Shown one piece after another: positions 1-64,000 of a stretch of DNA of 64,000 nt. The notes beneath the pieces were generated by a model. It searched no databases. It was not told the origin of the DNA and was given only the letters and a program-made list of their open reading frames with translations. Numbering within the stretch: position 1 is the first letter of the stretch; each line of letters opens with the position of its first letter. Origin of the DNA: Thauera phenolivorans. Its GTDB lineage: Bacteria; Pseudomonadota; Gammaproteobacteria; Burkholderiales; Rhodocyclaceae. A program made the position numbers and the translations under genes. The stretch covers positions 574,737 to 638,736 of the forward strand of contig NZ_MBFM01000004.1 in NCBI RefSeq assembly GCF_001696715.1, written 5' to 3'.

Positions 1-44
1 GGCGAGGCTTCGGCGCCGTGCGGGCGCTGCGCATCTTTCTTCAT
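1..44 (-). CDS. 5' end of an unidentified gene running off the left edge
   Basis: The TGA stop of cobQ (41-43 on the minus strand) overlaps an ATG at 44-42, giving an ATGA junction typical of translationally coupled genes in this window. The frame stays open to the window edge and begins [10 protein letters not shown]. Only 14 residues are visible, so no family can be named. The position suggests a further member of the leftward cobQ transcript, but that is inference; the ATG could also be chance. Confidence 0.4.
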
Positions 45-1564
45 CGCGTTCGTTCCTTGGCGTGCCGTTGCGCCGGCAGGCCGGCGCCGAAGAGGGCGGC
101 GAGATCGAGGTGCGACTCCACCGCGTCGGCGAGACGGTCGAGATCGGCCTCGCGCCGCGCCGCGAGATCGACCCGTGCGGTCGCCGCGAGCCCCGCCCAC
201 GCCAGCAACGCGGCGAGCGCTTCGGGCGCGTCGAAGAGCCCGTGCAGGTAGCTGCCGAGGATCTGGCCGTCCGCCGACAGCACCCCTTCCGGCCGCATCC
301 GTCCCGCGGCGTCGACCAGCTCGAGCGCCGGGCGTTCCAGCGCCGGCCCGGTGGAGACGCCCATGTGGATCTCGTACCCCGCCACCTTCGCCCCTTCGTG
401 CCCCGGCTCCGCGGTGCACAGCCGGCCGCGGACGTTCTCCAGCCGCTTGTCGGCGGCGAGCACGGTGTCGAGTTCGAGCAGACAGAGACCGTCCGCCTCG
501 CCCGGGTCGCCTTCCACGCCGAGCGGGTCGGCGATCCTGCAGCCGAGCATCTGGTAGCCGCCGCAGATGCCGAGCAGCTTGCCGCCGTAGCGCAGATGGC
601 GGCGGATCGCCGCCTCCCAGCCCTGCTCGCGCAGCCAGGCGAGGTCGGCCCGCACGCTCTTCGAGCCCGGCAGCACGATCAGGTCGGCGGGCGGAATCGT
701 CTGCCCCGGCCCGACCCAGCGAAAATCCACCTGCGGATGCAGGCGCAGCGCGTCCATGTCGGTGTGGTTGGCGATGCGCGGCAGCACCGGCGCGATCACC
801 CGCAGCGCGCCCTCACCCGCATCCACGTCGGCCGCGCCGTCGGCGAGCGCGTCCTCCGCGTCGAGGAAGAGCCCGTGCAGGTAGGGCAGCACGCCGAACA
901 CCGGCTTGCCCGTGCGCGCCTCGAGCCAGTCGAGGCCGGACTGCAGCAGCCCGAGGTCGCCGCGGAAGCGGTTGATGACGAAGCCGCGCACGCGCGCCTG
1001 CTCGCTCGGCGACAGCAGCGCGAGGGTGCCCACGAGGTGAGCGAACACCCCGCCGCGATCGATGTCGGCGACCAGCACCACCGGCACGTCGACAAGCTCG
1101 GCGAAGCCCATGTTGGCGATGTCGCGGTCGCGCAGGTTGATCTCCGCCGGGCTGCCCGCGCCCTCGACCAGCACCGCCTCGTAGCCGGCGCACAGGCGGC
1201 CCCAGCTCTGCATCACCGCCGCCATCGCGGTCGGCTTGTAGTCGTGGTAGTCGCGCGCCGACAGGCTGGCGACGGCGCGGCCGTGGATGATGACCTGGGC
1301 GCCGATGTCGGTGGCCGGCTTGAGCAGCACCGGGTTGAAGTCGGTATGCGGCGCCACCCCGGCGGCGAGCGCCTGCAGCGCCTGGGCACGGCCGATCTCG
1401 CCGCCGTCGACCGTCACCGCCGAATTGAGCGCCATGTTCTGCGGCTTGAAGGGCGCGACGCGCAGGCCGCGGCGTCTGAGCGCACGGGCAAGCCCGGCGA
1501 CGAGCGTGCTCTTGCCAGCATCCGAGGTGGTGCCCTGCACCATCAGCGTCAGGGAAGGAGTCAT
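41..1564 (-). CDS. cobQ: Cobyric acid synthase CobQ/CbiP (glutamine-hydrolysing)
   Basis: 507 aa, normal length for the family. It amidates carboxylates b, d, e and g of adenosylcobyrinate a,c-diamide, using ATP and glutamine-derived ammonia, in the cytoplasm. The N-terminal P-loop-like dethiobiotin-synthetase fold shows [10 protein letters not shown] (residues 11-20) and KPQNMALNS (about 40-48). The C-terminal class I glutaminase half carries the nucleophile in GICGGYQ (Cys334) and the histidine in SYLHGLF near residue 446. Start ATG at 1564 is preceded by a GGAAGGAGT-like ribosome site on the minus strand. It is divergent from cbiB across about 100 bp with no B12 box visible. Confidence 0.95.
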
Positions 1565-1665
1565 ATGTCGTAAAATCGCGGCTTCGATCGCAAAGCGCGC
1601 AATTATCGCCGATCCGGCGGCCGCGACTGCGACCTTCGATTCCTTCAGCCCCCAGGGAGCACGAC

Positions 1666-2613
1666 TTGCTCAGCACCACCGCCGCCCTCGTCCTCAAGCT
1701 CGCTGCCGGCCTGCTCGCCGACCGCCTGTTCGGCGAGCCGCGCCGTTTCCATCCGCTGATCGGCTTCGGTCGCTGGGCGCAGGCGATCGAGGCGCTGGTG
1801 CGCCGGTTCGGCGCCGGCCGCGCCGCAGGGGCGCTCGCCTGGCTGCTCGCGGTGGCCCCCTGGCTGGGGCTGGCGCTCGCACTGCGCGCCGCCCATCCGC
1901 TCGCGCACTGGCCGATCGACATCGCGTTGCTGTGGTTCGCGCTCGGCGGGCGCAGCCTCGTCGACCATGCGGAAGCGATCGCCGCGCCGCTCGCCGCCGG
2001 CGATCTCGCCACCGCGCGCGAACGCGCGGGCCGCATCGTGAGCCGCGACACGAGCGCGCTCGACGCCGCCGGGGTGGCCCGCGCCGGCACCGAGTCGGTG
2101 CTCGAGAACGGCAACGATGCGGTGTTCGGCGCGCTGTTCTGGTTCCTCCTCGGCGGCGGCGCGGGCGCCCTGCTGTTCCGCCTGGCCAACACCCTCGACG
2201 CGATGTGGGGCTACCGCACACCGCGCTACCTCGCCTTCGGCTGGGCTGCAGCCCGCCTCGACGACCTCCTCAACCTGGTGCCGGCACGGTTGACCGCGCT
2301 CACCTATGCGCTGCTCGGTCGCCGCCGCCTCGCCTTCGCCTGCTGGCGGCGCCAGGCCGGCGCCTGGGACAGCCCCAACGCCGGGCCGGTGATGGCGGCC
2401 GGGGCCGGCGCACTCGGCGTCAGCCTCGGCGGCGCGGCGCGCTATCACGGTCGCGAGGAACTCCGCCCCCACCTCGGCTCGGGGCCGCCGCCGGACGCCT
2501 GCTCGATCCGCGCCGCGATCGCCCTCGTGCGCAACGGCGTGCTGCTGTGGCTGGGCCTGGCCTCGGCAGTCGCGCTCGCCCTGCCGCTGCTGACCGGAGC
2601 CGGTGGTGCTTGA
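1666..2613 (+). CDS. cbiB: Adenosylcobinamide-phosphate synthase CbiB/CobD
   Basis: 315 aa integral membrane protein that attaches aminopropanol (phosphate) to adenosylcobyric acid. Family motifs are seen at the N-terminus ([17 protein letters not shown]), in the centre ([19 protein letters not shown]) and in [15 protein letters not shown]. Several hydrophobic segments fit a polytopic membrane protein. The start is a TTG at 1666, chosen because AGGGAG lies six bases upstream and the family's N-terminus begins there; no ATG fits. Its 3' end overlaps cobD by 11 nt, so the two are coupled. Confidence 0.93.
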
Positions 2614-3622
2614 GCACGGCGGCCGCCTGCGCGAGGCCGCAACGCGCTTCCGGATCCCGCTCGCCGACTGGCTCGATCTTTCAACCGGGATCGCCCCCGA
2701 GCCCTATCCGGTGCCGCCCCTGCCCGCTCACTGCTGGCACCGCCTGCCGGAGGAGAACGACGGCCTCGAGGCCGCCGCGGCGGCCTACTACGGCAGCGCC
2801 GAACTGCTGCCGGTCCCCGGTTCGCAGGCGGCGATCCAGGCCTTGCCCGCCCTGCTGCCGGGCCGCCGGGTGAGCCTGCTCGCGCCCGCCTATGCCGAGC
2901 ACGCCCACGCCTGGCGCACCCGCGCGCCGCGCCTTTGTTCCGCGGACGCGCTCGATGCGGCGGTGGCACAGAGCGACGTCGTCGTCCTCGTGAATCCGAA
3001 CAACCCCACCGGCGCCGCCTTCAGCCGTACGCAACTGCTCGACTGGCACGCCCGGCTGGCCGCGCGCGGCGGCTGGCTGGTGGTCGACGAGGCCTTCATC
3101 GACGCCGACCCGGTCGCCACCCTGGTGGCGCGCGCCGGCACCCCCGGCCTGGTCGTACTGCGCTCGCTCGGCAAGTTCTTCGGCCTCGCCGGTGCCCGCG
3201 TCGGCTTCGTCTTCGCGCCCGCCGCGCTGCGTCGCCGGCTCGCCGAGCAGCTCGGCCCCTGGCCGCTCGGCGGTCCCGCCCGCGAGGCTGCACGCATCGC
3301 CCTCGCCGACAGCGCCTGGCAGGCGACGCAGCGCACGCGGCTGCGGACCGACGGCGCCCGGCTCGCCCGCCTGCTCGCCGAGGCGGGGCTCGGCCCGGCG
3401 GCCGGCCCGGCGCTCTTCAAGTGGGTGGCCGATCCGCGCGCGGCACGGCTGCACGCCGCCCTCGCCCGCCGCGGCGTGCTGGTGCGCCTGTTCGACGCGC
3501 CCGCCAGCCTGCGCTTCGGGTTGCCGCCCGACGCCGCGGACTGGCGCCGCCTGGAGGACGCGCTCGCCGCCGCGCTCGCCGAATGCACCCCGACCCGCCC
3601 GACTCTCGGGAGCCTCGCATGA
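2603..3622 (+). CDS. cobD: Threonine-phosphate decarboxylase (PLP enzyme), CobD/CobC type
   Basis: 339 aa, fold-type I aminotransferase-like enzyme. It makes (R)-1-amino-2-propanol phosphate, the arm attached by the neighbouring CbiB. Visible motifs are the family N-terminus HGG and LDLSTGI, the NPNNPTG cofactor/substrate loop (about residue 133), VVDEAFID, and [16 protein letters not shown] containing the Schiff-base lysine. GTG start at 2603 lies inside the end of cbiB. Its stop overlaps the btuF start (ATGA). Named cobC in Pseudomonas denitrificans nomenclature and cobD in Salmonella. Confidence 0.92.
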
Positions 3623-4533
3623 CGACCCGCCGCGCCGTCCTCGTTCGCGCCATGGCACTGGCCCTGCTCGCCGGGCCGCTCCTCAGCCCGTCGGCGGTGC
3701 GCGCCGAAATCGAGATCCTCGATGACACCGGACGCAGCCTGCGCCTGGCCGCACCGGCGCAGCGCATCGTCAGCCTCGCCCCGCACGTCACCGAGCTGCT
3801 GTTCGCCGCCGGCGCGGGCGGCCAGGTGGTCGGCGTGGTGGAGTACAGCGACCATCCGCCGCAAGCGCGCGATCTGCCCAGGGTCGGGGGCTACAGCCAG
3901 GTCGACCTCGAGGCGGTGGCGGCGCTCGCCCCCGACCTCGTGATCGGCTGGCAGAGCGGCAACCGCGAGGCCCACCTCGCGCGCCTCGGCGCACTCGGCA
4001 TCGCGGTGTATCTCAACGAGCCGCGCAGTCTCGATGACGTCGCCCGCAGCCTCGAACAGCTCGGCCGCCTCGCCGGCACCTCGGCAGCGGCCGATGCTGC
4101 GGCGCGCGAATTCCGCGCCCGGCGCGACGCGCTCGCCGCCCGCTACCGCGAACGTCCGCCGGTGCGCACCTTCTACCAGATCTGGGACCAGCCGCTGATG
4201 ACGGTCAACGACCGCCACCTGATCGCCGACGTGATCCGCCTGTGCGGCGGACGCAACGTGTTCGGCGAACTTCCCGCGCTGGCGCCGCGCATCGGCGAGG
4301 AAGCGGTGCTCGCCGCCGACCCGGAGGCGATCGTCGCCAGCGGCATGGGCGAGGCGCGGCCCGAATGGCTCGACCGCTGGGCGCGCTGGCCCGCACTCGC
4401 CGCGGTACGGGCGGGCAACCTGTTCTTCGTCCCGCCCGACCTGATCCAGCGTCACACGCCGCGCATCCTCGACGGTGCCGAGCGCCTGTGCGCCCAGCTC
4501 GAGACCGCGCGCGAACGACGCGGACGGCGCTGA
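3619..4533 (+). CDS. btuF: Periplasmic cobalamin-binding protein BtuF-like (first copy)
   Basis: 304 aa. A signal peptide is evident (two Arg, hydrophobic stretch about residues 10-22, cleavage near AVRA-EIE). The mature part is a class III substrate-binding protein: RIVSLAPHVTELLFAAGAG, a GGYSQVDLEAVAALAPDLVIGW segment and a C-terminal TPRILDGAERL. This is the usual BtuF layout for delivering B12 or cobinamide to a BtuCD importer. It overlaps cobD by four bases and no permease or ATPase follows, so it presumably serves the BtuCD encoded at 18,033-19,816. A corrinoid specificity is inferred from context. Confidence 0.85.
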   Translation: MTTRRAVLVRAMALALLAGPLLSPSAVRAEIEILDDTGRSLRLAAPAQRIVSLAPHVTELLFAAGAGGQVVGVVEYSDHPPQARDLPRVGGYSQVDLEAVAALAPDLVIGWQSGNREAHLARLGALGIAVYLNEPRSLDDVARSLEQLGRLAGTSAAADAAAREFRARRDALAARYRERPPVRTFYQIWDQPLMTVNDRHLIADVIRLCGGRNVFGELPALAPRIGEEAVLAADPEAIVASGMGEARPEWLDRWARWPALAAVRAGNLFFVPPDLIQRHTPRILDGAERLCAQLETARERRGRR

Positions 4534-4619
4534 CGCGGCGATCGCCCATGCCATGTCGAGCGGCGGGATCGATCAGATTTGTTTAACATGCCATTTCCCG
4601 TCCGCGCGGAGACCTCGCC

Positions 4620-5651
4620 ATGTCCCGACTGCCCCATCGCGCTTCCCGCCGCCAATTCCTCAAGCTCGGCCTCGGCGCCGGCGCCGTGCTCGGCCTCGCC
4701 GCGGCCGGTCCCGACATCCTCGCCTTCGCCAGCGATGTGAGCGATTTCATCCGCGGCCCGGCCGTGCCCGACGTCGCCCCCACCCAGCTCTCGGAGCATG
4801 TCTGGATGATCTGGTCGAAGGACGGCTTCCCGACCCCGGAGAACCAGGGAATGATGAGCAACATCACCTTCGTCGTCAGCGAGAAGGGGGTGGTGATGCT
4901 CGATCCGGGCGGTTCGGTACAGATCGGCGAAATGGCGCTGCGCATGATCCGCACCGTCACCGACAAGCCGGTGGTGGCGATCTTCAACAGCCACTACCAC
5001 GGCGACCACTGGCTGGGAAACCACGCCTTCGAGGATGCCTACGGCAAGGAACTGCCGATCTACGCCCATCCGCTCAGCAAGCGCGAGATCGAGGGCGTGC
5101 AGGGCAGCATGTGGCACAGCATGATGGAGCGCTGGACCAACCAGGCCACCGCCGGCACCCGCATCGTCGCGCCCAACCGCACCGTGGAGCATGGCGCCGA
5201 ACTCGATTTCGGCGACGTCACCCTGCGCGTGCATCACTACGGCCCGGCCCACACCCCGGGCGACATCGCGATCCAGGTGGTGGAGGACGAGCTGACGCAC
5301 GTCGGCGACGTCGCCATGGACCGTCGCATCGCCAACATGGACGACGGCACCTACGTCGGCACCTTCCGCTTCTACGACGAGCTGGAAAAGAACGCCAGCT
5401 CCCGCATCTGGGTCCCCGGCCACGGCCATCCGAGCGACCAGGTGCTGGCGTGGAATCGCGAGCTGTTCGAAGGCATCTACGGGAACTGCCTGAAGGCGGT
5501 CGAGGACGGCAGCACGATGGAGGAAGCGCGCGAGATGGTGCTCGCCGACCCGCGCGTGGCCGGCAAGGCGGCCGACACGGCGGGCTTCGAGTCCAACATC
5601 GGCAAGTACGTCAGCATCGCCTATCTGGAAGCGGAGCGGGAAGCCTTCTGA
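4620..5651 (+). CDS. Tat-exported metallo-beta-lactamase-fold hydrolase
   Basis: 343 aa. The N-terminus carries an exact twin-arginine motif (SRRQFLK, residues 9-15) and a hydrophobic h-region, so it is predicted to be exported folded. The MBL metal site is intact: HYHGDH (His125, His127, Asp129, His130), a later HTPGD, VGDVAMD and a final VPGHGHP. It resembles SoxH-like or quinoprotein-relay zinc hydrolases, but the substrate cannot be told. It stands alone: 86 bp after btuF, convergent with the M48 gene 31 bp downstream. Related proteins are found beside sulphur or methanol oxidation genes, which are absent here. Confidence 0.75.
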   Translation: MSRLPHRASRRQFLKLGLGAGAVLGLAAAGPDILAFASDVSDFIRGPAVPDVAPTQLSEHVWMIWSKDGFPTPENQGMMSNITFVVSEKGVVMLDPGGSVQIGEMALRMIRTVTDKPVVAIFNSHYHGDHWLGNHAFEDAYGKELPIYAHPLSKREIEGVQGSMWHSMMERWTNQATAGTRIVAPNRTVEHGAELDFGDVTLRVHHYGPAHTPGDIAIQVVEDELTHVGDVAMDRRIANMDDGTYVGTFRFYDELEKNASSRIWVPGHGHPSDQVLAWNRELFEGIYGNCLKAVEDGSTMEEAREMVLADPRVAGKAADTAGFESNIGKYVSIAYLEAEREAF

Positions 5652-5682
5652 AGGATCGCAGGCGCGGCGTTCAGGGCGCGCG

Positions 5683-6834
5683 TCACGGCGCCAGCGAAGG
5701 TCGTTCCCGGGCCTGCGTCGCGCAGCGCCTGCGGCAGGAGCAGATCGAGGTCCACCACTCGCGATCGAAGACCCAGGCCAGCGCCGGCAGCAGCGGGCCG
5801 AAGTAGTGGTCGGCCGCCGAGGGTTCGCTGTCCGGCGAGGCCCGGAAGGGCACCCTGAGCGCACGCAGCCGATGGTGCAGGCCGGGATGCAGGCCGTGCA
5901 GGCCTTCGCCGAGTTCACGCTCGCGCAGGCGCTCCACCGCCGCCTTCTCGCGCAGGAAGCCGGCGGCCATGCCGAGCCCCATCTCGCGGAAGGGCCGGAT
6001 CGCCGGCTTCGGTCGCTGGTCGCTGTGTGCCTCGACCATCGGCCAGTAGTCGTGCTGCAGGAAATGCGCCTTGAGGCCGACCTCGAGCAGGGTCTGACCG
6101 AGCAGGCGGCGCCCGACGAGGCCTCCGGCACAGTAGTCCGCCTCGTACTCCTCGAGGCGGGACAGGCGCAGCAGGTCGTGGCACAGCCGGCGCAGCGGCG
6201 CGCGTGCGATCCGCTCGACCACCGGCACCCCCTCGCAGACGCCGTCGAGCACCCGCATCCACAGGCTGCGCAGATGAGCGCCGAGCCCCCCGTAGCCGCT
6301 GCGCTGGAGGGCGAGATGGGCGAATTCGTGCGCCAGCACCGCGGCGAGCTGGGGCCGCGACACGCTGTGCACCAGGGGCAGGCCGAGGACGAGCTCGGCC
6401 TCGAGCGGACCGCATATGCCCCAGCGCGGGCGCTGGATCACCGCGGCGTTGATCTCGCTGCCGATCCAGACGCGAGACACCGGCTGTGCGCCGATGCAGC
6501 GCGCGATCTGATCGAGGAGCAGGAAGAAGTCGGGCGCGGCTTCGCGCGGCAGGCGTACGCCCGCGGGCGCGGGCGCCGGCGCCACGATCAGGCGCAACAG
6601 GAACAGCGCGGGGAGGCCGAGGCCGAGCACGATCGCAGCCCAGGGCAGGACGTCGAGCGCCATGCCGGCGCCGAAGGCCTCGCGCGCCTGCAGCAGGGCG
6701 AACGCCGCGCCGACGAGCAGCGTCAGGGAAAATCCCGTCACCGCGGCGAGGCCGGCCAGCGCGGACCACGCGAGACGCTGCGCGAGCGTCGAGCGCAAAC
6801 GCGAAATCCTTGCAGCACGTACGGTATTCGGCAT
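5683..6834 (-). CDS. M48-family membrane zinc metallopeptidase
   Basis: 383 aa. Two transmembrane segments (about residues 25-50 and 62-84) are followed by a cytosolic or periplasmic peptidase domain with the gluzincin motif HEFAH (His169, Glu170, His173). A third ligand is likely in the EEYEADYCAGG segment. The architecture is like HtpX/Ste24-type membrane-bound peptidases, but the N-terminal order and length differ from HtpX, so the substrate is unknown. ATG at 6834. It faces the metallo-hydrolase gene convergently with no hairpin terminator visible between them. Confidence 0.75.
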   Translation of the reverse strand: MPNTVRAARISRLRSTLAQRLAWSALAGLAAVTGFSLTLLVGAAFALLQAREAFGAGMALDVLPWAAIVLGLGLPALFLLRLIVAPAPAPAGVRLPREAAPDFFLLLDQIARCIGAQPVSRVWIGSEINAAVIQRPRWGICGPLEAELVLGLPLVHSVSRPQLAAVLAHEFAHLALQRSGYGGLGAHLRSLWMRVLDGVCEGVPVVERIARAPLRRLCHDLLRLSRLEEYEADYCAGGLVGRRLLGQTLLEVGLKAHFLQHDYWPMVEAHSDQRPKPAIRPFREMGLGMAAGFLREKAAVERLRERELGEGLHGLHPGLHHRLRALRVPFRASPDSEPSAADHYFGPLLPALAWVFDREWWTSICSCRRRCATQARERPSLAP

Positions 6835-7130
6835 GATCTCTCCCGGCAGCCGTGGGGACCGCGGACTATACCCTGCGCAACCGTATGTCGATATTGCACG
6901 AAGGCGCTATGCGGTTTTTCACGCTCGAGCCCAAGATCCCGACCAAACGCGGCAAATACCTCGCCATCGCCGCTCGAAGCGGCTATAGTCCGGGACGCTG
7001 CGTCCCTGACCAATCAGGCGCCGCGCCTCCTGCAACGATTCCTCCAGCCGCCTGCCGGCCCGAATCCACTCCGCACGTCTCGATTGGTGCCGCTCGCTCG
7101 CGACCGGCAGACGCTGCCGAACACAATCTA

Positions 7131-8708
7131 ATGACCCAAGACATCGATTTCGCCAGCCTCGGGCTGGCAGACACCCTGCTGCGCGCCGTTTCCGAAGCGG
7201 GTTATACCCAGCCGACGCCGATCCAGGCCCAGGCCATCCCGCAGGTGCTCGCCGGCGGCGACCTCCTGGCCGCCGCCCAGACCGGCACCGGCAAGACCGC
7301 CGGCTTCACCTTGCCGGTGCTGCACCAGCTGGCCCAGACCCACGCCCATCCCCACCCGCCCGGCCGCCCGCGCTGCCTGATCCTGACCCCGACCCGCGAA
7401 CTCGCCGCCCAGGTCGAGGAGTCGGTGAAAACCTACGGCAAATACGTGCCGCTGACTTCCCTCGTGATGTTCGGTGGGGTCAACATCAACCCGCAGATCG
7501 CCGCGCTGAAGAAGCGGGTCGACATCCTCGTCGCCACCCCGGGGCGCCTGCTCGACCACGTTGGCCAGCGCACGCTCGACCTCTCCGGCGTCGAGATCCT
7601 GGTGCTCGACGAAGCCGACCGCATGCTCGACATGGGCTTCATCCGCGACATCCGCAAGATCCTTGCGCTGCTGCCGAAGAAGCGCCAGAACCTGCTGTTC
7701 TCGGCGACCTTCTCGGACGAGATCCGCGAGCTCGCCCACGGCCTGCTGCACGATCCGCGCACCGTCGAGGTGGCGCCGCGCAACACCACGGCCGAGCGGG
7801 TTGACCAGGCGGTCTACATGGTCGGCCAGAAGCACAAGCGCGAACTGCTCGCCCACCTGATCAAGGAAAAGCAGTGGTTCCAGGCGCTGGTGTTCACCCG
7901 CACCAAGCACGGCGCCAACAAGCTCGCCGAGTACCTGAGCAAGCACGACATCCCCGCCGCCGCCATCCACGGCAACAAGAGCCAGGCGGCGCGCACCCGG
8001 GCGTTGGCCGAGTTCAAGGACGGCTCGCTGCCGGTGCTGGTCGCGACCGACATCGCCGCGCGCGGCCTGGACATCGACCAGCTGCCGCAGGTGGTCAACT
8101 TCGAGCTGCCGAACGTGCCGGAGGACTATGTGCACCGCATCGGCCGCACCGGCCGCGCCGGTGCCGCCGGCCATGCGATCTCGCTGGTCGACGGCGAAGA
8201 GATCAAGCTGCTGACCGCGATCGAGCGCCTGACCCGGCGCAAGATCGATCGCGCGACCGCCGAGGATTTCGTGCCGAGCGCGAACGCCGAGCGTGCGCAC
8301 GATGAGGACCACCGTCGCGAGCCGATGCCCCGCCGCGGTTCGCACAATGGCGGCGGACGCAACGGCAGCGCCCGCCAACCCGCGGCCGCCGCCGGCCGCC
8401 AGGCCGAGCGGCAGGCGCCGCGCAGCCCCGCCCACGCCAAGCCCGGCGCCCGGCCGCAGCCGCGCGCGCGCGGTGAAGTCGACGGCAACCGTGCGCCGCG
8501 CGCGGGCGAGCGCCCCGAGGTGGACGGCAACCGCGCCCCGCAGAGCAGGCCCGAGGTCGATGGCAACCGCATCGTCGCCGAGCGCCGGCCTGATGTGGAC
8601 GGCAACCGCGCCCCGGCCAGCCGCCGCCCCGCCGGCTACGGCCAGGGCCGCCGCCAGGGCGCGCCGCGTGCCGCGCTGTTCGCCGCCAAGCCGGGCGGCA
8701 ACCGCTAA
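7131..8708 (+). CDS. rhlE: DEAD-box ATP-dependent RNA helicase, RhlE type
   Basis: 525 aa. The start is taken as the ATG at 7131 ([12 protein letters not shown]), which begins the conserved Q-motif region. Helicase motifs in order: [19 protein letters not shown] (I), PTRELAAQ (Ia), [17 protein letters not shown] (II), FSATF (III), ARGLDI (V), [10 protein letters not shown] (VI). The C-terminal ~120 residues are basic and disordered-looking and include four VDGNR(A/I) repeats near residues 445-505. Role: RNA remodelling, ribosome or degradosome related. The 296 bp upstream (6835-7130) contain no gene; a TATAGT near 6984 could be a -10 element but no good -35 accompanies it. Confidence 0.93.
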
Positions 8709-8733
8709 AGCGCCCGCCCTGGGGGCAGCCCCG

Positions 8734-8868
8734 GTAGGAGCCCTGCCCCCAGGGCGATAGCGACCGTAAATCGCCTGAACGACCACCGTTGATCGCGCAG
8801 AGAGCTGCGCTCCTACGGTGCCTGCGGCAGGCGCAGCCCCGGTAGGAGCCCTGCCCCCAGGGCGATAG
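8734..8868. repeat. REP-like palindrome cluster (three elements)
   Basis: Two plus-oriented elements start GTAGGAGC at 8734 and 8842 and carry the CCCTGCCCCCAGGG palindrome followed by CGATAG. A minus-oriented element lies between them at 8791-8816 (GATCGCGCAG...GCGCTCCTAC). The cluster fills the gap between the convergent rhlE and bluB, where it could act as a bidirectional terminator or RNA stabiliser. Confidence 0.85.
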
Positions 8869-8879
8869 CGGCGTCTGGC

Positions 8880-9569
8880 CTATCGTCGATCGGCCTCGCC
8901 CGCCGGCCAGGTGTTTTCCGCCAGCACCGCCGACATCGGCATGCGCTCGGCCCATTGCTCGAGCTCGAGCATCGGTTTCGGGTAGAAGGCCTCGACGTGG
9001 CCGATGCACAGCACCGCCACCGGTTTCGCCCCCGGCGGCATCGCCAGCAGCGCGGCGAGTTCGGCCGGATCGAAGATCGATACCCAGCCCAGACCGAGCC
9101 CCTCCGCGCGCGCAGCGAGCCACATGTTCTCGATCGCGCACGCCACCGAGGCGAGATCCATCTCGGGCAGGGTGCGGCGACCGAAGACGTGGCGCTCGCG
9201 GCCCTCGGCGAGCGCCACGACAAGCAGCTCGCCCGCCTCCAGCACGCCCTCGACCTTCAGCTTCATGAACTCGTCCTCGCGCTCGCCGAGGGCGCGCGCG
9301 GTGGCGATCCGTTCTTCCTCCACCAGCGCATGGATGCGTTCGCGCAACGCGCGCGAGCTCACCCGGATGAAGCGCCAGGGCTGCATGAAGCCGACGCTCG
9401 GCGCCTGATGCGCCGCCCACAACAGGCGCTGCAGCAGCGCGGGATCGACCGCATCGGGGAGGAAGTGGCGCATGTCGCGCCGCTCGGCGATCGCACGGTA
9501 CACCGCCTCGCGATCGGCGGGCGGGAAGGCGTGCGGCGAGCGCGCGGGTTCGGCTTGCGGGTCGGACAT
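8880..9569 (-). CDS. bluB: 5,6-dimethylbenzimidazole synthase BluB
   Basis: 229 aa flavin-destroying nitroreductase-fold enzyme that converts reduced FMN and O2 to DMB, the lower ligand of B12. Family features: AIAERRDMRHF near the N-terminus (Arg cluster for FMN phosphate), APSVGFMQPWRFI, and the central Asp region DLASVACAIENMWLAA. Length is typical. It supplies CobT (23,417). It is monocistronic, convergent with rhlE and separated from it by REP elements; the upstream side is divergent from the acyl-CoA hydrolase gene. Presence of BluB implies aerobic DMB synthesis. Confidence 0.92.
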   Translation of the reverse strand: MSDPQAEPARSPHAFPPADREAVYRAIAERRDMRHFLPDAVDPALLQRLLWAAHQAPSVGFMQPWRFIRVSSRALRERIHALVEEERIATARALGEREDEFMKLKVEGVLEAGELLVVALAEGRERHVFGRRTLPEMDLASVACAIENMWLAARAEGLGLGWVSIFDPAELAALLAMPPGAKPVAVLCIGHVEAFYPKPMLELEQWAERMPMSAVLAENTWPAGEADRR

Positions 9570-9768
9570 GGTCGGCAGGGACGGGAATGATCGGGACCCC
9601 GCATTCTACGCGACCCCTGCCGCCGCCCCCGCGCGCGGTAAGCGCGGTGAACGCCGCGATCAGCACGGTACCGCGGCGTTCGCCGCTGCTACCGGGGAGG
9701 CTGCGGGGTTCGCCTTCAGGGCGGATATCGGCAAGAATCACCGTTTTTCCGTACCGATGGAGCCTCCG

Positions 9769-10896
9769 ATGAGCGACTGCGTGATCCTGCGCGAATTTTC
9801 CACCGCCTGCGGCCGGCGCTTCGGCCATGCGACGCTGAACGCGCCGGCCAGCCTCAACGCGCTCTCGCTCGAGATGATCGACCGCCTCGCGCCCCGGCTC
9901 GACGCCTGGGCGGCCGACCCCGGAATCGTCGGCGTGGTGCTCGACGGCGCCGGCGACAAGGCCTTCTGCGCCGGCGGCGACGTGCGCTCCCTCCACCGTG
10001 CGATCCGCGCCGCGCACGAGGCGGGCGAGACCGTCGCGCCGCCGCCGGTGCGCGCCTTCTTCGAGCACGAGTACCGGCTCGACTACCGAATCCACACCTA
10101 CCCGAAACCGCTGCTGTGCTGGGGCCACGGCATCGTCATGGGCGGCGGGCTGGGCCTGATGGCGGGCGCCTCGCACCGGGTGGTCACGCCGCAGACGCGG
10201 ATCGCGATGCCCGAGATCGCGATCGGCCTCTATCCCGATGTCGGCGGCAGCTGGTTCCTGCGCCGCATGCCGGGCCACGGCGGCCTCTTCCTCGCCCTCA
10301 CCGGCGCGGCGATCGGCGCCGCCGATGCGCGCTTCGCCGGCCTCGCGGACTTCGTCCTCGCCCACGAGGACAAGTCCGCGGTGCTCGCCGCACTCGCCGA
10401 CAGCCGATGGCGCGGCGAGGCCGAAGACGACCGCATCCGACTCGGTGCCCTGCTCGAGGCACGCACGCTGCGCGCCGGCGTGCCGCCGTCGACGCTGCGC
10501 CGCCATTTCGACCGCGTCGAGGAAGTGATCGCCCACGACGGCCTGCACCGCCTCGCGCCGCGGCTGCGCGCGCTCGCGGACGACCCCGACCCCTGGCTCG
10601 CCGCCGCCGGCGCCGGCTTCGCGGCCGGCGCACCGAGCTCGGCGGTGCTGTGTCACGCGATCTGGCAGCGGGTGCCGCGGCTGTCGCTCGCCGAGGTCTT
10701 CCGCCTCGAATACCGCCTCTCGCTCACCGGCACGATGCAGCCGGATTTCGCCGAGGGCGTGCGCGCGCTGCTGGTCGACAAGGACCGCCGCCCGCGCTGG
10801 CGCCACGCCGCGATCGACGCGGTGCCCGCGGACTACCTCGACCGCCTGCTGGACGCCTGCGTGCCCCACCCGCACCCGCTCGCCGACCTCGACTGA
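9769..10896 (+). CDS. 3-hydroxyisobutyryl-CoA hydrolase type enoyl-CoA hydratase/isomerase family protein
   Basis: 375 aa crotonase-fold protein, with the longer C-terminal half typical of the HIBYL-CoA hydrolase branch. Motifs: GDKAFCAGGDVRSL (oxyanion hole, about residues 62-75), CWGHGIVMGGGLGLM, and MPEIAIGLYPDVGGSWFL containing the catalytic Glu and Asp of the family. ATG at 9769 was chosen over one 12 bp upstream because GGAG sits six bases before it. It would act in valine or acyl-CoA catabolism. Substrate not provable from sequence; a short-chain enoyl-CoA hydratase is the alternative. Confidence 0.82.
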   Translation: MSDCVILREFSTACGRRFGHATLNAPASLNALSLEMIDRLAPRLDAWAADPGIVGVVLDGAGDKAFCAGGDVRSLHRAIRAAHEAGETVAPPPVRAFFEHEYRLDYRIHTYPKPLLCWGHGIVMGGGLGLMAGASHRVVTPQTRIAMPEIAIGLYPDVGGSWFLRRMPGHGGLFLALTGAAIGAADARFAGLADFVLAHEDKSAVLAALADSRWRGEAEDDRIRLGALLEARTLRAGVPPSTLRRHFDRVEEVIAHDGLHRLAPRLRALADDPDPWLAAAGAGFAAGAPSSAVLCHAIWQRVPRLSLAEVFRLEYRLSLTGTMQPDFAEGVRALLVDKDRRPRWRHAAIDAVPADYLDRLLDACVPHPHPLADLD

Positions 10897-10984
10897 GGCC
10901 CCGGCCTCCATACGCGACGGTATGGGGAACGGGCTATACTGAGCCTTCCCCCTCCCCCTCCACTCCAGATCAGGAAGAAGCAAA

Positions 10985-12283
10985 GTGAGCAATCTGCAAG
11001 AACTCTACGCGGCCCGTCGCATGAGCGCTGCCGACGCCGCCGCCCAGGTGCGCGACGGCGACACGATCGTCGTCCCCACCGGCGTCGGTGAGCCGCCCGC
11101 TCTGCTCGAGGCGCTGTCGGCGCGCCGCCACGAACTCAACGACGTCGCGGTGAGCCAGATCCTGCCGCTGCGCAAGTTCGCCTACTTCGACCCCGCGACC
11201 CGCGCCAACGTGCGCCACGACGCCTACTTCTTCGGCGGCGCCAACCGCGCCGGCGGGCAGGCCGGCTGGGTCGATTTCGTGCCGGCCTATTTCTCCGAAC
11301 TGCCGATGCTGATCGAGCGCGGCCTGAGCCCGGCCGACGTCGTCATGTCGATGGCCTCGCCGATGGACGAGCACGGCTACTTCGCCCTCTCGCTCGCGCC
11401 CGACTACACGATGGCGGCGGTGCGCAAGGCGCGCGTGGTCCTGCTCGAAGTCAATCCGGAGGTGCCCTTCGCCTACGGCGACTGCCATGTGCACATCTCG
11501 CAGGTCGCCGGACTGGTCGAGAGCGATGCCCCCCTGTTCGAGGTCGGCATGCCCGAGATCGGCGAGGTGCAACGCGCGATCGGCGGCTTCGTCGCCGACC
11601 TCATCGAGGACGGCTCGACGCTGCAGATCGGTTACGGCGGCATTCCCGACGCGGTGGTGAGCCAGCTCCAGCACAAGAAGGATCTCGGCATCCACACCGA
11701 GATGATCGGCGACGGCATCCTGTCGCTGATCGAGGCGGGCGCGGTCAACAACAGCCGCAAGGGCTTCATGCGCGGCAAGACGATCGCCACCTTCGCCCTC
11801 GGCTCGCGCCGGCTCTACCGCCACCTGCACCGCAACCCGGCGCTCGAGATGCACCCGGTGGAGCTGGTCAACGACCCCTACGTCGCGGCGCGCAACGACA
11901 AGCTGTGCGCGATCAACGCCACCCTGCAGATCGACCTCATCGGCCAGTGCGGCTCGGAGAGCCTCGGCCCCAGCCCCTACTCGGGCACCGGCGGCCAGGT
12001 GGACTTCATCCGCGCCGCCAACCGCTCGAAGGACGGCAAGGGCTTCATCGTGCTGCCCTCGACCGCGAAGAACGGCAGCGTGTCGCGCATCGCGCCGATG
12101 CTCACGCCCGGCACCCACGTCACCACCAGCAAGAACGACGTCAACTACGTCGTGACCGAGTACGGCGTCGCCCAGCTGCGCGGCAAGACCGCGAAGCAGC
12201 GCGCCGAGGCGCTGATCGCGATCGCGCATCCCGACTTCCGCGCCGAGCTGCGCGCGGCGGCGCAGGCGATCAGGCTGCTGTAA
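10985..12283 (+). CDS. Acetyl-CoA hydrolase / CoA-transferase family protein
   Basis: 432 aa, two-domain CoA-transferase (butyryl- or 4-hydroxybutyrate CoA-transferase-like). It shows LQIGYGGIPDAV for CoA binding and IGQCGSESLGP, where the Glu is the expected covalent catalytic residue, then PYSGTGGQVDFIRAA. GTG start at 10985, 7 bases after an AGGAAG ribosome site. It follows the acyl-CoA hydrolase gene by 88 bp; a TATACT hexamer at about 10,935 may be its own -10. The acyl acceptor and donor cannot be determined. Likely short-chain acyl-CoA metabolism together with its neighbour. Confidence 0.85.
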   Translation: MSNLQELYAARRMSAADAAAQVRDGDTIVVPTGVGEPPALLEALSARRHELNDVAVSQILPLRKFAYFDPATRANVRHDAYFFGGANRAGGQAGWVDFVPAYFSELPMLIERGLSPADVVMSMASPMDEHGYFALSLAPDYTMAAVRKARVVLLEVNPEVPFAYGDCHVHISQVAGLVESDAPLFEVGMPEIGEVQRAIGGFVADLIEDGSTLQIGYGGIPDAVVSQLQHKKDLGIHTEMIGDGILSLIEAGAVNNSRKGFMRGKTIATFALGSRRLYRHLHRNPALEMHPVELVNDPYVAARNDKLCAINATLQIDLIGQCGSESLGPSPYSGTGGQVDFIRAANRSKDGKGFIVLPSTAKNGSVSRIAPMLTPGTHVTTSKNDVNYVVTEYGVAQLRGKTAKQRAEALIAIAHPDFRAELRAAAQAIRLL

Positions 12284-12289
12284 GCCACT

Positions 12290-12320
12290 GCCGGCGGCGG
12301 GCGCGCGGCCTGCCGCCGGC
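12290..12320. terminator. GC-rich hairpin between convergent genes
   Basis: GCCGGCGGC (12,290-12,298) is perfectly complementary to GCCGCCGGC (12,312-12,320) with a 13-base loop, placed between the stops of two convergent genes. There is no U-tract on either strand, so it is at best a terminator-like or transcript-end stabilising structure. Confidence 0.4.
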
Positions 12321-12326
12321 TGCGCC

Positions 12327-12761
12327 TCAGAGGATGACGGTGATCTCCTCGCGCCGCACCAGCTCGGCACCGAAGTCGAGCGCGTCGAGCGCGAGCGCAT
12401 CGCGCGCGCTCACCACGCCGAGCGGCCGGCGATTGCGATCGACCACCGGAATGTGGCGATAGCCGCCTTCGTACATCAGGTGCAGCGCATGGCCGAAGGG
12501 CTTGTCGGCGCCCAGGGTCTGCGGGTTGTGGGTCATCACCGCGCCGATCGGGGTGGCGTCGGGGTCGAGGCCGGCGGCGAGCACGCGAAAGCTGGCGTCG
12601 CGTTCGGTGAAGATTCCGGTGAGCACCCCGTGCTCGGTGACCAGCGCGGCGCTGCGGTTCAATGCCAGCATGCGGCGGCTGACTTCGCGCACCGGCACGT
12701 CCGAGGACACGCAGACGAACTCGCGCTCGGCGATCACTTCTTTCAGCGGACGGGTAGGCAT
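12327..12761 (-). CDS. Tandem CBS-domain protein
   Basis: 144 aa made of two CBS motifs and little else: the first around VCVSSDVPVREVSRRM...TGIFTERDASFRV, the second around LMYEGGYRHIPVVD...GVVSARDALALD. Such proteins bind adenosyl ligands and regulate partners. ATG at 12,761 is chosen because GGAG lies eight bases upstream and the CBS fold starts there; the frame is open 27 codons further but that stretch looks non-coding. No partner gene is adjacent, so its regulatory target is unknown. Confidence 0.85.
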   Translation of the reverse strand: MPTRPLKEVIAEREFVCVSSDVPVREVSRRMLALNRSAALVTEHGVLTGIFTERDASFRVLAAGLDPDATPIGAVMTHNPQTLGADKPFGHALHLMYEGGYRHIPVVDRNRRPLGVVSARDALALDALDFGAELVRREEITVIL

Positions 12762-12824
12762 GGTCTGTCTCCTGATCTTTCTGATTGGATGGCACCTTCC
12801 TTCAAGCTCGAATCGTGCCAGGGC

Positions 12825-12860
12825 GAGCCCGGAGCCGGCCAACGGCCGCTTTCCGGGCTC
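12825..12860. other. Strong inverted repeat
   Basis: GAGCCCGGA (12,825-12,833) pairs with TCCGGGCTC (12,852-12,860), and an inner CGGCC/GGCCG extends the stem towards the loop. It lies upstream of the CBS gene and about 150 bp beyond the psd stop. No U-tract. The rest of the interval 12,762-13,012 shows nothing recognisable. Confidence 0.35.
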
Positions 12861-13012
12861 AAGCCCCTGTTCTACCGGGAGAATCTTTCAGGAGAGTGAC
12901 GTGCGGATGACGTCGTCGGGGCGTCCGCGCAAAGCCCTTCGTGCCCCGCCGACGTGCATCGCGCCCCGCGGCCGCACAGCGACGGTGCGTCCGCGCCGTT
13001 CGGACCGCCCGC

Positions 13013-13873
13013 TCAGGCCTGCCCGGCCGCCCGCAACACCGCCATCGCCTCGCCCATGCGCACCGGCCGGCCCGGCTGCCAGTCGCCCGCGAAGCGCAGC
13101 AGGTGGCGCGGGAAGAGCATCACCACGGTGGAGCCGAGCAGGAAGCGTCCCATCTCCTCGCCCTGCCCGAGCGCGACCTCCCCCGCCGCGTAGGCCCATT
13201 CGCGCGCCACCGCGTGGCGCGGCGGATTGACCACGCCGTGCCACACCGTCGCCATGCTGCCGACGATGGTGGCACCGACCAGCACCATCACGAAGGGACC
13301 ATGGGCGCCCTCGAACACGCACACCACGCGCTCGTTGCGGGCGAACAGTCCGGGCACGCCGCGCGCGGTGGCGGGATTGACCGAGTAGAGCTCGCCCGGC
13401 ACGTGGATCATCCGCCGCAGCTCGCCGTCGCAGGGCATGTGGATGCGGTGGTAGTCACGCGGGCTGAGGTAGAGGGTGGCGAAGTCGCCGTCCTCGAACT
13501 GCGCCGCGAGCGCGGCGTCGCCACCGACGAGCGCGGTGGTCGAGTAGAAATGGCCCTTGGCCTGGAAGATCTGGTCGTGCTCGATCGGCCCGAGCTGGCT
13601 GATCGCGCCATCGACCGGCGACACGAAGGCCGCCTGCGCCAGCGGGCGCGCGCCCTCGCGCAGCGCGCGGGTGAAGAACTCGTTGAAGCTCGGGTAGCCC
13701 GCGGGATCCGGATTCGCCGCCTCGGCCATGTTCACCCCGTAGCGCCGCACGAACCAGCGGATCACCGCGGTGGTCGCCGCGCCCGCCCGCCGACCGGCGA
13801 GCCCCCCCAGGAATTCGGTGAGCGCGCGCTTGGGCAGCAGGTGTTGAAGGGCGAGGGCAAGGCGATCGGACAC
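13013..13873 (-). CDS. psd: Phosphatidylserine decarboxylase proenzyme
   Basis: 286 aa inner-membrane-associated pyruvoyl enzyme that converts phosphatidylserine to phosphatidylethanolamine. It shows YPSFNEFFTR, FVSPVDGAISQLG, the YLSPRDYHRIHMP stretch with the family His residues, and the autocleavage motif LGST (residues 246-249), Ser248 becoming the pyruvoyl group. Length matches the proteobacterial type I enzyme. No phosphatidylserine synthase gene is next to it. The upstream side (13,874-14,259) is a REP array without genes. Confidence 0.95.
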   Translation of the reverse strand: MSDRLALALQHLLPKRALTEFLGGLAGRRAGAATTAVIRWFVRRYGVNMAEAANPDPAGYPSFNEFFTRALREGARPLAQAAFVSPVDGAISQLGPIEHDQIFQAKGHFYSTTALVGGDAALAAQFEDGDFATLYLSPRDYHRIHMPCDGELRRMIHVPGELYSVNPATARGVPGLFARNERVVCVFEGAHGPFVMVLVGATIVGSMATVWHGVVNPPRHAVAREWAYAAGEVALGQGEEMGRFLLGSTVVMLFPRHLLRFAGDWQPGRPVRMGEAMAVLRAAGQA

Positions 13874-13958
13874 GGCGAAATTCCAGCACAGATAATCGAC
13901 AGATTATAACGGGCGCCGGCCGCAGGCACCGTACAAGCCCTGCCCCCGCCCACCTCCG

Positions 13959-14200
13959 GTAGGCGCCCTGCCCCCAGGGCGATAACAGCCGCATCGCCCG
14001 CACAACCGCCGTTGATCGCGCAGAGGGCTGCGCTCCTACGGTGCCTGTGGCGTCGGCCTTTCCGGGGTAGGAGCCCTGCCCCCAGGGCGATAACAGCCGC
14101 ATCGCCCGCACAACCGCCGTTGATCGCGCAGAGGGCTGCGCTCCTGCGGTGCCTGTGGCGTCGGCCTTTCCGGGGTAGGAGCCCTGCCCCCAGGGCGATC
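13959..14200. repeat. REP array with a 108-bp tandem unit
   Basis: Plus elements (GTAGGMGCCCTGCCCCCAGG-like) start at 13,959, 14,067 and 14,175, exactly 108 bp apart. Minus elements (GATCGCGCAGAGGGCTGCGC then TCCTAC or TCCTGC) end at 14,039 and 14,146. So a head-to-head REP pair plus spacer is duplicated almost perfectly, followed by a third half-unit. A degenerate copy (GTACAAGCCCTGCCCCC) precedes at 13,931. This accounts for the 386-bp gene-free gap between psd and cobB. Confidence 0.9.
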
Positions 14201-14259
14201 ACGGTCGCGACGCGCCGACGGCCGCCGCTACCGGCGCGGGCCATCGCGCTCCGCCACCC

Positions 14260-15546
14260 TCACGCCAGCAAGGCCGCCACCGCCGCCGGGTTCGACGGAA
14301 ACCAGAAGTGCACGTAGGAGGCGGTGAGGCGGCCGACGCGGTAGATCGCCTCGCCCTCGCCGCCGTCCAGGCGGCGGGCGCGCAGCAGCGGCGCGAGCGC
14401 AGTCTCGGTGCGCGAGTAGTGGAAGGTGTGGCCCGTCAGCCGGCCTTCCGGCAGCTCCGCCGCCTGCAGGCCGAGCGCGACCAGCCGCGACTGCATCCGC
14501 GCCCGCCCCGGCAGCAGACCGGCGCCGGGATGCTCGACGCCGTCGCGGTCGACGATCGCCTCGAGCAGGCTCATCAGCCCGCCGCACTCGGCCAGCATCG
14601 GCTTGCCCGCCTCTAGGTGCGCGCGCAGGCCGCGCTGGAACCAGGTGTTGGCGGCGAGCCGCTCCACATGCAGCTCGGGGTAACCGCCGGGCAGCCAGAG
14701 CGCGTCGCACACCGGCAGCACCTCGCCCGCGAGCGGCGAGAAGAACACCGTCTCGGCACCGAGCGCGTGCAGGGTGTCGACATTGGCCGGATAGATGAAG
14801 CCGTAGGCGGCGTCGCGCGCAATCGCCACCCGTCGTCCGGCGAGCAGCGGCGGAATCCGCGGCGCCGCCACCGCGGGGAAGTCCACCGCGGCCGGCAGCG
14901 CGGCGGCACCGGTAGCGGCGAGCATGTCGGCGAGGCGGTCGAGCCGGGCCTCGAGATCCGCGATCTCGGCCGCCTGCAGCAGGCCGAGGGGGCGCTCCGG
15001 CAGGGCGGCATCGTCATCACCCGTGATCGCGCCGAACCAGCGCATGCCGTCGGGAAGGGCGGCGCGCAACATGTCGGCGTGGCCGGTGCCGGCGACGCGG
15101 TTGGCGAGCGCGCCGGCGAAGGGCAGGCCCGTGCGGTAACTCGCCAGGCCGTGGGCGAGCGCGCCGAAGGTCTGCGCCATCGCTGCGGCGTCGATCACCG
15201 CCATCACCGGGATGCCGAAGCGGCAGGCGATGTCGGCGCCCGAGGGCGAGCCGTCGAAGAGGCCCATCACCCCCTCGACCAGGATCAGGTCGGCCTCGCG
15301 CGCCGCGCGGTGCAGGCGCCAGCCGATGTCGGCTTCGCCGCACATGCCGAGATCGACGTTGTGCACCGGGGCGCCGCTGGCGGCGGCGAGGATCTGCGGA
15401 TCGAGAAAGTCCGGCCCGCACTTGAACACCCGCACCCGCCGCCCCAAGCGGACGTGCAGGCGCGCGAGCGCGGCGGTGACGGTGGTCTTGCCCTGGCCGG
15501 AGGATGGCGCGGCGATGAAGAGCGCGGGACAGCGGATGGTCGTCAT
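14260..15546 (-). CDS. cobB: Cobyrinate a,c-diamide synthase CobB/CbiA
   Basis: 428 aa. It amidates the a and c carboxylates of (hydrogeno)cobyrinic acid, with ATP and glutamine. N-terminal P-loop SSGQGKTT (residues 15-22), KCGPDFLDP, EGVMGLFDG; C-terminal glutaminase domain with LAECGGLMSL (nucleophile Cys321) and a late TASYVHFWFPSN with the catalytic His. It is the last cob gene of the leftward run, separated from cobA by 171 bp that hold a REP pair. Whether it is co-transcribed with cobA is therefore uncertain. Confidence 0.94.
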   Translation of the reverse strand: MTTIRCPALFIAAPSSGQGKTTVTAALARLHVRLGRRVRVFKCGPDFLDPQILAAASGAPVHNVDLGMCGEADIGWRLHRAAREADLILVEGVMGLFDGSPSGADIACRFGIPVMAVIDAAAMAQTFGALAHGLASYRTGLPFAGALANRVAGTGHADMLRAALPDGMRWFGAITGDDDAALPERPLGLLQAAEIADLEARLDRLADMLAATGAAALPAAVDFPAVAAPRIPPLLAGRRVAIARDAAYGFIYPANVDTLHALGAETVFFSPLAGEVLPVCDALWLPGGYPELHVERLAANTWFQRGLRAHLEAGKPMLAECGGLMSLLEAIVDRDGVEHPGAGLLPGRARMQSRLVALGLQAAELPEGRLTGHTFHYSRTETALAPLLRARRLDGGEGEAIYRVGRLTASYVHFWFPSNPAAVAALLA

Positions 15547-15592
15547 GCGATGGGGCGGAAGTCCGAATGCCGTTGAAGGAAGGGTAGCAGCC

Positions 15593-15672
15593 GTTCATCG
15601 CGCACAGGAGTGCGCTCCTAACGTGCCTGCGATTGACGCTCCCCCGTAGGCGCCCTGCCCCCAGGGCGATAG
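15593..15672. repeat. REP pair between cobB and cobA
   Basis: A minus element (ATCGCGCACAGGAGTGCGCT then CCTAAC) at about 15,593-15,621 and a plus element starting GTAGGCGCCCTGCCCCCAGG at 15,646. Head and tail variants (TAAC, GGCGC) show drift. It lies inside a presumed operon, so it may affect distal cobB expression. Confidence 0.8.
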
Positions 15673-15717
15673 CGGCCGTCATTGCCAGCGCCACCGCCGG
15701 CACACGCGCCCTTGCAG

Positions 15718-16566
15718 TCAGCCCGGCTTGCGCGGATGCACTGCGGCGCAGCCGGCGTGGGGCAGCGGACCGCCCTCGGCGGGCGCCTCGGCCTGGAACC
15801 AGGCCAGGCGCGGATAGAGCCCGACCACCTCGCCGACCACGGTGAGCGCCGGCGGCCGCACCCCTGCCTCGCGCACGCGCGCGCCGAGGGTGGCGAGATC
15901 GGCCGCCACCACCCGCTGCGCGTGGGTCGTGCCGCGCTCGATCACCGCCGCCGGCGTGCTCGCGGGCAGGCCGTGGGCGACGAAGGCGGCGCAGATCTCG
16001 GCGAGGCGGGACACGCCCATGTAGATCACCACCGTCTGATGGGGCCGCGCGAGCATCTCCCAGTCGAGATCGAGCGCGCCGTTCTTCAGGAAACCGGTGG
16101 TGAACACCACCGATTGCGCGCGCTCGCGGTGGGTCAGCGGAATGCCGGCGTAGGCGGCGACGCCGGCGGCGGCGGTTACCCCGGGCACCACCTCCACGGT
16201 GTGGCCGGCGTCGAGCAGCGCCTCCATCTCCTCGCCGCCGCGACCGAAGATGAAGGGGTCGCCGCCCTTGAGCCGCACCACCCGCTTGCCCTCACCCGCC
16301 AGCTTCACCAGCAGGGCGTTGATCTCGGCCTGCGGCAGGGTGTGGTCGGCCGCCTTCTTGCCGACGTAGATGCGCTCGGCCTGCGCCGGCGCGAGCTCGA
16401 CGATGGCGGGGCTGACGAGGTTGTCGTACACGACGACGTCGGCGCCGGCGATCAGGCGCAGGCCGCGCAGGGTGAACAGCTCGGGGTCGCCCGGCCCGGC
16501 GCCGACCAGGTAGACGCGTCCGGGCAGCGGGCCCGGGCGATGGATGGCGAGGTCGGGCAGAGTCAT
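15718..16566 (-). CDS. cobA: Uroporphyrinogen-III C-methyltransferase (SUMT) CobA
   Basis: 282 aa. SAM-dependent methylation at C2 and C7 of uroporphyrinogen III, giving precorrin-2, the branch to B12 (and sirohaem). SUMT signatures: VYLVGAGPGDPELFTLRG, VRLKGGDPFIFGRGGEE, and HVG-type central motif VVPGVTAAAGVAAYAGIPLTHR. It is the stand-alone enzyme without CysG dehydrogenase/ferrochelatase domains. The ATG at 16,566 begins two bases after the cobO stop; a GTG three codons upstream is a less likely start. Confidence 0.95.
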   Translation of the reverse strand: MTLPDLAIHRPGPLPGRVYLVGAGPGDPELFTLRGLRLIAGADVVVYDNLVSPAIVELAPAQAERIYVGKKAADHTLPQAEINALLVKLAGEGKRVVRLKGGDPFIFGRGGEEMEALLDAGHTVEVVPGVTAAAGVAAYAGIPLTHRERAQSVVFTTGFLKNGALDLDWEMLARPHQTVVIYMGVSRLAEICAAFVAHGLPASTPAAVIERGTTHAQRVVAADLATLGARVREAGVRPPALTVVGEVVGLYPRLAWFQAEAPAEGGPLPHAGCAAVHPRKPG

Positions 16567-16568
16567 GG

Positions 16569-17210
16569 CTACCACTCCATGCCGGGCATCGCCTTCACCC
16601 CGGCGGCGAAGGCATGCTTAACCGGCGTCATGTCGGTGACGGTGTCGGCGGCGGCGACCAGCGCCGCCGGCGCGGCGCGGCCGGTGACGACCACATGCTG
16701 CAGCGGCGGGCGCGCCAGCAGATCGGCCACCACCCGCTCGACATCGAGATAGCGGTACTTTAGCGCGATATTGAGCTCGTCCAGCACGACCAGGCCGATT
16801 TCCGGGTCGCGCAGCAGGGCCTGCGCCTGCGCCCAGCCCGCCTCCGCGGTGGCGACGTCGCGCGCGCGGTCCTGGGTCTCCCAGGTGAAGCCCTCGCCCA
16901 TCACGTGCCAGGCCACGCCGGGCTGGCGACGGAAAAAGGCCTCCTCGCCGGTGTCCGAGCGGCCCTTGATGAACTGCACCACGCCCACCTTCATGCCGTG
17001 GCCGAGCGCGCGCGCCACCAGCCCGAAGCCGGCCGAGGACTTGCCCTTGCCGTTGCCGGTATTGACCAGCAGCACGCCGCGCTCGCCCTGGGCGGCGGCG
17101 ATCTTGTCGTCGACCACCGCCTTCTTGCGCGCCATGCGCTCGGCGTGGCGGGTATCGCGCGCGCCTTCGGCGGCGTTTCCCCGTTCTCCGTGTCCTGACT
17201 TTTCGTTCAT
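16569..17210 (-). CDS. cobO: Cob(I)yrinic acid a,c-diamide adenosyltransferase CobO/BtuR
   Basis: 213 aa CobA/CobO/PduO-unrelated P-loop adenosyltransferase that transfers the 5'-deoxyadenosyl group of ATP to cob(I)alamin precursors. Motifs: NTGNGKGKSSAGFGL (ATP site), GEGFTWETQD, VVLDELNIALKYRYL, VVTGRAAP. The first ~35 residues are charged and poorly conserved. ATG at 17,210 overlaps the btuF stop (ATGA), so the two are coupled. Confidence 0.94.
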   Translation of the reverse strand: MNEKSGHGERGNAAEGARDTRHAERMARKKAVVDDKIAAAQGERGVLLVNTGNGKGKSSAGFGLVARALGHGMKVGVVQFIKGRSDTGEEAFFRRQPGVAWHVMGEGFTWETQDRARDVATAEAGWAQAQALLRDPEIGLVVLDELNIALKYRYLDVERVVADLLARPPLQHVVVTGRAAPAALVAAADTVTDMTPVKHAFAAGVKAMPGMEW

Positions 17211-18028
17211 CGTTTCATCTGCTCCGCGAGTGCGTTGAGGCCGGCGACCAGGCCGGACCCGGGATGGAAGAAGCTGCTGCCCTCGAGGCCGACCAGTTCC
17301 ACCGGCAGCAGGCCGAGCTCGGCGCTGCACTGCTCGGCGCTCTCGGGCGTCAGCGAGAACACGATCTCGGGCGCGAAGCGCTCGACCGCCGCGGCGATCG
17401 AATCGATCTCCTCGCCCGGGCGCAGGTGGCGGATGCGCTCGACGCTCTCGACCACGTCGAAGCCGGCATGGACGAAGGCGTCGCCGACCACGTGGCCGCG
17501 ACCGAAGGAGTACGGCTGGCCGGAGCAGGCCGAGATCACCAGCGCGCGCCGGCCCTCGCCGCCCACCGCGGCCGCGGCGGCGCGCCAGTCGCGGGCGAAG
17601 GCGGCGAGCCTGGCCTCGGCGTCCGGCGCGGCGCTCGCCTCGGCGAGGCTGCGCAGCATCGCCTCGACGTCGGCCACCGAGCGGAAGCCGTCGACGCGCA
17701 GCGCGCGGGTGGCGGGCGGCAGGCTCTTCGCCACGGCGCCGGCCTCGGTCCAGTTGGAGGTCACGAACAGCTCGGGCTCGAGCAGCGCGATCGCCTCGGC
17801 GTCCGGGTCCATCACCCCGCCGGTGCGCGGCAGTTCGGGGCGCAGGCGATCGTAGCGCGAGACGCCGACGATGCAGTCGCCGCGGCCGAGCCACTCGAGC
17901 GCCAGGGTGAGATAGGGCGACTGGCTGACGATGCGCGGGCAGTCGGCGGCGAAAGCGGTCGGCGCCCCGCCGAGCAGGAGGGAGAACAAGAAGCCGCCGA
18001 GCAGGCGCTGGAGGGAGGAGATTTTCAT
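17207..18028 (-). CDS. btuF: Periplasmic corrinoid-binding protein BtuF-like (second copy)
   Basis: 273 aa with a signal peptide (KISSLQ, hydrophobic core, cleavage near AFA-ADC). It is a class III binding protein of ABC importers: RIVSQSPYLTLALEWLG, TGGVMDPDAEAIALLEPELFVTSN and a C-terminal GSGLVAGLNALAEQ. It starts 4 bp upstream-side of btuD's end and overlaps cobO, so it belongs to the btuBCDF-cobO run and is the better candidate for the cognate partner of BtuCD. The protein differs strongly from the copy at 3,619. Confidence 0.85.
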   Translation of the reverse strand: MKISSLQRLLGGFLFSLLLGGAPTAFAADCPRIVSQSPYLTLALEWLGRGDCIVGVSRYDRLRPELPRTGGVMDPDAEAIALLEPELFVTSNWTEAGAVAKSLPPATRALRVDGFRSVADVEAMLRSLAEASAAPDAEARLAAFARDWRAAAAAVGGEGRRALVISACSGQPYSFGRGHVVGDAFVHAGFDVVESVERIRHLRPGEEIDSIAAAVERFAPEIVFSLTPESAEQCSAELGLLPVELVGLEGSSFFHPGSGLVAGLNALAEQMKR

Positions 18029-18032
18029 GCTG

Positions 18033-18839
18033 TCAGTCCGGAAGGAAGGTGACGCGGCCGTCGAACTCGAAGCGGCGCAGCGGATGGCCGAAGGCCTGGC
18101 TCAGCAGGTCGGCGCGCAGCACCGCGTCGCGTTCGCCGGCGACCACGCCGCCGCGGCCGTCGAGCAGGATCACCTGGTCGGCATAGCGCGCGGCGAGATT
18201 GATGTCGTGCAGCACCATCACCGCGCCACGGCCGGGGGCGGCTTCGTCCGCGGCCGGTGCGCGGCACAGGCCGCGGAAGAGCTCGAGCACCGCGATCTGG
18301 TAATGCAGGTCGAGATGGTTGGTCGGCTCGTCGAGCAGGAACAGCTTGGGCGCCTGGGCGAGCAAGGCGGCGATCGCCACCCGCTGGCGCTCGCCGCCCG
18401 AGAGGGTGAGCAGGTCGCGCTGCTCGAAGCCGGCGAGGCCGACGTCGGCGAGCGCGCGGCGGGCGATGGCGAGGTCCTCGCCGCCCTCCCAGCCCCAGCG
18501 CCCGAGGTGGGGATGGCGGCCGATGAGCACCGTCTCCAGCACCCTGGCGGCGAAGTGGTCGGGCTGCTGCTGCGCGAGCAGGCCGCGAAAGCGCGCCGCC
18601 GCGAGCGCGGGCCAGCCGGCGTAGGGCAGGCCGCCGAGGCGCACCTCGCCCACCGTCGGCTCGCGCAGGCCGGCCAGGGTGTGCAGCAGCGTGCTCTTGC
18701 CGGCGCCGTTCGGCCCGAGCAGGGCGAGGCACTCGCCGGGCGCGAGCTCGAGGCTGAACTCGCAGCACAGCCAGCGCTCGCCGACGCGCAGCGCGAGGCG
18801 CTCGGCCTCGAGCAGCGGCGGGCCGTCGGCCGCGCTCAC
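18033..18839 (-). CDS. btuD: Cobalamin ABC importer ATP-binding protein BtuD-like
   Basis: 268 aa. Walker A GPNGAGKST, Q-loop LLAQQQPDHF, signature LTLSGGERQR, Walker B LFLLDEPTNHLDL and switch His in MVLHDINLAARYAD. FecE/BtuD class ATPase powering corrinoid uptake across the inner membrane. GTG start at 18,839 overlaps the permease stop (GTGA). A ferric-siderophore function is possible from sequence alone, but riboswitch-linked btuB and cob genes make B12 the likely substrate. Confidence 0.9.
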   Translation of the reverse strand: MSAADGPPLLEAERLALRVGERWLCCEFSLELAPGECLALLGPNGAGKSTLLHTLAGLREPTVGEVRLGGLPYAGWPALAAARFRGLLAQQQPDHFAARVLETVLIGRHPHLGRWGWEGGEDLAIARRALADVGLAGFEQRDLLTLSGGERQRVAIAALLAQAPKLFLLDEPTNHLDLHYQIAVLELFRGLCRAPAADEAAPGRGAVMVLHDINLAARYADQVILLDGRGGVVAGERDAVLRADLLSQAFGHPLRRFEFDGRVTFLPD

Positions 18840-19816
18840 CGCGGATGCCTCGCGAGCAGGAAGAGGAACACCGGCACGCCGATCAGCGCGGTGAGCACGC
18901 CCACCGGCAGCTGCTGCGGCGCGATCACGGTGCGCGCGGCGGTGTCGGCCACGGTGAGCAGGATGCCGCCGGCCAGCGTCGCCGCCGGCAGCAGCAGGCG
19001 CTGGTCGTTGCCGAGCGCGAGCCGCACCAGATGGGGCACGATCAGGCCGACGAAGCCGACCGAGCCGACCAGGGTCACCGCGGCCGCGGTCAGCAGCGAG
19101 GCGAGCAGGTAGAGCGCGCGGCGCAGGCCCGCCACCCGCACGCCGAGCGCGCGCGCGGTGAGCTCGCCGCGCGCGAGCACGTTGAGGTCGCGCGCGAAGG
19201 GCAGCAGCAGCGCCAGCCCCGCCGCCAGCACCACCAGCGCCGGCCACGGCCGCGCCGCACCGCTGGCGTCGCCCATCAGCCAGAACAGCATCGACTGCAC
19301 CCGCACGTCGGGCGCGAGCGCCAGCATCAGGGTGGTCGCCGCGCCGCAGCCGGCGGCGACGATCACGCCGGTGAGCAGCAGCCGGGTCTGCGTCCAGCTG
19401 CCGTCGCCGTGCGCCAGGCCGAACACCAGCAGCATCGCCGCCAGCGCCCCGCCGAAGGCTGCGGTGTCGATCACCCACGCCGCCGCCCCCGCGGTGATCG
19501 CCCCAAGCGCGCCCACCGCCGCCCCGCCCGAGATGCCGAGGATGTAGGGATCGGCGAGCGGGTTGCGCAGCAGCACCTGCATCAGCGCGCCGGCGAGCGC
19601 GAGCAGGCCGCCGCAGACGAAGGTCGCCACCGCGCGCGGCAGGCGCAGCTCGCGCACGATCTGCGCCTTCATGCCCTCACCGCCACCGAAGGCCGCGGCC
19701 AGCGCGTCGGCGAGCGAGACCGGGAGCTCGCCGGCGGCGAGCGCCCACATCAGCGCTGCGGCGCCGGCCAGGGCCAGCGCCGGTAGCACGAGCAGGGGGC
19801 GAAGGGTGCGGTTCAT
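18836..19816 (-). CDS. btuC: Cobalamin ABC importer permease BtuC-like
   Basis: 326 aa FecCD-family permease with about ten hydrophobic segments. Family signatures are LPRAVATFVCGGLLALAGALMQ with LLRNPLADPYILGISGGAA, and VGFVGLIVPHLVR, the coupling region for the ATPase. Start ATG 19,816, 40 bp after the btuB stop. It forms the inner-membrane channel with the product of the overlapping btuD gene. Confidence 0.92.
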   Translation of the reverse strand: MNRTLRPLLVLPALALAGAAALMWALAAGELPVSLADALAAAFGGGEGMKAQIVRELRLPRAVATFVCGGLLALAGALMQVLLRNPLADPYILGISGGAAVGALGAITAGAAAWVIDTAAFGGALAAMLLVFGLAHGDGSWTQTRLLLTGVIVAAGCGAATTLMLALAPDVRVQSMLFWLMGDASGAARPWPALVVLAAGLALLLPFARDLNVLARGELTARALGVRVAGLRRALYLLASLLTAAAVTLVGSVGFVGLIVPHLVRLALGNDQRLLLPAATLAGGILLTVADTAARTVIAPQQLPVGVLTALIGVPVFLFLLARHPR

Positions 19817-19856
19817 GCGGGGAGGGGACGCGGCACGGGCTCAGCCCTCGCCGTCC

Positions 19857-21704
19857 TCAGCGCGGCGCCCAGCGCACGCCGACGAAGACGTTGGTGCCAT
19901 CGGTGTTATAGCCGCGCGCGATCTGGTAGTCCTTGTCGAGCAGGTTGTTGGCCCGCATCTCCAGCCGCCAGTCGGGCGCGACCTCGTAGTGCGCGTAGGC
20001 GTTGAGCAGGCCGTAGCCGGCGAGGCGGTCGGTGTTGGCCTCGTCCTCGTAGCGGTGGTTCGCACCGTTCCATTCCAGGCCCCAGTTCCAGGCGCCGGCG
20101 CTCTTGTCGAGGCGGGCGAAGCCGGACACCTTGGCGCGCCGCGGCAGGCGATTGCCGTCGCCGTCCTCGGCCTCGAGGTAATCGACGCCGGCCTTCAGAT
20201 CATAGCCGCCGAAGCCGACCGCGTAGGCGAGTTCCACGCCCTCGAGCCGCGCGAGGCCGACGTTGGACGGGGCCCACCAGCCGGTGTCGGTCGGCGCCCA
20301 GTCGATCAGCCGCTTCACCTTGTTGTCGAAGTAGGTGACATCCACCTTGTGCAGCCCGTTGTCCCAGCCGAAGGAGAGCTCGCGGTTGAGCGCCACCTCG
20401 GGCTCGAGATTCGGGTTGCCGCTGCCCGGCCAGTAGAGGTCATTGAAGCTCGGCGCCTTGAACGCGGAGCCGATGCTGCCGCGCACGCTCCACTCGGGCG
20501 ACAGCTGATAGCCGTAGCCGACGAGGCCGGTGGTCTTGTCGCCGAACTGCGAGTTGTCGTCGTGGCGGGCGTTGAGCTGCAGGCTGTGGGCGCCGAAGCG
20601 GCCGCTCCAGCCCAGCAGCACCGCATTGACATCGCGCTCGTCCTTGTCGTAGTCGGCCGTACCCTCGACCTCCTCCCGCGTGTATTCGTAGGCGGCGAGC
20701 AGCATGCCGTCGCCGAGGCGGACGTCGTTCTGCCACACGAACTGCTGCTGCGTGGTCTCGAAGCGGCTCGCCGGCGCGAAGTCGGCCTGGTCCGTCGTCT
20801 CGTCCTGGCTCTGACCGAGGCGCAGGGTGCTGGTCCAGCCGTCGCCGAGCTCATTGCGCATGTAGATGCTGGCCGACGACAACTTCTTGTCGAGGCGGGA
20901 ATCGTAGAAGTCGTTGGTGTCGTACCAGTTGCGGCCGTCGGAGTAGTAGGTGTTTACGCCAACCTCATCGGCCGCGCGGAAACCGAGCGCGGCCGAGGCG
21001 GTGAGGTACTGGCTGCGGAAGCCATCGTCGTCGGCATTGAAGGACGACGCGCCGGTCCACGCGCTGACCCAGCGGGCCGGGTCGCGCTTGGCGTTGAAGC
21101 CGTCGGTCTCGTCGTGGCCGACGCCGATGCTGTAGCGCAGCCGGTCCTTGCCGCCGGCGAGCGAAGCGCTCGCCCGCACCGTGTCGTGGCTGCCGTAGCC
21201 GACGAAGAGCTCGGGATGGAAACCCTCGCGTCCCCTGCGGGTAAACACCTGGATCACGCCCCCGACCGCATCCGAGCCGTAGAGCGCGCTCGCCGGACCC
21301 CGCAGGATCTCGATGCGATCGATCGTGCCCAGCGGGATGGCCTCGAGCATCGGCTGGCCGCTGGTGGCGGAACCGACCCGCATGCCGTCGATCAGCAGCA
21401 GGGCGTGCCTGGAGCTGGTACCGCGGATGAAGACGCTGCTGCTGGAGCCGGCGCCGCCGTTGCTGCTGACCTGCACCCCGGGCTGGGTCGCGAGCAGCTC
21501 GATGATGGTGCTCTGCCCGGCGCGCTCGATCTGCTCGCGCTCGATCACCTCGACGCTGGCGAGCACTTCGTTCTCGCGCTGTGCCTGGCGGGTGGCGGTG
21601 ACGACCACGGTGTCGGCGACCTTCTCCTGGGCGAAGGCGGACGGCAGGTGAAGCGGAAAGGCTGCGGCCACGGCGATCGCCACGGCACCAAGACGGATGT
21701 TCAT
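19857..21704 (-). CDS. btuB: TonB-dependent outer-membrane cobalamin receptor BtuB
   Basis: 615 aa, close to the usual BtuB length. Signal peptide ends near SAFA-QEK, followed by a TonB box-like DTVVVTATR. The plug domain contains VFIRGTSSRHALLLIDGMRV and LYGSDAVGGVIQV; the rest shows beta-barrel strands and ends with an aromatic-flanked strand (NVFVGVRWAPR). ATG at 21,704 is chosen because it begins the signal peptide; upstream in-frame sequence is riboswitch leader. It is the first gene after the cobalamin riboswitch. Confidence 0.93.
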   Translation of the reverse strand: MNIRLGAVAIAVAAAFPLHLPSAFAQEKVADTVVVTATRQAQRENEVLASVEVIEREQIERAGQSTIIELLATQPGVQVSSNGGAGSSSSVFIRGTSSRHALLLIDGMRVGSATSGQPMLEAIPLGTIDRIEILRGPASALYGSDAVGGVIQVFTRRGREGFHPELFVGYGSHDTVRASASLAGGKDRLRYSIGVGHDETDGFNAKRDPARWVSAWTGASSFNADDDGFRSQYLTASAALGFRAADEVGVNTYYSDGRNWYDTNDFYDSRLDKKLSSASIYMRNELGDGWTSTLRLGQSQDETTDQADFAPASRFETTQQQFVWQNDVRLGDGMLLAAYEYTREEVEGTADYDKDERDVNAVLLGWSGRFGAHSLQLNARHDDNSQFGDKTTGLVGYGYQLSPEWSVRGSIGSAFKAPSFNDLYWPGSGNPNLEPEVALNRELSFGWDNGLHKVDVTYFDNKVKRLIDWAPTDTGWWAPSNVGLARLEGVELAYAVGFGGYDLKAGVDYLEAEDGDGNRLPRRAKVSGFARLDKSAGAWNWGLEWNGANHRYEDEANTDRLAGYGLLNAYAHYEVAPDWRLEMRANNLLDKDYQIARGYNTDGTNVFVGVRWAPR

Positions 21705-21844
21705 TGTTATCGACTCCCTGCGCCACGAGCCGCGTCCCCGCGCATCGTGGCGATCTGCGATTGGACGCACCGCAGAAGAGGAGGAGCCGAACAGAGCCGA
21801 ACAAACGCACCCGTCGCCGCCACCCCGCGGCACATCCGCCATTT

Positions 21845-22050
21845 CGCGTTCCGGCCGGTCTCCGGGCTCGTGCGCTGTACCGGCGTTGCCGGACGCGGCG
21901 GGTCGCCTTCCCGGGAAGAACTCCCAGTGGCCGTGTGACCCGCCTTGCGCGCACTTACCGTTGCGGGGGCAGCCCGGGCATTGCGGCGCTGAAGCCGCGC
22001 ACCCGATTCCCGTTTAACCCTGGGCGAGAAACGCCCGCGGGCACCGATAA
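21845..22050 (-). promoter_or_regulatory. Cobalamin (AdoCbl) riboswitch upstream of btuB
   Basis: Read on the minus strand, the leader shows the conserved cobalamin-riboswitch parts in order: a TTATCGGTGCC start (near 22,050), GGGAATCGGGTGCG (about 22,000-22,012), the B12 box GCTGCCCCCGCAACGGTAAG (21,953-21,972), a long variable arm, then GAGCCCGGAGACCGGCC (about 21,852-21,868). The btuB ATG lies about 145 bases downstream. High adenosylcobalamin should reduce btuB, and through read-through the btuCDF-cobO-cobA genes. Structure boundaries are approximate. Confidence 0.93.
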
Positions 22051-22148
22051 CGCGCCGCCCCTTCCGGGGCAGTGGGGGCGGATGATACCGTACGGCCCGG
22101 AATCGTGCACGGCAGCGGAGCATCGGCGGGGTGGTCATCGCAGGCACC

Positions 22149-22176
22149 GTAGGAGCGCACCCCTGTGCGCGATAAC
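22149..22176 (+). repeat. Single REP element in front of cobU
   Basis: GTAGGAGCGCACCCCTGTGC continues GCGATAAC, the GCGCAC/GTGCGC palindrome form of the repeat. It sits between the divergent riboswitch and cobU, ending only five bases before the assigned cobU ATG. Confidence 0.8.
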
Positions 22177-22181
22177 GCTAC

Positions 22182-22760
22182 ATGCAGGAACTCGACAGGA
22201 CACTCACGACCTTGACATGCGAACTCATCCTCGGCGGCGCGCGCTCGGGCAAGAGCGGCGAGGCCGAGCGGCGCGCGGCGGCCTCGGGGCTGGCGGTAAC
22301 CGTGATCGCCACCGCCGAGGCGCTCGACGAGGAGATGGCCGCGCGCATCCGCCGCCACCGCGCCGACCGCCCCGCCGGCTGGCGCACGCTGGAAGCGCCG
22401 GTCGCGCTCGCCGACACCCTGCGCCGCGAGGCCGCGCCCGAGCGCTGCCTGATCGTCGATTGCCTGACGCTGTGGCTGTGCAACCTGCTCGCCGGCGCCG
22501 ACACCCTGCCGCCCGCGGCGGACGCCGACGCGCTGCCGACCTTCCGCCGCGAGCGCGACGCGCTGCTGGCCCTCCTCCCCGAGCTGTCCGGCCGGGTGAT
22601 CCTGGTCGCCAACGAGGTCGGCCTCGGCCTCGTGCCGGAGACCCCGCTCGGCCGCCTGTTCCGCGACGAGGCCGGCCGGCTCAACCAGGCGGTGGCGGCG
22701 CGCTGCGCGCGCGTGGTGTTCGTCGCCGCCGGCCTGCCGCTGGTGCTCAAGCACGGCTAA
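22182..22760 (+). CDS. cobU: Adenosylcobinamide kinase / adenosylcobinamide-phosphate guanylyltransferase CobU/CobP
   Basis: 192 aa bifunctional P-loop enzyme that phosphorylates adenosylcobinamide and activates it with GTP. Motifs: LILGGARSGKS (P-loop), RRHRADRPAGWRTLEAP containing the guanylylated His region, LIVDCLTLWLCNLL, and VANEVGLGLVPETPLGRLFRD. The ATG at 22,182 has no clear ribosome site because a REP lies directly before it; a TTG at 22,212, 11 bases after ACAGGA, is an alternative start that would still keep the P-loop. First gene of the rightward cobU-T-S-C run. Confidence 0.92.
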   Translation: MQELDRTLTTLTCELILGGARSGKSGEAERRAAASGLAVTVIATAEALDEEMAARIRRHRADRPAGWRTLEAPVALADTLRREAAPERCLIVDCLTLWLCNLLAGADTLPPAADADALPTFRRERDALLALLPELSGRVILVANEVGLGLVPETPLGRLFRDEAGRLNQAVAARCARVVFVAAGLPLVLKHG

Positions 22761-22793
22761 ACTGAAAGTCGAACAGCCGCGGAGGACGATGCC

Positions 22794-23420
22794 ATGGGCC
22801 TGCCAGCCGAAAAGCACGCGATGAAACTGGATGAATTCCTCTCCTGGGAGGCGGAGCAGCCTGAACGCTGGGAGTTCGTCGACGGTGAGGCCTTCGCCAT
22901 GGCGGGCGGCAACGATGTGCACAACACGATCGCCGGCAACACCTATATCGCCCTGCGCACCGCCCTGCGCGGCACCCGCTGCAGCGTCTTCATGACCGAC
23001 GTCCGCCCGCGCCTGGCCGTGGACGACAGCCTGTTCTACCCCGACGTGTTCGTCAGCCGCAGCGAGGCCGATCGCGCCCGCCGCCAGGAGAAGGAAGACC
23101 CGGCGCTGATCGTCGAGGTGCTGTCACCCACCACCGAGGCCTACGACCGCGGCCGCAAGTTCGAGGCCTACCGCCGCTTCTCCGGCCTGCGCACGGTGCT
23201 CTTCGTGCGGCAGGACCGCCCCCAGGTCGAGTGCTACACCCGCCAGGACGACGGCGGCTGGCTGTTGAGCGAGGCGAGCGGCGACGCCGGCGCGATCGCC
23301 CTGCCCGCGGTCGGCTTCGCCCTCGCCCTCGCCGAGCTCTACCGCGACCTTCCCAACGACGCCGGCCCGAACCCCGACACCAACCCCGACATCGCGCCCG
23401 ACACCACCCCCACTCAATGA
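22794..23420 (+). CDS. Uma2-family (DUF820) putative restriction-endonuclease-fold protein
   Basis: 208 aa. The Uma2 core shows [37 protein letters not shown] and a [18 protein letters not shown] motif followed by K-FEAYRR, matching the PD-(D/E)XK-like fold (Asp, Glu-x-Leu, Lys). Family members are common in cyanobacteria and of unproven function. The C-terminal tail is Pro/Asp/Thr rich. It lies between cobU and cobT, overlapping the cobT start (ATGA), so it is translated within the cob operon although no role in B12 synthesis is known. Confidence 0.82.
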
Positions 23421-24454
23421 ATTTCGACATCGCCGCCCCCGACCGCGCCCTCGCCCCCGCCCTGCAACGGAAGATCGATCGCAAGACCAAGCCGCTCGGC
23501 GCGCTCGGCCGGCTCGAGCCGCTCGCGCTGCAGATCGGCCTGGTGCAGCAGAGCCTGACGCCCGCGCTGCGCCGGCCCCACCTCCTCGCCTTCGCCGGCG
23601 ACCATGGCGCGGCGCGTGCCGGGGTGTCGGCCTACCCGCAGGACGTCACCTGGCAGATGGTGGAGAACTTCCTCGCCGGCGGCGCCGCGATCAACGTCTT
23701 CTGCCGCCAGCTCGAGATCGGCCTCACCGTGGTCGACGCCGGGGTGAACCACGACTTCGCGCCGCGTGACGGCCTGCGCGACGCCAAGATCGCGCACGGT
23801 ACGGCGAACTACCTCGAACAGCCCGCGATGAGCGCCGCGGAGCGCGACGCCGCGCTCGAGCGCGGCCGTGCCATCGCCCATGCGCTCGCCGCCAACGGCC
23901 ACGACGTCGTCGGCTTCGGCGAGATGGGCATCGGCAACACCGCCGCGGCCTCGCTGCTGACCCACTGCCTGGTGCCCGGCGCGGCGCTCGCCGACGTCAC
24001 CGGCCGCGGCACCGGGCTGGACGAGGCCGGCGTGGCGCGCAAGCTCGGCCTGCTCCATCGCGCGCTCGCGCGCGGCGGCCGGCCGTCCGATCCGCTCGCC
24101 GCGCTCGCCGAGTACGGCGGCTTCGAGATCGCGATGATGGCGGGCGCGATGCTCGGTGCCGCGGAGCGCCGCATGCTGCTGCTGATCGACGGCTTCATCG
24201 TCACCTCCGCCCTGCTCGTGGCCCACGCGATCGCGCCGGCGATCCTGCCCTACTGCGTGTTCGCCCACCGCTCGCAGGAGCCCGGCCACCGCGTCCAGCT
24301 CGCCCATCTCGGCGCCGAGCCGCTGATGGAGCTCGACCTGCGCCTCGGCGAGGGCACCGGCGCCGCGCTCGCCTGGCCGCTGGTGCAGGCGGCGGTGAAC
24401 TTCCTCAACGAGATGGCGAGCTTCGAGTCCGCGGGCGTCAGCGACAAGGCCTGA
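23417..24454 (+). CDS. cobT: Nicotinate-nucleotide-dimethylbenzimidazole phosphoribosyltransferase CobT
   Basis: 345 aa. Transfers phosphoribose from nicotinate mononucleotide to DMB, giving alpha-ribazole phosphate. Family motifs: [61 protein letters not shown], and near the end [21 protein letters not shown]. Start ATG at 23,417 overlaps the Uma2 stop. It uses the product of bluB (8,880). Confidence 0.95.
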
Positions 24455-24457
24455 GCG

Positions 24458-25228
24458 GTGCGCCGCCAACTCGAACTCTTCTTCACCGCGCTCGGCTTCT
24501 TCACCCGCATTCCGGTGCCGGCCTGGGTCGGCTGGGACCCCGCGCGCCTGCGGCCGGCGGCGGCCTACCTGCCGCTGGTGGGCTGGGTGGTGGGCGTGGT
24601 GGGGGCGGCGAGCTACCTCCTCTTCGCCCTGCTCCTGCCGCCCTCGGTGGCGGTGGTGCTGTCGATGGCGGCCAGCGTGCGGCTCACCGGCGCCTTCCAC
24701 GAGGACGGCTTCGCCGACGCCTGCGACGGCCTCGGCGGCGGCTGGGACAAGGCACAGGTGCTGGCGATCATGAAGGACTCGCGCATCGGCAGCTACGCCG
24801 CGATCGGCATGGCGCTGATGCTGCTGGCGAAGGCGGTGGCGCTGATCGAGCTCGGCATCGACGACGACCTCAGCGTCGCGCTCGCGCTCTTCGCCGCCCA
24901 TCCGCTGTCGCGTCTGGCGGCGGTGTGCCTGATCCAGACCCTGCCCTACGTGCGCGCCGACGACAGCGCGAAGTCGCGTCCGGTGGCGCACCGCCTGCCC
25001 GCCACCGGCTTCGCGCTCGCCGCCGCCTGCGGCCTGCTGCCGCTCGCGGCGCTGCTGCCGGCGGAGATCGCCGGCGCGCTGCTCGCTACCGCGGTCGCCA
25101 CCCTGGGGCTGGCGCGCCTGTTCCGCCGCCGCCTCGGTGGCTACACCGGCGACCTGCTCGGCGCCACCCAGCAACTCGCCGAGCTCGCCTGCTACCTCGG
25201 GATCCTCGCCGCATGGAACTTCACCTGA
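24458..25228 (+). CDS. cobS: Adenosylcobinamide-GDP ribazoletransferase CobS
   Basis: 256 aa polytopic membrane enzyme joining adenosylcobinamide-GDP and alpha-ribazole (phosphate), the last assembly step. N-terminal [14 protein letters not shown] and the catalytic/metal motif [18 protein letters not shown] (about residues 81-98) are clear; about six hydrophobic stretches follow. GTG start at 24,458, three bases after the cobT stop; the 3' end overlaps cobC by 16 nt. Confidence 0.94.
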
Positions 25229-25764
25229 TCCGCCACCCCCGCCCCGACGTCGCGCCCGGCACCTGTTACGGCCACCACGACGTCGGCATCGCCGAATCCG
25301 CCGTCGAGGTCGCCGCCCGCCTGCGCCCGCTGCTGCCGGCCGGCTTCGCGCTGCACGCCAGCCCGCTCACCCGCGCCCGCCTGCTCGCCGAGGAACTCGG
25401 CGAGCCGCGACTCGACGAGCGCCTCAAGGAGATGCACTTCGGCGAATGGGAGGGCCGGCCCTTCGCCGACATCGGCGCCGCGATCGACGCCTGGGCTACC
25501 GACCCGATGGGTTTTCGGGCGCCGGGCGGCGAGTCGGCCCGCCAGATGAGCGAGCGCGTGCTGCACTGGCTCGACGAGCTGCGGGCCGCGCCGCCGGTGG
25601 AGGCGGTGGTGGTGGTCGCCCACGGCGGACCGCTGCGGGTGATCGCCGGCCATCTGCTCGGCCTGCCACCGGATCGCTGGCTGGGGCTGGACTTCGGCTG
25701 CGGCCAGGTCACCCGGCTCGACCTCGAGCCCTGGGGCACGGTGCTGAAGTGGTTCAACCGCTGA
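25213..25764 (+). CDS. cobC: Alpha-ribazole phosphatase CobC (histidine phosphatase family)
   Basis: 183 aa phosphoglycerate-mutase-fold phosphatase. LIRHPRPD carries the RH catalytic His in a variant RHP form (RHG is usual, RHP occurs in CobC-like proteins); [25 protein letters not shown] and [11 protein letters not shown] (second catalytic His) complete the site. It dephosphorylates alpha-ribazole phosphate or adenosylcobalamin phosphate. ATG 25,213 lies within the end of cobS. Last gene of the cob run; msbA follows after 55 bp. Confidence 0.9.
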
Positions 25765-25819
25765 GCGCGGCGGGGGCGATGCTAAGCTTCGCCCTGTTGC
25801 CACGCCGACTGCGATCACG

Positions 25820-27558
<1,739 letters not shown>

Positions 27559-27562
<4 letters not shown>

Positions 27563-28512
27563 GCGCCTCGGCGCCCGCCCCACCCTCGCCGCCTTCACCG
27601 CCCGGCGGCGCGCCGCGCACGCTGTGGCTGCTCACCGATGGCAAGCCCGGCCACCGCAGCCAGCTCGAGGGCCTGGCGCGCGCGCTCGCGGCGCTGACAC
27701 CGACCGCCATCCACTGGATCGAGGCCCCGCCCCCGGTTGCGGCGCTGAAGGCGCTCGCCCGCCGCCGCTTTCCGCCCGGCGCCGACTTGCCCGCGCCCGA
27801 CCTGATCGCCTGCTGCGGCCACCCCACCCATCTGCCCGCACTCGCCGCCCGCCGCGCCCGCGGCGGCCGCCTGGTGGCGCTGATGAAGCCCAGCCTGCCG
27901 CTCGCCTGCTTCGACCTGTGCGTGATTCCGCAGCACGACGCCCCGCCGGCGGGCGACAAGGTCATCGCCACCCGCGGCGTGCTCAACACCGCGCGCACCG
28001 ACGGCGCGCGCGAAGCCGACCGCGGCCTGATCCTGATCGGCGGCCCGTCGAAGCACTTCGGCTGGGACGAAGCGGGCCTGCTCGCCCAGCTCGAGGACAT
28101 CCTCGCCGCCACCCCCGCCATGCGCTGGACGCTCACCACCTCGCGCCGCACCCCGGCGAGCACCGAGGCCGCGCTCGAGCCGCTGCGCGCCCGCGGCCTC
28201 GACCTGCGCCCCTTCCGCGACACCGCCCCCGGCTGGGCGATGCAGGAACTGGCCCGCAGCGCCGAAGCCTGGGTCAGCGAGGACAGCGTGTCGATGGTCT
28301 ACGAGAGCCTCAGCGCCGGCGCCGCCACCGGCCTGCTCGCGGTGCCGCGCCTGGCCCGCTCGCGGGTCAGCGAAGGCGTGGCGATGCTGATCGCCGACGG
28401 CCTGGTCACCCCCTTCGCCGCCTGGCAGACCCGCCACCACCTCACCCCCCCGCCCACCCCGCTCGCCGAGGCCGACCGGGTGGCGCAGGAGATTGTCCGG
28501 CGCTGGGGCTGA
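27559..28512 (+). CDS. ELM1/DUF1022-family protein, likely glycosyltransferase-like (first copy)
   Basis: 317 aa. Family signature near the N-terminus is LLTDGKPGHRSQLEGLA, then DLIACCGHPTH, LMKPSLPLACFDLCVIPQHD, LIGGPSKHFGWD, LTTSRRTP and a late VSEDSVSMVYESLSAG. These resemble GT-B nucleotide-sugar enzymes, but no activity is established for the bacterial family. The first ~20 residues are Pro/Ala rich. GTG start overlaps the msbA stop, suggesting an envelope glycan or LPS role. A second divergent copy lies at 30,759. Confidence 0.78.
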
Positions 28513-28554
28513 GGTTGTTGCGCGCGGGTGAGCGCCGCGCCCGCGATGACGGCC

Positions 28555-28743
28555 GTTATCGCCCTGGGGGCAGGGCGCCTACACCGGGGACGCTGATCGC
28601 AGGCACTGTAGGAGCGCACCCCTGTGCGCGATCAACAGCGCCCACTCCCGAGACAACCGCCGTTATCGCCCTGGGGGCAGGGCTCCTACAGCGGGAGCGC
28701 CGATCGTAGGCACTGTAGGAGCGCACCCCTGTGCGCGATCAAC
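28555..28743. repeat. REP array with a 107-bp tandem unit
   Basis: Minus elements (TTATCGCCCTGGGGGCAGGG then CGCCTAC or CTCCTAC) at 28,555-28,582 and 28,662-28,689, plus elements (GTAGGAGCGCACCCCTGTGC) starting at 28,608 and 28,715. Corresponding elements are 107 bp apart, so one mixed pair (CCCTG-type facing GCGCAC-type) has been duplicated in tandem. It fills the gap between the ELM1 gene and the next glycosyltransferase. Confidence 0.88.
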
Positions 28744-28792
28744 GGCGGTCGTACCAGCGACGCGGCTGCCGGGCTGCGGGTAGAATCCCGCC

Positions 28793-29953
28793 ATGTCCGC
28801 CCCGCCCGCCACCGTCCGCGCCCCCAACCGGCCGCTCAAGGTCCTGCAGCTGCTGCCCGCCCTCGACGGCGGCGGAGTCGAGCGCGGCACGCTCGAGATC
28901 GCGCGCGCCCTGGTCGCGGCCGGGCACGAATCGGTGGTGCTGTCCAAGGGCGGCCGCCTGGTCGCCCAGCTCGAGCGCGAGGGCTCGCGCCACCTCACGC
29001 TCGACCTCGGCCGCAAGTCGCCGGCCACCTTCCTGCAGTACCGCGCCCTGCGCAAGCGCTTCGAGCAGGAGCGTTTCGACATCATCCACGCCCGCTCCCG
29101 CCTGCCCGCCTGGGTCGCCTGGCTGGCCTGGCGCGGCATGCCGGCCGCCACCCGCCCGCGCTTCGTCACCACGGTGCACGGCATGCACTCGGTCAGCCGC
29201 TACAGCGCGATCATGTGCGCCGGCGAGCGTGTCATCGCGGTGAGCGACACCGTGCGCGACTACATCCGAACCCACTACCCGCCGAGCCGCTGGCCGCACC
29301 TGGCGGACGAGCGCATCACCGTGATCCCGCGCGGCATCGACCCGGCGGAATTCCCGCGCGACCACCGGCCGTCGGATGAATGGCTCGCGCGCTTTCGCAC
29401 CGAATTCCCGCAGCTCGGCCAGCGCAAGGTGCTGACGCTGCCCGGGCGGCTGACGCGGCTCAAGGGCCATCACGACTTCATCACGATCACGGGCAAGCTG
29501 GTCGCGGAAGGGCTGGACGTGGTCGGGCTGATCGTCGGCGGCGACGACCCCAAGCGCCCCGCTTACGCGAAGGAGATCCGTGAGCGCGTGCGGGCCGAGG
29601 GGCTGGCCGAGCGCATCCTGTTCACCGGCCACCGCAGCGACGTGCGCGAGATCTACGCGATCTCGGCCTGCGTGCTGAGCCTGTCCTCCACGCCGGAATC
29701 CTTCGGCCGCACGGTGCTGGAGCCGCTGGCGATGGGGCGGCCGGTGGTGGGGTATGCGCACGGGGGGGTGGCCGAGATCCTCGCCGAGCTGTTTCCCTTC
29801 GGCGCGGTGGCCAAGGGTGACCACGACGCTGCCGGCGCGCGCGCGGTCGGCGTGCTGCGCGGCGAGGCGCCGGCGATGAAACCCAATACCCGCTTCCTGC
29901 TGGCCGAGATGCAGGGGCGGACGATCGAACTCTACGAGGCGCTCGCATCATGA
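28793..29953 (+). CDS. GT4-family glycosyltransferase
   Basis: 386 aa, GT-B fold. Acceptor side begins LQLLPALDGGGVERGTLEIARAL; donor side has VLTLPGRLTRLKGHHDFI, ILFTGHRSDVREIYA and the retaining-GT EX7E motif in STPESFGRTVLEPLAMGRP. ATG at 28,793 follows closely a REP array; the ribosome site is weak. It overlaps the deacetylase gene by four bases. Probably acts in the cytoplasm on lipid A-core or a related lipid-linked glycan; donor and acceptor sugars unknown. Confidence 0.85.
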   Translation: MSAPPATVRAPNRPLKVLQLLPALDGGGVERGTLEIARALVAAGHESVVLSKGGRLVAQLEREGSRHLTLDLGRKSPATFLQYRALRKRFEQERFDIIHARSRLPAWVAWLAWRGMPAATRPRFVTTVHGMHSVSRYSAIMCAGERVIAVSDTVRDYIRTHYPPSRWPHLADERITVIPRGIDPAEFPRDHRPSDEWLARFRTEFPQLGQRKVLTLPGRLTRLKGHHDFITITGKLVAEGLDVVGLIVGGDDPKRPAYAKEIRERVRAEGLAERILFTGHRSDVREIYAISACVLSLSSTPESFGRTVLEPLAMGRPVVGYAHGGVAEILAELFPFGAVAKGDHDAAGARAVGVLRGEAPAMKPNTRFLLAEMQGRTIELYEALAS

Positions 29954-30771
29954 TCTGGCTCGGCCTCGCGCTGGCCGCGGCCGCGCTGTGGTTTTCCGAC
30001 CGCTACGCGTGGTGGCGGCGCCCGGTGGATTACCGCCACCCGCGGGTGCTGATGTACCACATGATCAGCCCGCACCGGAAAGGCGCGCGCTTCAACGGCC
30101 TGCGCGTGCCGCCCGAGCGCTTCGAGGCCCAGCTCGCCTGGCTCAGGCGCAACGGCTGGCAGTTCTTCACCGTCAACGAGCTGTGGGCGCGCTGGGACGC
30201 GCTGCCGGAAAAGAGCGTGGCGATCACCTTCGACGACGGCTACGCCGACAACCTCCACGCCGCCCTGCCGCTGCTCGAAAAGTACGACGCCCGCGCCACC
30301 GTCTACATGGTCGTCGACCGCCACGACCGCGACTGGTCCACCGCCAAGAAGGCGCACCACGACTCGGGCGAGCTCGCCCGCGAGCCCAAGCTGAGCGACG
30401 ACGAGGTCCGCCGCCTGCTCGCCAGCGGCCGCATCGAGATCGGCTCGCACACGCTGACCCACATCAACATGAAGACCACCCCGCTGGCGGACAAGCGGCG
30501 CGAGCTGATCGAGTCGCGCCGGGCGCTGGAGCAGGACTTCGGCGTGCCGGTGAGCAGCTTCGCCTACCCCTTCGGCATCTACGCCGCGGAGGACGTGGCG
30601 CTCGCGCGCGAATGCGGCTACCAGACCGCGGTGACCACGGTCGACGGCATCGACCCGCGCAGCCCGCGCCCCGACCCGCTCGAGCTCAAGCGGATCAAGG
30701 TCAGCGGTAAGGACACGATGCTCGGCTTCGTGATGCGCATGCGGGCCGGCAAGCGGGGATGGCGCAAGTGA
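29950..30771 (+). CDS. Membrane-anchored polysaccharide deacetylase (CE4/NodB-like)
   Basis: 273 aa. One N-terminal transmembrane segment (residues 2-16) precedes a deacetylase domain: LMYHMISP, AITFDDGYADN (metal-binding Asp), IGSHTLTHINM (metal His pair) and FAYPFGIY. All expected catalytic elements are present, so it is likely active, removing N- or O-acyl groups from a surface glycan in the periplasm or at the membrane. It overlaps both neighbours (4 and 13 nt). Confidence 0.85.
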   Translation: MIWLGLALAAAALWFSDRYAWWRRPVDYRHPRVLMYHMISPHRKGARFNGLRVPPERFEAQLAWLRRNGWQFFTVNELWARWDALPEKSVAITFDDGYADNLHAALPLLEKYDARATVYMVVDRHDRDWSTAKKAHHDSGELAREPKLSDDEVRRLLASGRIEIGSHTLTHINMKTTPLADKRRELIESRRALEQDFGVPVSSFAYPFGIYAAEDVALARECGYQTAVTTVDGIDPRSPRPDPLELKRIKVSGKDTMLGFVMRMRAGKRGWRK

Positions 30772-31757
30772 AGCGCAAGGTATGGATCCTGAGCGACGGC
30801 GCGCCCGGCCACCTGAGCCAGAGCCGCGGCGTGGTCGACGCGCTCGCGACGCGGCTCGCGCTGGAGGTCGACACCATCCCGCTGAAGGTGCGCAGCGCCT
30901 TGTGGAAGCGGCTCGGCCGCCTGTGCCTGCCACGCATCCGCAACACCCGCGCCTGGCTCGCCCGCATCTACGAGATCGCGCCCCCGCCCGGCCGGCCCGA
31001 GCTGATCGTCTCCTCGGGCGCCAACACCCTGCTCGCCAACGCCCTGCTCGCCCGCGAGCACCGCGCGGCCAACGTCTATAGCGGCACGCTGAAGGGCTAC
31101 GACCCGACCGCCTTCGACTGCGTGTTCACCGTCGTGCGGCTCGCCGGCGTGGCCTGCAACCAGGTGCTGCCGCTGCCCCCGGTGCCGGGCGAGCTTGCCC
31201 GCCCGCTGCCCGCCCCGCCCGCCGGCACGCCGCGGATCGCGGTGCTGATCGGCGGCGACGGCGCCGGCTACGTCTTCCGCGACGCCGACTGGCGCGCGCT
31301 CGCCGACGGCCTCGCCGCCCTCGCCCGGCGGGAAGGCGCCCAGCTCCTGCTGACCACCTCGCGCCGCACCGGCGCGGCCGCAGAGGCCATCCTGCGCGCC
31401 GCGCTGCCGCCCGCGCTGCTCGCCGACGCGGTGTGGTGGGACCAGGCGCCGCGCAAGGTGGTGCGCGACTTCCTCGCCGCCGCGAGCGCGGTGGTGGTCA
31501 CCGAGGACAGCCTCACCATGGTCGCCGAGAGCCTCTATTCCGGCCGCCCGGTGATCTCGGTCGCGCCCGCCACCGCCGCGCCCAACGCCAACGACGGCGC
31601 CGCGCTCGAGGCCTACGCCGAGCGTGGCCTGCTCGCGCGCAGCCCGATCGCCGGCCTCGCGAGCGCCGCGCTGCCGACCGCGAACCCCAGCCTGCCCGAC
31701 GTCCAGGCCGAGATCGCCGCCGTCCTGCTGCCGCTGCTGGAACACCCGAAGCCATGA
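30759..31757 (+). CDS. ELM1/DUF1022-family protein (second copy)
   Basis: 332 aa. It shares the family layout with the copy at 27,559: WILSDGAPGHLSQSRGVV at the N-terminus, LIVSSGANTLLANALL, AVLIGGDGAGYVF, LLTTSRRTGAAAE and VTEDSLTMVAESLYSGRPV. Sequence between these blocks is quite different, so it is a diverged paralogue rather than a recent duplicate. Overlaps the deacetylase by 13 nt and the next glycosyltransferase by 4 nt (ATGA). Function unknown; a GT-B-like role in core oligosaccharide synthesis is inferred from company. Confidence 0.78.
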   Translation: MAQVKRKVWILSDGAPGHLSQSRGVVDALATRLALEVDTIPLKVRSALWKRLGRLCLPRIRNTRAWLARIYEIAPPPGRPELIVSSGANTLLANALLAREHRAANVYSGTLKGYDPTAFDCVFTVVRLAGVACNQVLPLPPVPGELARPLPAPPAGTPRIAVLIGGDGAGYVFRDADWRALADGLAALARREGAQLLLTTSRRTGAAAEAILRAALPPALLADAVWWDQAPRKVVRDFLAAASAVVVTEDSLTMVAESLYSGRPVISVAPATAAPNANDGAALEAYAERGLLARSPIAGLASAALPTANPSLPDVQAEIAAVLLPLLEHPKP

Positions 31758-32824
31758 AAGACGTGCTGATCTGGGGCCGCTACGGTAACTACGGCCCGGA
31801 CTACCCGCGCAACCGCGTCATCGAGTCGGTGCTGCGCGAGCTCGGCTGCACGGTGCGCCGCTTCCTGCCCGCGCTCTCCGCCACCGCCGACCTCGAATAC
31901 GCGCTGCGCCGCGGCCCCCGGCCCGACCTCGTCTGGGTGCCCTGCTTCCGCCAGCGCGACCTCGCCGCCGCCGCCCGCTACGCCCGCCGCCACCGGCTGC
32001 CGCTGGTGTTCGACCCGCTGATCAGCGCCTACGACAAGCAGGTCAACGAGAAGCGCAAGTTCGCCGCCGACAGCGCCAAGGCGCGCAAGCTGCTGGCCTG
32101 GGAGTCGCGCCTGTTCAAGCTGCCCGACTGGCTGATCGCCGACACCGAAGGCCACGCCGACTACTTCCACGCCACCCATGGCGTACCGCGCGAACGCATC
32201 CGGGTGATCCCGGTGGGCGCGGAAGAAGCCCTGTTCTCCCCCCAGCCCTGGCCGCCAAAGCCCGCCGACGCCCCGCTCGAGCTGGTCTTCTTCGGCACCT
32301 TCATCGGCCTGCAGGGCGTCGACGTGCTGGCCCAGGCCATCCTGCAGTACGACGGCCCACCCACCCACTGGCGCCTGATCGGCGAAGGCCCGATGAAAGC
32401 GGAGTGCGAGCGCCTGCTCGCGCCGCTCGTCGGCGCCAGCGGCGCGAGCCGAATCAGCTTCGAAGGCTGGGGACCGCTGGCCGAGCTGCCCGGCCGGCTG
32501 GCGAGCGCGGACGCGATCCTCGGCATCTTCGGCACCAGCGACAAGGCGCTGCGGGTGATTCCGAACAAGGTGTATCAAGGCCTGGCGATCGGGCGGGCGG
32601 TGATCACGGCGGCGACGCCGGCGTTTCCGGTCGAGCTGAAGGCAGATGAGGAGCAGGGGCTGTTCTGGGCGCGGCCGGGGGATGCGGAGAGTGTGTGTGC
32701 GGCGGTGGGGCGGGTGCATGCAAGGCGAGATGCTTTACGTTCATTGGGCCGTGCGGCTCGGACCAGCTACGATGCGCACTTTTCCAATCAAGTAATTTCG
32801 GCGGTCCTACGGGATCTTCTCTGA
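31754..32824 (+). CDS. Glycosyltransferase (GT4-like)
   Basis: 356 aa. N-terminal LIWGRYGNYGPDYPRNRVI and central RIRVIPVGAEEALFSP, LVFFGTFIGLQGVDVLAQAI, WRLIGEGPM and IFGTSDKALRVIPNKVYQGLAIGRAVIT fit a GT-B retaining glycosyltransferase, with the usual second Glu replaced by the NKVYQ(GL) context seen in some GT4 members. Base composition drops in the last ~95 bp (from about 32,730), suggesting a recombination joint near the 3' end. Last gene of the msbA-linked rightward chain. Confidence 0.82.
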   Translation: MKDVLIWGRYGNYGPDYPRNRVIESVLRELGCTVRRFLPALSATADLEYALRRGPRPDLVWVPCFRQRDLAAAARYARRHRLPLVFDPLISAYDKQVNEKRKFAADSAKARKLLAWESRLFKLPDWLIADTEGHADYFHATHGVPRERIRVIPVGAEEALFSPQPWPPKPADAPLELVFFGTFIGLQGVDVLAQAILQYDGPPTHWRLIGEGPMKAECERLLAPLVGASGASRISFEGWGPLAELPGRLASADAILGIFGTSDKALRVIPNKVYQGLAIGRAVITAATPAFPVELKADEEQGLFWARPGDAESVCAAVGRVHARRDALRSLGRAARTSYDAHFSNQVISAVLRDLL

Positions 32825-32979
32825 AAGGAGAGCAGTGCGCCTCCCGTTCCTTCTCTCGAGCGGAGCGTGAGCCTGAGTCGCCACCGCTCAGACAAGTTCT
32901 ACGCTACGAAAAAGGGGACAGGCGGGAACAGACAAAGCTTTGACGAAACCCACTCAACCGCTACGGCAGCAGGAAAGCA

Positions 32980-34245
32980 ATGGTTTTACCCGAAACGCAT
33001 CGCCAGTATCTCTATTACTTCAATTCGCTCGCCGCTTTCTGGTTCTTTGCTTTCATTATTGTCGGCCCTAAGTACAGTATTGCGAGTAGCGCCCTGCTGC
33101 TGCTGAGCCTGATCACGCTGCCGAGCAAGCTCGGTCGCGTCGGGACCGCACTGAAAACGCAACTGCCGTGGATCCTGGGAATCGGGGTCTATTGCGTCTA
33201 TCACATTGCATACCGTTATTTTGAGGGGCTGCCCGCGGACAGGTTCGATCCGCCGTTGCGGTATCTCGCCGCAATACCGATCCTCATCTATCTGCAGCTC
33301 TATGGATTCAGCCAAACGGCGCTTGGGCTCGGGGCGGCGGCCGGCTGTCTCATCGGCGGTGGCGCAGGCATTCATGAGGTGGTGTCCGGCCACGCTGCCC
33401 GGGCGGGCTCGACGATCGCTCACCATCCCATCCCGTATGGCACGCTCGTCGCGCTGCTTGCAACGACCGCGATTTGCTGCGCGACGAGTACGCGAAGCCT
33501 TGCGCTCAGGGGCCTCCTTCTACTGGGCGCCGCAGTCGGTCTGGTAGCCGCAATCTATTCGGGAACTCGGGGACTATACCCCGCGGCTATTCTTGGGTTG
33601 TCATATCTCGGCTACCGCACGTTCCGATCCAGAGGCGTCAGCCGGGGCAAGATTTTATCTCTGGTCATTTCCCTGACCTTGACCGCCTCCTCCATCGCCT
33701 ACCAGTTTCCGACGGTCGAACGCAGACTCAAGGAAACGGTTTTTGAAATCAGGAAGATCGAATCTGGTGATCTCAACACTTCAATCGGACAGCGACTGCA
33801 GATGTGGCATACCGCCATCCATCTGTTCAGCCAGAATCCGGTTTTCGGATCTGGTTCCGACAAAGCCGGCAGGAGCTCCCAAGCTTCAAGCTTTCTGGCT
33901 GAGCACGGCTACAGCAAGCGCGTCCTCGCCTATGACCATTTCCATAACGAGTACCTGCACGCGCTAGCAGCCCACGGCGCGGCCGGGTTCATGGTCCTGA
34001 TCGGACTGTTCTGGGGAGCCCTCCGAGGCTTGTCTGCCGCACAAAGGGTGCCGGTAACCACCCTCCTGATCGTTATCGCGATAGAAGCCCTGACAGAAGG
34101 GGTCTTCATCGACACCAAACTCACCACCGCCTTCATTTTTCTGATCACTCTATTGCGCGCGCACGCATTCTGGCGTGATCACTCTGCAGAGTCAGCGCTC
34201 ACGCCTTGCGATTCTCCTTTTCGGATCCCAAAAAGAAGTTTGTAG
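32980..34245 (+). CDS. O-antigen ligase-like (WaaL/Wzy_C) membrane protein
   Basis: 421 aa with about ten to twelve hydrophobic segments. The Wzy_C-type periplasmic loop is visible (YSGTRGLYPAAI; later LFSQNPVFGSGSDKAG and YDHFHNEYLHALAAHGAAGF), with the conserved Arg and the H-x-N-E-(Y/F) motif. It is likely the ligase that moves undecaprenyl-linked O-antigen to lipid A-core, given a second, better polymerase candidate at 47,375. ATG 32,980 is preceded by AGGAA. Lower G+C than upstream genes. Its last 67 bp overlap the convergent GT25 gene. Confidence 0.8.
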   Translation: MVLPETHRQYLYYFNSLAAFWFFAFIIVGPKYSIASSALLLLSLITLPSKLGRVGTALKTQLPWILGIGVYCVYHIAYRYFEGLPADRFDPPLRYLAAIPILIYLQLYGFSQTALGLGAAAGCLIGGGAGIHEVVSGHAARAGSTIAHHPIPYGTLVALLATTAICCATSTRSLALRGLLLLGAAVGLVAAIYSGTRGLYPAAILGLSYLGYRTFRSRGVSRGKILSLVISLTLTASSIAYQFPTVERRLKETVFEIRKIESGDLNTSIGQRLQMWHTAIHLFSQNPVFGSGSDKAGRSSQASSFLAEHGYSKRVLAYDHFHNEYLHALAAHGAAGFMVLIGLFWGALRGLSAAQRVPVTTLLIVIAIEALTEGVFIDTKLTTAFIFLITLLRAHAFWRDHSAESALTPCDSPFRIPKRSL

Positions 34246-34982
34246 AACAGCGCATCCGCCACGCGGCGGAACGAACGTCGAATCGCACGCTGAAAGGACC
34301 TCGGCCTGGCAGCAGTGCGCACGCTCTCGCGCCCGTCGTCGAGGGAAGAGTTCTGCGCCGTCTCATGAAGGTGAATTGGGTTCGGCAGAACGCATCGCAC
34401 GTCGACCCCCCAGAGCATGTTCAGATCCATCCAGTCGTCGACCAGAAAACGTATCGGTGACTGCTTTCTGAGCAACAGCCGGGCGCCAGCGCGATTGATC
34501 AAGTATCCATGTGCGAGCCACGCGTTTCGCACAACTGCGATTCGGTAAGGCTCCGTCAGCTCAAGCAGCGGACGCGCCAGGTAGCGGTCGGCCTGGGTCA
34601 GCAGCAGTACGCGCGGCGTATCCGCCGCAAGCCAGGTCCGCAGGGCATCCTGCTCGAGAAGGGGGAGGACGTGATTCGTCAGCTCCGCGTCGTCCTCGAG
34701 TACGAGGGCGAAAGGCGCCTTGCCGTCGAGCAGTGTTTCATATGCTCCAAGATGGGACAGGGTGCATCCGACCTCACCCGCGGACGGCGCTCTGCCGTAC
34801 CAGCCTTCGAAGAAGGCGCGGTCTACCTTCGCATCCCGTTGTTCGGAGCTCAGTCGACGGCCGTCGACAGCCTCCAGTCGCTGAAAACCATCCAGCGCAA
34901 GCCCGCGAAGATGTGCGGAAATTCGCTGCCAACGCTCACCGGCAGCAGTGAGGTTGATGACGAAGATGGGACAGGGCCCCAT
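34179..34982 (-). CDS. GT25-family LPS glycosyltransferase
   Basis: 267 aa. GT25 (LOS beta-galactosyltransferase LgtB-like) motifs: IFVINLTAAGERWQRI, GEVGCTLSHLGAYETLL, FALVLEDDAEL (DxD-like) and AHGYLINRAGARLLL, then VDDWMDLNMLW. Length usual. It transfers a sugar, often galactose, to core or O-unit glycans. ATG at 34,982 shares one base with the stop of the upstream glycosyltransferase (TGATG). Its 3' end runs into the O-antigen ligase gene on the other strand. Confidence 0.85.
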   Translation of the reverse strand: MGPCPIFVINLTAAGERWQRISAHLRGLALDGFQRLEAVDGRRLSSEQRDAKVDRAFFEGWYGRAPSAGEVGCTLSHLGAYETLLDGKAPFALVLEDDAELTNHVLPLLEQDALRTWLAADTPRVLLLTQADRYLARPLLELTEPYRIAVVRNAWLAHGYLINRAGARLLLRKQSPIRFLVDDWMDLNMLWGVDVRCVLPNPIHLHETAQNSSLDDGRESVRTAARPRSFQRAIRRSFRRVADALFYKLLFGIRKGESQGVSADSAE

Positions 34983-36043
34983 CAGCCCCGCCCCACCCTT
35001 CGTGCGGACACGACGAGTTTCCGGACCGACTCATCAAGCAGTCGGGCGATTGCCTGATCGGAGTAAAGCCGAACGGCCTCGCGCCGGCCACTCTCCGCCA
35101 AACGCCGGCGCAATTCAGGTTCGTCATGCAATCGCCGGAGGGCGGCGACAAGGGCCGCGGGATTCTTTGCCGGTACGACCAGCGCCGTCTGACCGTCCAC
35201 ATAACAACTTGACGCACCGTCCACATCGGTTCCGATCAGCGCCTTTCGCCATGCAAAACTTTCGAGGATCGTGATGCCTTGCGCCTCGGCCTCCGAAGTG
35301 AAGCAGACGACATCCAGTCCATTGAAAAAGTCGCCCTTCTGCTCCGGGCCAATCCACCCGGGGAACTCCACGCGATCACGCAATCCGAGTTCCTCCGCCT
35401 GCCGCTCAAGCGCAGCGCGCTGCTCACCCTTGCCCGCGATGAGGGCCCGGAATTCCAGACCCTCCTTCGCGAGCAAGCCCAACGCCGCTAGCAGATGATG
35501 AAACCCCTTCACGGGGACCAATCGTCCGATGGCCCCGATCGTGAATGGCGGGTCCGTATGCTCTTTCAGCGCGTCCTCCGGCGGCACACTCACCGCATTG
35601 CTGATCACGAAGCTCGGTTTGGTGCCTCCGGTCGCCTCATCCACGAGGCGCTTCATATAGGGCGTGATGCAGAAGAAGGCATCCGCCCTCAGGGTGCGCT
35701 TGATATTGTGACTGTGGTTGAACGCGATCACCGGTACACCCTTCGGTGCGGCCCGCCCCAGCATATGTATCGCGCGACCGCTGTGAGCGATGATGGCTTC
35801 GATATGCCGCTCGCAGATCAAGCGCCGGGCCTTCCAACTGGCGAGCACATCATAGTGCCCCGAATTCCTCAGGGTCACGACATCGATTTTGCTGCCCGCA
35901 TAGTCCGGCACCTTGGCCGCGTCTTCGGCGGCGAGCAGCAGTGTGACGCGATGCCCGCATTGGGCGAGCAGTTCCGCCGTTTTCAGCGTCGCATTCCAGC
36001 GCCCACCGGTCGAGTCGCCGTAGACCGAATTCAAGATGTGCAT
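34982..36043 (-). CDS. GT4-family glycosyltransferase
   Basis: 353 aa. N-terminal MHILNSVYGDSTGGRWN with acceptor loop, HNHSH-like NHSHNIKRTLRADAFFCITPYMKRL, donor-site GAIGRLVPVKGFHHLLAAL and LIAGKGEQRAALE, and an EX7E motif in SEAEAQGITILESFAWRKA. ATG at 36,043 with CAGGA upstream is preferred over an upstream start 14 codons earlier. It forms a leftward pair with the GT25 gene, opposite to the rest of the locus. Sugar specificity unknown. Confidence 0.85.
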   Translation of the reverse strand: MHILNSVYGDSTGGRWNATLKTAELLAQCGHRVTLLLAAEDAAKVPDYAGSKIDVVTLRNSGHYDVLASWKARRLICERHIEAIIAHSGRAIHMLGRAAPKGVPVIAFNHSHNIKRTLRADAFFCITPYMKRLVDEATGGTKPSFVISNAVSVPPEDALKEHTDPPFTIGAIGRLVPVKGFHHLLAALGLLAKEGLEFRALIAGKGEQRAALERQAEELGLRDRVEFPGWIGPEQKGDFFNGLDVVCFTSEAEAQGITILESFAWRKALIGTDVDGASSCYVDGQTALVVPAKNPAALVAALRRLHDEPELRRRLAESGRREAVRLYSDQAIARLLDESVRKLVVSARRVGRG

Positions 36044-36074
36044 CGGAATTGTGTCCTGACTTGATCGGCGGCCT

Positions 36075-36185
36075 TCAGCCGCCAAGGTTCGAACGTTTCA
36101 GCAGGCGCCGCGCAAGACGCTTGAGGTCGCCGGGCCAGGTTCGCTTGGCCTCGTCGAAGAGTGTTCTTGCCGGAATGCCTCGCAT
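36075..36185 (-). pseudogene. Possible 3' remnant of a lost gene
   Basis: A minus-strand frame ending at 36,075 encodes 36 residues from an internal ATG (MRGIPARTLFDEAKRTWPGD then a basic tail) and reads open back to a stop at 36,276. The basic amphipathic tail looks like a protein C-terminus, but the upstream part is Pro/Lys/Ala rich and unconvincing. It ends 31 bp before the GT4 gene on the same strand. No homology can be named; it may be spurious. The rest of 36,086-36,543 shows no gene. Confidence 0.3.
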
Positions 36186-36543
36186 CCGAATCCACGACGA
36201 GAGCGGGCGAAGGTGACGAGCGGGCGGCTTTCTGGTTGCATCTGCTTTGGGTTCCTTTGACGCGGCGCAGGGAGCCTACAGTCGGAGGACCGCTTTGCAC
36301 GACCCCGATCAGCAGACCGTATCACTACGCGCAGTATAGCCTCACACGGATCAGTGCCCAGCGGTGGAAGCAAGCATGCACACCCCCAAGCGACGAAAGC
36401 GTCGTAATACCGGCGTGATCGCCGCGCGTTCGGCGCGACTGGCGTCCAAACGGCACAGCGTGAAACATCTTCTCATCAGTTCGGTTCTAGATTTCTCGGT
36501 GCAGTGCGATAATCGGGGGCCTCCCCTCCGCCCCTCATTCCCC

Positions 36544-37377
36544 ATGCAGAACCCCCAGCCAGCGCTCAGTTCCTACGCAGACGACGAGATCAGCCTCCTC
36601 GAACTCTGGCAGGTCCTCGTCAAGCGCAAGGCGCTCATCCTTACCTGCTTCATCCTCTGCCTCGCCGCAGGCGCGGCGTTCGCGTTCCTCAAGGCCCCGG
36701 TCTACGAGGCCAGCATCAAGCTGCGCATCGGCCAGGTGCAGGGCAACGGCGGGCTGCTCGAGAACGCGGAAGAACTCTCGGCGCGCATCCTCGCCCAGTA
36801 CGGCGAGGACGTTGCCGAAGGCATCAAGCGCGACCGGCCCTTCATCACCAAGGCCAGCGTACAGAAGGGGGTGACCACCACGCTCCAGCTCACGGCCGAA
36901 GGCGATACGCCGGAAGACGCTGCGCGGCTGCTCGACGACGTGGCCAAGGGCGTGCAGAAAACCCACACGACCATGTTCGAGGGCAACCTCAAGCCCATCG
37001 CCGAGCGCCTCAAGAGCCTCGAAGAGCAGCGCACCGCGCTGCAGCAGCAATACGTCGACCTCACCCAGCTCGCCGAGCAGCTCAAGGATCGCGACAGCGT
37101 CCAGGCCTCGCTGGTGATGCTGGAGCGCGGCCCGATCACCAACTCGATCAACCAGCAGGACGCCGAACGCCTGCGCCTCTCGCAGCAACTCACCCCGCCG
37201 CAGACCCGGCCCACCGAACTGATCGGTGAGATCACCGCGCCGGCGAAGCCGTCGAAGCCCAAAAAGGCGCTGGTGCTCGCACTTGCCGCCGTGTTGGGGA
37301 TGATGAGTGGCGTGATGCTCGCTTTCGCTGCCGAATTCATCTCGAAAGCCAAGGCAAACGGCGAAACGAAAGCCTAA
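36544..37377 (+). CDS. wzz: Wzz-family polysaccharide chain-length determinant
   Basis: 277 aa. Typical Wzz layout: cytosolic N-terminus DEISLLELWQVLVKRK, first TM about residues 31-48, a periplasmic part beginning PVYEASIKLRIGQVQ and containing a coiled-coil-like region (about 155-200), a PPxxP-like PSKPKK stretch and a second TM near residues 242-262. No kinase domain, so it is the O-antigen rather than group-1 capsule type. It sets the modal chain length made by the Wzy polymerase. ATG 36,544 chosen at the conserved N-terminus. Confidence 0.88.
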   Translation: MQNPQPALSSYADDEISLLELWQVLVKRKALILTCFILCLAAGAAFAFLKAPVYEASIKLRIGQVQGNGGLLENAEELSARILAQYGEDVAEGIKRDRPFITKASVQKGVTTTLQLTAEGDTPEDAARLLDDVAKGVQKTHTTMFEGNLKPIAERLKSLEEQRTALQQQYVDLTQLAEQLKDRDSVQASLVMLERGPITNSINQQDAERLRLSQQLTPPQTRPTELIGEITAPAKPSKPKKALVLALAAVLGMMSGVMLAFAAEFISKAKANGETKA

Positions 37378-37413
37378 TGCCATGGGAGTTCTAAAAAAGG
37401 GGCAATCGTTTAT

Positions 37414-38148
37414 TTGCCCTTGCCGCTGTTCGCGACGAATGCAGCACATTGCCCGGCCCTGACCATGCTCGACATCTCAGCGCTTCTCGCCAATAAGCCC
37501 GTAGACCATCCAAATGCCGCGATCGAACACCTCTTGGCCACCTACACCCTACCCGTTTTCGGTGCGGCAAAGCAGGTCAAGCACGAGGTCGCGGCGCTGC
37601 GCGCCCTGAGTACTCTCGGCGCGCTCCCTGACAACGGTGACGAGTACCCACCCGTCACCACCTTGCGCATCACCAGGGCCAAAGCCCGCAACCTGCTCTA
37701 CCAGGACGCGCCCGACACCCTTACGTCACGGCAACAAATCGACGACGCGCTTCGTGCGCTCGTCATACATCCCACCTCAACGACGGACGGTGACCTCATC
37801 CTTCTCGAGATCCCCCAGCCCTTCCTGATGGATGCCCTGCGCCACCGCGTCCGCCAACTCGGCTTCCTGAGCGTCAGTAGGTTTGGCGGCAGCATCGCCC
37901 GACTTCCACTGCGCGCCCTCGCCGCGCTCATCGAGGACCTCGTCCCACCCGCCGAGCGCAAATCCGTGGCCGCGCAACTGCGACGCCAAGGCGTTGAAGG
38001 CGCCGATCTTCAGAGTCTTGTTCTTGGGCTCATAAAAACAGCAGGCCGTGCTGCAGTTGGAGCCGCCGGCGAGCACCTGGGTACAAGCATCGCCGAAAGA
38101 ATCGGGGCGGTGTTCAACTACGTCGCACACCAGACTCAAAGCAGCTAA
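37414..38148 (+). CDS. Unknown protein between wzz and wzx
   Basis: At most 244 aa from a TTG at 37,414, or 227 aa from the ATG at 37,465 (MLDISALL), which looks more natural; neither has a strong ribosome site. I recognise no family. It has no signal peptide or clear transmembrane segment, is mostly alpha-helical in appearance, and has a C-terminal GLIKTAGRAAVGAAGEHLG stretch. Codon use is coding-like and it is aligned with the O-antigen operon, 19 bp before the flippase gene. Could be an accessory or a leftover cargo gene. Confidence 0.6.
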   Translation: MPLPLFATNAAHCPALTMLDISALLANKPVDHPNAAIEHLLATYTLPVFGAAKQVKHEVAALRALSTLGALPDNGDEYPPVTTLRITRAKARNLLYQDAPDTLTSRQQIDDALRALVIHPTSTTDGDLILLEIPQPFLMDALRHRVRQLGFLSVSRFGGSIARLPLRALAALIEDLVPPAERKSVAAQLRRQGVEGADLQSLVLGLIKTAGRAAVGAAGEHLGTSIAERIGAVFNYVAHQTQSS

Positions 38149-38166
38149 CCCACCCGCAGACTCATA

Positions 38167-39414
38167 GTGCCCTCCACCACCAAGCGCCTCCTCAACCTCT
38201 TCCTGCGTGCCGCCACGCTAGCGAGTAAGTTCGCGCTCATCTTCGCGCTGGCGAAGTTTCTGGAGCCGGCGGAAGTGGGGCTCTACGGGCTGGTTGCGGC
38301 GACAATCGGATACTGCCTTTTCATGCTCGGCCTAGAGTTCTACACGTATTCAATGCGCGAACTGATTGCATCGCCACCGCACGCACAGCCGAGCATTCTC
38401 CGGGATCAGATAGTCTTTTACCTCTTCACCTATGCTTTATTTCTGCCGCCATTAATTTTACTTTTCATGGGTGATTTTCTGCCCTGGATGCTCGTTTGTT
38501 GGTTTTACGTACTGCTCATCCTCGAGCACGTAGCACAAGAGTTGAATCGGGTGTTGGTTGCCCTATCTCTTCAACTGGAGGCTAGCATCGTTCTGTTCGT
38601 GCGGAGTGGCGCTTGGGGCTTAGCATTGATCCCGTTGATGTGGGCTACCCCCTCCCTCAGAGAGTTACATGCTGCGCTGGCTGCTTGGTCCATTGGTGCC
38701 GCTGCGGCCTGTGCACTGGGCGCTTGGTGGATTGTGCGCAAGTTCGAAGTACAGAATCCAAAACCGATAGACTGGCGCTGGATCAAAAGGGGAGTTCGCA
38801 TCGCATTACCCATGCTAATCGCTGCTTTGGCGATTCGAGGACTATTCACCTTTGATAGATACTGGGTTGAAGCCATCGGGGGACTCGACACTTTGGGTGC
38901 TTATGTGCTCTACGCAGGAATTGGCAATGCAGTAATCTCGTTCCTCGACGCTGGCGTGGTCGTATTTTTTTACCCTCGGTTAGTGAGTGCTGCACGCACG
39001 AACGACCTCCTTGGCTACAGGACCGCGATGAAGAGCCTAAGGATTAACATTATCCTTTCTACGTGCCTGCTTACCACACTGGCTTTTAGCGCTGCTTTTT
39101 TCATTGTCGAATGGCTCGACAAGCCCGACTATGACGAAAATTTCCACCTTCTAGCTTGGATCTTGGCTGCAATGCTGATTTACGGTCTCAGCCATACACC
39201 CCACCTCGGGCTGTACGCACAAGGAAGAGATCGGACGCTCGTACTGAGTCAGTTGGCAGCATTAGTAACTTTCTTGATTTCAGCCATTGCTCTAAATGAT
39301 AGCCTCGGCGTAACTTCAGTCCCAGCCGCACTATGCGCAGCATTCGCGGCGTTGTACCTCTGGAAAGCTTTGGCATACAAAGAGATGCTCAGAGAACTCA
39401 ACGTATCCACCTAA
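38167..39414 (+). CDS. wzx: Wzx-like O-antigen flippase (MATE/MOP superfamily)
   Basis: 415 aa with about twelve predicted transmembrane helices. The first, LRAATLASKFALIFALAKFLEPAEVGLYGLV, is characteristic of polysaccharide exporters of the MOP superfamily. It should flip the undecaprenyl-diphosphate-linked repeat unit to the periplasm. GTG start at 38,167. Noticeably lower G+C than flanking core genes, as is usual for wzx. Sits directly before the legionaminic-acid genes. Confidence 0.8.
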   Translation: MPSTTKRLLNLFLRAATLASKFALIFALAKFLEPAEVGLYGLVAATIGYCLFMLGLEFYTYSMRELIASPPHAQPSILRDQIVFYLFTYALFLPPLILLFMGDFLPWMLVCWFYVLLILEHVAQELNRVLVALSLQLEASIVLFVRSGAWGLALIPLMWATPSLRELHAALAAWSIGAAAACALGAWWIVRKFEVQNPKPIDWRWIKRGVRIALPMLIAALAIRGLFTFDRYWVEAIGGLDTLGAYVLYAGIGNAVISFLDAGVVVFFYPRLVSAARTNDLLGYRTAMKSLRINIILSTCLLTTLAFSAAFFIVEWLDKPDYDENFHLLAWILAAMLIYGLSHTPHLGLYAQGRDRTLVLSQLAALVTFLISAIALNDSLGVTSVPAALCAAFAALYLWKALAYKEMLRELNVST

Positions 39415-39435
39415 TTCACTATCTAGACGTCAAAA

Positions 39436-40416
39436 ATGAAAACTGCCCTTATCACTGGAGCCGATGGCTTTATCGGCTCACACTTGACCGAACTCCTCGT
39501 CCGCGAGGGCTTCAAGGTCAAAGCACTCTCCCAATACAACTCCTTCAACTATTGGGGATGGCTCGAGGACGTTGACTGCATCGGTGACATCGAAGTCTTG
39601 AACGGTGACGTTCGCGACCCTCACTACTGCAAACACATCACGAAAGATGTGGACGTCGTTTTTCACCTGGCTGCACTTATTGCCATTCCGTACTCTTATG
39701 TCGCACCAGATAGCTACGTCGACACCAACGTGAAGGGCACACTGAACATTTGCCAGGCTGCGCTTCAGAATGGCGTCGAACGCGTCATTCACACTTCAAC
39801 CAGCGAGGTCTACGGCACCGCGCATTATGTGCCCATCGACGAAAAGCATCCGCTTCAACCTCAATCGCCATACAGCGCCTCAAAGATTGGTGCGGATGCG
39901 ATGGCAATGAGCTTTTACAACGCGTTCGACCTTCCCCTCACGATCGCGCGCCCCTTCAATACCTACGGCCCTCGACAGTCGGCGCGCGCAGTGATCCCGA
40001 CGATCATCAGCCAGATCGCGAGCGGCAAGAAGCAAATCAAGCTCGGCGACGTTACCCCGACACGCGACTTCAACTACGTTGCCGACACGTGCCGCGGTTT
40101 CCTCGCCCTTGCCCGGTGCGACAAGGCGATCGGCGAAACAGTCAATATCGGCTCGAACTTCGAGATCTCAGTGGGTGACACACTGAAACTGATCCGAGAA
40201 CTGATGAAGAGCGACGTCGAGTTCCTCACCGACGAGCAACGAATCCGCCCGGGGAAGTCCGAGGTGTTCCGCCTGTGGTGCGACAACTCCAGGATCCGCG
40301 AACTGACTGGCTTCGAACCGCAGTACAGCATCCGTGATGGCCTGCAGGCTACGGTGGAATGGTTCACCCGGCCCGAGAACCTCGCCAAGTACAAAGCCGA
40401 CATCTATAACGTCTGA
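39436..40416 (+). CDS. legB: NDP-GlcNAc 4,6-dehydratase LegB-like (SDR)
   Basis: 326 aa extended short-chain dehydrogenase. GADGFIGSHL (NAD site), HLAALIAIPYSYVAPDSYVDTNVKGT, STSEVYGTA, YSASKIGAD (catalytic Tyr and Lys) and RPFNTYGPRQSARAVIPTII. The last features match the LegB group, which makes the 4-keto-6-deoxy intermediate of legionaminic acid (GDP-linked in Campylobacter). Assignment rests on motifs plus the six pathway genes that follow. It is 7 bp from the aminotransferase gene. Confidence 0.85.
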   Translation: MKTALITGADGFIGSHLTELLVREGFKVKALSQYNSFNYWGWLEDVDCIGDIEVLNGDVRDPHYCKHITKDVDVVFHLAALIAIPYSYVAPDSYVDTNVKGTLNICQAALQNGVERVIHTSTSEVYGTAHYVPIDEKHPLQPQSPYSASKIGADAMAMSFYNAFDLPLTIARPFNTYGPRQSARAVIPTIISQIASGKKQIKLGDVTPTRDFNYVADTCRGFLALARCDKAIGETVNIGSNFEISVGDTLKLIRELMKSDVEFLTDEQRIRPGKSEVFRLWCDNSRIRELTGFEPQYSIRDGLQATVEWFTRPENLAKYKADIYNV

Positions 40417-40423
40417 ACACACC

Positions 40424-41575
40424 ATGTTCGAATCCCTTGTCCGGTTCGTTCGCGAACAGTACCGCACCAACGAGTTCATCCCGCTTCATGCACCTGTCTT
40501 CGCAGGGCATGAACGGCAGTATGTGTCGGACACCATCGAGTCGACCTTCGTCTCCAGCGTCGGCGCGTACGTCGATCGTTTTGAACGCGATATCGCGACT
40601 TACACCACTAGTCCGCGGGCTGTTGCAACGGTGAACGGAACCGCCGCCCTCCACATCGCGCTTCAATTGGCGGGCGTGCGAACCGGTGAATTGGTGATCA
40701 CCCAGCCGCTGACCTTCGTGGCGACATGCAACGCAATCGCTTACTGCAACGCCGAACCCGTTTTCGTCGACGTCGACCGCCATACGCTCGGTCTATCCCC
40801 GAAAGCACTGGCAGCGTGGCTGGAAGAGCATGCCCACCTGGGTGACGACGGCCTGTGCCGAACCAAGATGGACGGTCGAGTTGTCCGTGCATGCGTGCCC
40901 ATGCACACCTTCGGCCATCCCGCAGACCTTGATGGACTCGTTGCGGTGTGTTCCGCATGGAAGCTTGCGTTGGTTGAGGATGCGGCCGAATCGCTGGGCA
41001 GTCTTTACAAGGGACAACATACAGGCACGTTCGGGCTGCTAGGGACGCTGAGCTTCAACGGCAACAAGATCATCACGACCGGTGGCGGCGGAATGATCCT
41101 CTCTGGCGAGGCACTGGCGACACGTGCAAAGCACCTGACAACTACCGCCAAAAAACCCCATCCGTTCGAATACGTGCACGACGAGCTCGGCTACAACTAT
41201 CGGCTGCCGAACCTGAATGCAGCCCTAGGCTGTGCGCAACTCGAACAGCTTGAGGAATTCGTCGCGAACAAGCGCGAACTCGCAGCCCGCTATGCTGAGC
41301 ACTTGAAAGGCAGCGACCTTCAGTTCGTCAGCGAGCCACCGGAATGCCGCTCCAACTATTGGCTCAATGCGGTCGTGTGTGAGGACCGAGAGCAGCGCGA
41401 TGCGCTGCTGAAGGCGAGCAACGCGCAGGGTGTCATGACACGGCCAATCTGGGCCCTCATGAACCACCTCTCGATGTACGCCTCCAGCCTGAAGGGTGAG
41501 CTTGCGAACGCGGAATGGCTGGAGGCGCGAGTGGTGAACTTGCCGAGTAGCGTGGTCCAGCGGAGCCTCGCATGA
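40424..41575 (+). CDS. legC: PLP-dependent 4-aminotransferase LegC-like (DegT/DnrJ/EryC1)
   Basis: 383 aa. N-terminal FIPLHAPVFAGHERQYV, then VNGTAALHIALQLAGV, VEDAAESLGSLYKG and LSFNGNKIITTGGGGM with the Schiff-base Lys. The VRFVREQY start is characteristic of the LegC group, distinct from PseC. It would aminate C4 of the 4-keto-6-deoxy-HexNAc nucleotide. ATG 40,424; overlaps legG by four bases. Confidence 0.87.
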   Translation: MFESLVRFVREQYRTNEFIPLHAPVFAGHERQYVSDTIESTFVSSVGAYVDRFERDIATYTTSPRAVATVNGTAALHIALQLAGVRTGELVITQPLTFVATCNAIAYCNAEPVFVDVDRHTLGLSPKALAAWLEEHAHLGDDGLCRTKMDGRVVRACVPMHTFGHPADLDGLVAVCSAWKLALVEDAAESLGSLYKGQHTGTFGLLGTLSFNGNKIITTGGGGMILSGEALATRAKHLTTTAKKPHPFEYVHDELGYNYRLPNLNAALGCAQLEQLEEFVANKRELAARYAEHLKGSDLQFVSEPPECRSNYWLNAVVCEDREQRDALLKASNAQGVMTRPIWALMNHLSMYASSLKGELANAEWLEARVVNLPSSVVQRSLA

Positions 41576-42735
41576 TAGGCAAGGTCGCGGTATTCACCGG
41601 AACCCGCGCCGAATACGGCTTGCTCTACTGGCTGATGAAAGACATCCAGGCGAGCAAGCATCTGACGTTGCAGGTGATCGTCAGCGGCATGCATCTGTCA
41701 CCAGAGTTCGGGGAGACCTGGCGACAGATCGAGACGGACGGTTTTTCAATCGACGCGAAGGTAGAAATGCTGCTTTCCTCCGACACTCCAGTCGGCGTGG
41801 TCAAGTCCATGGGCTTGGGCACGATTGGTTTTGCGGATGCGCTTGATCGCCTGCGCCCTGACTTGCTCATCGTACTTGGCGACCGCTTCGAAGCACTGGC
41901 TGTCGTCCAGGCTGCGTTGATCCTGCGCATTCCCGTGGCACACCTGCACGGTGGCGAGATCACAGAAGGCGCATACGATGACGCTATCCGACATGCAATC
42001 TCGAAGATGGCGAGCCTTCACTTCACCGCAACCGAAGCGTACCGACAGCGCGTGGTTCAGATGGGAGAGTCGCCCGAGACAGTTTTCAACGTGGGCGCAA
42101 TCGGTCTCGACCATCTGCTACGCACCGCGCCCATGACGCAGACCGAGCTATCGGCTAGTTTGGGTTTCGCCCTGCGTAAGCCCTATTTCCTGATGACATA
42201 TCACCCGGTGACCGTAGTTGACGAAGATCCCGAGGAGACATTTCGTTCCATGCTGACCGCCATCGACCGCTTTCCGGACTATCAGGCGCTCCTGACCTAT
42301 CCGAACGCCGACAACGGTGGCCGTAAAATTATCCCCTTGCTTGAGGACTACGCCCATCGTCACCCCGGGCGCGCAGCAGCGGTACCGTCCTTGGGTTTCA
42401 AACGCTACCTCAGCGCATTGCGCGGCGCTGAAGCAATGATCGGAAATTCCTCGAGCGGCATTATCGAAGCACCCTCCTTCGGCGTCCCGACCATCAACAT
42501 CGGAGCCCGTCAGCAAGGACGCCTCGCGGCAGAGTCTGTACTGCATTGCAAGGCAGATACTGCGTCGATCGAGTGCGCGATCACCAAGGCGATCTCACCC
42601 GAATTCAAGCTGCGCGCCAAAAATGCCGTCAACCCATACGGTCAAGGTAATGCGGCCGCTCAGATCGTCAACGTGATCGAACGACATTGCGGACGATTCG
42701 AGAAGCACTTCTACGATCAGGTGTCCCCACCATGA
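41572..42735 (+). CDS. legG: Hydrolysing NDP-sugar 2-epimerase LegG/NeuC-like
   Basis: 387 aa GT-B-fold epimerase. Motifs: FTGTRAEYGLLYWLMKDI, VLGDRFEALA, HLHGGEITEGAYDDAIRHA, NVGAIGLDHL and IGNSSSGIIEAPSFGVPTINIG. This set is shared by NeuC (sialic) and LegG (legionaminic) hydrolysing epimerases; LegG is chosen from the adjacent legB and legC. It frees 2,4-diacetamido-2,4,6-trideoxymannose for LegI. Overlaps both neighbours by ATGA junctions. Confidence 0.88.
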   Translation: MIGKVAVFTGTRAEYGLLYWLMKDIQASKHLTLQVIVSGMHLSPEFGETWRQIETDGFSIDAKVEMLLSSDTPVGVVKSMGLGTIGFADALDRLRPDLLIVLGDRFEALAVVQAALILRIPVAHLHGGEITEGAYDDAIRHAISKMASLHFTATEAYRQRVVQMGESPETVFNVGAIGLDHLLRTAPMTQTELSASLGFALRKPYFLMTYHPVTVVDEDPEETFRSMLTAIDRFPDYQALLTYPNADNGGRKIIPLLEDYAHRHPGRAAAVPSLGFKRYLSALRGAEAMIGNSSSGIIEAPSFGVPTINIGARQQGRLAAESVLHCKADTASIECAITKAISPEFKLRAKNAVNPYGQGNAAAQIVNVIERHCGRFEKHFYDQVSPP

Positions 42736-43811
42736 ACACGCCTCATGTCTACGTCATCGCCGAAGCGGGCGTTAACCACAATGGCCAGCGCGATCTTGCC
42801 CTTGCCCTTGTAGACGCTGCAGCCGACGCCGGAGCTGACGCGGTCAAATTTCAGACTTTCAGTGCAGCCAAGCTGGCGGCGGCATCCGCTCCGAAGGCCG
42901 CGTATCAAAAGCGCAGCACCGATGCCGCCGAAAGCCAACTGGCAATGCTGAAGAAGCTCGAGCTGCCGATCGAGTGGCATGCGCCACTTCAAGCGCATGC
43001 CAGAAAGCGTGGCATCGAGTTTCTCTCCACGGCGTTCGATACCGATAGTCTGACCTTCCTTGCTGTATTGGGCATGCCCCTCTTCAAGGTCCCTTCGGGC
43101 GAACTAACCAACGGACCGCTGCTCTGGCAGTTTGCCCGCACGGGCAAACCCCTCGTTCTGTCTACTGGCATGGCCACCCTCTCGGAAGTGGAACAAGCCC
43201 TCGCGATCGTCGCCCATGCCTTGAACGCGCCGGCAGAACCCCACTCCATTGATGAGGTTTGGCGCGACTGGAGCCGGCCCGATTATCGACAGAGCCTCAA
43301 CGGTCACGTCACACTGCTGCACTGCACATCCCAATATCCAACGCCCTATGGTGAAGTGAACCTTCGGGCAATGGATACGCTCTCGACAAGCTTCGGATTA
43401 GATGTCGGGTATTCCGATCACACCGAAGGCATCTTGATTCCCGTCGCCGCCGTAGCTCGCGGTGCCAAGGTCATCGAGAAGCACTTCACGCTCGACCGCA
43501 GCTTGCCGGGTCCCGATCACCAGGCCTCCCTGGAGCCTGCAGAGCTCAAGAGGATGGTGCGCGAGATCCGGGCTTTGGAGCGCGCACTCGGCGACGGTAG
43601 CAAGAGCCCGCAGCTCAGTGAATGGGACACGCGCCAGGCAGCCCGACAGCAGGTAGTGGCTGCCCGTAACATCAGCCAGGGAGCGACGATTGTCCGCGAG
43701 GACCTGACGACCGCGCGCTGCGGTAGTGGCCTGCCACCCACCGCACTTTGGGGCTTGGTCGGCCAACGTGCCACCCGTGCGTTTGAGGCGGGCGAGGTTA
43801 TCGAGGCATGA
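42732..43811 (+). CDS. legI: N,N'-diacetyllegionaminic acid synthase LegI (NeuB family)
   Basis: 359 aa. TIM-barrel part: YVIAEAGVNHNGQRDLALALVDAAADAG, AVKFQTF, FLSTAFD, KVPSGELTN, PLVLSTGMA, GYSDHTEG and KVIEKHFTLDRSLPGPDHQASL. C-terminal SAF (antifreeze-like) domain: ARNISQGATIVREDLTTAR. Condenses the 6-deoxy-diNAc-mannose with phosphoenolpyruvate. Legionaminic rather than sialic or pseudaminic specificity is inferred from legB/legC/legG. Confidence 0.9.
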   Translation: MNTPHVYVIAEAGVNHNGQRDLALALVDAAADAGADAVKFQTFSAAKLAAASAPKAAYQKRSTDAAESQLAMLKKLELPIEWHAPLQAHARKRGIEFLSTAFDTDSLTFLAVLGMPLFKVPSGELTNGPLLWQFARTGKPLVLSTGMATLSEVEQALAIVAHALNAPAEPHSIDEVWRDWSRPDYRQSLNGHVTLLHCTSQYPTPYGEVNLRAMDTLSTSFGLDVGYSDHTEGILIPVAAVARGAKVIEKHFTLDRSLPGPDHQASLEPAELKRMVREIRALERALGDGSKSPQLSEWDTRQAARQQVVAARNISQGATIVREDLTTARCGSGLPPTALWGLVGQRATRAFEAGEVIEA

Positions 43812-44467
43812 GCACGCCAAGCGACGCGGCGCTTCCTCTCATCCTGCTCGGAGCGGGTGGCCACGCGAAAGTGTTGCTTGCGCTTGCTCAGGCAGATCGA
43901 CGCTGCGTAATTGGCGTCTGCGATCCCCAGTTGGCACAGGACGGCCAGAAACAATGGCGAGGCATCCCCGTTCTTGGAGGAGACGATGCCGTCTATGACC
44001 ATAGCCCGGCACAGATAGGACTGATCAATGGCGTAGGGCAACTAGTCGGCAACTCAAGTCGAGCTCGGCTCTACCTTGCCCTGCGTCAACGGGGCTACCA
44101 TTTTCCCGCCTTGGTGCACCCCACCGCATGGGTTGCAGATGACGTCAAGCTAAGCGACGGTGTACAAGTCATGGCTGGCGTACGCATTCAGCCTGACTCC
44201 ACCATTGGTGAGAATTCCATTATCAACACCCAGGCCAGCGTCGACCACGACTGCCGGATCGCGGAGCACGTGCATGTTGCACCCGGTGCGACGCTATGTG
44301 GTGGCGTCCATGTCGGCGCGGGCGCTTTTATCGGCGCAGGCGCCGTAGTGATCCAAAGCCTGACCGTCGGCGCCAATGCCGTCGTCGGCGCCGGGATGAC
44401 ACTCACACGATGCCTCGCTGCAGGCAACATCCAAATCGGCGCAGCAAGCCGGCTCAAAACCACTTGA
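43808..44467 (+). CDS. NeuD/LegH-like hexapeptide-repeat acetyltransferase
   Basis: 219 aa. N-terminal Rossmann-like ILLGAGGHAKVLLALAQ, then left-handed beta-helix hexapeptide repeats from about residue 105 (VMAGVRIQPDSTIGENSIINTQASVDHDCRI with the catalytic His, then VHVAPGATLCG). NeuD-type proteins O-acetylate sialic acids, while the related LegH/PglD type N-acetylates the 4-amino group. The pathway here needs a 4-N-acetyltransferase after LegC and no other candidate is present, so LegH function is inferred. ATGA overlap with legI. Confidence 0.8.
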   Translation: MSTPSDAALPLILLGAGGHAKVLLALAQADRRCVIGVCDPQLAQDGQKQWRGIPVLGGDDAVYDHSPAQIGLINGVGQLVGNSSRARLYLALRQRGYHFPALVHPTAWVADDVKLSDGVQVMAGVRIQPDSTIGENSIINTQASVDHDCRIAEHVHVAPGATLCGGVHVGAGAFIGAGAVVIQSLTVGANAVVGAGMTLTRCLAAGNIQIGAASRLKTT

Positions 44468-44481
44468 TTCCCTTAAAGAGC

Positions 44482-45534
44482 ATGAAGAACTGGCAAGACG
44501 CCCTGGTTACACCCGACACCCCCCTTGAGACCGCCATCGCGACACTCGATAGAGGCGCACTGCGCATTGTGCTCATCGCCGACGAGGAACGTCGACTCCT
44601 TGGCACGCTCACCGACGGAGACGTTCGCCGCGCCCTTCTTAAACACCTGCCGTTGGATCTTCCCGTTAGCCAGGTGATGTGCTCGGCGCCGCAGACAGCA
44701 CAACTGAGTTGGAGCAAAGACAGAATGCTTGCGGTCATGGAGAGCAAGCAACTCCTTCACTTGCCGGTAGTTGACGACGAGGGCCGCATCGTAGCTCTGG
44801 ATACCCTGCACGACCTTCTCGACCGCCGACGCTCGGACAACCCGGTTTTCCTGATGGCAGGCGGATTCGGAACGCGTCTTCACCCCCTTACCCACGACTG
44901 CCCAAAACCCCTACTCAAGGTCGGCGGCAAGCCTATCCTCGAAATCATCCTCGAAGGCTTCATCAAATCTGGTTTTCATCGCTTTTTCATTTCAACACAC
45001 TATCTCCCAGAGATGATCCGTGATCATTTTGGGGACGGATCCCGCTGGGGCGTAACGATCCGCTATGTGCACGAGGAGACACCGCTCGGCACTGGCGGGG
45101 CCCTCGGTCTTTTACCCCATGACGAGATCGAAAGCCCCCTGTTGATGATGAACGGCGATTTGCTCACCACGCTCGACTACCGTGAGCTTCTCGCTTTTCA
45201 CAATGAACACGGCGGCGTCGCAACGATGTGCGTCCGTAACTACGAGTTCCAGGTTCCGTACGGTGTCATTCAAAGCGAAGGCCATCGGATCCGTTCCATG
45301 ATCGAGAAACCCATCCAGCGATTTTTCATTAACGCCGGGATTTATGTGCTTTCGCCCGAGATCATCAAGACGGTGAAGACTCAGACGCGCATAGATTTAC
45401 CCACACTCCTCGAACGGGAAATATCCATAGGGAGCGATGTAACCATGTTCCCCTTGCACGAGTATTGGCTCGACATCGGAAAGATGGACGATTTCAAACG
45501 CGCCCAGAGCGAAATCAACGGACTCTTCCAATGA
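44482..45534 (+). CDS. ptmE: CBS-domain sugar-phosphate nucleotidyltransferase PtmE-like
   Basis: 350 aa. Two N-terminal CBS motifs (to about residue 120) are fused to a nucleotidyltransferase: LMAGGFGTRLHPLTHDCPKPLLKVGGKPILE, LGTGGALGLL, LMMNGDLLT and a late HEYWLDIGKMDDF. This fusion matches PtmE, which in Campylobacter makes the GDP-hexosamine entering the legionaminic route. Its presence suggests GDP- rather than UDP-linked intermediates here. ATG 44,482; overlaps legF by four bases. Confidence 0.83.
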   Translation: MKNWQDALVTPDTPLETAIATLDRGALRIVLIADEERRLLGTLTDGDVRRALLKHLPLDLPVSQVMCSAPQTAQLSWSKDRMLAVMESKQLLHLPVVDDEGRIVALDTLHDLLDRRRSDNPVFLMAGGFGTRLHPLTHDCPKPLLKVGGKPILEIILEGFIKSGFHRFFISTHYLPEMIRDHFGDGSRWGVTIRYVHEETPLGTGGALGLLPHDEIESPLLMMNGDLLTTLDYRELLAFHNEHGGVATMCVRNYEFQVPYGVIQSEGHRIRSMIEKPIQRFFINAGIYVLSPEIIKTVKTQTRIDLPTLLEREISIGSDVTMFPLHEYWLDIGKMDDFKRAQSEINGLFQ

Positions 45535-46217
45535 AAATTCTCGCACTGATCCCCGCGCGAGGCGGTTCGAAGCGGCTTCCCGGCAAGAACATAAAACCCC
45601 TCAACGGTCTCCCGCTGATAGCGTGGACGATCCGGAGTGCCCAGCAAAGCGGCGTCTGTGCCGCAATACAAGTCTCCACCGATGACCCGCGCATTGCCGA
45701 GGTCGCGACGCAATACGGTGCCGAGGTTCCTGGACTACGTCCGGCAGAACTCTCAACTGATACGGCGACGAGTGTTGATGTAGCACTTCACGCGCTTGAT
45801 TGTTACGAACAAAAGGAAGGGCCGATCGACGGATTGATGCTCCTTCAACCCACATCGCCATTCCGGCGCGTCGAGACAATACGAGAGGGTGTTCGGCTGT
45901 ATGAGAGGTACAACGCCGGACGTCCTGTTGTTAGCTTTAGTCCCGCTCTGACACATCCTAACTGGTGTTTCAAGAGGGCCGCTGATGGGATGGAGCCGTT
46001 TTTGGGCTGGGCAGACTTAAGCGCGAGATCTCAGGATTTAAGCACAGCTTGGACCCTTAACGGGACTCTCTATTTGATCTGTCCAAATGATTTAAGAACG
46101 GCGAGAACATTTGTCACTCCGAATTTATCACCCCTACTTCTTCACGATTATCGAGAGGGAGTCGACATCGATACCCCAGAGGACTGGGCGCTAGCCGAGC
46201 GGCTGGCTAAAGACTAA
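45531..46217 (+). CDS. legF: CMP-legionaminic acid synthetase LegF (NeuA family)
   Basis: 228 aa cytidylyltransferase. LALIPARGGSKRLPGKNIKPLNG (CTP site), VSTDDPRIAEVA, LLQPTSPFR and DTPEDWALAE with the expected acidic residues. It activates the nine-carbon sugar with CMP for transfer. The shorter, single-domain form is that of LegF/PseF. G+C falls towards its 3' end, continuing into the next gene. Confidence 0.88.
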   Translation: MKILALIPARGGSKRLPGKNIKPLNGLPLIAWTIRSAQQSGVCAAIQVSTDDPRIAEVATQYGAEVPGLRPAELSTDTATSVDVALHALDCYEQKEGPIDGLMLLQPTSPFRRVETIREGVRLYERYNAGRPVVSFSPALTHPNWCFKRAADGMEPFLGWADLSARSQDLSTAWTLNGTLYLICPNDLRTARTFVTPNLSPLLLHDYREGVDIDTPEDWALAERLAKD

Positions 46218-46312
46218 CCACACGATAATCTGGATCGATTAAAAACAAAACCATGGAATATATAGAACGCCATCTTTAACGCCCAGTATTTTTTCCTCAC
46301 TCCACTGCACCC

Positions 46313-47272
46313 ATGCAAGAAAACAAAATCTCTGTTTTTGTTGGCTTCACGCCGTATCACGCACACTTAGCAGCACAGATAATCGAGCAGACTGACGGAG
46401 CAATATACTGCATATTCAGTAAAATTTGGCCCGACACAGCAAAACACTACACACGATTCGGCGGGAACTCGCCCACACCGGGAGCAATTAATTTAATAAT
46501 ATCATTAATCCGTTTTTCCATATTTATTCATCTATCTTCAAGGCGTAAAACTTTAGTAGATATTTATATTCCACACCCGGGGCATATTTTCACAAACTAT
46601 CTCTTTCACACTGAGAAACTTAGAAAAAGACTTTTTATCTATGAAGATGGACTTCTTAACTATGTGGACACAAACTCGAAAAGCCTTTTTGTAACCCGAC
46701 TTAAGCGGTTACTTTCATACATCGTCGGATTGCCGTACACCGACTACTCCGGCCACACTGCTGGGTACGACATCAGATGCTACGATGGCGCGTTCTTGAC
46801 AATGCCTGAAAGAGCAGTGCGAAAAGATCGACTTGGAAAAATACATAACCTGAATACAGCAAGGCCACCTATTTCAACCATTGCCCGCAGAATTCTATTT
46901 CTCGACCAAGATGTCTCTGGCTATATAACGGAAACGAATCGGCAAGAGTGCATAGAGAGAATGCTCAACACTTATCCTCTAGGAACTTTCGAATACCACT
47001 ACAAACCTCACCATGATTTTAAGTCAAAGATCTCAGATCTAATGACGCCGCTCTCCCCCGCAATTTCAGCCTACCCTGCGGAAGTTTTGATCGACAGAAT
47101 CAGACCAAGCCTGGTAATCAGTTTCTTCAGTTCAGCCCTGATCAACATTAAGCACGGCTGGCCAGAGATCGAATGTGTATCGCTTGCAGCAGATCAAGTC
47201 CGTATTACCCGTGACAGCGTGCCGACCACGCTGCGCGAACTCTTCCAAGATGTTGGAGTGAGATGCTTGTAA
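46313..47272 (+). CDS. Candidate nonulosonic-acid transferase (bacterial sialyltransferase-like motifs)
   Basis: 319 aa, soluble. By eye it shows the three short motifs shared by bacterial sialyl- and polysialyltransferases (GT38/52/80 type): an acidic-acidic-Gly motif in FIYEDGLLNY (about residue 116), an H-P type motif in YHYKPHHDF (about 227) and a serine pair in ISFFSSALI (about 266). N-terminal VFVGFTPYHAHLA is a plausible CMP-fold start. With CMP-legionaminate made next door it is the obvious transferase candidate. G+C is far lower than any neighbour, so it was probably acquired separately. Overall similarity is too low to name by reading alone. Confidence 0.6.
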   Translation: MQENKISVFVGFTPYHAHLAAQIIEQTDGAIYCIFSKIWPDTAKHYTRFGGNSPTPGAINLIISLIRFSIFIHLSSRRKTLVDIYIPHPGHIFTNYLFHTEKLRKRLFIYEDGLLNYVDTNSKSLFVTRLKRLLSYIVGLPYTDYSGHTAGYDIRCYDGAFLTMPERAVRKDRLGKIHNLNTARPPISTIARRILFLDQDVSGYITETNRQECIERMLNTYPLGTFEYHYKPHHDFKSKISDLMTPLSPAISAYPAEVLIDRIRPSLVISFFSSALINIKHGWPEIECVSLAADQVRITRDSVPTTLRELFQDVGVRCL

Positions 47273-47374
47273 TTCGGGAACGCTCCCCCCGCCCCCATGC
47301 CTAGAGGCTCACGGCTGCAATAGCCGTCGGACCCATCGCCGCTGTATTTAGAATCACCACCAGAAACCACCCTC

Positions 47375-48826
47375 ATGCTTGGACAACATCAACTGCCATC
47401 GGGCAGCGCCCTCAAAAATGGATTACTGCTGAGGGGCGCCGTATTACGGCTGTTGCTGCTGCTGTTCCTCACCCTCTTCGGCACCGGCGCCTACTTCATC
47501 GCACTGACCCGCAGTAATTACGTCGATCCAAACGTCAGCCTGCTGATAATAGCATCGGCACTTTATTTTCTGTTGCTGTGCCTCATATCCGTCACAAAAC
47601 GGTCCTATTACTGGGCAGCACTTCCGCTCGTTATTCTTAGTGTCCCCAACGCAATCAACGATTTTTTCCCATCCATGTACATGGGCCCACCCGATGCGAG
47701 CGTGGATCCGCCAGCTTTCGCGCTGTTCACACATATTGACCTTTTTCTGATACTCGGCCTGCTTCGGCATGGGCGCTTCAGGTTCTCTAGGCAGCTAGTC
47801 GCCGCAGGTTTCGCCGCCCTATTCATCGCCTTTTTTGTTGTCACCAACTACTTGACCAGCGCCTGGTCCACCAACGGCATCTACGGGCTCTACCAAATTC
47901 GATATGCCCTATTAGTTTACTTAGTATTCCGCACAATCGGCTTCGACAACGCGCGACGTCCGTTCGTGCTCGGGCTGATTGCGGCCATTGTCCTAACCCT
48001 GATGGAAACGCTGGTCCTCTCCTTTCTCTTAGCACCGGCCGGCCACCTGATCAGCGGCAATCTTGGCAAGAACCCACTGGGCCATTTCGGCGCAGCTGCG
48101 CTGAGTTTTTTCATGTTTTATCGTGCCCCCAAAGCCGTCATACTGCATAAGTATCTCCCGCTTGGGATCGCCACACTCCTGATGCTCGGCTCCGGCACTC
48201 GCTTCTCCGTCGTCGCCGCATTGGCCTCACTACTACTGGTCCATTCAATACGCTCGTCGACGATATTGAAGAACGCGGCATATTTTTTTATTGGCGCGCT
48301 CGCAATACTCACCCTTCTCCTCGTCACCCCGCAAGGAAAAAGCATCGTCGGGGGGATAGCCCACGTCAGCGAGAGTATCACTGCACCGGATTTAATCGAA
48401 CGTACGCCAGAATCCAGCTCGATGATCACTCGGCTTCAGACGTGGTTGAATACTATCGACATGGCCAGCAAACATTGCCTGACCGGTGTTGGACCGGGCA
48501 ACTGGACTTTCCTGAAAGGCGATTTCCATATTCCGTACGAAGGCCTGCTCGATCCTCACAACGATCTGCTCAATTTCGTCGTCTCCTACGGCGTACCTTT
48601 CGGGCTGCTGTTCTATGCAGCAATTTTGATCTACCCATTAATTGCCGGACATCGAATTTCATTCCAACGCCACGACGAGTTCCTGCAAGGTTGCTATGCT
48701 TTCATTCTCTGCATCGCACTCACCGGACTGACGAACGCGACACTTTGGAAGCACTCGATATTCGGATTAACCTGCATCTTCGCTTGCATTTTGATCTTCA
48801 GCCGGCGAGAGCAAATCACGAAATGA
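47375..48826 (+). CDS. wzy: Wzy-like O-antigen polymerase (Wzy_C family)
   Basis: 483 aa, about eleven to twelve hydrophobic helices. LGSGTRFSVVAALASLLLV and the periplasmic loop SMITRLQTWLNTIDMASKHCLTGVG...LLDPHNDLLNFVVSYGVPFGLLFY are the Wzy_C signature with conserved Arg and H-N-D. Given its place among sugar-nucleotide and transferase genes it is taken as polymerase and the protein at 32,980 as ligase, but the two could be reversed. ATGA overlap with the next glycosyltransferase. Confidence 0.72.
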   Translation: MLGQHQLPSGSALKNGLLLRGAVLRLLLLLFLTLFGTGAYFIALTRSNYVDPNVSLLIIASALYFLLLCLISVTKRSYYWAALPLVILSVPNAINDFFPSMYMGPPDASVDPPAFALFTHIDLFLILGLLRHGRFRFSRQLVAAGFAALFIAFFVVTNYLTSAWSTNGIYGLYQIRYALLVYLVFRTIGFDNARRPFVLGLIAAIVLTLMETLVLSFLLAPAGHLISGNLGKNPLGHFGAAALSFFMFYRAPKAVILHKYLPLGIATLLMLGSGTRFSVVAALASLLLVHSIRSSTILKNAAYFFIGALAILTLLLVTPQGKSIVGGIAHVSESITAPDLIERTPESSSMITRLQTWLNTIDMASKHCLTGVGPGNWTFLKGDFHIPYEGLLDPHNDLLNFVVSYGVPFGLLFYAAILIYPLIAGHRISFQRHDEFLQGCYAFILCIALTGLTNATLWKHSIFGLTCIFACILIFSRREQITK

Positions 48827-49932
48827 CAAAAACTCTTTATATTTTAGGCACCCGTGGCGTCCCTGCCCAGCACGGCGGTTTTGAAACCTTCGCCGAGAAA
48901 CTCTCTCTGTTCCTCGTTAAGCGAGGGTGGCAGGTCACTGTTTTCTGCCAGGAGGATGGTGATGGCAACGCTTGGGCGAGCGTTTGGGAGGGCGTGCGGC
49001 GTATCCACATTCCAGTGAGTAGGGCCGGCGCCGCAGGGACGGTCATCTTCGATTGGAAAGCGACGCGTCGCGCACTCTCAGAGCACGGATTGTTTCTCAC
49101 CCTGGGGTACAACACCGCGCTCTTCAACCTGATGCAACGACTCAGGCAGCAGAAGAATGTGATCAACATGGACGGGATTGAATGGCGTCGCGACAAGTGG
49201 GGCCTTATTGCCAAAACTTGGTTCTGGCTCAACGAGCGCGCGGGCTGTTGGATCGGCAACCACCTTGTTGCCGATCACCCGCGCATCAAAGACCACCTCG
49301 CCACACGAGTCAGCGAAGACAAGATCACGATGATCCCCTATGGGGGCGACGAGGTCCTTTCAGCAGATGCAGGGCTGCTCACTGCATACGACATTGAACC
49401 TGGTCAGTTCTCTGTGATCATCGCCCGCCCCGAGCCCGAAAACTCGTTCCTTGAGATGGTTCGCGCCTTCAGTTCAAAGGAGCGCGGCCACAAATTGGTG
49501 GTGCTGGGCAATTTCAATCCTGACCGCAACCCCTTCCACAAAGAGGTAATGAGCGCTGCGAGCGAAGAGGTAATCTTCCCCGGCGCGATCTATGAGGCGC
49601 CCGTGGTCCAGGCCTTGCGCTTTTACAGCCGGTTCTACTTGCACGGCCACCGGGTCGGTGGCACGAACCCCTCCCTCGTTGAAGCCTTGGGTGCGGGCTG
49701 CGCTGTGATCGCGCACGACAACCACTTCAACCGCTGGGTGGCGGGGCCGGAAGCCGCCTATTTCAAGGACGAAGCCGAGTGCGCTGCACTTTTCGATCGC
49801 CTTCTTTCAGACGATGCAGCCGTGCAGCGTATGAAGGCTGCCAGCCGCGCACGCTTCTATGAGCGTTTTACTTGGGAGCAGGTGTTGAGTGAGTACGAGG
49901 AATTGCTCACACGCTGGTATCCAAAGAACTGA
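48823..49932 (+). CDS. Glycosyltransferase with DUF1972 N-terminal domain (rhamnosyltransferase-like)
   Basis: 369 aa. N-terminal LYILGTRGVPAQHGGFETFAEKL is the DUF1972 signature found before GT4 domains in WsaC/Rfb-type rhamnosyl- and related transferases. Then NMDGIEWRRDKWG, PYGGDEV, IARPEPENSFLEMV, LGNF and HGHRVGGTNPSLVEALGAGC with the family's modified EX7E. Its neighbour rmlBAC suggests a dTDP-sugar donor, but this is inference. It precedes rmlB by 12 bp. Confidence 0.85.
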   Translation: MTKTLYILGTRGVPAQHGGFETFAEKLSLFLVKRGWQVTVFCQEDGDGNAWASVWEGVRRIHIPVSRAGAAGTVIFDWKATRRALSEHGLFLTLGYNTALFNLMQRLRQQKNVINMDGIEWRRDKWGLIAKTWFWLNERAGCWIGNHLVADHPRIKDHLATRVSEDKITMIPYGGDEVLSADAGLLTAYDIEPGQFSVIIARPEPENSFLEMVRAFSSKERGHKLVVLGNFNPDRNPFHKEVMSAASEEVIFPGAIYEAPVVQALRFYSRFYLHGHRVGGTNPSLVEALGAGCAVIAHDNHFNRWVAGPEAAYFKDEAECAALFDRLLSDDAAVQRMKAASRARFYERFTWEQVLSEYEELLTRWYPKN

Positions 49933-49944
49933 ACGGACTTTCCC

Positions 49945-51018
49945 ATGAATCATCGCATCCTCGTCACCGGCGGAGCCGGCTTCATCGGCTCCGCCGTGGT
50001 TCGGCACTTGATCGAAAGTACGACGCACCACGTCGCCAACCTCGACAAGCTGACTTATGCCGGCAATCTCGAATCGCTATCCTCGATCGCGGACTCGTCG
50101 CGCTACCGCTTCCACCAGGTCGATATCTGCAACGCTGGAGCCTTGGACCAGGTCTTCGCCGAGTTCCGCCCCACTGCGGTGATGCACCTCGCCGCCGAAT
50201 CCCATGTGGACCGCTCGATCGACGGCCCGGCCGAGTTCATCCAGACCAACATGGTCGGCACCTACACGCTGCTCGAGGCCGCGCGCCGGTACTGGAATGG
50301 CCTCGCCGATGATGCGAAGGCCGCGTTCCGCTTCCACCACATCTCCACCGACGAGGTGTATGGCGACCTGGAAGGCACGGACGATCTGTTCACCGAAACC
50401 ACACCTTACGCGCCGAGTTCGCCCTACTCCGCCTCCAAGGCCAGCTCCGATCATCTGGTGCGGGCGTGGCAGCGGACCTACGGCCTGCCGACGCTGGTGA
50501 CCAACTGTTCGAACAACTACGGGCCCTACCATTTCCCGGAAAAGCTCATCCCGCACATGATCCTCAACGCCCTGGCGGGCAAGCCGCTGCCGGTGTATGG
50601 CGATGGATCGCAGATTCGGGATTGGCTCTATGTGGAGGACCACGCCCGGGCGCTGGTCGAGGTGGTGACGCGGGGGAAGGTTGGGGAGACCTACAACATC
50701 GGCGGGCACAACGAGAAGCGGAATCTCGAGGTGGTGGAGACGATTTGCGATCTGCTCGATGAGATGGTGCCGTGGGTAGATCGGGGACAAACCAGCTCAT
50801 ACAGGGAGCTGATCACCTTCGTGAAGGATCGGCCGGGGCACGATCGCCGGTACGCGATCGATGCTTCGAAGATCGAACGCGAGCTGGGATGGAAGCCGCA
50901 GGAAACCTTCCAAAGCGGCATTCGCAAGACCGTGCGGTGGTATCTGGACAATCGTCAGTGGTGGGAGCGCGTGCTCGACGGCAGCTACCAGTTGGCCCGT
51001 TTGGGAGAGAAGGCATGA
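49945..51018 (+). CDS. rmlB: dTDP-glucose 4,6-dehydratase RmlB
   Basis: 357 aa. [13 protein letters not shown] (NAD), [34 protein letters not shown] (catalytic Thr-Asp-Glu), [33 protein letters not shown] and [15 protein letters not shown], all diagnostic for RmlB. Second step of dTDP-6-deoxysugar synthesis. G+C rises again towards core-genome values within this gene. Confidence 0.96.
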
Positions 51019-51893
51019 AAGGCATCATCCTCGCCGGGGGTTCCGGCACCCGGCTGCATCCGATCACGCGCGGCGTCTCCAAGCAGCTGCTGCCGATCTA
51101 CGACAAGCCGATGATCTACTACCCGCTGTCGGTGCTGATGCTGGCGGGCATCCGCGAGGTTCTGGTGATCTCGACCCCGGACGATCTGCCGAACTTCCGC
51201 AAGCTGCTGGGCGACGGCTCGGAATTCGGGATCGCGCTGAGCTACGCCGAACAGCCGTCGCCGGATGGTCTGGCGCAGGCCTTCCTGATCGGCGAGGACT
51301 TCATCGGCGACAGCAGCGTGTGCCTGATCCTGGGCGACAACATCTTCTACGGCTACGGCTTCAGCGCGATGTTGCGCGAGGCCGCGTCTCGGGAGCGCGG
51401 GGCAACGGTGTTCGGCTACCACGTCTCCGACCCCGAGCGCTTCGGCGTGGTGGCGTTCGACGCGGCCGGCAAGGCAGTCTCGATCGAGGAGAAGCCGAAG
51501 GCGCCCAAGTCGAGCTATGCGGTGACCGGGCTGTACTTCTACGACAACTCGGTGGTGGAGATCGCCAAGCAGGTGAAGCCCTCGCCGCGCGGCGAGTTGG
51601 AGATCACCGACGTCAACAACGCCTACCTGCAGCGCGGCGACCTGCATGTGAGCCTGCTCGGGCGCGGCTTCGCCTGGCTGGACACCGGCACCCACGATTC
51701 GCTGATGGAAGCGAGCCACTTCGTGCAGACCATCGAGGCGCGCCAGGGGCTGAAGGTTGCCTGCCTGGAAGAGATCGCCTACCACCAGGGCTGGCTAAGC
51801 CGCGAGCAGTTGTCGCAACAGGCAGATGCCCTGAGCAAGACGGGCTATGGGCAGTATCTGCAGCGTCTGGTGACGCAGGAGGCGGTGAAATGA
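51015..51893 (+). CDS. rmlA: Glucose-1-phosphate thymidylyltransferase RmlA
   Basis: 292 aa. [68 protein letters not shown] and [10 protein letters not shown] are the RmlA signatures. It makes dTDP-glucose for RmlB. ATGA overlap with rmlB and rmlC. Normally rmlD stands nearby; none does here. Confidence 0.96.
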
Positions 51894-52426
51894 AGGTCGT
51901 CGAGACGGCCCTGCCCGGCGTGTTGATCATCGAGCCGAAGGTGTTCGGCGATCATCGCGGCTTCTTCATGGAAACCTTCCAGGTCGATCGTTACCGCGAG
52001 ATCGGCATCGAACTGCCCTTCGTGCAGGATAACCACTCGCGCTCGCAGCGCGGCGTGCTGCGCGGGCTGCATTTCCAGAAGACCTGCCCGCAAGGCAAGT
52101 TGGTGAGCGTGAGCCGAGGGGCGGTGTATGACGTGGCGGTGGACATCGACCCGGCTTCAGCCAACTACGGCAAGTTCGTCGGGGTGGAACTGAACGACGA
52201 GAATCACCGGCAACTGTGGATTCCGCCGGGCTACGCGCATGGGTTCTGCGTGGTGAGCGATGTGGCGGACTTCCAGTACAAGTGCACCGACTTCTACTTT
52301 CCTGAGGACGAGGGCGGGCTGATCTGGAACGATCCCGACGTGGGGATTCCCTGGCCGATCGAGGCGCCACAGTTGTCGGGCAAGGATTCGAAGAATCCGC
52401 GCCTGAGGGAGTTGCAGGCCGGCTGA
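51890..52426 (+). CDS. rmlC: dTDP-4-dehydrorhamnose 3,5-epimerase RmlC
   Basis: 178 aa cupin epimerase. [32 protein letters not shown] with the catalytic His, [23 protein letters not shown] and [18 protein letters not shown]. Full length. It ends the rml run; the next gene on this strand is a decayed GNAT fragment, so the terminal reductase RmlD must be elsewhere or the pathway ends differently. Confidence 0.95.
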
Positions 52427-52495
52427 ACAACCTATGTCGAGGAGGATTCGGCGGCCACCGAGAAGCGTAATGACGTTGCCCTTACGCCTTTCTAG

Positions 52496-52680
52496 ATGCG
52501 TGAGCCGTATTTACGCGTGATCGCTGCGGCCGACGCCACTGGCATTCGGGGCGTGATCGTTCATTCATGCACTGTCGGAGAGCACTCGGCTATTTTACGA
52601 GCATGCTGCTTCGATCCGTCTCCTCTCGACCCCATGCCTTTGATGGCCACCCTTGCGGATCTGCGCGCGGGCCTACAGGG
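52496..52680 (+). pseudogene. Decayed 3' part of a GNAT-family acetyltransferase gene
   Basis: Frame A (52,496-52,564) reads REPYLRVIAAADATGIRGVIVH; the +1 frame from 52,566 continues it as HALSESTRLFYEH up to 52,604; frame A then resumes with FDPSPLDPMPLMATLADLRAG. Joined, this is the classic C-terminus of small GNAT acetyltransferases of the DUF1778-linked toxin type. The first shift is explained by an exact tandem TCAT duplication at 52,561-52,568. The N-terminal two thirds and any antitoxin gene are missing. Explains the 393-bp gap 52,427-52,819, which otherwise shows nothing. Confidence 0.75.
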
Positions 52681-52819
52681 CTCCCGCGACGGGCAGCGAC
52701 CCGTCGCCCGGCCGCGACCTGGGGCTTGGGTTCGATCTGGAAGTAGGCGAGCTTGCGAGTAAACTAAAGGCCACGAAGGTCGTGGTTGTGATCTGAGCAT
52801 TCTTTTGAAAGGGAAACAC

Positions 52820-53152
52820 ATGCCGACGTATGTCGAATTGATGGCGCAGATCGAGGCGCTGCAGAAAGAGGCGGAGCAGGTCCGTCAGAACGAGATCGAC
52901 GGCGTGATCGCCGAGATCAAGCAGAAGATCAGCGACTACGATCTCACCGCGGCCGACCTCGGTTTTGGACCTGCCGCACCCGCGCGGGAAGAAAGGCCGG
53001 CGCAGCCGTCAAAACGCGGCACGGTGAAGCCGAAGTACCAGGACCCGATCTCGGGCAAGACCTGGAGCGGCCGCGGCGTGATGCCGAAGTGGATGAAGGC
53101 CGCGGTCGAGGCCGGGCGCAGCCGCGACGAGTTCCTGATCCCGCAAGACTGA
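52820..53152 (+). CDS. H-NS family nucleoid-associated regulator
   Basis: 110 aa. N-terminal coiled-coil oligomerisation part (YVELMAQIEALQKEAEQVRQNEIDGVIAEIK), a linker, and the C-terminal DNA-binding motif in KYQDPISGKTWSGRGVMPKWM. This is the betaproteobacterial H-NS/BpH3 type. ATG at 52,820 follows GAAAGGGA. It stands alone between rmlC and the initiating transferase. H-NS proteins silence AT-rich DNA, and lower-G+C O-antigen genes adjoin it, so local silencing is plausible but unproven. Confidence 0.9.
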   Translation: MPTYVELMAQIEALQKEAEQVRQNEIDGVIAEIKQKISDYDLTAADLGFGPAAPAREERPAQPSKRGTVKPKYQDPISGKTWSGRGVMPKWMKAAVEAGRSRDEFLIPQD

Positions 53153-53201
53153 CCCGCTCTTTCACTCCCGCTTCGCTCGAAGCGCCGCTACACCTGTTCA
53201 A

Positions 53202-54587
53202 ATGCCCCACTCCCTGCGCTATTCACCCACCTTCGCCGAACGGTATCCGGTGGCGTTCGCCGTCGCCCTGATCGACGCCGGCATTGCCCTGTTCGCAGCG
53301 CACCTGGCGTACTTCATCCGCTTCGACAGCTTCGATATCAGCCCCCGATATCTGGTGGGTGCGATTGTGTGGGCGTGTCTGGTGGTGGGCTCGCTGTTCG
53401 TCATGGGGGCGTACGGCTCATGGCGCGGGCAACCCTTCCTGCGCCACGTGTCGGGCGTGGTCGGTGGCTGGCTGCTCGCGGCGGCGCTGCTGACGATGCT
53501 GGGCTTTCTGCTGAAGACTTCCGAAAGCTATTCGCGCCTGTGGTTCATGTACACGATGGCGATCAGCGCCGGACTGGGCAGTGGCTTGCGCCTGCTGGGC
53601 TTCCTGGCGCTGCGTCGCGCGCGCCGCGCGGGACGAAACCTGAAACAGGTGGTGGTGGTGGGCCCTGCCAGCCGAAAGGGCTTGCGGCTACCACCCGAGC
53701 TCGCGCTGCGCGAGCATGGTTATGCGATTGCGGAGGTGCTGGACTGCAGCGACTCGCCGGACTGGGTGACCAAGCTGCCAGACCAGGTGGACGCAACAGG
53801 CGCCCACGAGGTGTGGCTGATGCTGCCGCTGAGCGAAGGGGCACTGATCCAGTCCGCCGTATATGGGCTGCGCCACCATGTGGTGTCGATCCGCTTCATG
53901 CCGCAGCTTGACGATCTGCCGCTGCTCAATCACCGGGTGAGTCACGTCGCGGGCGCCTATTCGATCGACCTCAGCGTCAGCCCGATGGACGGGGCCGCGA
54001 GAGTCGTCAAGCGGGCGGAGGACCTGATCGTCGGAACCCTGATCGCGCTGTTGATCCTTCCGGTCTGCGCGCTCATCGCGATCGCGATCAAGGCGACCTC
54101 GCCCGGACCGGTGCTGTTCAAGCAGCATCGTACCGGCATCAGCGGCAAACGCTTCAAGGTGTACAAGTTCCGCTCCATGGTCGTCCATCAGGAATCGGAC
54201 GGGCATGTCACCCAGGCGCGCAAGGGCGACGCCCGGATCACGCCGATCGGCGCCTTCCTGCGCCGTACCAGCCTCGACGAGTTGCCACAGTTCTTCAATG
54301 TGCTGCAGGGGCGCATGTCGATCGTCGGTCCGCGCCCGCACGCCCTGGCGCACAACGAGTATTACAAGGATCTCGTCGAGTCCTACATGCAGCGCCACAA
54401 GGTGAAGCCGGGAATCACCGGCTGGGCGCAGGTAAATGGCCTGCGGGGCGAGACAGACACGCTCGAGAAGATGAAGGCCCGCGTCGAGCACGACCTCTGG
54501 TACATCGACAACTGGTCGCTGTGGCTCGACCTGAAGATCATCTTCCTGACGGTGTTCAAGGGGTTCGTGAATCCGAATGCATATTGA
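53202..54587 (+). CDS. Undecaprenyl-phosphate sugar phosphotransferase (WbaP/WcaJ-type PHPT)
   Basis: 461 aa polyisoprenyl-phosphate hexose-1-phosphate transferase. N-terminal four hydrophobic helices, a central CoA-binding-like domain (VVVVGPASRKG), then a membrane hairpin and the catalytic domain: RAEDLIVGTLIALLILPVCALIAIAIKATSPGPVLFKQHRTG, KVYKFRSM, RRTSLDELPQFFNVLQGRMSIVGPRPH and PGITGWAQVNGLRGET. It starts O-unit assembly by loading the first sugar-phosphate (often glucose) on undecaprenyl phosphate. Placed at the end of the O-antigen locus. Confidence 0.92.
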   Translation: MPHSLRYSPTFAERYPVAFAVALIDAGIALFAAHLAYFIRFDSFDISPRYLVGAIVWACLVVGSLFVMGAYGSWRGQPFLRHVSGVVGGWLLAAALLTMLGFLLKTSESYSRLWFMYTMAISAGLGSGLRLLGFLALRRARRAGRNLKQVVVVGPASRKGLRLPPELALREHGYAIAEVLDCSDSPDWVTKLPDQVDATGAHEVWLMLPLSEGALIQSAVYGLRHHVVSIRFMPQLDDLPLLNHRVSHVAGAYSIDLSVSPMDGAARVVKRAEDLIVGTLIALLILPVCALIAIAIKATSPGPVLFKQHRTGISGKRFKVYKFRSMVVHQESDGHVTQARKGDARITPIGAFLRRTSLDELPQFFNVLQGRMSIVGPRPHALAHNEYYKDLVESYMQRHKVKPGITGWAQVNGLRGETDTLEKMKARVEHDLWYIDNWSLWLDLKIIFLTVFKGFVNPNAY

Positions 54588-54777
54588 GGGGTGAAGGCCT
54601 GGGCGATCGCGTGACTCAGATGGATGACCGTCAACCCCTAGCCGGTGTTGGACGAGGACGTTAGGATCGACGAGACTCGAATCGAGGTCGACGTCATGGA
54701 CGCCGCATGAATTCCGGGACGCAGGCATGGTACCCACGGCTGGCGAATGCGACCGCCCAATAGTGCAGCCAGTGGCA

Positions 54778-54910
54778 ATCGCGCTGAGGGCAGCGCTCCT
54801 ACAGCCGGTGCCACCGCAGACGAAGCCCCCGTAGGAGCCCTGCCCCCAGGGCGATAACAGCGGTTGTCGCGGCGATGGGCGCCTCAATCGCGCTGGGGGC
54901 AGCGCTCCTA
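54778..54910. repeat. REP cluster downstream of the initiating transferase gene
   Basis: Minus elements (ATCGCGCTGAGGGCAGCGCT then CCTAC; ATCGCGCTGGGGGCAGCGCT) end at 54,801 and 54,910; a plus element GTAGGAGCCCTGCCCCCAGG starts at 54,830. The preceding stretch 54,588-54,770 has no gene, RNA or other repeat that I can see. Confidence 0.85.
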
Positions 54911-54941
54911 CGACACCCCTGGGGCGGCATGCTGCGGAGCG

Positions 54942-54967
54942 ATGGGATATACTTCCGTAGTATCCCA
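54942..54967. promoter_or_regulatory. Inverted repeat upstream of vapB, possible VapBC operator
   Basis: TGGGATA (54,942-54,948) and TATCCCA (54,961-54,967) form a perfect 7-bp inverted repeat, ending 18 bp before the vapB ATG; GAGGAG at about 54,973 is the ribosome site. Antitoxins of this type bind such palindromes to repress their own operon, so an operator overlapping the promoter is inferred. Confidence 0.5.
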
Positions 54968-54985
54968 TGATTCGAGGAGCAGCCC

Positions 54986-55219
54986 ATGGCGACCACCACC
55001 GTTTTCACGAACAACCGCAGCCAGGCGGTGCGCTTGCCCGCCGAGCTTCGCCTTCCCGAAGGGGTCAAGCGGGTCGACGTCCGCGCGCGCGGCCTCGAAC
55101 GCATCATTGCGCCGATCGGGCATCTGTGGGACAGCTTCTTCATCGACGGCCCGCAGGTCGACGACGATTTCATGACCTCCCGCGCCAGCCAGGAGCAGCC
55201 GGAGCGCGAGGCGTTCTGA
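54986..55219 (+). CDS. vapB: VapB-type antitoxin (AbrB/MazE-like)
   Basis: 77 aa. The N-terminal swapped-hairpin DNA-binding domain reads TTTVFTNNRSQAVRLPAELRLPEGV, standard for VapB antitoxins. The C-terminal tail (DSFFIDGPQVDDDFM) would thread into the toxin's active site. GAGGAGC lies well placed before the ATG. The stop shares a base with the vapC start (TGATG), so antitoxin and toxin are coupled. Confidence 0.9.
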   Translation: MATTTVFTNNRSQAVRLPAELRLPEGVKRVDVRARGLERIIAPIGHLWDSFFIDGPQVDDDFMTSRASQEQPEREAF

Positions 55220-55620
55220 TGCTGCGCTATCTGCTGGATACCAACATCGTCATCTACGTGATCAAGCGCCGACCCTTGTCCGCGCTCGGCTTGTTCAACG
55301 AAAACGCGGGGCACATGGCGATCTCGTCGATCACCTTGGCCGAACTGCTGCATGGCGCGGAAAAGAGCAACGCGCCCGCGAAGTCGCTCGCCGCAGTGGA
55401 GGATTTCTGTAGCCGCCTGGAAGTCCTGCCCTATGGCCCAAAGGCGGCGATGCACTACGGCAGCATCCGGGCGAACCTGGAACGCCGCGGGCTCACGATC
55501 GGGGTGAACGACGTGCACATCGCCGCGCACGCTCGCAGCGAAGGGTTGACGCTGGTGTCGAACAACATTCGCGAGTTCGAGCGGGTAGAGGCGCTGCAGC
55601 TAGCGAATTGGGCGATCTGA
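55219..55620 (+). CDS. vapC: VapC toxin (PIN-domain ribonuclease)
   Basis: 133 aa PIN domain. YLLDTNIVIYVIKRRP holds the first catalytic Asp, SSITLAELLHGAEKS the Glu, and GVNDVHIAAHARSEGLTLVSNNIREFERV the remaining Asp/Asn acidic cluster. Intact, so probably an active endonuclease that targets tRNA or rRNA when freed. Flanked on both sides by REP clusters, which is consistent with insertion into a variable intergenic site. Confidence 0.92.
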   Translation: MLRYLLDTNIVIYVIKRRPLSALGLFNENAGHMAISSITLAELLHGAEKSNAPAKSLAAVEDFCSRLEVLPYGPKAAMHYGSIRANLERRGLTIGVNDVHIAAHARSEGLTLVSNNIREFERVEALQLANWAI

Positions 55621-55643
55621 CCACCGCCGTGCCCCAAGCCCCC

Positions 55644-55910
55644 GTAGGAGCCCTGCCCTCAGGGCGATAACGGCCGTTGTCGCGGGGTTGGACGCCGTGA
55701 TCGCGCTGAGGGCAGCGCTCCTACAGCCGGCGCCACCCCCGACGCAGCCCCCGTAGGAGCCCTGCCCCCAGGGCGACAGCGGCGGATGTCGCGGGTATGC
55801 CCGCCGTCATCGCGCAGTGCGCTGCGCTCCCGTAGGAGCACTGCCCCCAGGGCGATAGCAGCGGTTGTCGATGGCGCGGCCGCAGTCATCGCGCAGAGGG
55901 CTGCGCCCCT
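55644..55910. repeat. REP array between vapC and polA
   Basis: Plus elements start at 55,644, 55,753 and 55,832 (GTAGGAGCCCTGCC or GTAGGAGCACTGCC types); minus elements lie at 55,697-55,724, about 55,806-55,830 and 55,885-55,910. The last, degenerate element has GCGCCCCTCA where others have GCGCTCCTAC, and its end coincides with the polA stop codon. First two plus copies are 109 bp apart. It fills the whole 289-bp gap. Confidence 0.85.
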
Positions 55911-58681
55911 CAATGCGCCTCCTCCCAGTTCTCCCCCGCCCCCACTTCCACCAGCAGCGGCACCTTCAGCTCGGCGACGCCGCCCATCAGCTTCGGCAGT
56001 TCCGCGCGCACGGTCTCCAGCTCGGCTTGCGGCACCTCGAGCACGAGTTCGTCGTGCACCTGCAGGATCAGCTTCGACTTCAGCCCCGCGTCCTTCAGCC
56101 AGGCGCTCACCGCGATCATCGCCTTCTTGATCAGGTCGGCGGCGGTGCCCTGCATCGGGGCGTTGATCGCGGCGCGTTCGGCGCCCTGGCGGCGGCCGGC
56201 CTGCTGGGCGCGGATGTCGGGCAGGTGCAGGCGGCGGCCGAACACGGTCTCCACAAACCCCTGCTCGCGCGCCTCGGCGCGGGTGCGCTCCATGTAGTCG
56301 GCGACGCCGGGGTAGCGGGCGAAGTAGCGGTCGATCCAGCTCTGCGCGGCGGCGCGCTCGATGCCGAGGTTCTTCGCCAGGCCGTGCGCGCTCATGCCGT
56401 AGATGAGGCCGAAGTTGATCACCTTGGCGTAGCGGCGCTGCTCGCTGCTGACCTCGGCCGGCGGCACGCCGAAGACCTCGCCGGCGGTGGCGCGGTGGAC
56501 GTCCTCGCCGTGGGCGAAGGCCTCGAGCAGGCGGGCGTCGCCCGACAGGTGGGCCATGATGCGCAGCTCGATCTGGGAGTAGTCGGCGGAGACGATGAGG
56601 TGATCGCGCGGCGCGATGAAGGCGGCACGGATGCGGCGGCCTTCCTGGGTGCGTACCGGGATGTTCTGCAGGTTGGGATCGGAGCTGGCGAGGCGGCCGG
56701 TGACCGCGGTGGCCTGCGAGAAGCTGGTGTGCACCCGGCCGGTGCGCGGATTGACCATCCGCGGCAGCTTGTCGCTGTAGGTGCTCTTCAGCTTGGCCAG
56801 CCCGCGATGCTCGAGCAGCAGCTTCGGCAGCGGATAGTCCTCGGCGAGCTGGGTGAGCACGTCCTCGTCGGTGGAGGGCTGGCCGGTGGCGGTTTTCTTG
56901 ACCACCGGCAGGCCGAGCTTGCCGAACAGGATCTCGCCGAGCTGCTTGGGCGAGCCGAGGTTGAAGGGCTGGCCGGCGAGCTCGTGGGCCTCGCGCTCGA
57001 GCGCGTGCAGGCGGCGGCCGAGCTCCTCGGAGTGCTGGGCGAGCAGGAAGGCATCGATCAGCACGCCGTTGCGCTCCATCTCGAGCAGCACCGCCATCGC
57101 CGGCAGCTCGATCTCGCGGTAGAGCGCGGCCAGGCGCGGCTCGGCCTCGAGCTGCGGCCACAGCGTCTGGTGCAGGCGCAGGGTGATGTCGGCGTCCTCG
57201 GCGGCGTATTCGGTGGCGCGCTCCACCGCGACCTCGTCGAAGCCGATCTGCTTGGCGCCCTTGCCGCACACCTCGGTGTAGGGGATGGTCTTGAGGCCGA
57301 GATGGCGGCGGGCGAGCGAATCCATGTCGTGGGTGCGGTCGCTCTCGAGCACGTAGGACTGAAGCAGGGTGTCGTGGGCGATGCCGCGCAGGGCGAGGCC
57401 GTGGTTGGCGAGCACGTGGGCGTCGTACTTGAGGTTCTGACCGACCTTGGCGTGCGCGTCGGACTCCAGCCAGGGCTTGAGCTTCGCCAGCACCTCGTCG
57501 AGCGGCAGCTGCTCGGGCACAGGTGGCAAATGGGCGGCGCCGCGGTGGGCGAGCGGCAGGTAGGCGGCCTCGCCCGCCACGGTGGCGAAGCTCATCCCCA
57601 CCAGGCGCGCGGCCATCGGGTCAAGGCTGGTGGTCTCGGTGTCGAAGGCGGTGAGGTCGGCGGCGGAGATCTGCGCCAGCCAGGCATCGAAGGTGGGCCA
57701 GTCGAGGAGCGTGAGGTAGCCGCCGCGATGCGCACCGGGCTCGCCCGGCGGATCCTCCTCGGCCTGGCCGGCGGGCGCGGCGGCGAAGCGACGACTCTCG
57801 GTCGCCGCCTTCGAGGCCCAGACGCTCGCCGCCTCCCCGCCGTCGAGATCCTTCAGCCACGAACGGAACTCGAAGCGCTCGTACAGGGCGCGCAGCGCGG
57901 CCTTGTCGTCCTCGCGCGCGGGCAGGTCCTCGAGCTGCACCGGCAGCTCGAGGTCGGTCACCACGGTGACCAGCTTGCGCCCGAGCGGCAGGAAGTCGAG
58001 GTGCTTGCGCAGGTTCTCGCCGACCTTGCCGCCCACCTTGTCCGCGTTGGCGATCAGCGCGTCGAGGTCGCCGAACTGGGCGAGCCACTTCACCGCGGTC
58101 TTGGGGCCGCACTTCTCCACCCCGGGCACGTTGTCGACCGTGTCGCCCACCAGCGCGAGGTAATCGACGATGCGCTCGGGCGGCACGCCGAACTTGGCCT
58201 CGACGCCGGCGACGTCGAGCACCTCCTCGTTCATCGTATTCACCCACTTCACCCCGGGGCGAACGAGCTGGGTGAGGTCCTTGTCGCCGGTGGAGATCAC
58301 CACCTCCCAGCCGCGCTCGAGCGCCTGGCGCGTGAGGGTGCCGATGACGTCGTCCGCCTCCACCCCCTCGATCGACAGCAGCGGCCAGCCCTCGGCCTGC
58401 ACCGCCTCGTGCAGCGGCTCGATCTGGGCGCGCAGGTCGTCGGGCATCGGCGGCCGGTGCGACTTGTACTCCGGGTACCAGTCGTCGCGGAAGGTCTTGC
58501 CCTTGGCATCGAAGATGCAGGCGCGGAATTCTGCCTTGTAGTCGCTTTCGAGCCGACGTAGCATCGAAAGCACCCCCCTGATCGCCCCGGTCGGCTCGCC
58601 TTTCGCGTTGCGCAGGTCGGGCAGCGCGTGGAAGGCGCGATACAGATAGCTGGAACCATCGACGAGAAGCAGGGTGGGCAT
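55910..58681 (-). CDS. polA: DNA polymerase I PolA
   Basis: 923 aa. N-terminal 5'-3' exonuclease (LLLVDGSSYLYRAFHALPDL, TGDKDLTQLV, DNVPGVEKCGPKTA), a 3'-5' exonuclease domain with intact DxE (TAFDTETTSLDPM, so proofreading is likely active), and family A polymerase: DYSQIELRIMAHLSGD (motif A), RRYAKVINFGLIYGMS (motif B) and LQVHDELVLEVP (motif C). ATG at 58,681, start of the exonuclease domain, with AAGGA upstream. Repair and Okazaki fragment processing. Divergent from the LOG-family gene over 82 bp. Confidence 0.97.
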   Translation of the reverse strand: MPTLLLVDGSSYLYRAFHALPDLRNAKGEPTGAIRGVLSMLRRLESDYKAEFRACIFDAKGKTFRDDWYPEYKSHRPPMPDDLRAQIEPLHEAVQAEGWPLLSIEGVEADDVIGTLTRQALERGWEVVISTGDKDLTQLVRPGVKWVNTMNEEVLDVAGVEAKFGVPPERIVDYLALVGDTVDNVPGVEKCGPKTAVKWLAQFGDLDALIANADKVGGKVGENLRKHLDFLPLGRKLVTVVTDLELPVQLEDLPAREDDKAALRALYERFEFRSWLKDLDGGEAASVWASKAATESRRFAAAPAGQAEEDPPGEPGAHRGGYLTLLDWPTFDAWLAQISAADLTAFDTETTSLDPMAARLVGMSFATVAGEAAYLPLAHRGAAHLPPVPEQLPLDEVLAKLKPWLESDAHAKVGQNLKYDAHVLANHGLALRGIAHDTLLQSYVLESDRTHDMDSLARRHLGLKTIPYTEVCGKGAKQIGFDEVAVERATEYAAEDADITLRLHQTLWPQLEAEPRLAALYREIELPAMAVLLEMERNGVLIDAFLLAQHSEELGRRLHALEREAHELAGQPFNLGSPKQLGEILFGKLGLPVVKKTATGQPSTDEDVLTQLAEDYPLPKLLLEHRGLAKLKSTYSDKLPRMVNPRTGRVHTSFSQATAVTGRLASSDPNLQNIPVRTQEGRRIRAAFIAPRDHLIVSADYSQIELRIMAHLSGDARLLEAFAHGEDVHRATAGEVFGVPPAEVSSEQRRYAKVINFGLIYGMSAHGLAKNLGIERAAAQSWIDRYFARYPGVADYMERTRAEAREQGFVETVFGRRLHLPDIRAQQAGRRQGAERAAINAPMQGTAADLIKKAMIAVSAWLKDAGLKSKLILQVHDELVLEVPQAELETVRAELPKLMGGVAELKVPLLVEVGAGENWEEAH

Positions 58682-58763
58682 GCTGAACGATCCTTGCGCG
58701 GAAACCTGGGGAACGGCGCCCGACTCCAAGAACGGTGGGCGACACCCATAAAAAGAGAACGAC

Positions 58764-59489
58764 ATGACCGCGAAAGCGAAACTCCCCCGCGCCGTGCCGG
58801 GCACCGCGGCGCCGCGCCCGAACGGGCGGGAAGCCTGGCGAATCTTCGGAATTATGGCAGAGTTCGTCGAGGCCACCGAACGGCTCAGCCAGATCCGCCC
58901 GGCGGTGTCGATCTTCGGCAGTGCGCGCATCGCGCCCGACCACATGTACTACATCCTCACCGAGCAGATCGCGCGCAAGCTGTCGGACGCCGGCTTCGCG
59001 GTGGTCTCGGGCGGCGGCCCCGGCATCATGGAGGCGGCCAACAAGGGCGCCTTCTTCGGCAAGAGCCCCTCGGTGGGGCTCAACATCCAGCTGCCGATGG
59101 AACAGGGCGCCAACCCCTACCAGGACATCTCGCAGACCTTCCAGCACTTCTTCGCGCGCAAGTTCATGTTCGTGAAGTTCGCCTCGGCCTACGTGGTGAT
59201 GCCGGGCGGCTTCGGCACGCTCGACGAGCTGCTCGAGGCGATGACCCTGGTGCAGACCAAGAAGAGCCGCCGGATCCCGATCATCCTGGTGCATTCGCCG
59301 TTCTGGAAGGGCCTGGTCGACTGGATGCGCGACCGCCTCGCCGGCGAGGGCATGATCAACCCCGAGGACGTCGATCTGGTGCAGGTGATCGACTCGCCCG
59401 ACGAGGTCGTCGAGGCGATCTTCCGCCACTACGAGAAGCGCGGCTTCGAGCCGCTGCCGGCGGAGCACGAGCTGATGCTGAACCTGTAG
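58764..59489 (+). CDS. LOG-family Rossmann-fold protein (TIGR00730 / putative cytokinin-riboside-monophosphate phosphoribohydrolase)
   Basis: 241 aa. SIFGSARIAPDHMYY, VVSGGGPGIMEAANKGAF and the family signature VVMPGGFGTLDELLEAMTLVQ. LOG-type enzymes hydrolyse N6-substituted or plain nucleoside 5'-monophosphates; in bacteria the physiological substrate is usually unclear. The stop codon TAG (59,487-59,489) lies inside the GTAG head of a REP element. ATG 58,764 has a weak AAAGAGAA ribosome site. Confidence 0.88.
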   Translation: MTAKAKLPRAVPGTAAPRPNGREAWRIFGIMAEFVEATERLSQIRPAVSIFGSARIAPDHMYYILTEQIARKLSDAGFAVVSGGGPGIMEAANKGAFFGKSPSVGLNIQLPMEQGANPYQDISQTFQHFFARKFMFVKFASAYVVMPGGFGTLDELLEAMTLVQTKKSRRIPIILVHSPFWKGLVDWMRDRLAGEGMINPEDVDLVQVIDSPDEVVEAIFRHYEKRGFEPLPAEHELMLNL

Positions 59490-59566
59490 GAGCCCTGCCC
59501 CCAGGGCGATAACAACCGTCGTCACCCGCTCCACCGCCGCTATCGCGCACAGGGGTGCGCTCCTAC
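59486..59566. repeat. REP pair overlapping the LOG gene end
   Basis: Plus element GTAGGAGCCCTGCCCCCAGG starts at 59,486, so its GTAG supplies the stop codon of the upstream gene. The partner (TATCGCGCACAGGGGTGCGC then TCCTAC) is at 59,540-59,566 on the minus strand. Together they could form a transcript-end structure. Confidence 0.85.
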
Positions 59567-59640
59567 GGTGCCTGCGACGGGCGCGGGGCCTGCCGGGGGG
59601 CGGGGCTCTGCTAGAATCCGATCATATCGAGGAGATTCCC

Positions 59641-59964
59641 ATGCGCCGCACCCTGATCGCCCTGCTGCTGGCCGCCGCCGTGCCGGTGTTCGCCCAGCAG
59701 CCGCCCGGCCTCGAGCCGGTGCCCGAGCCGCCGCCGATGCCGGCGGAAGGCACCGACATCGACGAGCCCGAGGTCACCATCGTCAAGCGCGGCGAGGACA
59801 CCGTCACCGAGTACCGCGTGCGCGGCAAGCTCTACATGGTGAAGGTCACCCCGCCGCACGGCGTGCCGTATTACCTGATCGACAAGGTGGGCAACGGCGA
59901 GATGGTGCGCGATGACACCGCGCCCACCCTGGCGGTGCCGATGTGGGTGCTGACGTCCTGGTGA
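59641..59964 (+). CDS. DUF2782 secreted protein
   Basis: 107 aa. Signal peptide RRTLIALLLAAAVPVFA, a Pro/Glu-rich linker (LEPVPEPPPMP), then the DUF2782 core EVTIVKRGEDTVTEYRVRGKLYMVKVTP and YYLIDKVGNGEM. Small periplasmic protein conserved beside polA and thrB in betaproteobacteria; function unknown. AGGAG precedes the ATG. Overlaps the next gene (GTGA). Confidence 0.85.
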   Translation: MRRTLIALLLAAAVPVFAQQPPGLEPVPEPPPMPAEGTDIDEPEVTIVKRGEDTVTEYRVRGKLYMVKVTPPHGVPYYLIDKVGNGEMVRDDTAPTLAVPMWVLTSW

Positions 59965-60497
59965 GCCGACCCGCGCCGCTGCGCAGCTTCGCTCCGGTCT
60001 GGCGCCCCGACGCGCGCGTGCTGATCCTCGGCAGCATGCCGGGCGCGGCCTCGCTCGACGCCGCCGAGTATTACGCCCATCCGCGCAACGCCTTCTGGCC
60101 GATCATGGGCGCGCTGTTCGGCGCCGGCCCCGAGCTGCCCTACGCCGCCCGCCTGGCGCGCCTGCTCGACGCCGGCGTCGCGCTGTGGGACGTCATCGGC
60201 CGCTGCGAGCGCCCCGGCAGCCTCGACAGCCGCATCGTCGCCGACAGCGTCGAGCCCAACGCGCTCGCCCGCCTGCTCGCCGAGAGCCCGCGCATCGGCC
60301 ACGTCTTCTTCAACGGCAGCGCGGCCGAACAGGCCTTCCGCCGCCACGTCCGCCTGCCGGCGGATTTTCGTGCGATTCGGTTCGCGCGCCTGCCCTCGAC
60401 CAGTCCCGCCCACGCCGCGCGCGACCTCGCCGCCAAGCTCGACGCCTGGCAGGCGGTGCGCGCGACGCTCGGCCGGCCGCTCGCCCGCGCCGCCTGA
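59961..60497 (+). CDS. DNA-deoxyinosine glycosylase (Mug/UDG superfamily)
   Basis: 178 aa. LILGSMPGAASLDAAEYYAHPRNAFWPIM is the signature of the hypoxanthine-DNA (and G:U mismatch) glycosylase group; ALWDVIGRCERPGSLD and FFNGSAAEQAF follow, with LPSTSPAHAA as the C-terminal motif. It would remove deaminated bases from DNA. GTG at 59,961 overlaps the preceding stop; an ATG six codons earlier, inside the previous gene, is the alternative start. Confidence 0.87.
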   Translation: MSRPAPLRSFAPVWRPDARVLILGSMPGAASLDAAEYYAHPRNAFWPIMGALFGAGPELPYAARLARLLDAGVALWDVIGRCERPGSLDSRIVADSVEPNALARLLAESPRIGHVFFNGSAAEQAFRRHVRLPADFRAIRFARLPSTSPAHAARDLAAKLDAWQAVRATLGRPLARAA

Positions 60498-60528
60498 GCG
60501 GCGTGCCGCGGCCCTCCCCGGAGTCATC

Positions 60529-61479
60529 ATGTCCGTCTTCACCCCCGTTCCCCAACCGGTGCTCGCCGACTGGCTCAGGCGCTACGCGATCGGCCGCCTG
60601 GTGGAACTGAAGGGCATCTCTGCCGGCGTGCAGAACAGCAACTTCTTCGTCACCACCACGCTGGGCCGCTACGTGCTGACCCTGTTCGAGGACATGCCGC
60701 GCGCCGAGCTGCCCTACTACCTGCACCTGATGGCCCACCTCGCGCGCCACGGCCTGCCGGTGCCGGCGCCGATCGCCGACCGCGACAACGAATACCTCGG
60801 CACCCTGCAGGCGCGCCCGGCGGCGCTGGTGCGCCGGCTCGCCGGTGCCTCCGAGATGAACCCCGGCGCCGCGCACTGCACCCACGTCGGCGCGATGCTC
60901 GCCGGCCTGCACCTGGCCGGCCAGTCCTACGGCCGCCGCCAGGACAACCCGCGCGGCCCCGCCTGGCGCGCCGCCACCGGCGCCGCGGTGCGCGGCTTCC
61001 TGCCCGCGGACGAGCGCGCGATGCTCGACGACGAGCTCGCCTTCCAGGCCGCGGTCGCGCTCGAGGCCCTGCCCGCCGGCCCGATCCACGCCGACCTCTT
61101 CCGCGACAACGTGCTGTGGGACGAGGGCCGCATCGGCGGCGTCATCGACTTCTACTTCGCCGGCCACGACGCCTGGCTGTTCGACGTCGCGGTCACGGTC
61201 AACGACTGGTGCTCGCACGACGACGGCCGCCTCGACCCCGCGCGGGTGGCCGCCCTGCTCGCCGCCTACCACGCCGAGCGCCCCTTCACCGAGGCCGAAC
61301 GCGCCGCCTGGCCGGCGATGCTGCGCGCCGCCGCGCTGCGCTTCTGGCTCTCGCGCGCGGCCGACTTCCACCTGCCGCGCGCCGGCGAGATGGTGCTGGT
61401 GAAGAACCCCGACGAATACCGCGACATCCTGCGCCTGCGCCGCGGCGCGGTGCCGCCCCTGCCCGGCGCGCCCGCCTGA
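60529..61479 (+). CDS. thrB: Homoserine kinase, type II (APH-like ThrB)
   Basis: 316 aa. Aminoglycoside-phosphotransferase fold: GISAGVQNSNFFVTT, YVLTLFEDM (ATP lysine site replaced as in the family), GPIHADLFRDNVLWDEGRIGGVIDFYFAGHD (catalytic Asp and metal sites). Begins with the characteristic MSVFTPV. Phosphorylates homoserine for threonine synthesis. ATG at 60,529 preceded by CGGAG. It belongs to the betaproteobacterial polA-DUF2782-thrB neighbourhood. Confidence 0.93.
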   Translation: MSVFTPVPQPVLADWLRRYAIGRLVELKGISAGVQNSNFFVTTTLGRYVLTLFEDMPRAELPYYLHLMAHLARHGLPVPAPIADRDNEYLGTLQARPAALVRRLAGASEMNPGAAHCTHVGAMLAGLHLAGQSYGRRQDNPRGPAWRAATGAAVRGFLPADERAMLDDELAFQAAVALEALPAGPIHADLFRDNVLWDEGRIGGVIDFYFAGHDAWLFDVAVTVNDWCSHDDGRLDPARVAALLAAYHAERPFTEAERAAWPAMLRAAALRFWLSRAADFHLPRAGEMVLVKNPDEYRDILRLRRGAVPPLPGAPA

Positions 61480-61518
61480 GCCGGCGCGCTCCCCCCCGAA
61501 TCCGCCGAACGACACGCA

Positions 61519-62286
61519 ATGCAAGCAAACCGACTCCCGATGCAGCGCGGCTGGGCCTGGCTCAAGGAAGGCGCCCTGCTGTGGCGGCGCAACCCGGCGC
61601 TGCTCACCTTCCTCGCCTTCGGCTACCTGCTGATCCTGCTGGTGATCAGCCTCTTCCCGCTGATCGGCCAGCCGATCGCCTCGCTGCTGATGCCGGTGAT
61701 CTCGCTCGGCGTGCTCAACGGCTGCCGCGCGGTCGACACCGGCCGCAAGGTCGGCCCCGAGGTGCTGCTGTCGGGCTTCAAGTCCAACGTGCCGGCGCTG
61801 GTGACGATCGGCGGCATCTACCTGGTCGCCACCCTGCTGGTGCTGCTGCTCACCTCGCTCGCCGATGGCGGCGCCCTGCTCGCCATGATGAGCGGCCCGG
61901 TGAGCGAGGAGGCGGCCGCCGACCCGGCGCTCACCGTCGGCCTGCTCACCGCGCTCGCGCTGTCCACCCCGGTGCTGATGGCCTACTGGTTCGCGCCCGT
62001 GCTGGCCGGCTGGTGGGGCCTGTCGGCGCCCAAGGCGCTGTTCTTCAGCTACTACGCCTGCCTGCGCAACTGGCGGCCCTTCCTCGCCTACGCGGTGGGC
62101 CTGATGCTGTTCGGCGCCTTCCTGCCGGCGCTGGTGATCGGCGTCGCCGGCCTGGTGTCGCCGATGCTCGCCACCCTGCTCTCATTGCCGCTGCCGCTGA
62201 TCCTGATCCCGATCCTCTTCGCCAGCTTCTACGTCAATGCGCGCGAGATCTTCGGCCTGCCGGAAGGCGTCGCGGATGCGAAATGA
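61519..62286 (+). CDS. BPSS1780-family membrane protein
   Basis: 255 aa with about five to six transmembrane helices. N-terminal GWAWLKEGALLWRRNPALLTFLAFGYLL and a later YACLRNWRPFLAYAVGL, followed by FYVNAREIFG, match this conserved betaproteobacterial family of unknown function. ATG 61,519. The 3' end overlaps nadD by 11 nt. Confidence 0.82.
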   Translation: MQANRLPMQRGWAWLKEGALLWRRNPALLTFLAFGYLLILLVISLFPLIGQPIASLLMPVISLGVLNGCRAVDTGRKVGPEVLLSGFKSNVPALVTIGGIYLVATLLVLLLTSLADGGALLAMMSGPVSEEAAADPALTVGLLTALALSTPVLMAYWFAPVLAGWWGLSAPKALFFSYYACLRNWRPFLAYAVGLMLFGAFLPALVIGVAGLVSPMLATLLSLPLPLILIPILFASFYVNAREIFGLPEGVADAK

Positions 62287-62950
62287 GCCGGCGGCCGGAC
62301 CGCTCGGCATCCTCGGCGGCACCTTCGACCCGATCCACTTCGCCCACCTGCGCCTGGCCGAGGAGGCGCGCGAGGCGCTCGGGCTGGACTGCGTGCGGCT
62401 GATCCCCGCTGGCCAGCCGCCGCATCGCGGCGTGCCGCGCTCCACCGCCGAGGACCGCCTGGCGATGGCGCGGCTGGCGATCGCCGGCAACCCCGGCCTC
62501 GAACTCGACGACGGCGAGGTGCGCGCGGCGCAGAAGAGCTACACCGTGCTCACCCTCGAGCGCCTGCGCGCGCAGTTCGGCGCCGCGCGCCCGCTGGTGC
62601 TGATCCTCGGCGCCGACGCCTTCGAGGGCCTGCCCACCTGGCACCGCTGGCAGGCGCTGTTCGGCCTCGCCCACATCGCCATCGCCAACCGCCCCGGCTA
62701 CGCGCCGCACGGCCGGCGCTGGCCGCAGGTGCTGTCGCCCGAGCTCGACGCGGCCTGCCGCGACCGCCACACCAGCGACCCCGCCGCGCTGCGCGAGGCG
62801 CCCGCCGGCCGCGTCATCCCCTTCGACATGACCCCGCTGGCGATCTCCGCCTCGCTCATCCGCGATCTCATCGCCCACCGCGCCAGCCCGCGCTATCTGT
62901 TGCCCGACGCGGTGCTCGACTATATTGGGCAGCACCACCTCTACGGTTGA
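62276..62950 (+). CDS. nadD: Nicotinate-nucleotide adenylyltransferase NadD
   Basis: 224 aa. LGILGGTFDPIHFAHLRLAEEA with the nucleotidyltransferase GxFxPxHxxH-type motif, LIPAGQPPHR, LILGADAFEGLPTWHRW and SASLIRDLIAHR (ISxTxxR equivalent). Makes nicotinate adenine dinucleotide in NAD synthesis. ATG at 62,276 lies in the end of the previous gene, eight bases after GGAAGG. First of the conserved nadD-rsfS-rlmH-maf block. Confidence 0.94.
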   Translation: MRNEPAAGPLGILGGTFDPIHFAHLRLAEEAREALGLDCVRLIPAGQPPHRGVPRSTAEDRLAMARLAIAGNPGLELDDGEVRAAQKSYTVLTLERLRAQFGAARPLVLILGADAFEGLPTWHRWQALFGLAHIAIANRPGYAPHGRRWPQVLSPELDAACRDRHTSDPAALREAPAGRVIPFDMTPLAISASLIRDLIAHRASPRYLLPDAVLDYIGQHHLYG

Positions 62951-62954
62951 ACAC

Positions 62955-63323
62955 ATGGACACCAACACCCTGCAGCAGATCGTCGTTTCCGCGCTCGAAG
63001 ACATCAAGGCGCGCGACATCGAAGTCATCGACACCGCCCGCCTCACCCCGCTGTTCGACCGCGTCGTGGTCGCCAGCGCCGACTCCGGCCGCCAGACCCG
63101 CGCGCTGGCGCGCAACGTGCACGACAAGGTGCGCGAGGCCGGCGGCGACGTGATCGGCATCGAGGGCGAGGAAAGCGGCGAATGGGTGCTGGTCGACCTC
63201 GGCGGCATCGTGGTGCACATCATGCAGCCCGCGGTGCGCGAGTATTACCGGCTCGAGGACCTGTGGCGCAACCCGCCCGCCACCCGCCGCCCGGCATCCG
63301 GCCAAGACCGCTCCGCCGGCTGA
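62955..63323 (+). CDS. rsfS: Ribosomal silencing factor RsfS
   Basis: 122 aa. [72 protein letters not shown], all typical of RsfS/Iojap. It binds uL14 and blocks subunit joining under starvation. ATG 62,955, five bases after the nadD stop. Confidence 0.95.
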
Positions 63324-63327
63324 CGCG

Positions 63328-63798
63328 ATGCGCCTGCTGGTCGTCGCCGTCGGCCACCGCATGCCGGCCTGGACCCAGGCCGGCTTCGACGAGTTCGCCC
63401 GCCGCATGCCGCGCGAGCTGCCGCTGCAGCTGGTGGAGGTGAAGGCCGAGCCGCGCACCGCGGGCAAGACGGTGGAGGCGATGATGGCGGCCGAGGCCGC
63501 GCGCATCGAGGCCGCCCTGCCGCCGCGCTGCCGGCGGGTGATCCTCGACGAGCGCGGCGCCGACCTCACGACGAAGGCGCTCGCCGCCCGCCTCGAGGCC
63601 TGGCAGGCCGAGGGCGACGACGTCGCCCTCATCGTCGGCGGCCCCGACGGCCTCGCCCCGGCGCTGAAGGCGAGCGCCGCCGAGTCGCTGCGCCTGTCCA
63701 GCCTCACCCTGCCGCACGCGATGGTGCGCCCGCTGCTCGCCGAGGCGCTCTACCGCGCGTGGACCGTGACCAAGAACCACCCCTACCACCGAGAGTAA
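63328..63798 (+). CDS. rlmH: 23S rRNA (pseudouridine1915-N3)-methyltransferase RlmH
   Basis: 156 aa SPOUT methyltransferase, normal length. [54 protein letters not shown] (SAM knot) and [32 protein letters not shown]. Follows rsfS by four bases. Confidence 0.96.
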
Positions 63799-63805
63799 GT
63801 TTCCC

Positions 63806-64000
63806 ATGCCGCCCGCCGCCCCCCGCATCTACCTCGCCTCGAAAAGCCCGCGCCGACGCGACCTGCTGCGCCAGATCGGCGTCAGCTTCGACGTCATCGC
63901 CTTTCGCAGCGGCGGCGCGCGCGGCGAGGACCCCGATGTGGACGAGACCCCGCTCGAGGACGAGCCGGTCGAGCGCTACGTCGAGCGCCTCGCGCTCGCC
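63806..64000 (+). CDS. maf: Maf-family nucleotide pyrophosphatase (5' part, cut by window end)
   Basis: First 65 residues only. [24 protein letters not shown] is the Maf N-terminal SxSPRRxxLL motif. House-cleaning pyrophosphatase (dTTP/UTP or modified nucleotides). ATG 63,806, seven bases after the rlmH stop; position after rlmH is conserved in betaproteobacteria. Confidence 0.9.

Follow-up and report, generated by a model that had tools for sequence, protein, structure and literature searches.

A candidate CMP-legionaminic acid transferase related to bacterial polysialyltransferases in a Thauera polysaccharide cluster

Few transferases for legionaminic acid (Leg), a bacterial sugar resembling sialic acid, are catalogued, and those that have been named differ in kind. 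The initial annotation of the DNA studied here had called them poorly catalogued, and one paper agrees, describing information on them as 'very limited in general'; by the same paper, sialyltransferases of other origin have served in the synthesis of Leg glycans (PMC11356810). Maf4 of C. jejuni is a putative legionaminyl transferase that modifies flagellin (PMC9298399), and B. subtilis makes Leg, although according to one report neither of the neighbouring proteins SpsA and SpsB is its CMP-Leg transferase (PMC7439481). KpsS1 of A. baumannii is a retaining GT118 pseudaminyltransferase related to the WbbB/KpsC-type Kdo transferases (PMC12887879), and a survey of that species placed most polysaccharide glycosyltransferase (GT) genes in four Pfam families, GT52 being one (PMC3726653). 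A. baumannii also provides two related nonulosonate (NulO) transferases, Gtr13 (K5, Leg) and Gtr94 (K46, pseudaminic acid, Pse), which are 75% identical and use galactose as the acceptor; their capsule loci are close relatives with different NulO cassettes (PMC6586298).

The subject of this study is a candidate CMP-Leg transferase of 319 aa (46313..47272, + strand), a GT-B protein similar to PF07388/GT38 on the basis of its PF07388 score, structural match and residue map. Its gene lies in a 64,000-nucleotide stretch of the Thauera phenolivorans genome, referred to as the window. The kind of transferase is already known; its comparative setting is unusually clear. The M. haemolytica polysialyltransferase SiaD (GT38; structures 5wc6 and 5wcn) resembles it in a GT-B fold match with Z 15.4 and in four active-site elements that fall in register (PMC5517516). 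However, the two are 12–14% identical in structural alignments, SiaD has HP where the window protein has HH, and the window protein belongs to a Wzx/Wzy-type cluster with its own polymerase and has a different predicted donor. Gtr13 and Gtr94, compared by their description, are a published precedent for the exchange of Leg and Pse cassettes together with related transferases (PMC6586298). KpsS1 likewise transfers an NulO but, as described, is set apart by its retaining mechanism and its kinship with Kdo transferases. Maf4 has the donor predicted here, CMP-Leg, but is a flagellin-modifying Maf protein, and this genome gave no match to PF01973. In the literature searched, which left most subscription journals outside its scope, we found no paper linking the polysialyltransferase family, or a sialyltransferase of an O-antigen cluster, to Leg, and none naming PF07388.

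We assign a probability of about 0.7 to the reading that the 319-aa protein is a GT-B transferase that adds Leg from CMP-Leg to a lipid-linked repeat unit of a surface polysaccharide. If so, the candidate might also be put to use in the synthesis of Leg glycans.

A Leg gene set within a polysaccharide cluster

Seven + strand genes make up the Leg set. They encode a LegB 4,6-dehydratase (39436..40416; TIGR04180, 521.9 bits against a cut-off of 475), a LegC aminotransferase (40424..41575, scanned as 40334-41575; TIGR04181, 534.2 against 420), a LegG/NeuC-type 2-epimerase (41572..42735; TIGR03568, 488.1 against 235.9), a LegI/NeuB-type synthase (42687..43811; TIGR03569, 460.2 against 399.65, the PseI model reaching 274.4, below its cut-off of 340.25), a NeuD-family sugar acetyltransferase (43808..44467; TIGR03570, 201.4 against 160.8), a protein with CBS and nucleotidyltransferase domains (44431..45534; PF00571 and PF00483 above cut-off), which we take to be PtmE-like, and a LegF-like CMP-NulO synthetase (45534..46217), which scored 162.9 bits with the PseF model TIGR03584, below the cut-off of 205.7. 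Together these seven genes would suffice to make CMP-Leg.

The set is preceded by a gene for a Wzx-type flippase (38167..39414, +; PF01943, 24.1 bits, below the cut-off of 28.2), which is 40–47% identical to the Wzx proteins of six Pse clusters. Further along the same strand are genes for a Wzy-type polymerase (47375..48826; PF04932, 2.5e-13), a GT4 protein like the beta-1,4-rhamnosyltransferase Cps2T (48820..49932, scanned from 48745; NF046071, 175 bits, below the cut-off of 500), an RmlB-like protein of a dTDP-rhamnose set (49945..51018; named from its translation and 83–87% identical to matches at loci L040, L041 and L050) and a WcaJ-type glucose-1-phosphate transferase, the predicted starter of the repeat unit (53202..54587; TIGR03023, 491 bits against 410.75). 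The Cps2T-like protein is 67–80% identical to its counterparts in five Pse clusters. The cluster also contains Wzz and, in addition to the RmlB-like gene, genes that look like RmlA and RmlC. The presence of Wzz, Wzx, Wzy, the Cps2T-like GT4, WcaJ and the Rml genes thus marks it as a Wzx/Wzy-type polysaccharide cluster, whose product would contain hexose, rhamnose and Leg. Among the assigned open reading frames on this strand between Wzz and WcaJ, the Cps2T-like GT4 and WcaJ are the only other sugar transferases.

In the pathway we propose, the seven upstream genes would make CMP-Leg, WcaJ would start a lipid-linked repeat unit with a hexose phosphate and the Cps2T-like rhamnosyltransferase would extend it. 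The 319-aa GT-B transferase, predicted to be inverting, would add Leg to the growing lipid-linked unit, which Wzx would flip and Wzy polymerize. The donor, the acceptor, the linkage and its inversion, and the order of the sugars are all predicted elements of this scheme.

The reading frame of the transferase is intact from ATG to TAA. It begins 95 bases after the cytidylyltransferase gene, the last of the Leg set, and is followed by the gene for the Wzy-type polymerase, all on one strand, in agreement with its first description as a 319-aa frame following a Leg gene set. It had also been described as far more AT-rich than its neighbours, and its G+C content of 44.0% (GC3 45.3) is indeed below that of every one of the 17 other cluster genes measured (52.5–64.9%); the window as a whole has 67.4%. 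The 60-base line at 46501, for which a value below 30% had been given, has 28.3% G+C, the lowest of all such lines in the window. Low G+C in the transferase gene is not peculiar to the Thauera genome: in six relatives from Pse clusters it was 34.8–48.9% in five and 62.3% in the other.

Two further genes of the cluster were also seen. A 244-aa open reading frame between wzz and wzx (37414-38148) is without a Pfam match, and a small H-NS-like protein (PF00816) is encoded between the RmlC-like gene and wcaJ (52805-53152).

Family, fold and predicted active site

The initial annotation regarded the gene as an orphan. This needs correction, because its product scores 32.7 bits over residues 103-289 with the bacterial polysialyltransferase family PF07388 (A-2_8-polyST), above the curated cut-off of 23.3. 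The annotation had proposed a profile search with polysialyltransferase and GT52 models; the first thus placed the protein in a family, while with the second (CAZy GT52/Pfam PF07922) it remained under the cut-off, at 19.4 bits against 26.1. Its close relatives straddle the PF07388 cut-off, with 24.2 bits for L040, 24.0 for L041 and 18.4, below it, for L036. PF01973 (the MptE-like/Maf domain) was absent from the Pfam matches of the protein at E ≤ 10.

Single proteins and narrow profiles found little in the PDB. The 319-aa protein alone (phmmer) gave no sialyltransferase and three unrelated, non-significant matches, and neither the L018 protein alone nor a profile of four close relatives gave any match. 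A profile of four diverse members reached PmST1 at E 0.006. We then used an alignment of 13 homologues, comprising the window protein and 12 of the 24 non-window loci fetched by that point, picked by eye and extending down to 16% identity (left out were L019-L025, L027-L030 and L038, of which L021, L024, L027 and L029 have NulO sets). Within it, 12 of the 13 members match PF07388 at E ≤ 1 and four match GT52. This profile found SiaD at E 8.3e-7, aligned over profile positions 60 to 311, and entries of the GT80 enzyme PmST1 from E 2.6e-4, the similarity to the latter being confined to short stretches. Since some of the 13 members had been found through PF07388, or through profiles containing such members, the match to SiaD does not count as independent evidence for the family assignment; the PF07388 match of the 319-aa protein itself does.

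A structure model of the protein, built from three sequences, was of fair quality (pLDDT 77.3, pTM 0.75); four other models had pLDDT values of 62.0–68.8. Among 1000 chains compared by VIA-align, 5wc6 came first (Z 15.4, rmsd 6.3, 287 residues aligned), followed by 5wcn (Z 15.1, rmsd 6.5, 290 aligned) and the Photobacterium sialyltransferases 2zwi (Z 14.7, rmsd 4.8, 272 aligned) and 2z4t (Z 13.5, rmsd 5.1, 267 aligned), so that all of the best four are sialyl- or polysialyltransferases. Foldseek also ranked 5wc6 first (E 5.2e-7) and 5wcn second (E 2.8e-6), and its next matches were epimerases and GT4-type or other GT-B enzymes. The structure comparison advised in the initial annotation therefore ends, with both programs and for a predicted model, on a polysialyltransferase. 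The GT80 enzymes (PmST1 and those of Photobacterium) are likewise CMP-sialate transferases, with VIA-align Z values of 11.7–14.7, but none is among the 50 matches listed by Foldseek. The modelled GT-B fold is close to 5wcn by a narrow margin over other GT-B proteins. In particular, non-hydrolysing UDP-GlcNAc 2-epimerases match the model with Z up to 13.1, against which 15.4 is a small lead. An epimerase function was considered and rejected, because it would leave the sialyltransferase residues unexplained and the cluster already has a NeuC-type epimerase; we take the likeness as a general GT-B resemblance.

The three motifs picked out by eye in the initial annotation are more than a chance selection, since they coincide with conserved columns across the 13 homologues. 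The acidic-acidic-Gly motif YEDGLLNY is present as Y110-E111-D112-G113-LLNYVDT (46640..46672, +), in which D112 is the predicted catalytic base, and the serine pair of FFSSALI as S270-FF-S273-S274-A-L276 (47120..47140, +), with S273 and S274 predicted to bind phosphate. The HP-type motif KPHH exists as K231-P232-H233-H234-D (47003..47017, +) but reads HH rather than HP, as it does in the four closest relatives. A further element, P255-A-E257 (47075..47083, +), holds the predicted ribose-binding Glu. H233, S273 and L276 are the sole invariant columns of the 13-homologue alignment, and M1, G113 and E257 are nearly so. In the profile alignment E111, D112, H233, E257, S273 and S274 fall opposite SiaD E152, E153, H291, E323, S339 and T340, and all six SiaD residues show the same offset of 19 from the published numbers. 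In SiaD, E153 is the catalytic base, H291 serves the leaving group, E323 the ribose, and S339 and T340 the phosphate (PMC5517516). All three motifs thus align with catalytic and CDP-binding positions, and the window protein has the base loop, the HP-motif His, the ribose Glu and the phosphate Ser/Thr characteristic of GT38, with His in place of the HP proline. By analogy with the M. haemolytica enzyme, D112 would act as the base, H233 would stabilize the CMP leaving group, E257 would hold the ribose, and S273 and S274 the phosphate.

Of the 18 proteins linked to Leg or Pse cassettes, 14 were also used to count conservation, the window protein being one of them and L021, L024, L027 and L029 being omitted. 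His at position 233 and Ser at 273 are present in all 14, while position 112 is acidic, 257 is Glu and 274 is Ser or Thr in 13 each; position 111 is acidic in nine. Among these 14, His takes the place of the HP proline in just five, the window protein and the four relatives nearest to it.

From these alignments and the model, CMP-NulO transfer is well supported as the probable activity, and we have good confidence that the protein is a GT-B CMP-NulO transferase. The nearest named Pfam family and the nearest structure are both polysialyltransferases, and it is conceivable that the protein is a processive polymerase making poly-Leg, as GT38 enzymes do polysialic acid. We regard this as highly improbable, given that the cluster, with its own Wzy, Wzx, Wzz, WcaJ and rhamnose genes, is laid out for a mixed repeat unit, and that many of the loci with homologues of the broad family have no polysialic acid genes.

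Close relatives beside Pse cassettes and the choice of donor

The annotated inference of a CMP-Leg transferase holds for CMP-NulO transfer; its Leg part comes from gene content, and the nearest relatives lie beside Pse cassettes. If the donor is a CMP-NulO that the cell itself produces, it is most likely CMP-Leg. The genome (3.69 Mb in 14 contigs, completeness given as 100) was searched with single Pse proteins as queries. These found one NeuB-family synthase, in this cluster and reported in two pieces, and no close match to PseB, the best of eight matches being 39% identical and in a 681-aa frame. The name 'legionaminyl' would accordingly derive from the adjoining Leg set and the one genomic NulO synthase. 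Maf-mediated flagellin modification in this genome is unlikely, since PF01973 gave no match there, in a search whose positive controls were all archaeal and which could miss a divergent bacterial Maf. A distant homologue on a plasmid of Aestuarium zhoushanense (L002, 25% identity) is likewise preceded by a Leg set and a flippase-like protein. Its reading frame (14764-15723) is absent from an incomplete gene table, which lists a CDS starting at 15644 in another frame.

The four closest relatives, 36–47% identical to the window protein, are those at L040 (P. alcaligenes NBRC 14159), L041 (Pseudomonas sp. PIC25), L036 and L048. In all four the transferase gene comes directly after the PseI gene of a Pse cassette, with a related Wzx before it and a Cps2T-like GT4 after it; at L036 six Pse genes score above the NCBIfam cut-offs. 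WcaJ is found downstream at L036, L041 and L048, the L040 stretch ending earlier, and RmlB at L040 and L041. Between the transferase and Cps2T there is a Wzy match at L041 and L048, an open reading frame at L040 and no Wzy match at L036. Identity between the window and these four loci is 67–80% for Cps2T, 45–46% for Wzx, 36–47% for the transferase and 34–36% for LegI against PseI, and the four transferases are 38–56% identical to each other. In a tree, the window protein falls inside the close clade (91/96) and joins L040 and L048 (88/81), which is moderate support; of the ten inner branches, the one uniting L036 and L041 alone reaches the strict mark of the program, five lack resolution, and many of the terminal branches are long. 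As the closest relatives follow Pse cassettes in largely matching clusters and the window gene branches from within their group, it seems from the sequences that the NulO cassette, not the transferase, was exchanged beside a conserved assembly frame. On this reading, the transferase either followed the exchange by changing its donor or was never strict.

The second of these possibilities would make the protein a broad-donor NulO transferase, still a pseudaminyl-type Pseudomonas enzyme, that takes CMP-Leg as the only CMP-NulO present. The window protein is about as distant from its four close Pse-linked relatives as they are from one another, and both supports for its nesting (91/96 and 88/81), although below the strict mark, agree with such an origin. 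A marker for the donor was also sought among the 14 Leg- or Pse-linked proteins. At residue 118, four of five Leg-linked proteins have Val or Ile and five of the nine Pse-linked ones have Tyr. As a separator, however, this position came third among 253 columns, and 114 of 300 label shuffles produced a best column that equalled or surpassed the best one observed; we therefore do not claim it as a donor marker. That shuffled labels often yield a separation as good as that of the best column is in line with broad donor use, whereas specificity residues may go unrecognized among so few sequences. Because the ring configurations of Leg and Pse are different, one would not at the outset expect an enzyme to use both, and we consider broad use unlikely.

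A CMP-Leg transferase stays the preferred reading. We further suggest, tentatively and at somewhat less than even odds, that the clade with HH for HP forms a branch of its own among the GT-B NulO transferases, within which one scaffold enzyme switched its donor from CMP-Pse to CMP-Leg on cassette exchange. If this donor switch is true, the pair of the window enzyme and the P. alcaligenes enzyme would isolate the determinant of donor stereochemistry. The candidate, with its assignable catalytic residues, and its four Pse-cluster relatives form a panel for asking how an NulO transferase distinguishes the two sugars.

The NulO made at L041, L048 and L049 may be a modified variant, because at these loci the interval from PseC to PseG gave no regular match to PseF. 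At L041 (4885-7310), the place of PseF is taken by an apparent fusion of a cytidylyltransferase with an aldo-keto reductase, followed by an SDR.

Distribution of the wider family and features around the cluster

Counting the window genome wherever it was sampled, a match was found in one of 297 genomes of the same family, which is the window genome itself. The PF07388 model matched 14 of 369 genomes in a sample of the class, and the four-sequence profile five of 398 in a sample of the phylum. Matches were found in six of 398 genomes of the family of G1016 (apparently Pseudomonadaceae), 14 of 390 of its order, one of 48 of the class of G747, one of 40 of the order of G631 and the single genome of the order of G369. 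A search of genome contigs gave two loci. A mobile origin of the 319-aa gene was also tried as an explanation and dropped; no relatives were confirmed on viral contigs, none were found in phage records, and the plasmid search gave one hit.

Neighbouring cassettes were recorded for 37 non-window loci, in stretches of up to about 20-30 kb and with matches of at least 30% identity and E ≤ 1e-8. This census took every locus, including weak family matches (E up to 1e-3) and longer proteins (L024, L027, L028, L091 and others), and some may not be true family members. A Leg cassette occurs at five loci (L002, L018, L024, L026 and L080, with LegB and LegC of L026 expected beyond its stretch), a Pse cassette at 12 and a Neu-type one at two (L051 and L088, so called because they are without LegB and PseB), or 19 of 37 in all. 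Three more loci (L037, L038 and L091) have partial, unclear signs of NulO genes. The remaining 15 stretches hold no NulO gene, four of them (L020, L023, L028 and L030) being short pieces; the wider family therefore often has an NulO neighbour, but is not confined to NulO loci.

These 15 loci are relevant to a reading in which the protein transfers another repeat-unit sugar common to the clusters, and the addition of Leg or Pse falls to the Cps2T-like GT4 or to the product of a gene elsewhere. An acceptor-side enzyme of this kind would be expected to be kept while the NulO cassette changes, as the gene is. However, the sialyltransferase-type residues, the best structural matches to CMP-sialate enzymes, the position directly after an NulO synthetase or synthase gene and the 19 cassette-bearing loci make this reading distinctly improbable, and argue for NulO transfer as above. 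Similar motifs were seen by eye at L079, L081, L083, L086, L087 and L090, which have no NulO genes within about 10 kb.

Outside the region from Wzz to WcaJ, a second Wzy_C/O-antigen-ligase protein (32980-34245), perhaps a WaaL-type ligase, lies beside genes for GT25 and GT4 proteins on the opposite strand. A dispersed repeat carrying GTAGGAGC..CAGGGCGATA and resembling REP-type elements is found around the polysaccharide region (28535-28747, 54778-54908 and 55591-55909), where its copies of 106-131 bases, with shorter inverted arms, are arranged in tandem as well as in either orientation. The window also contains a cobalamin riboswitch (RF00174, 84.8 bits) at 21837-22063 on the − strand.
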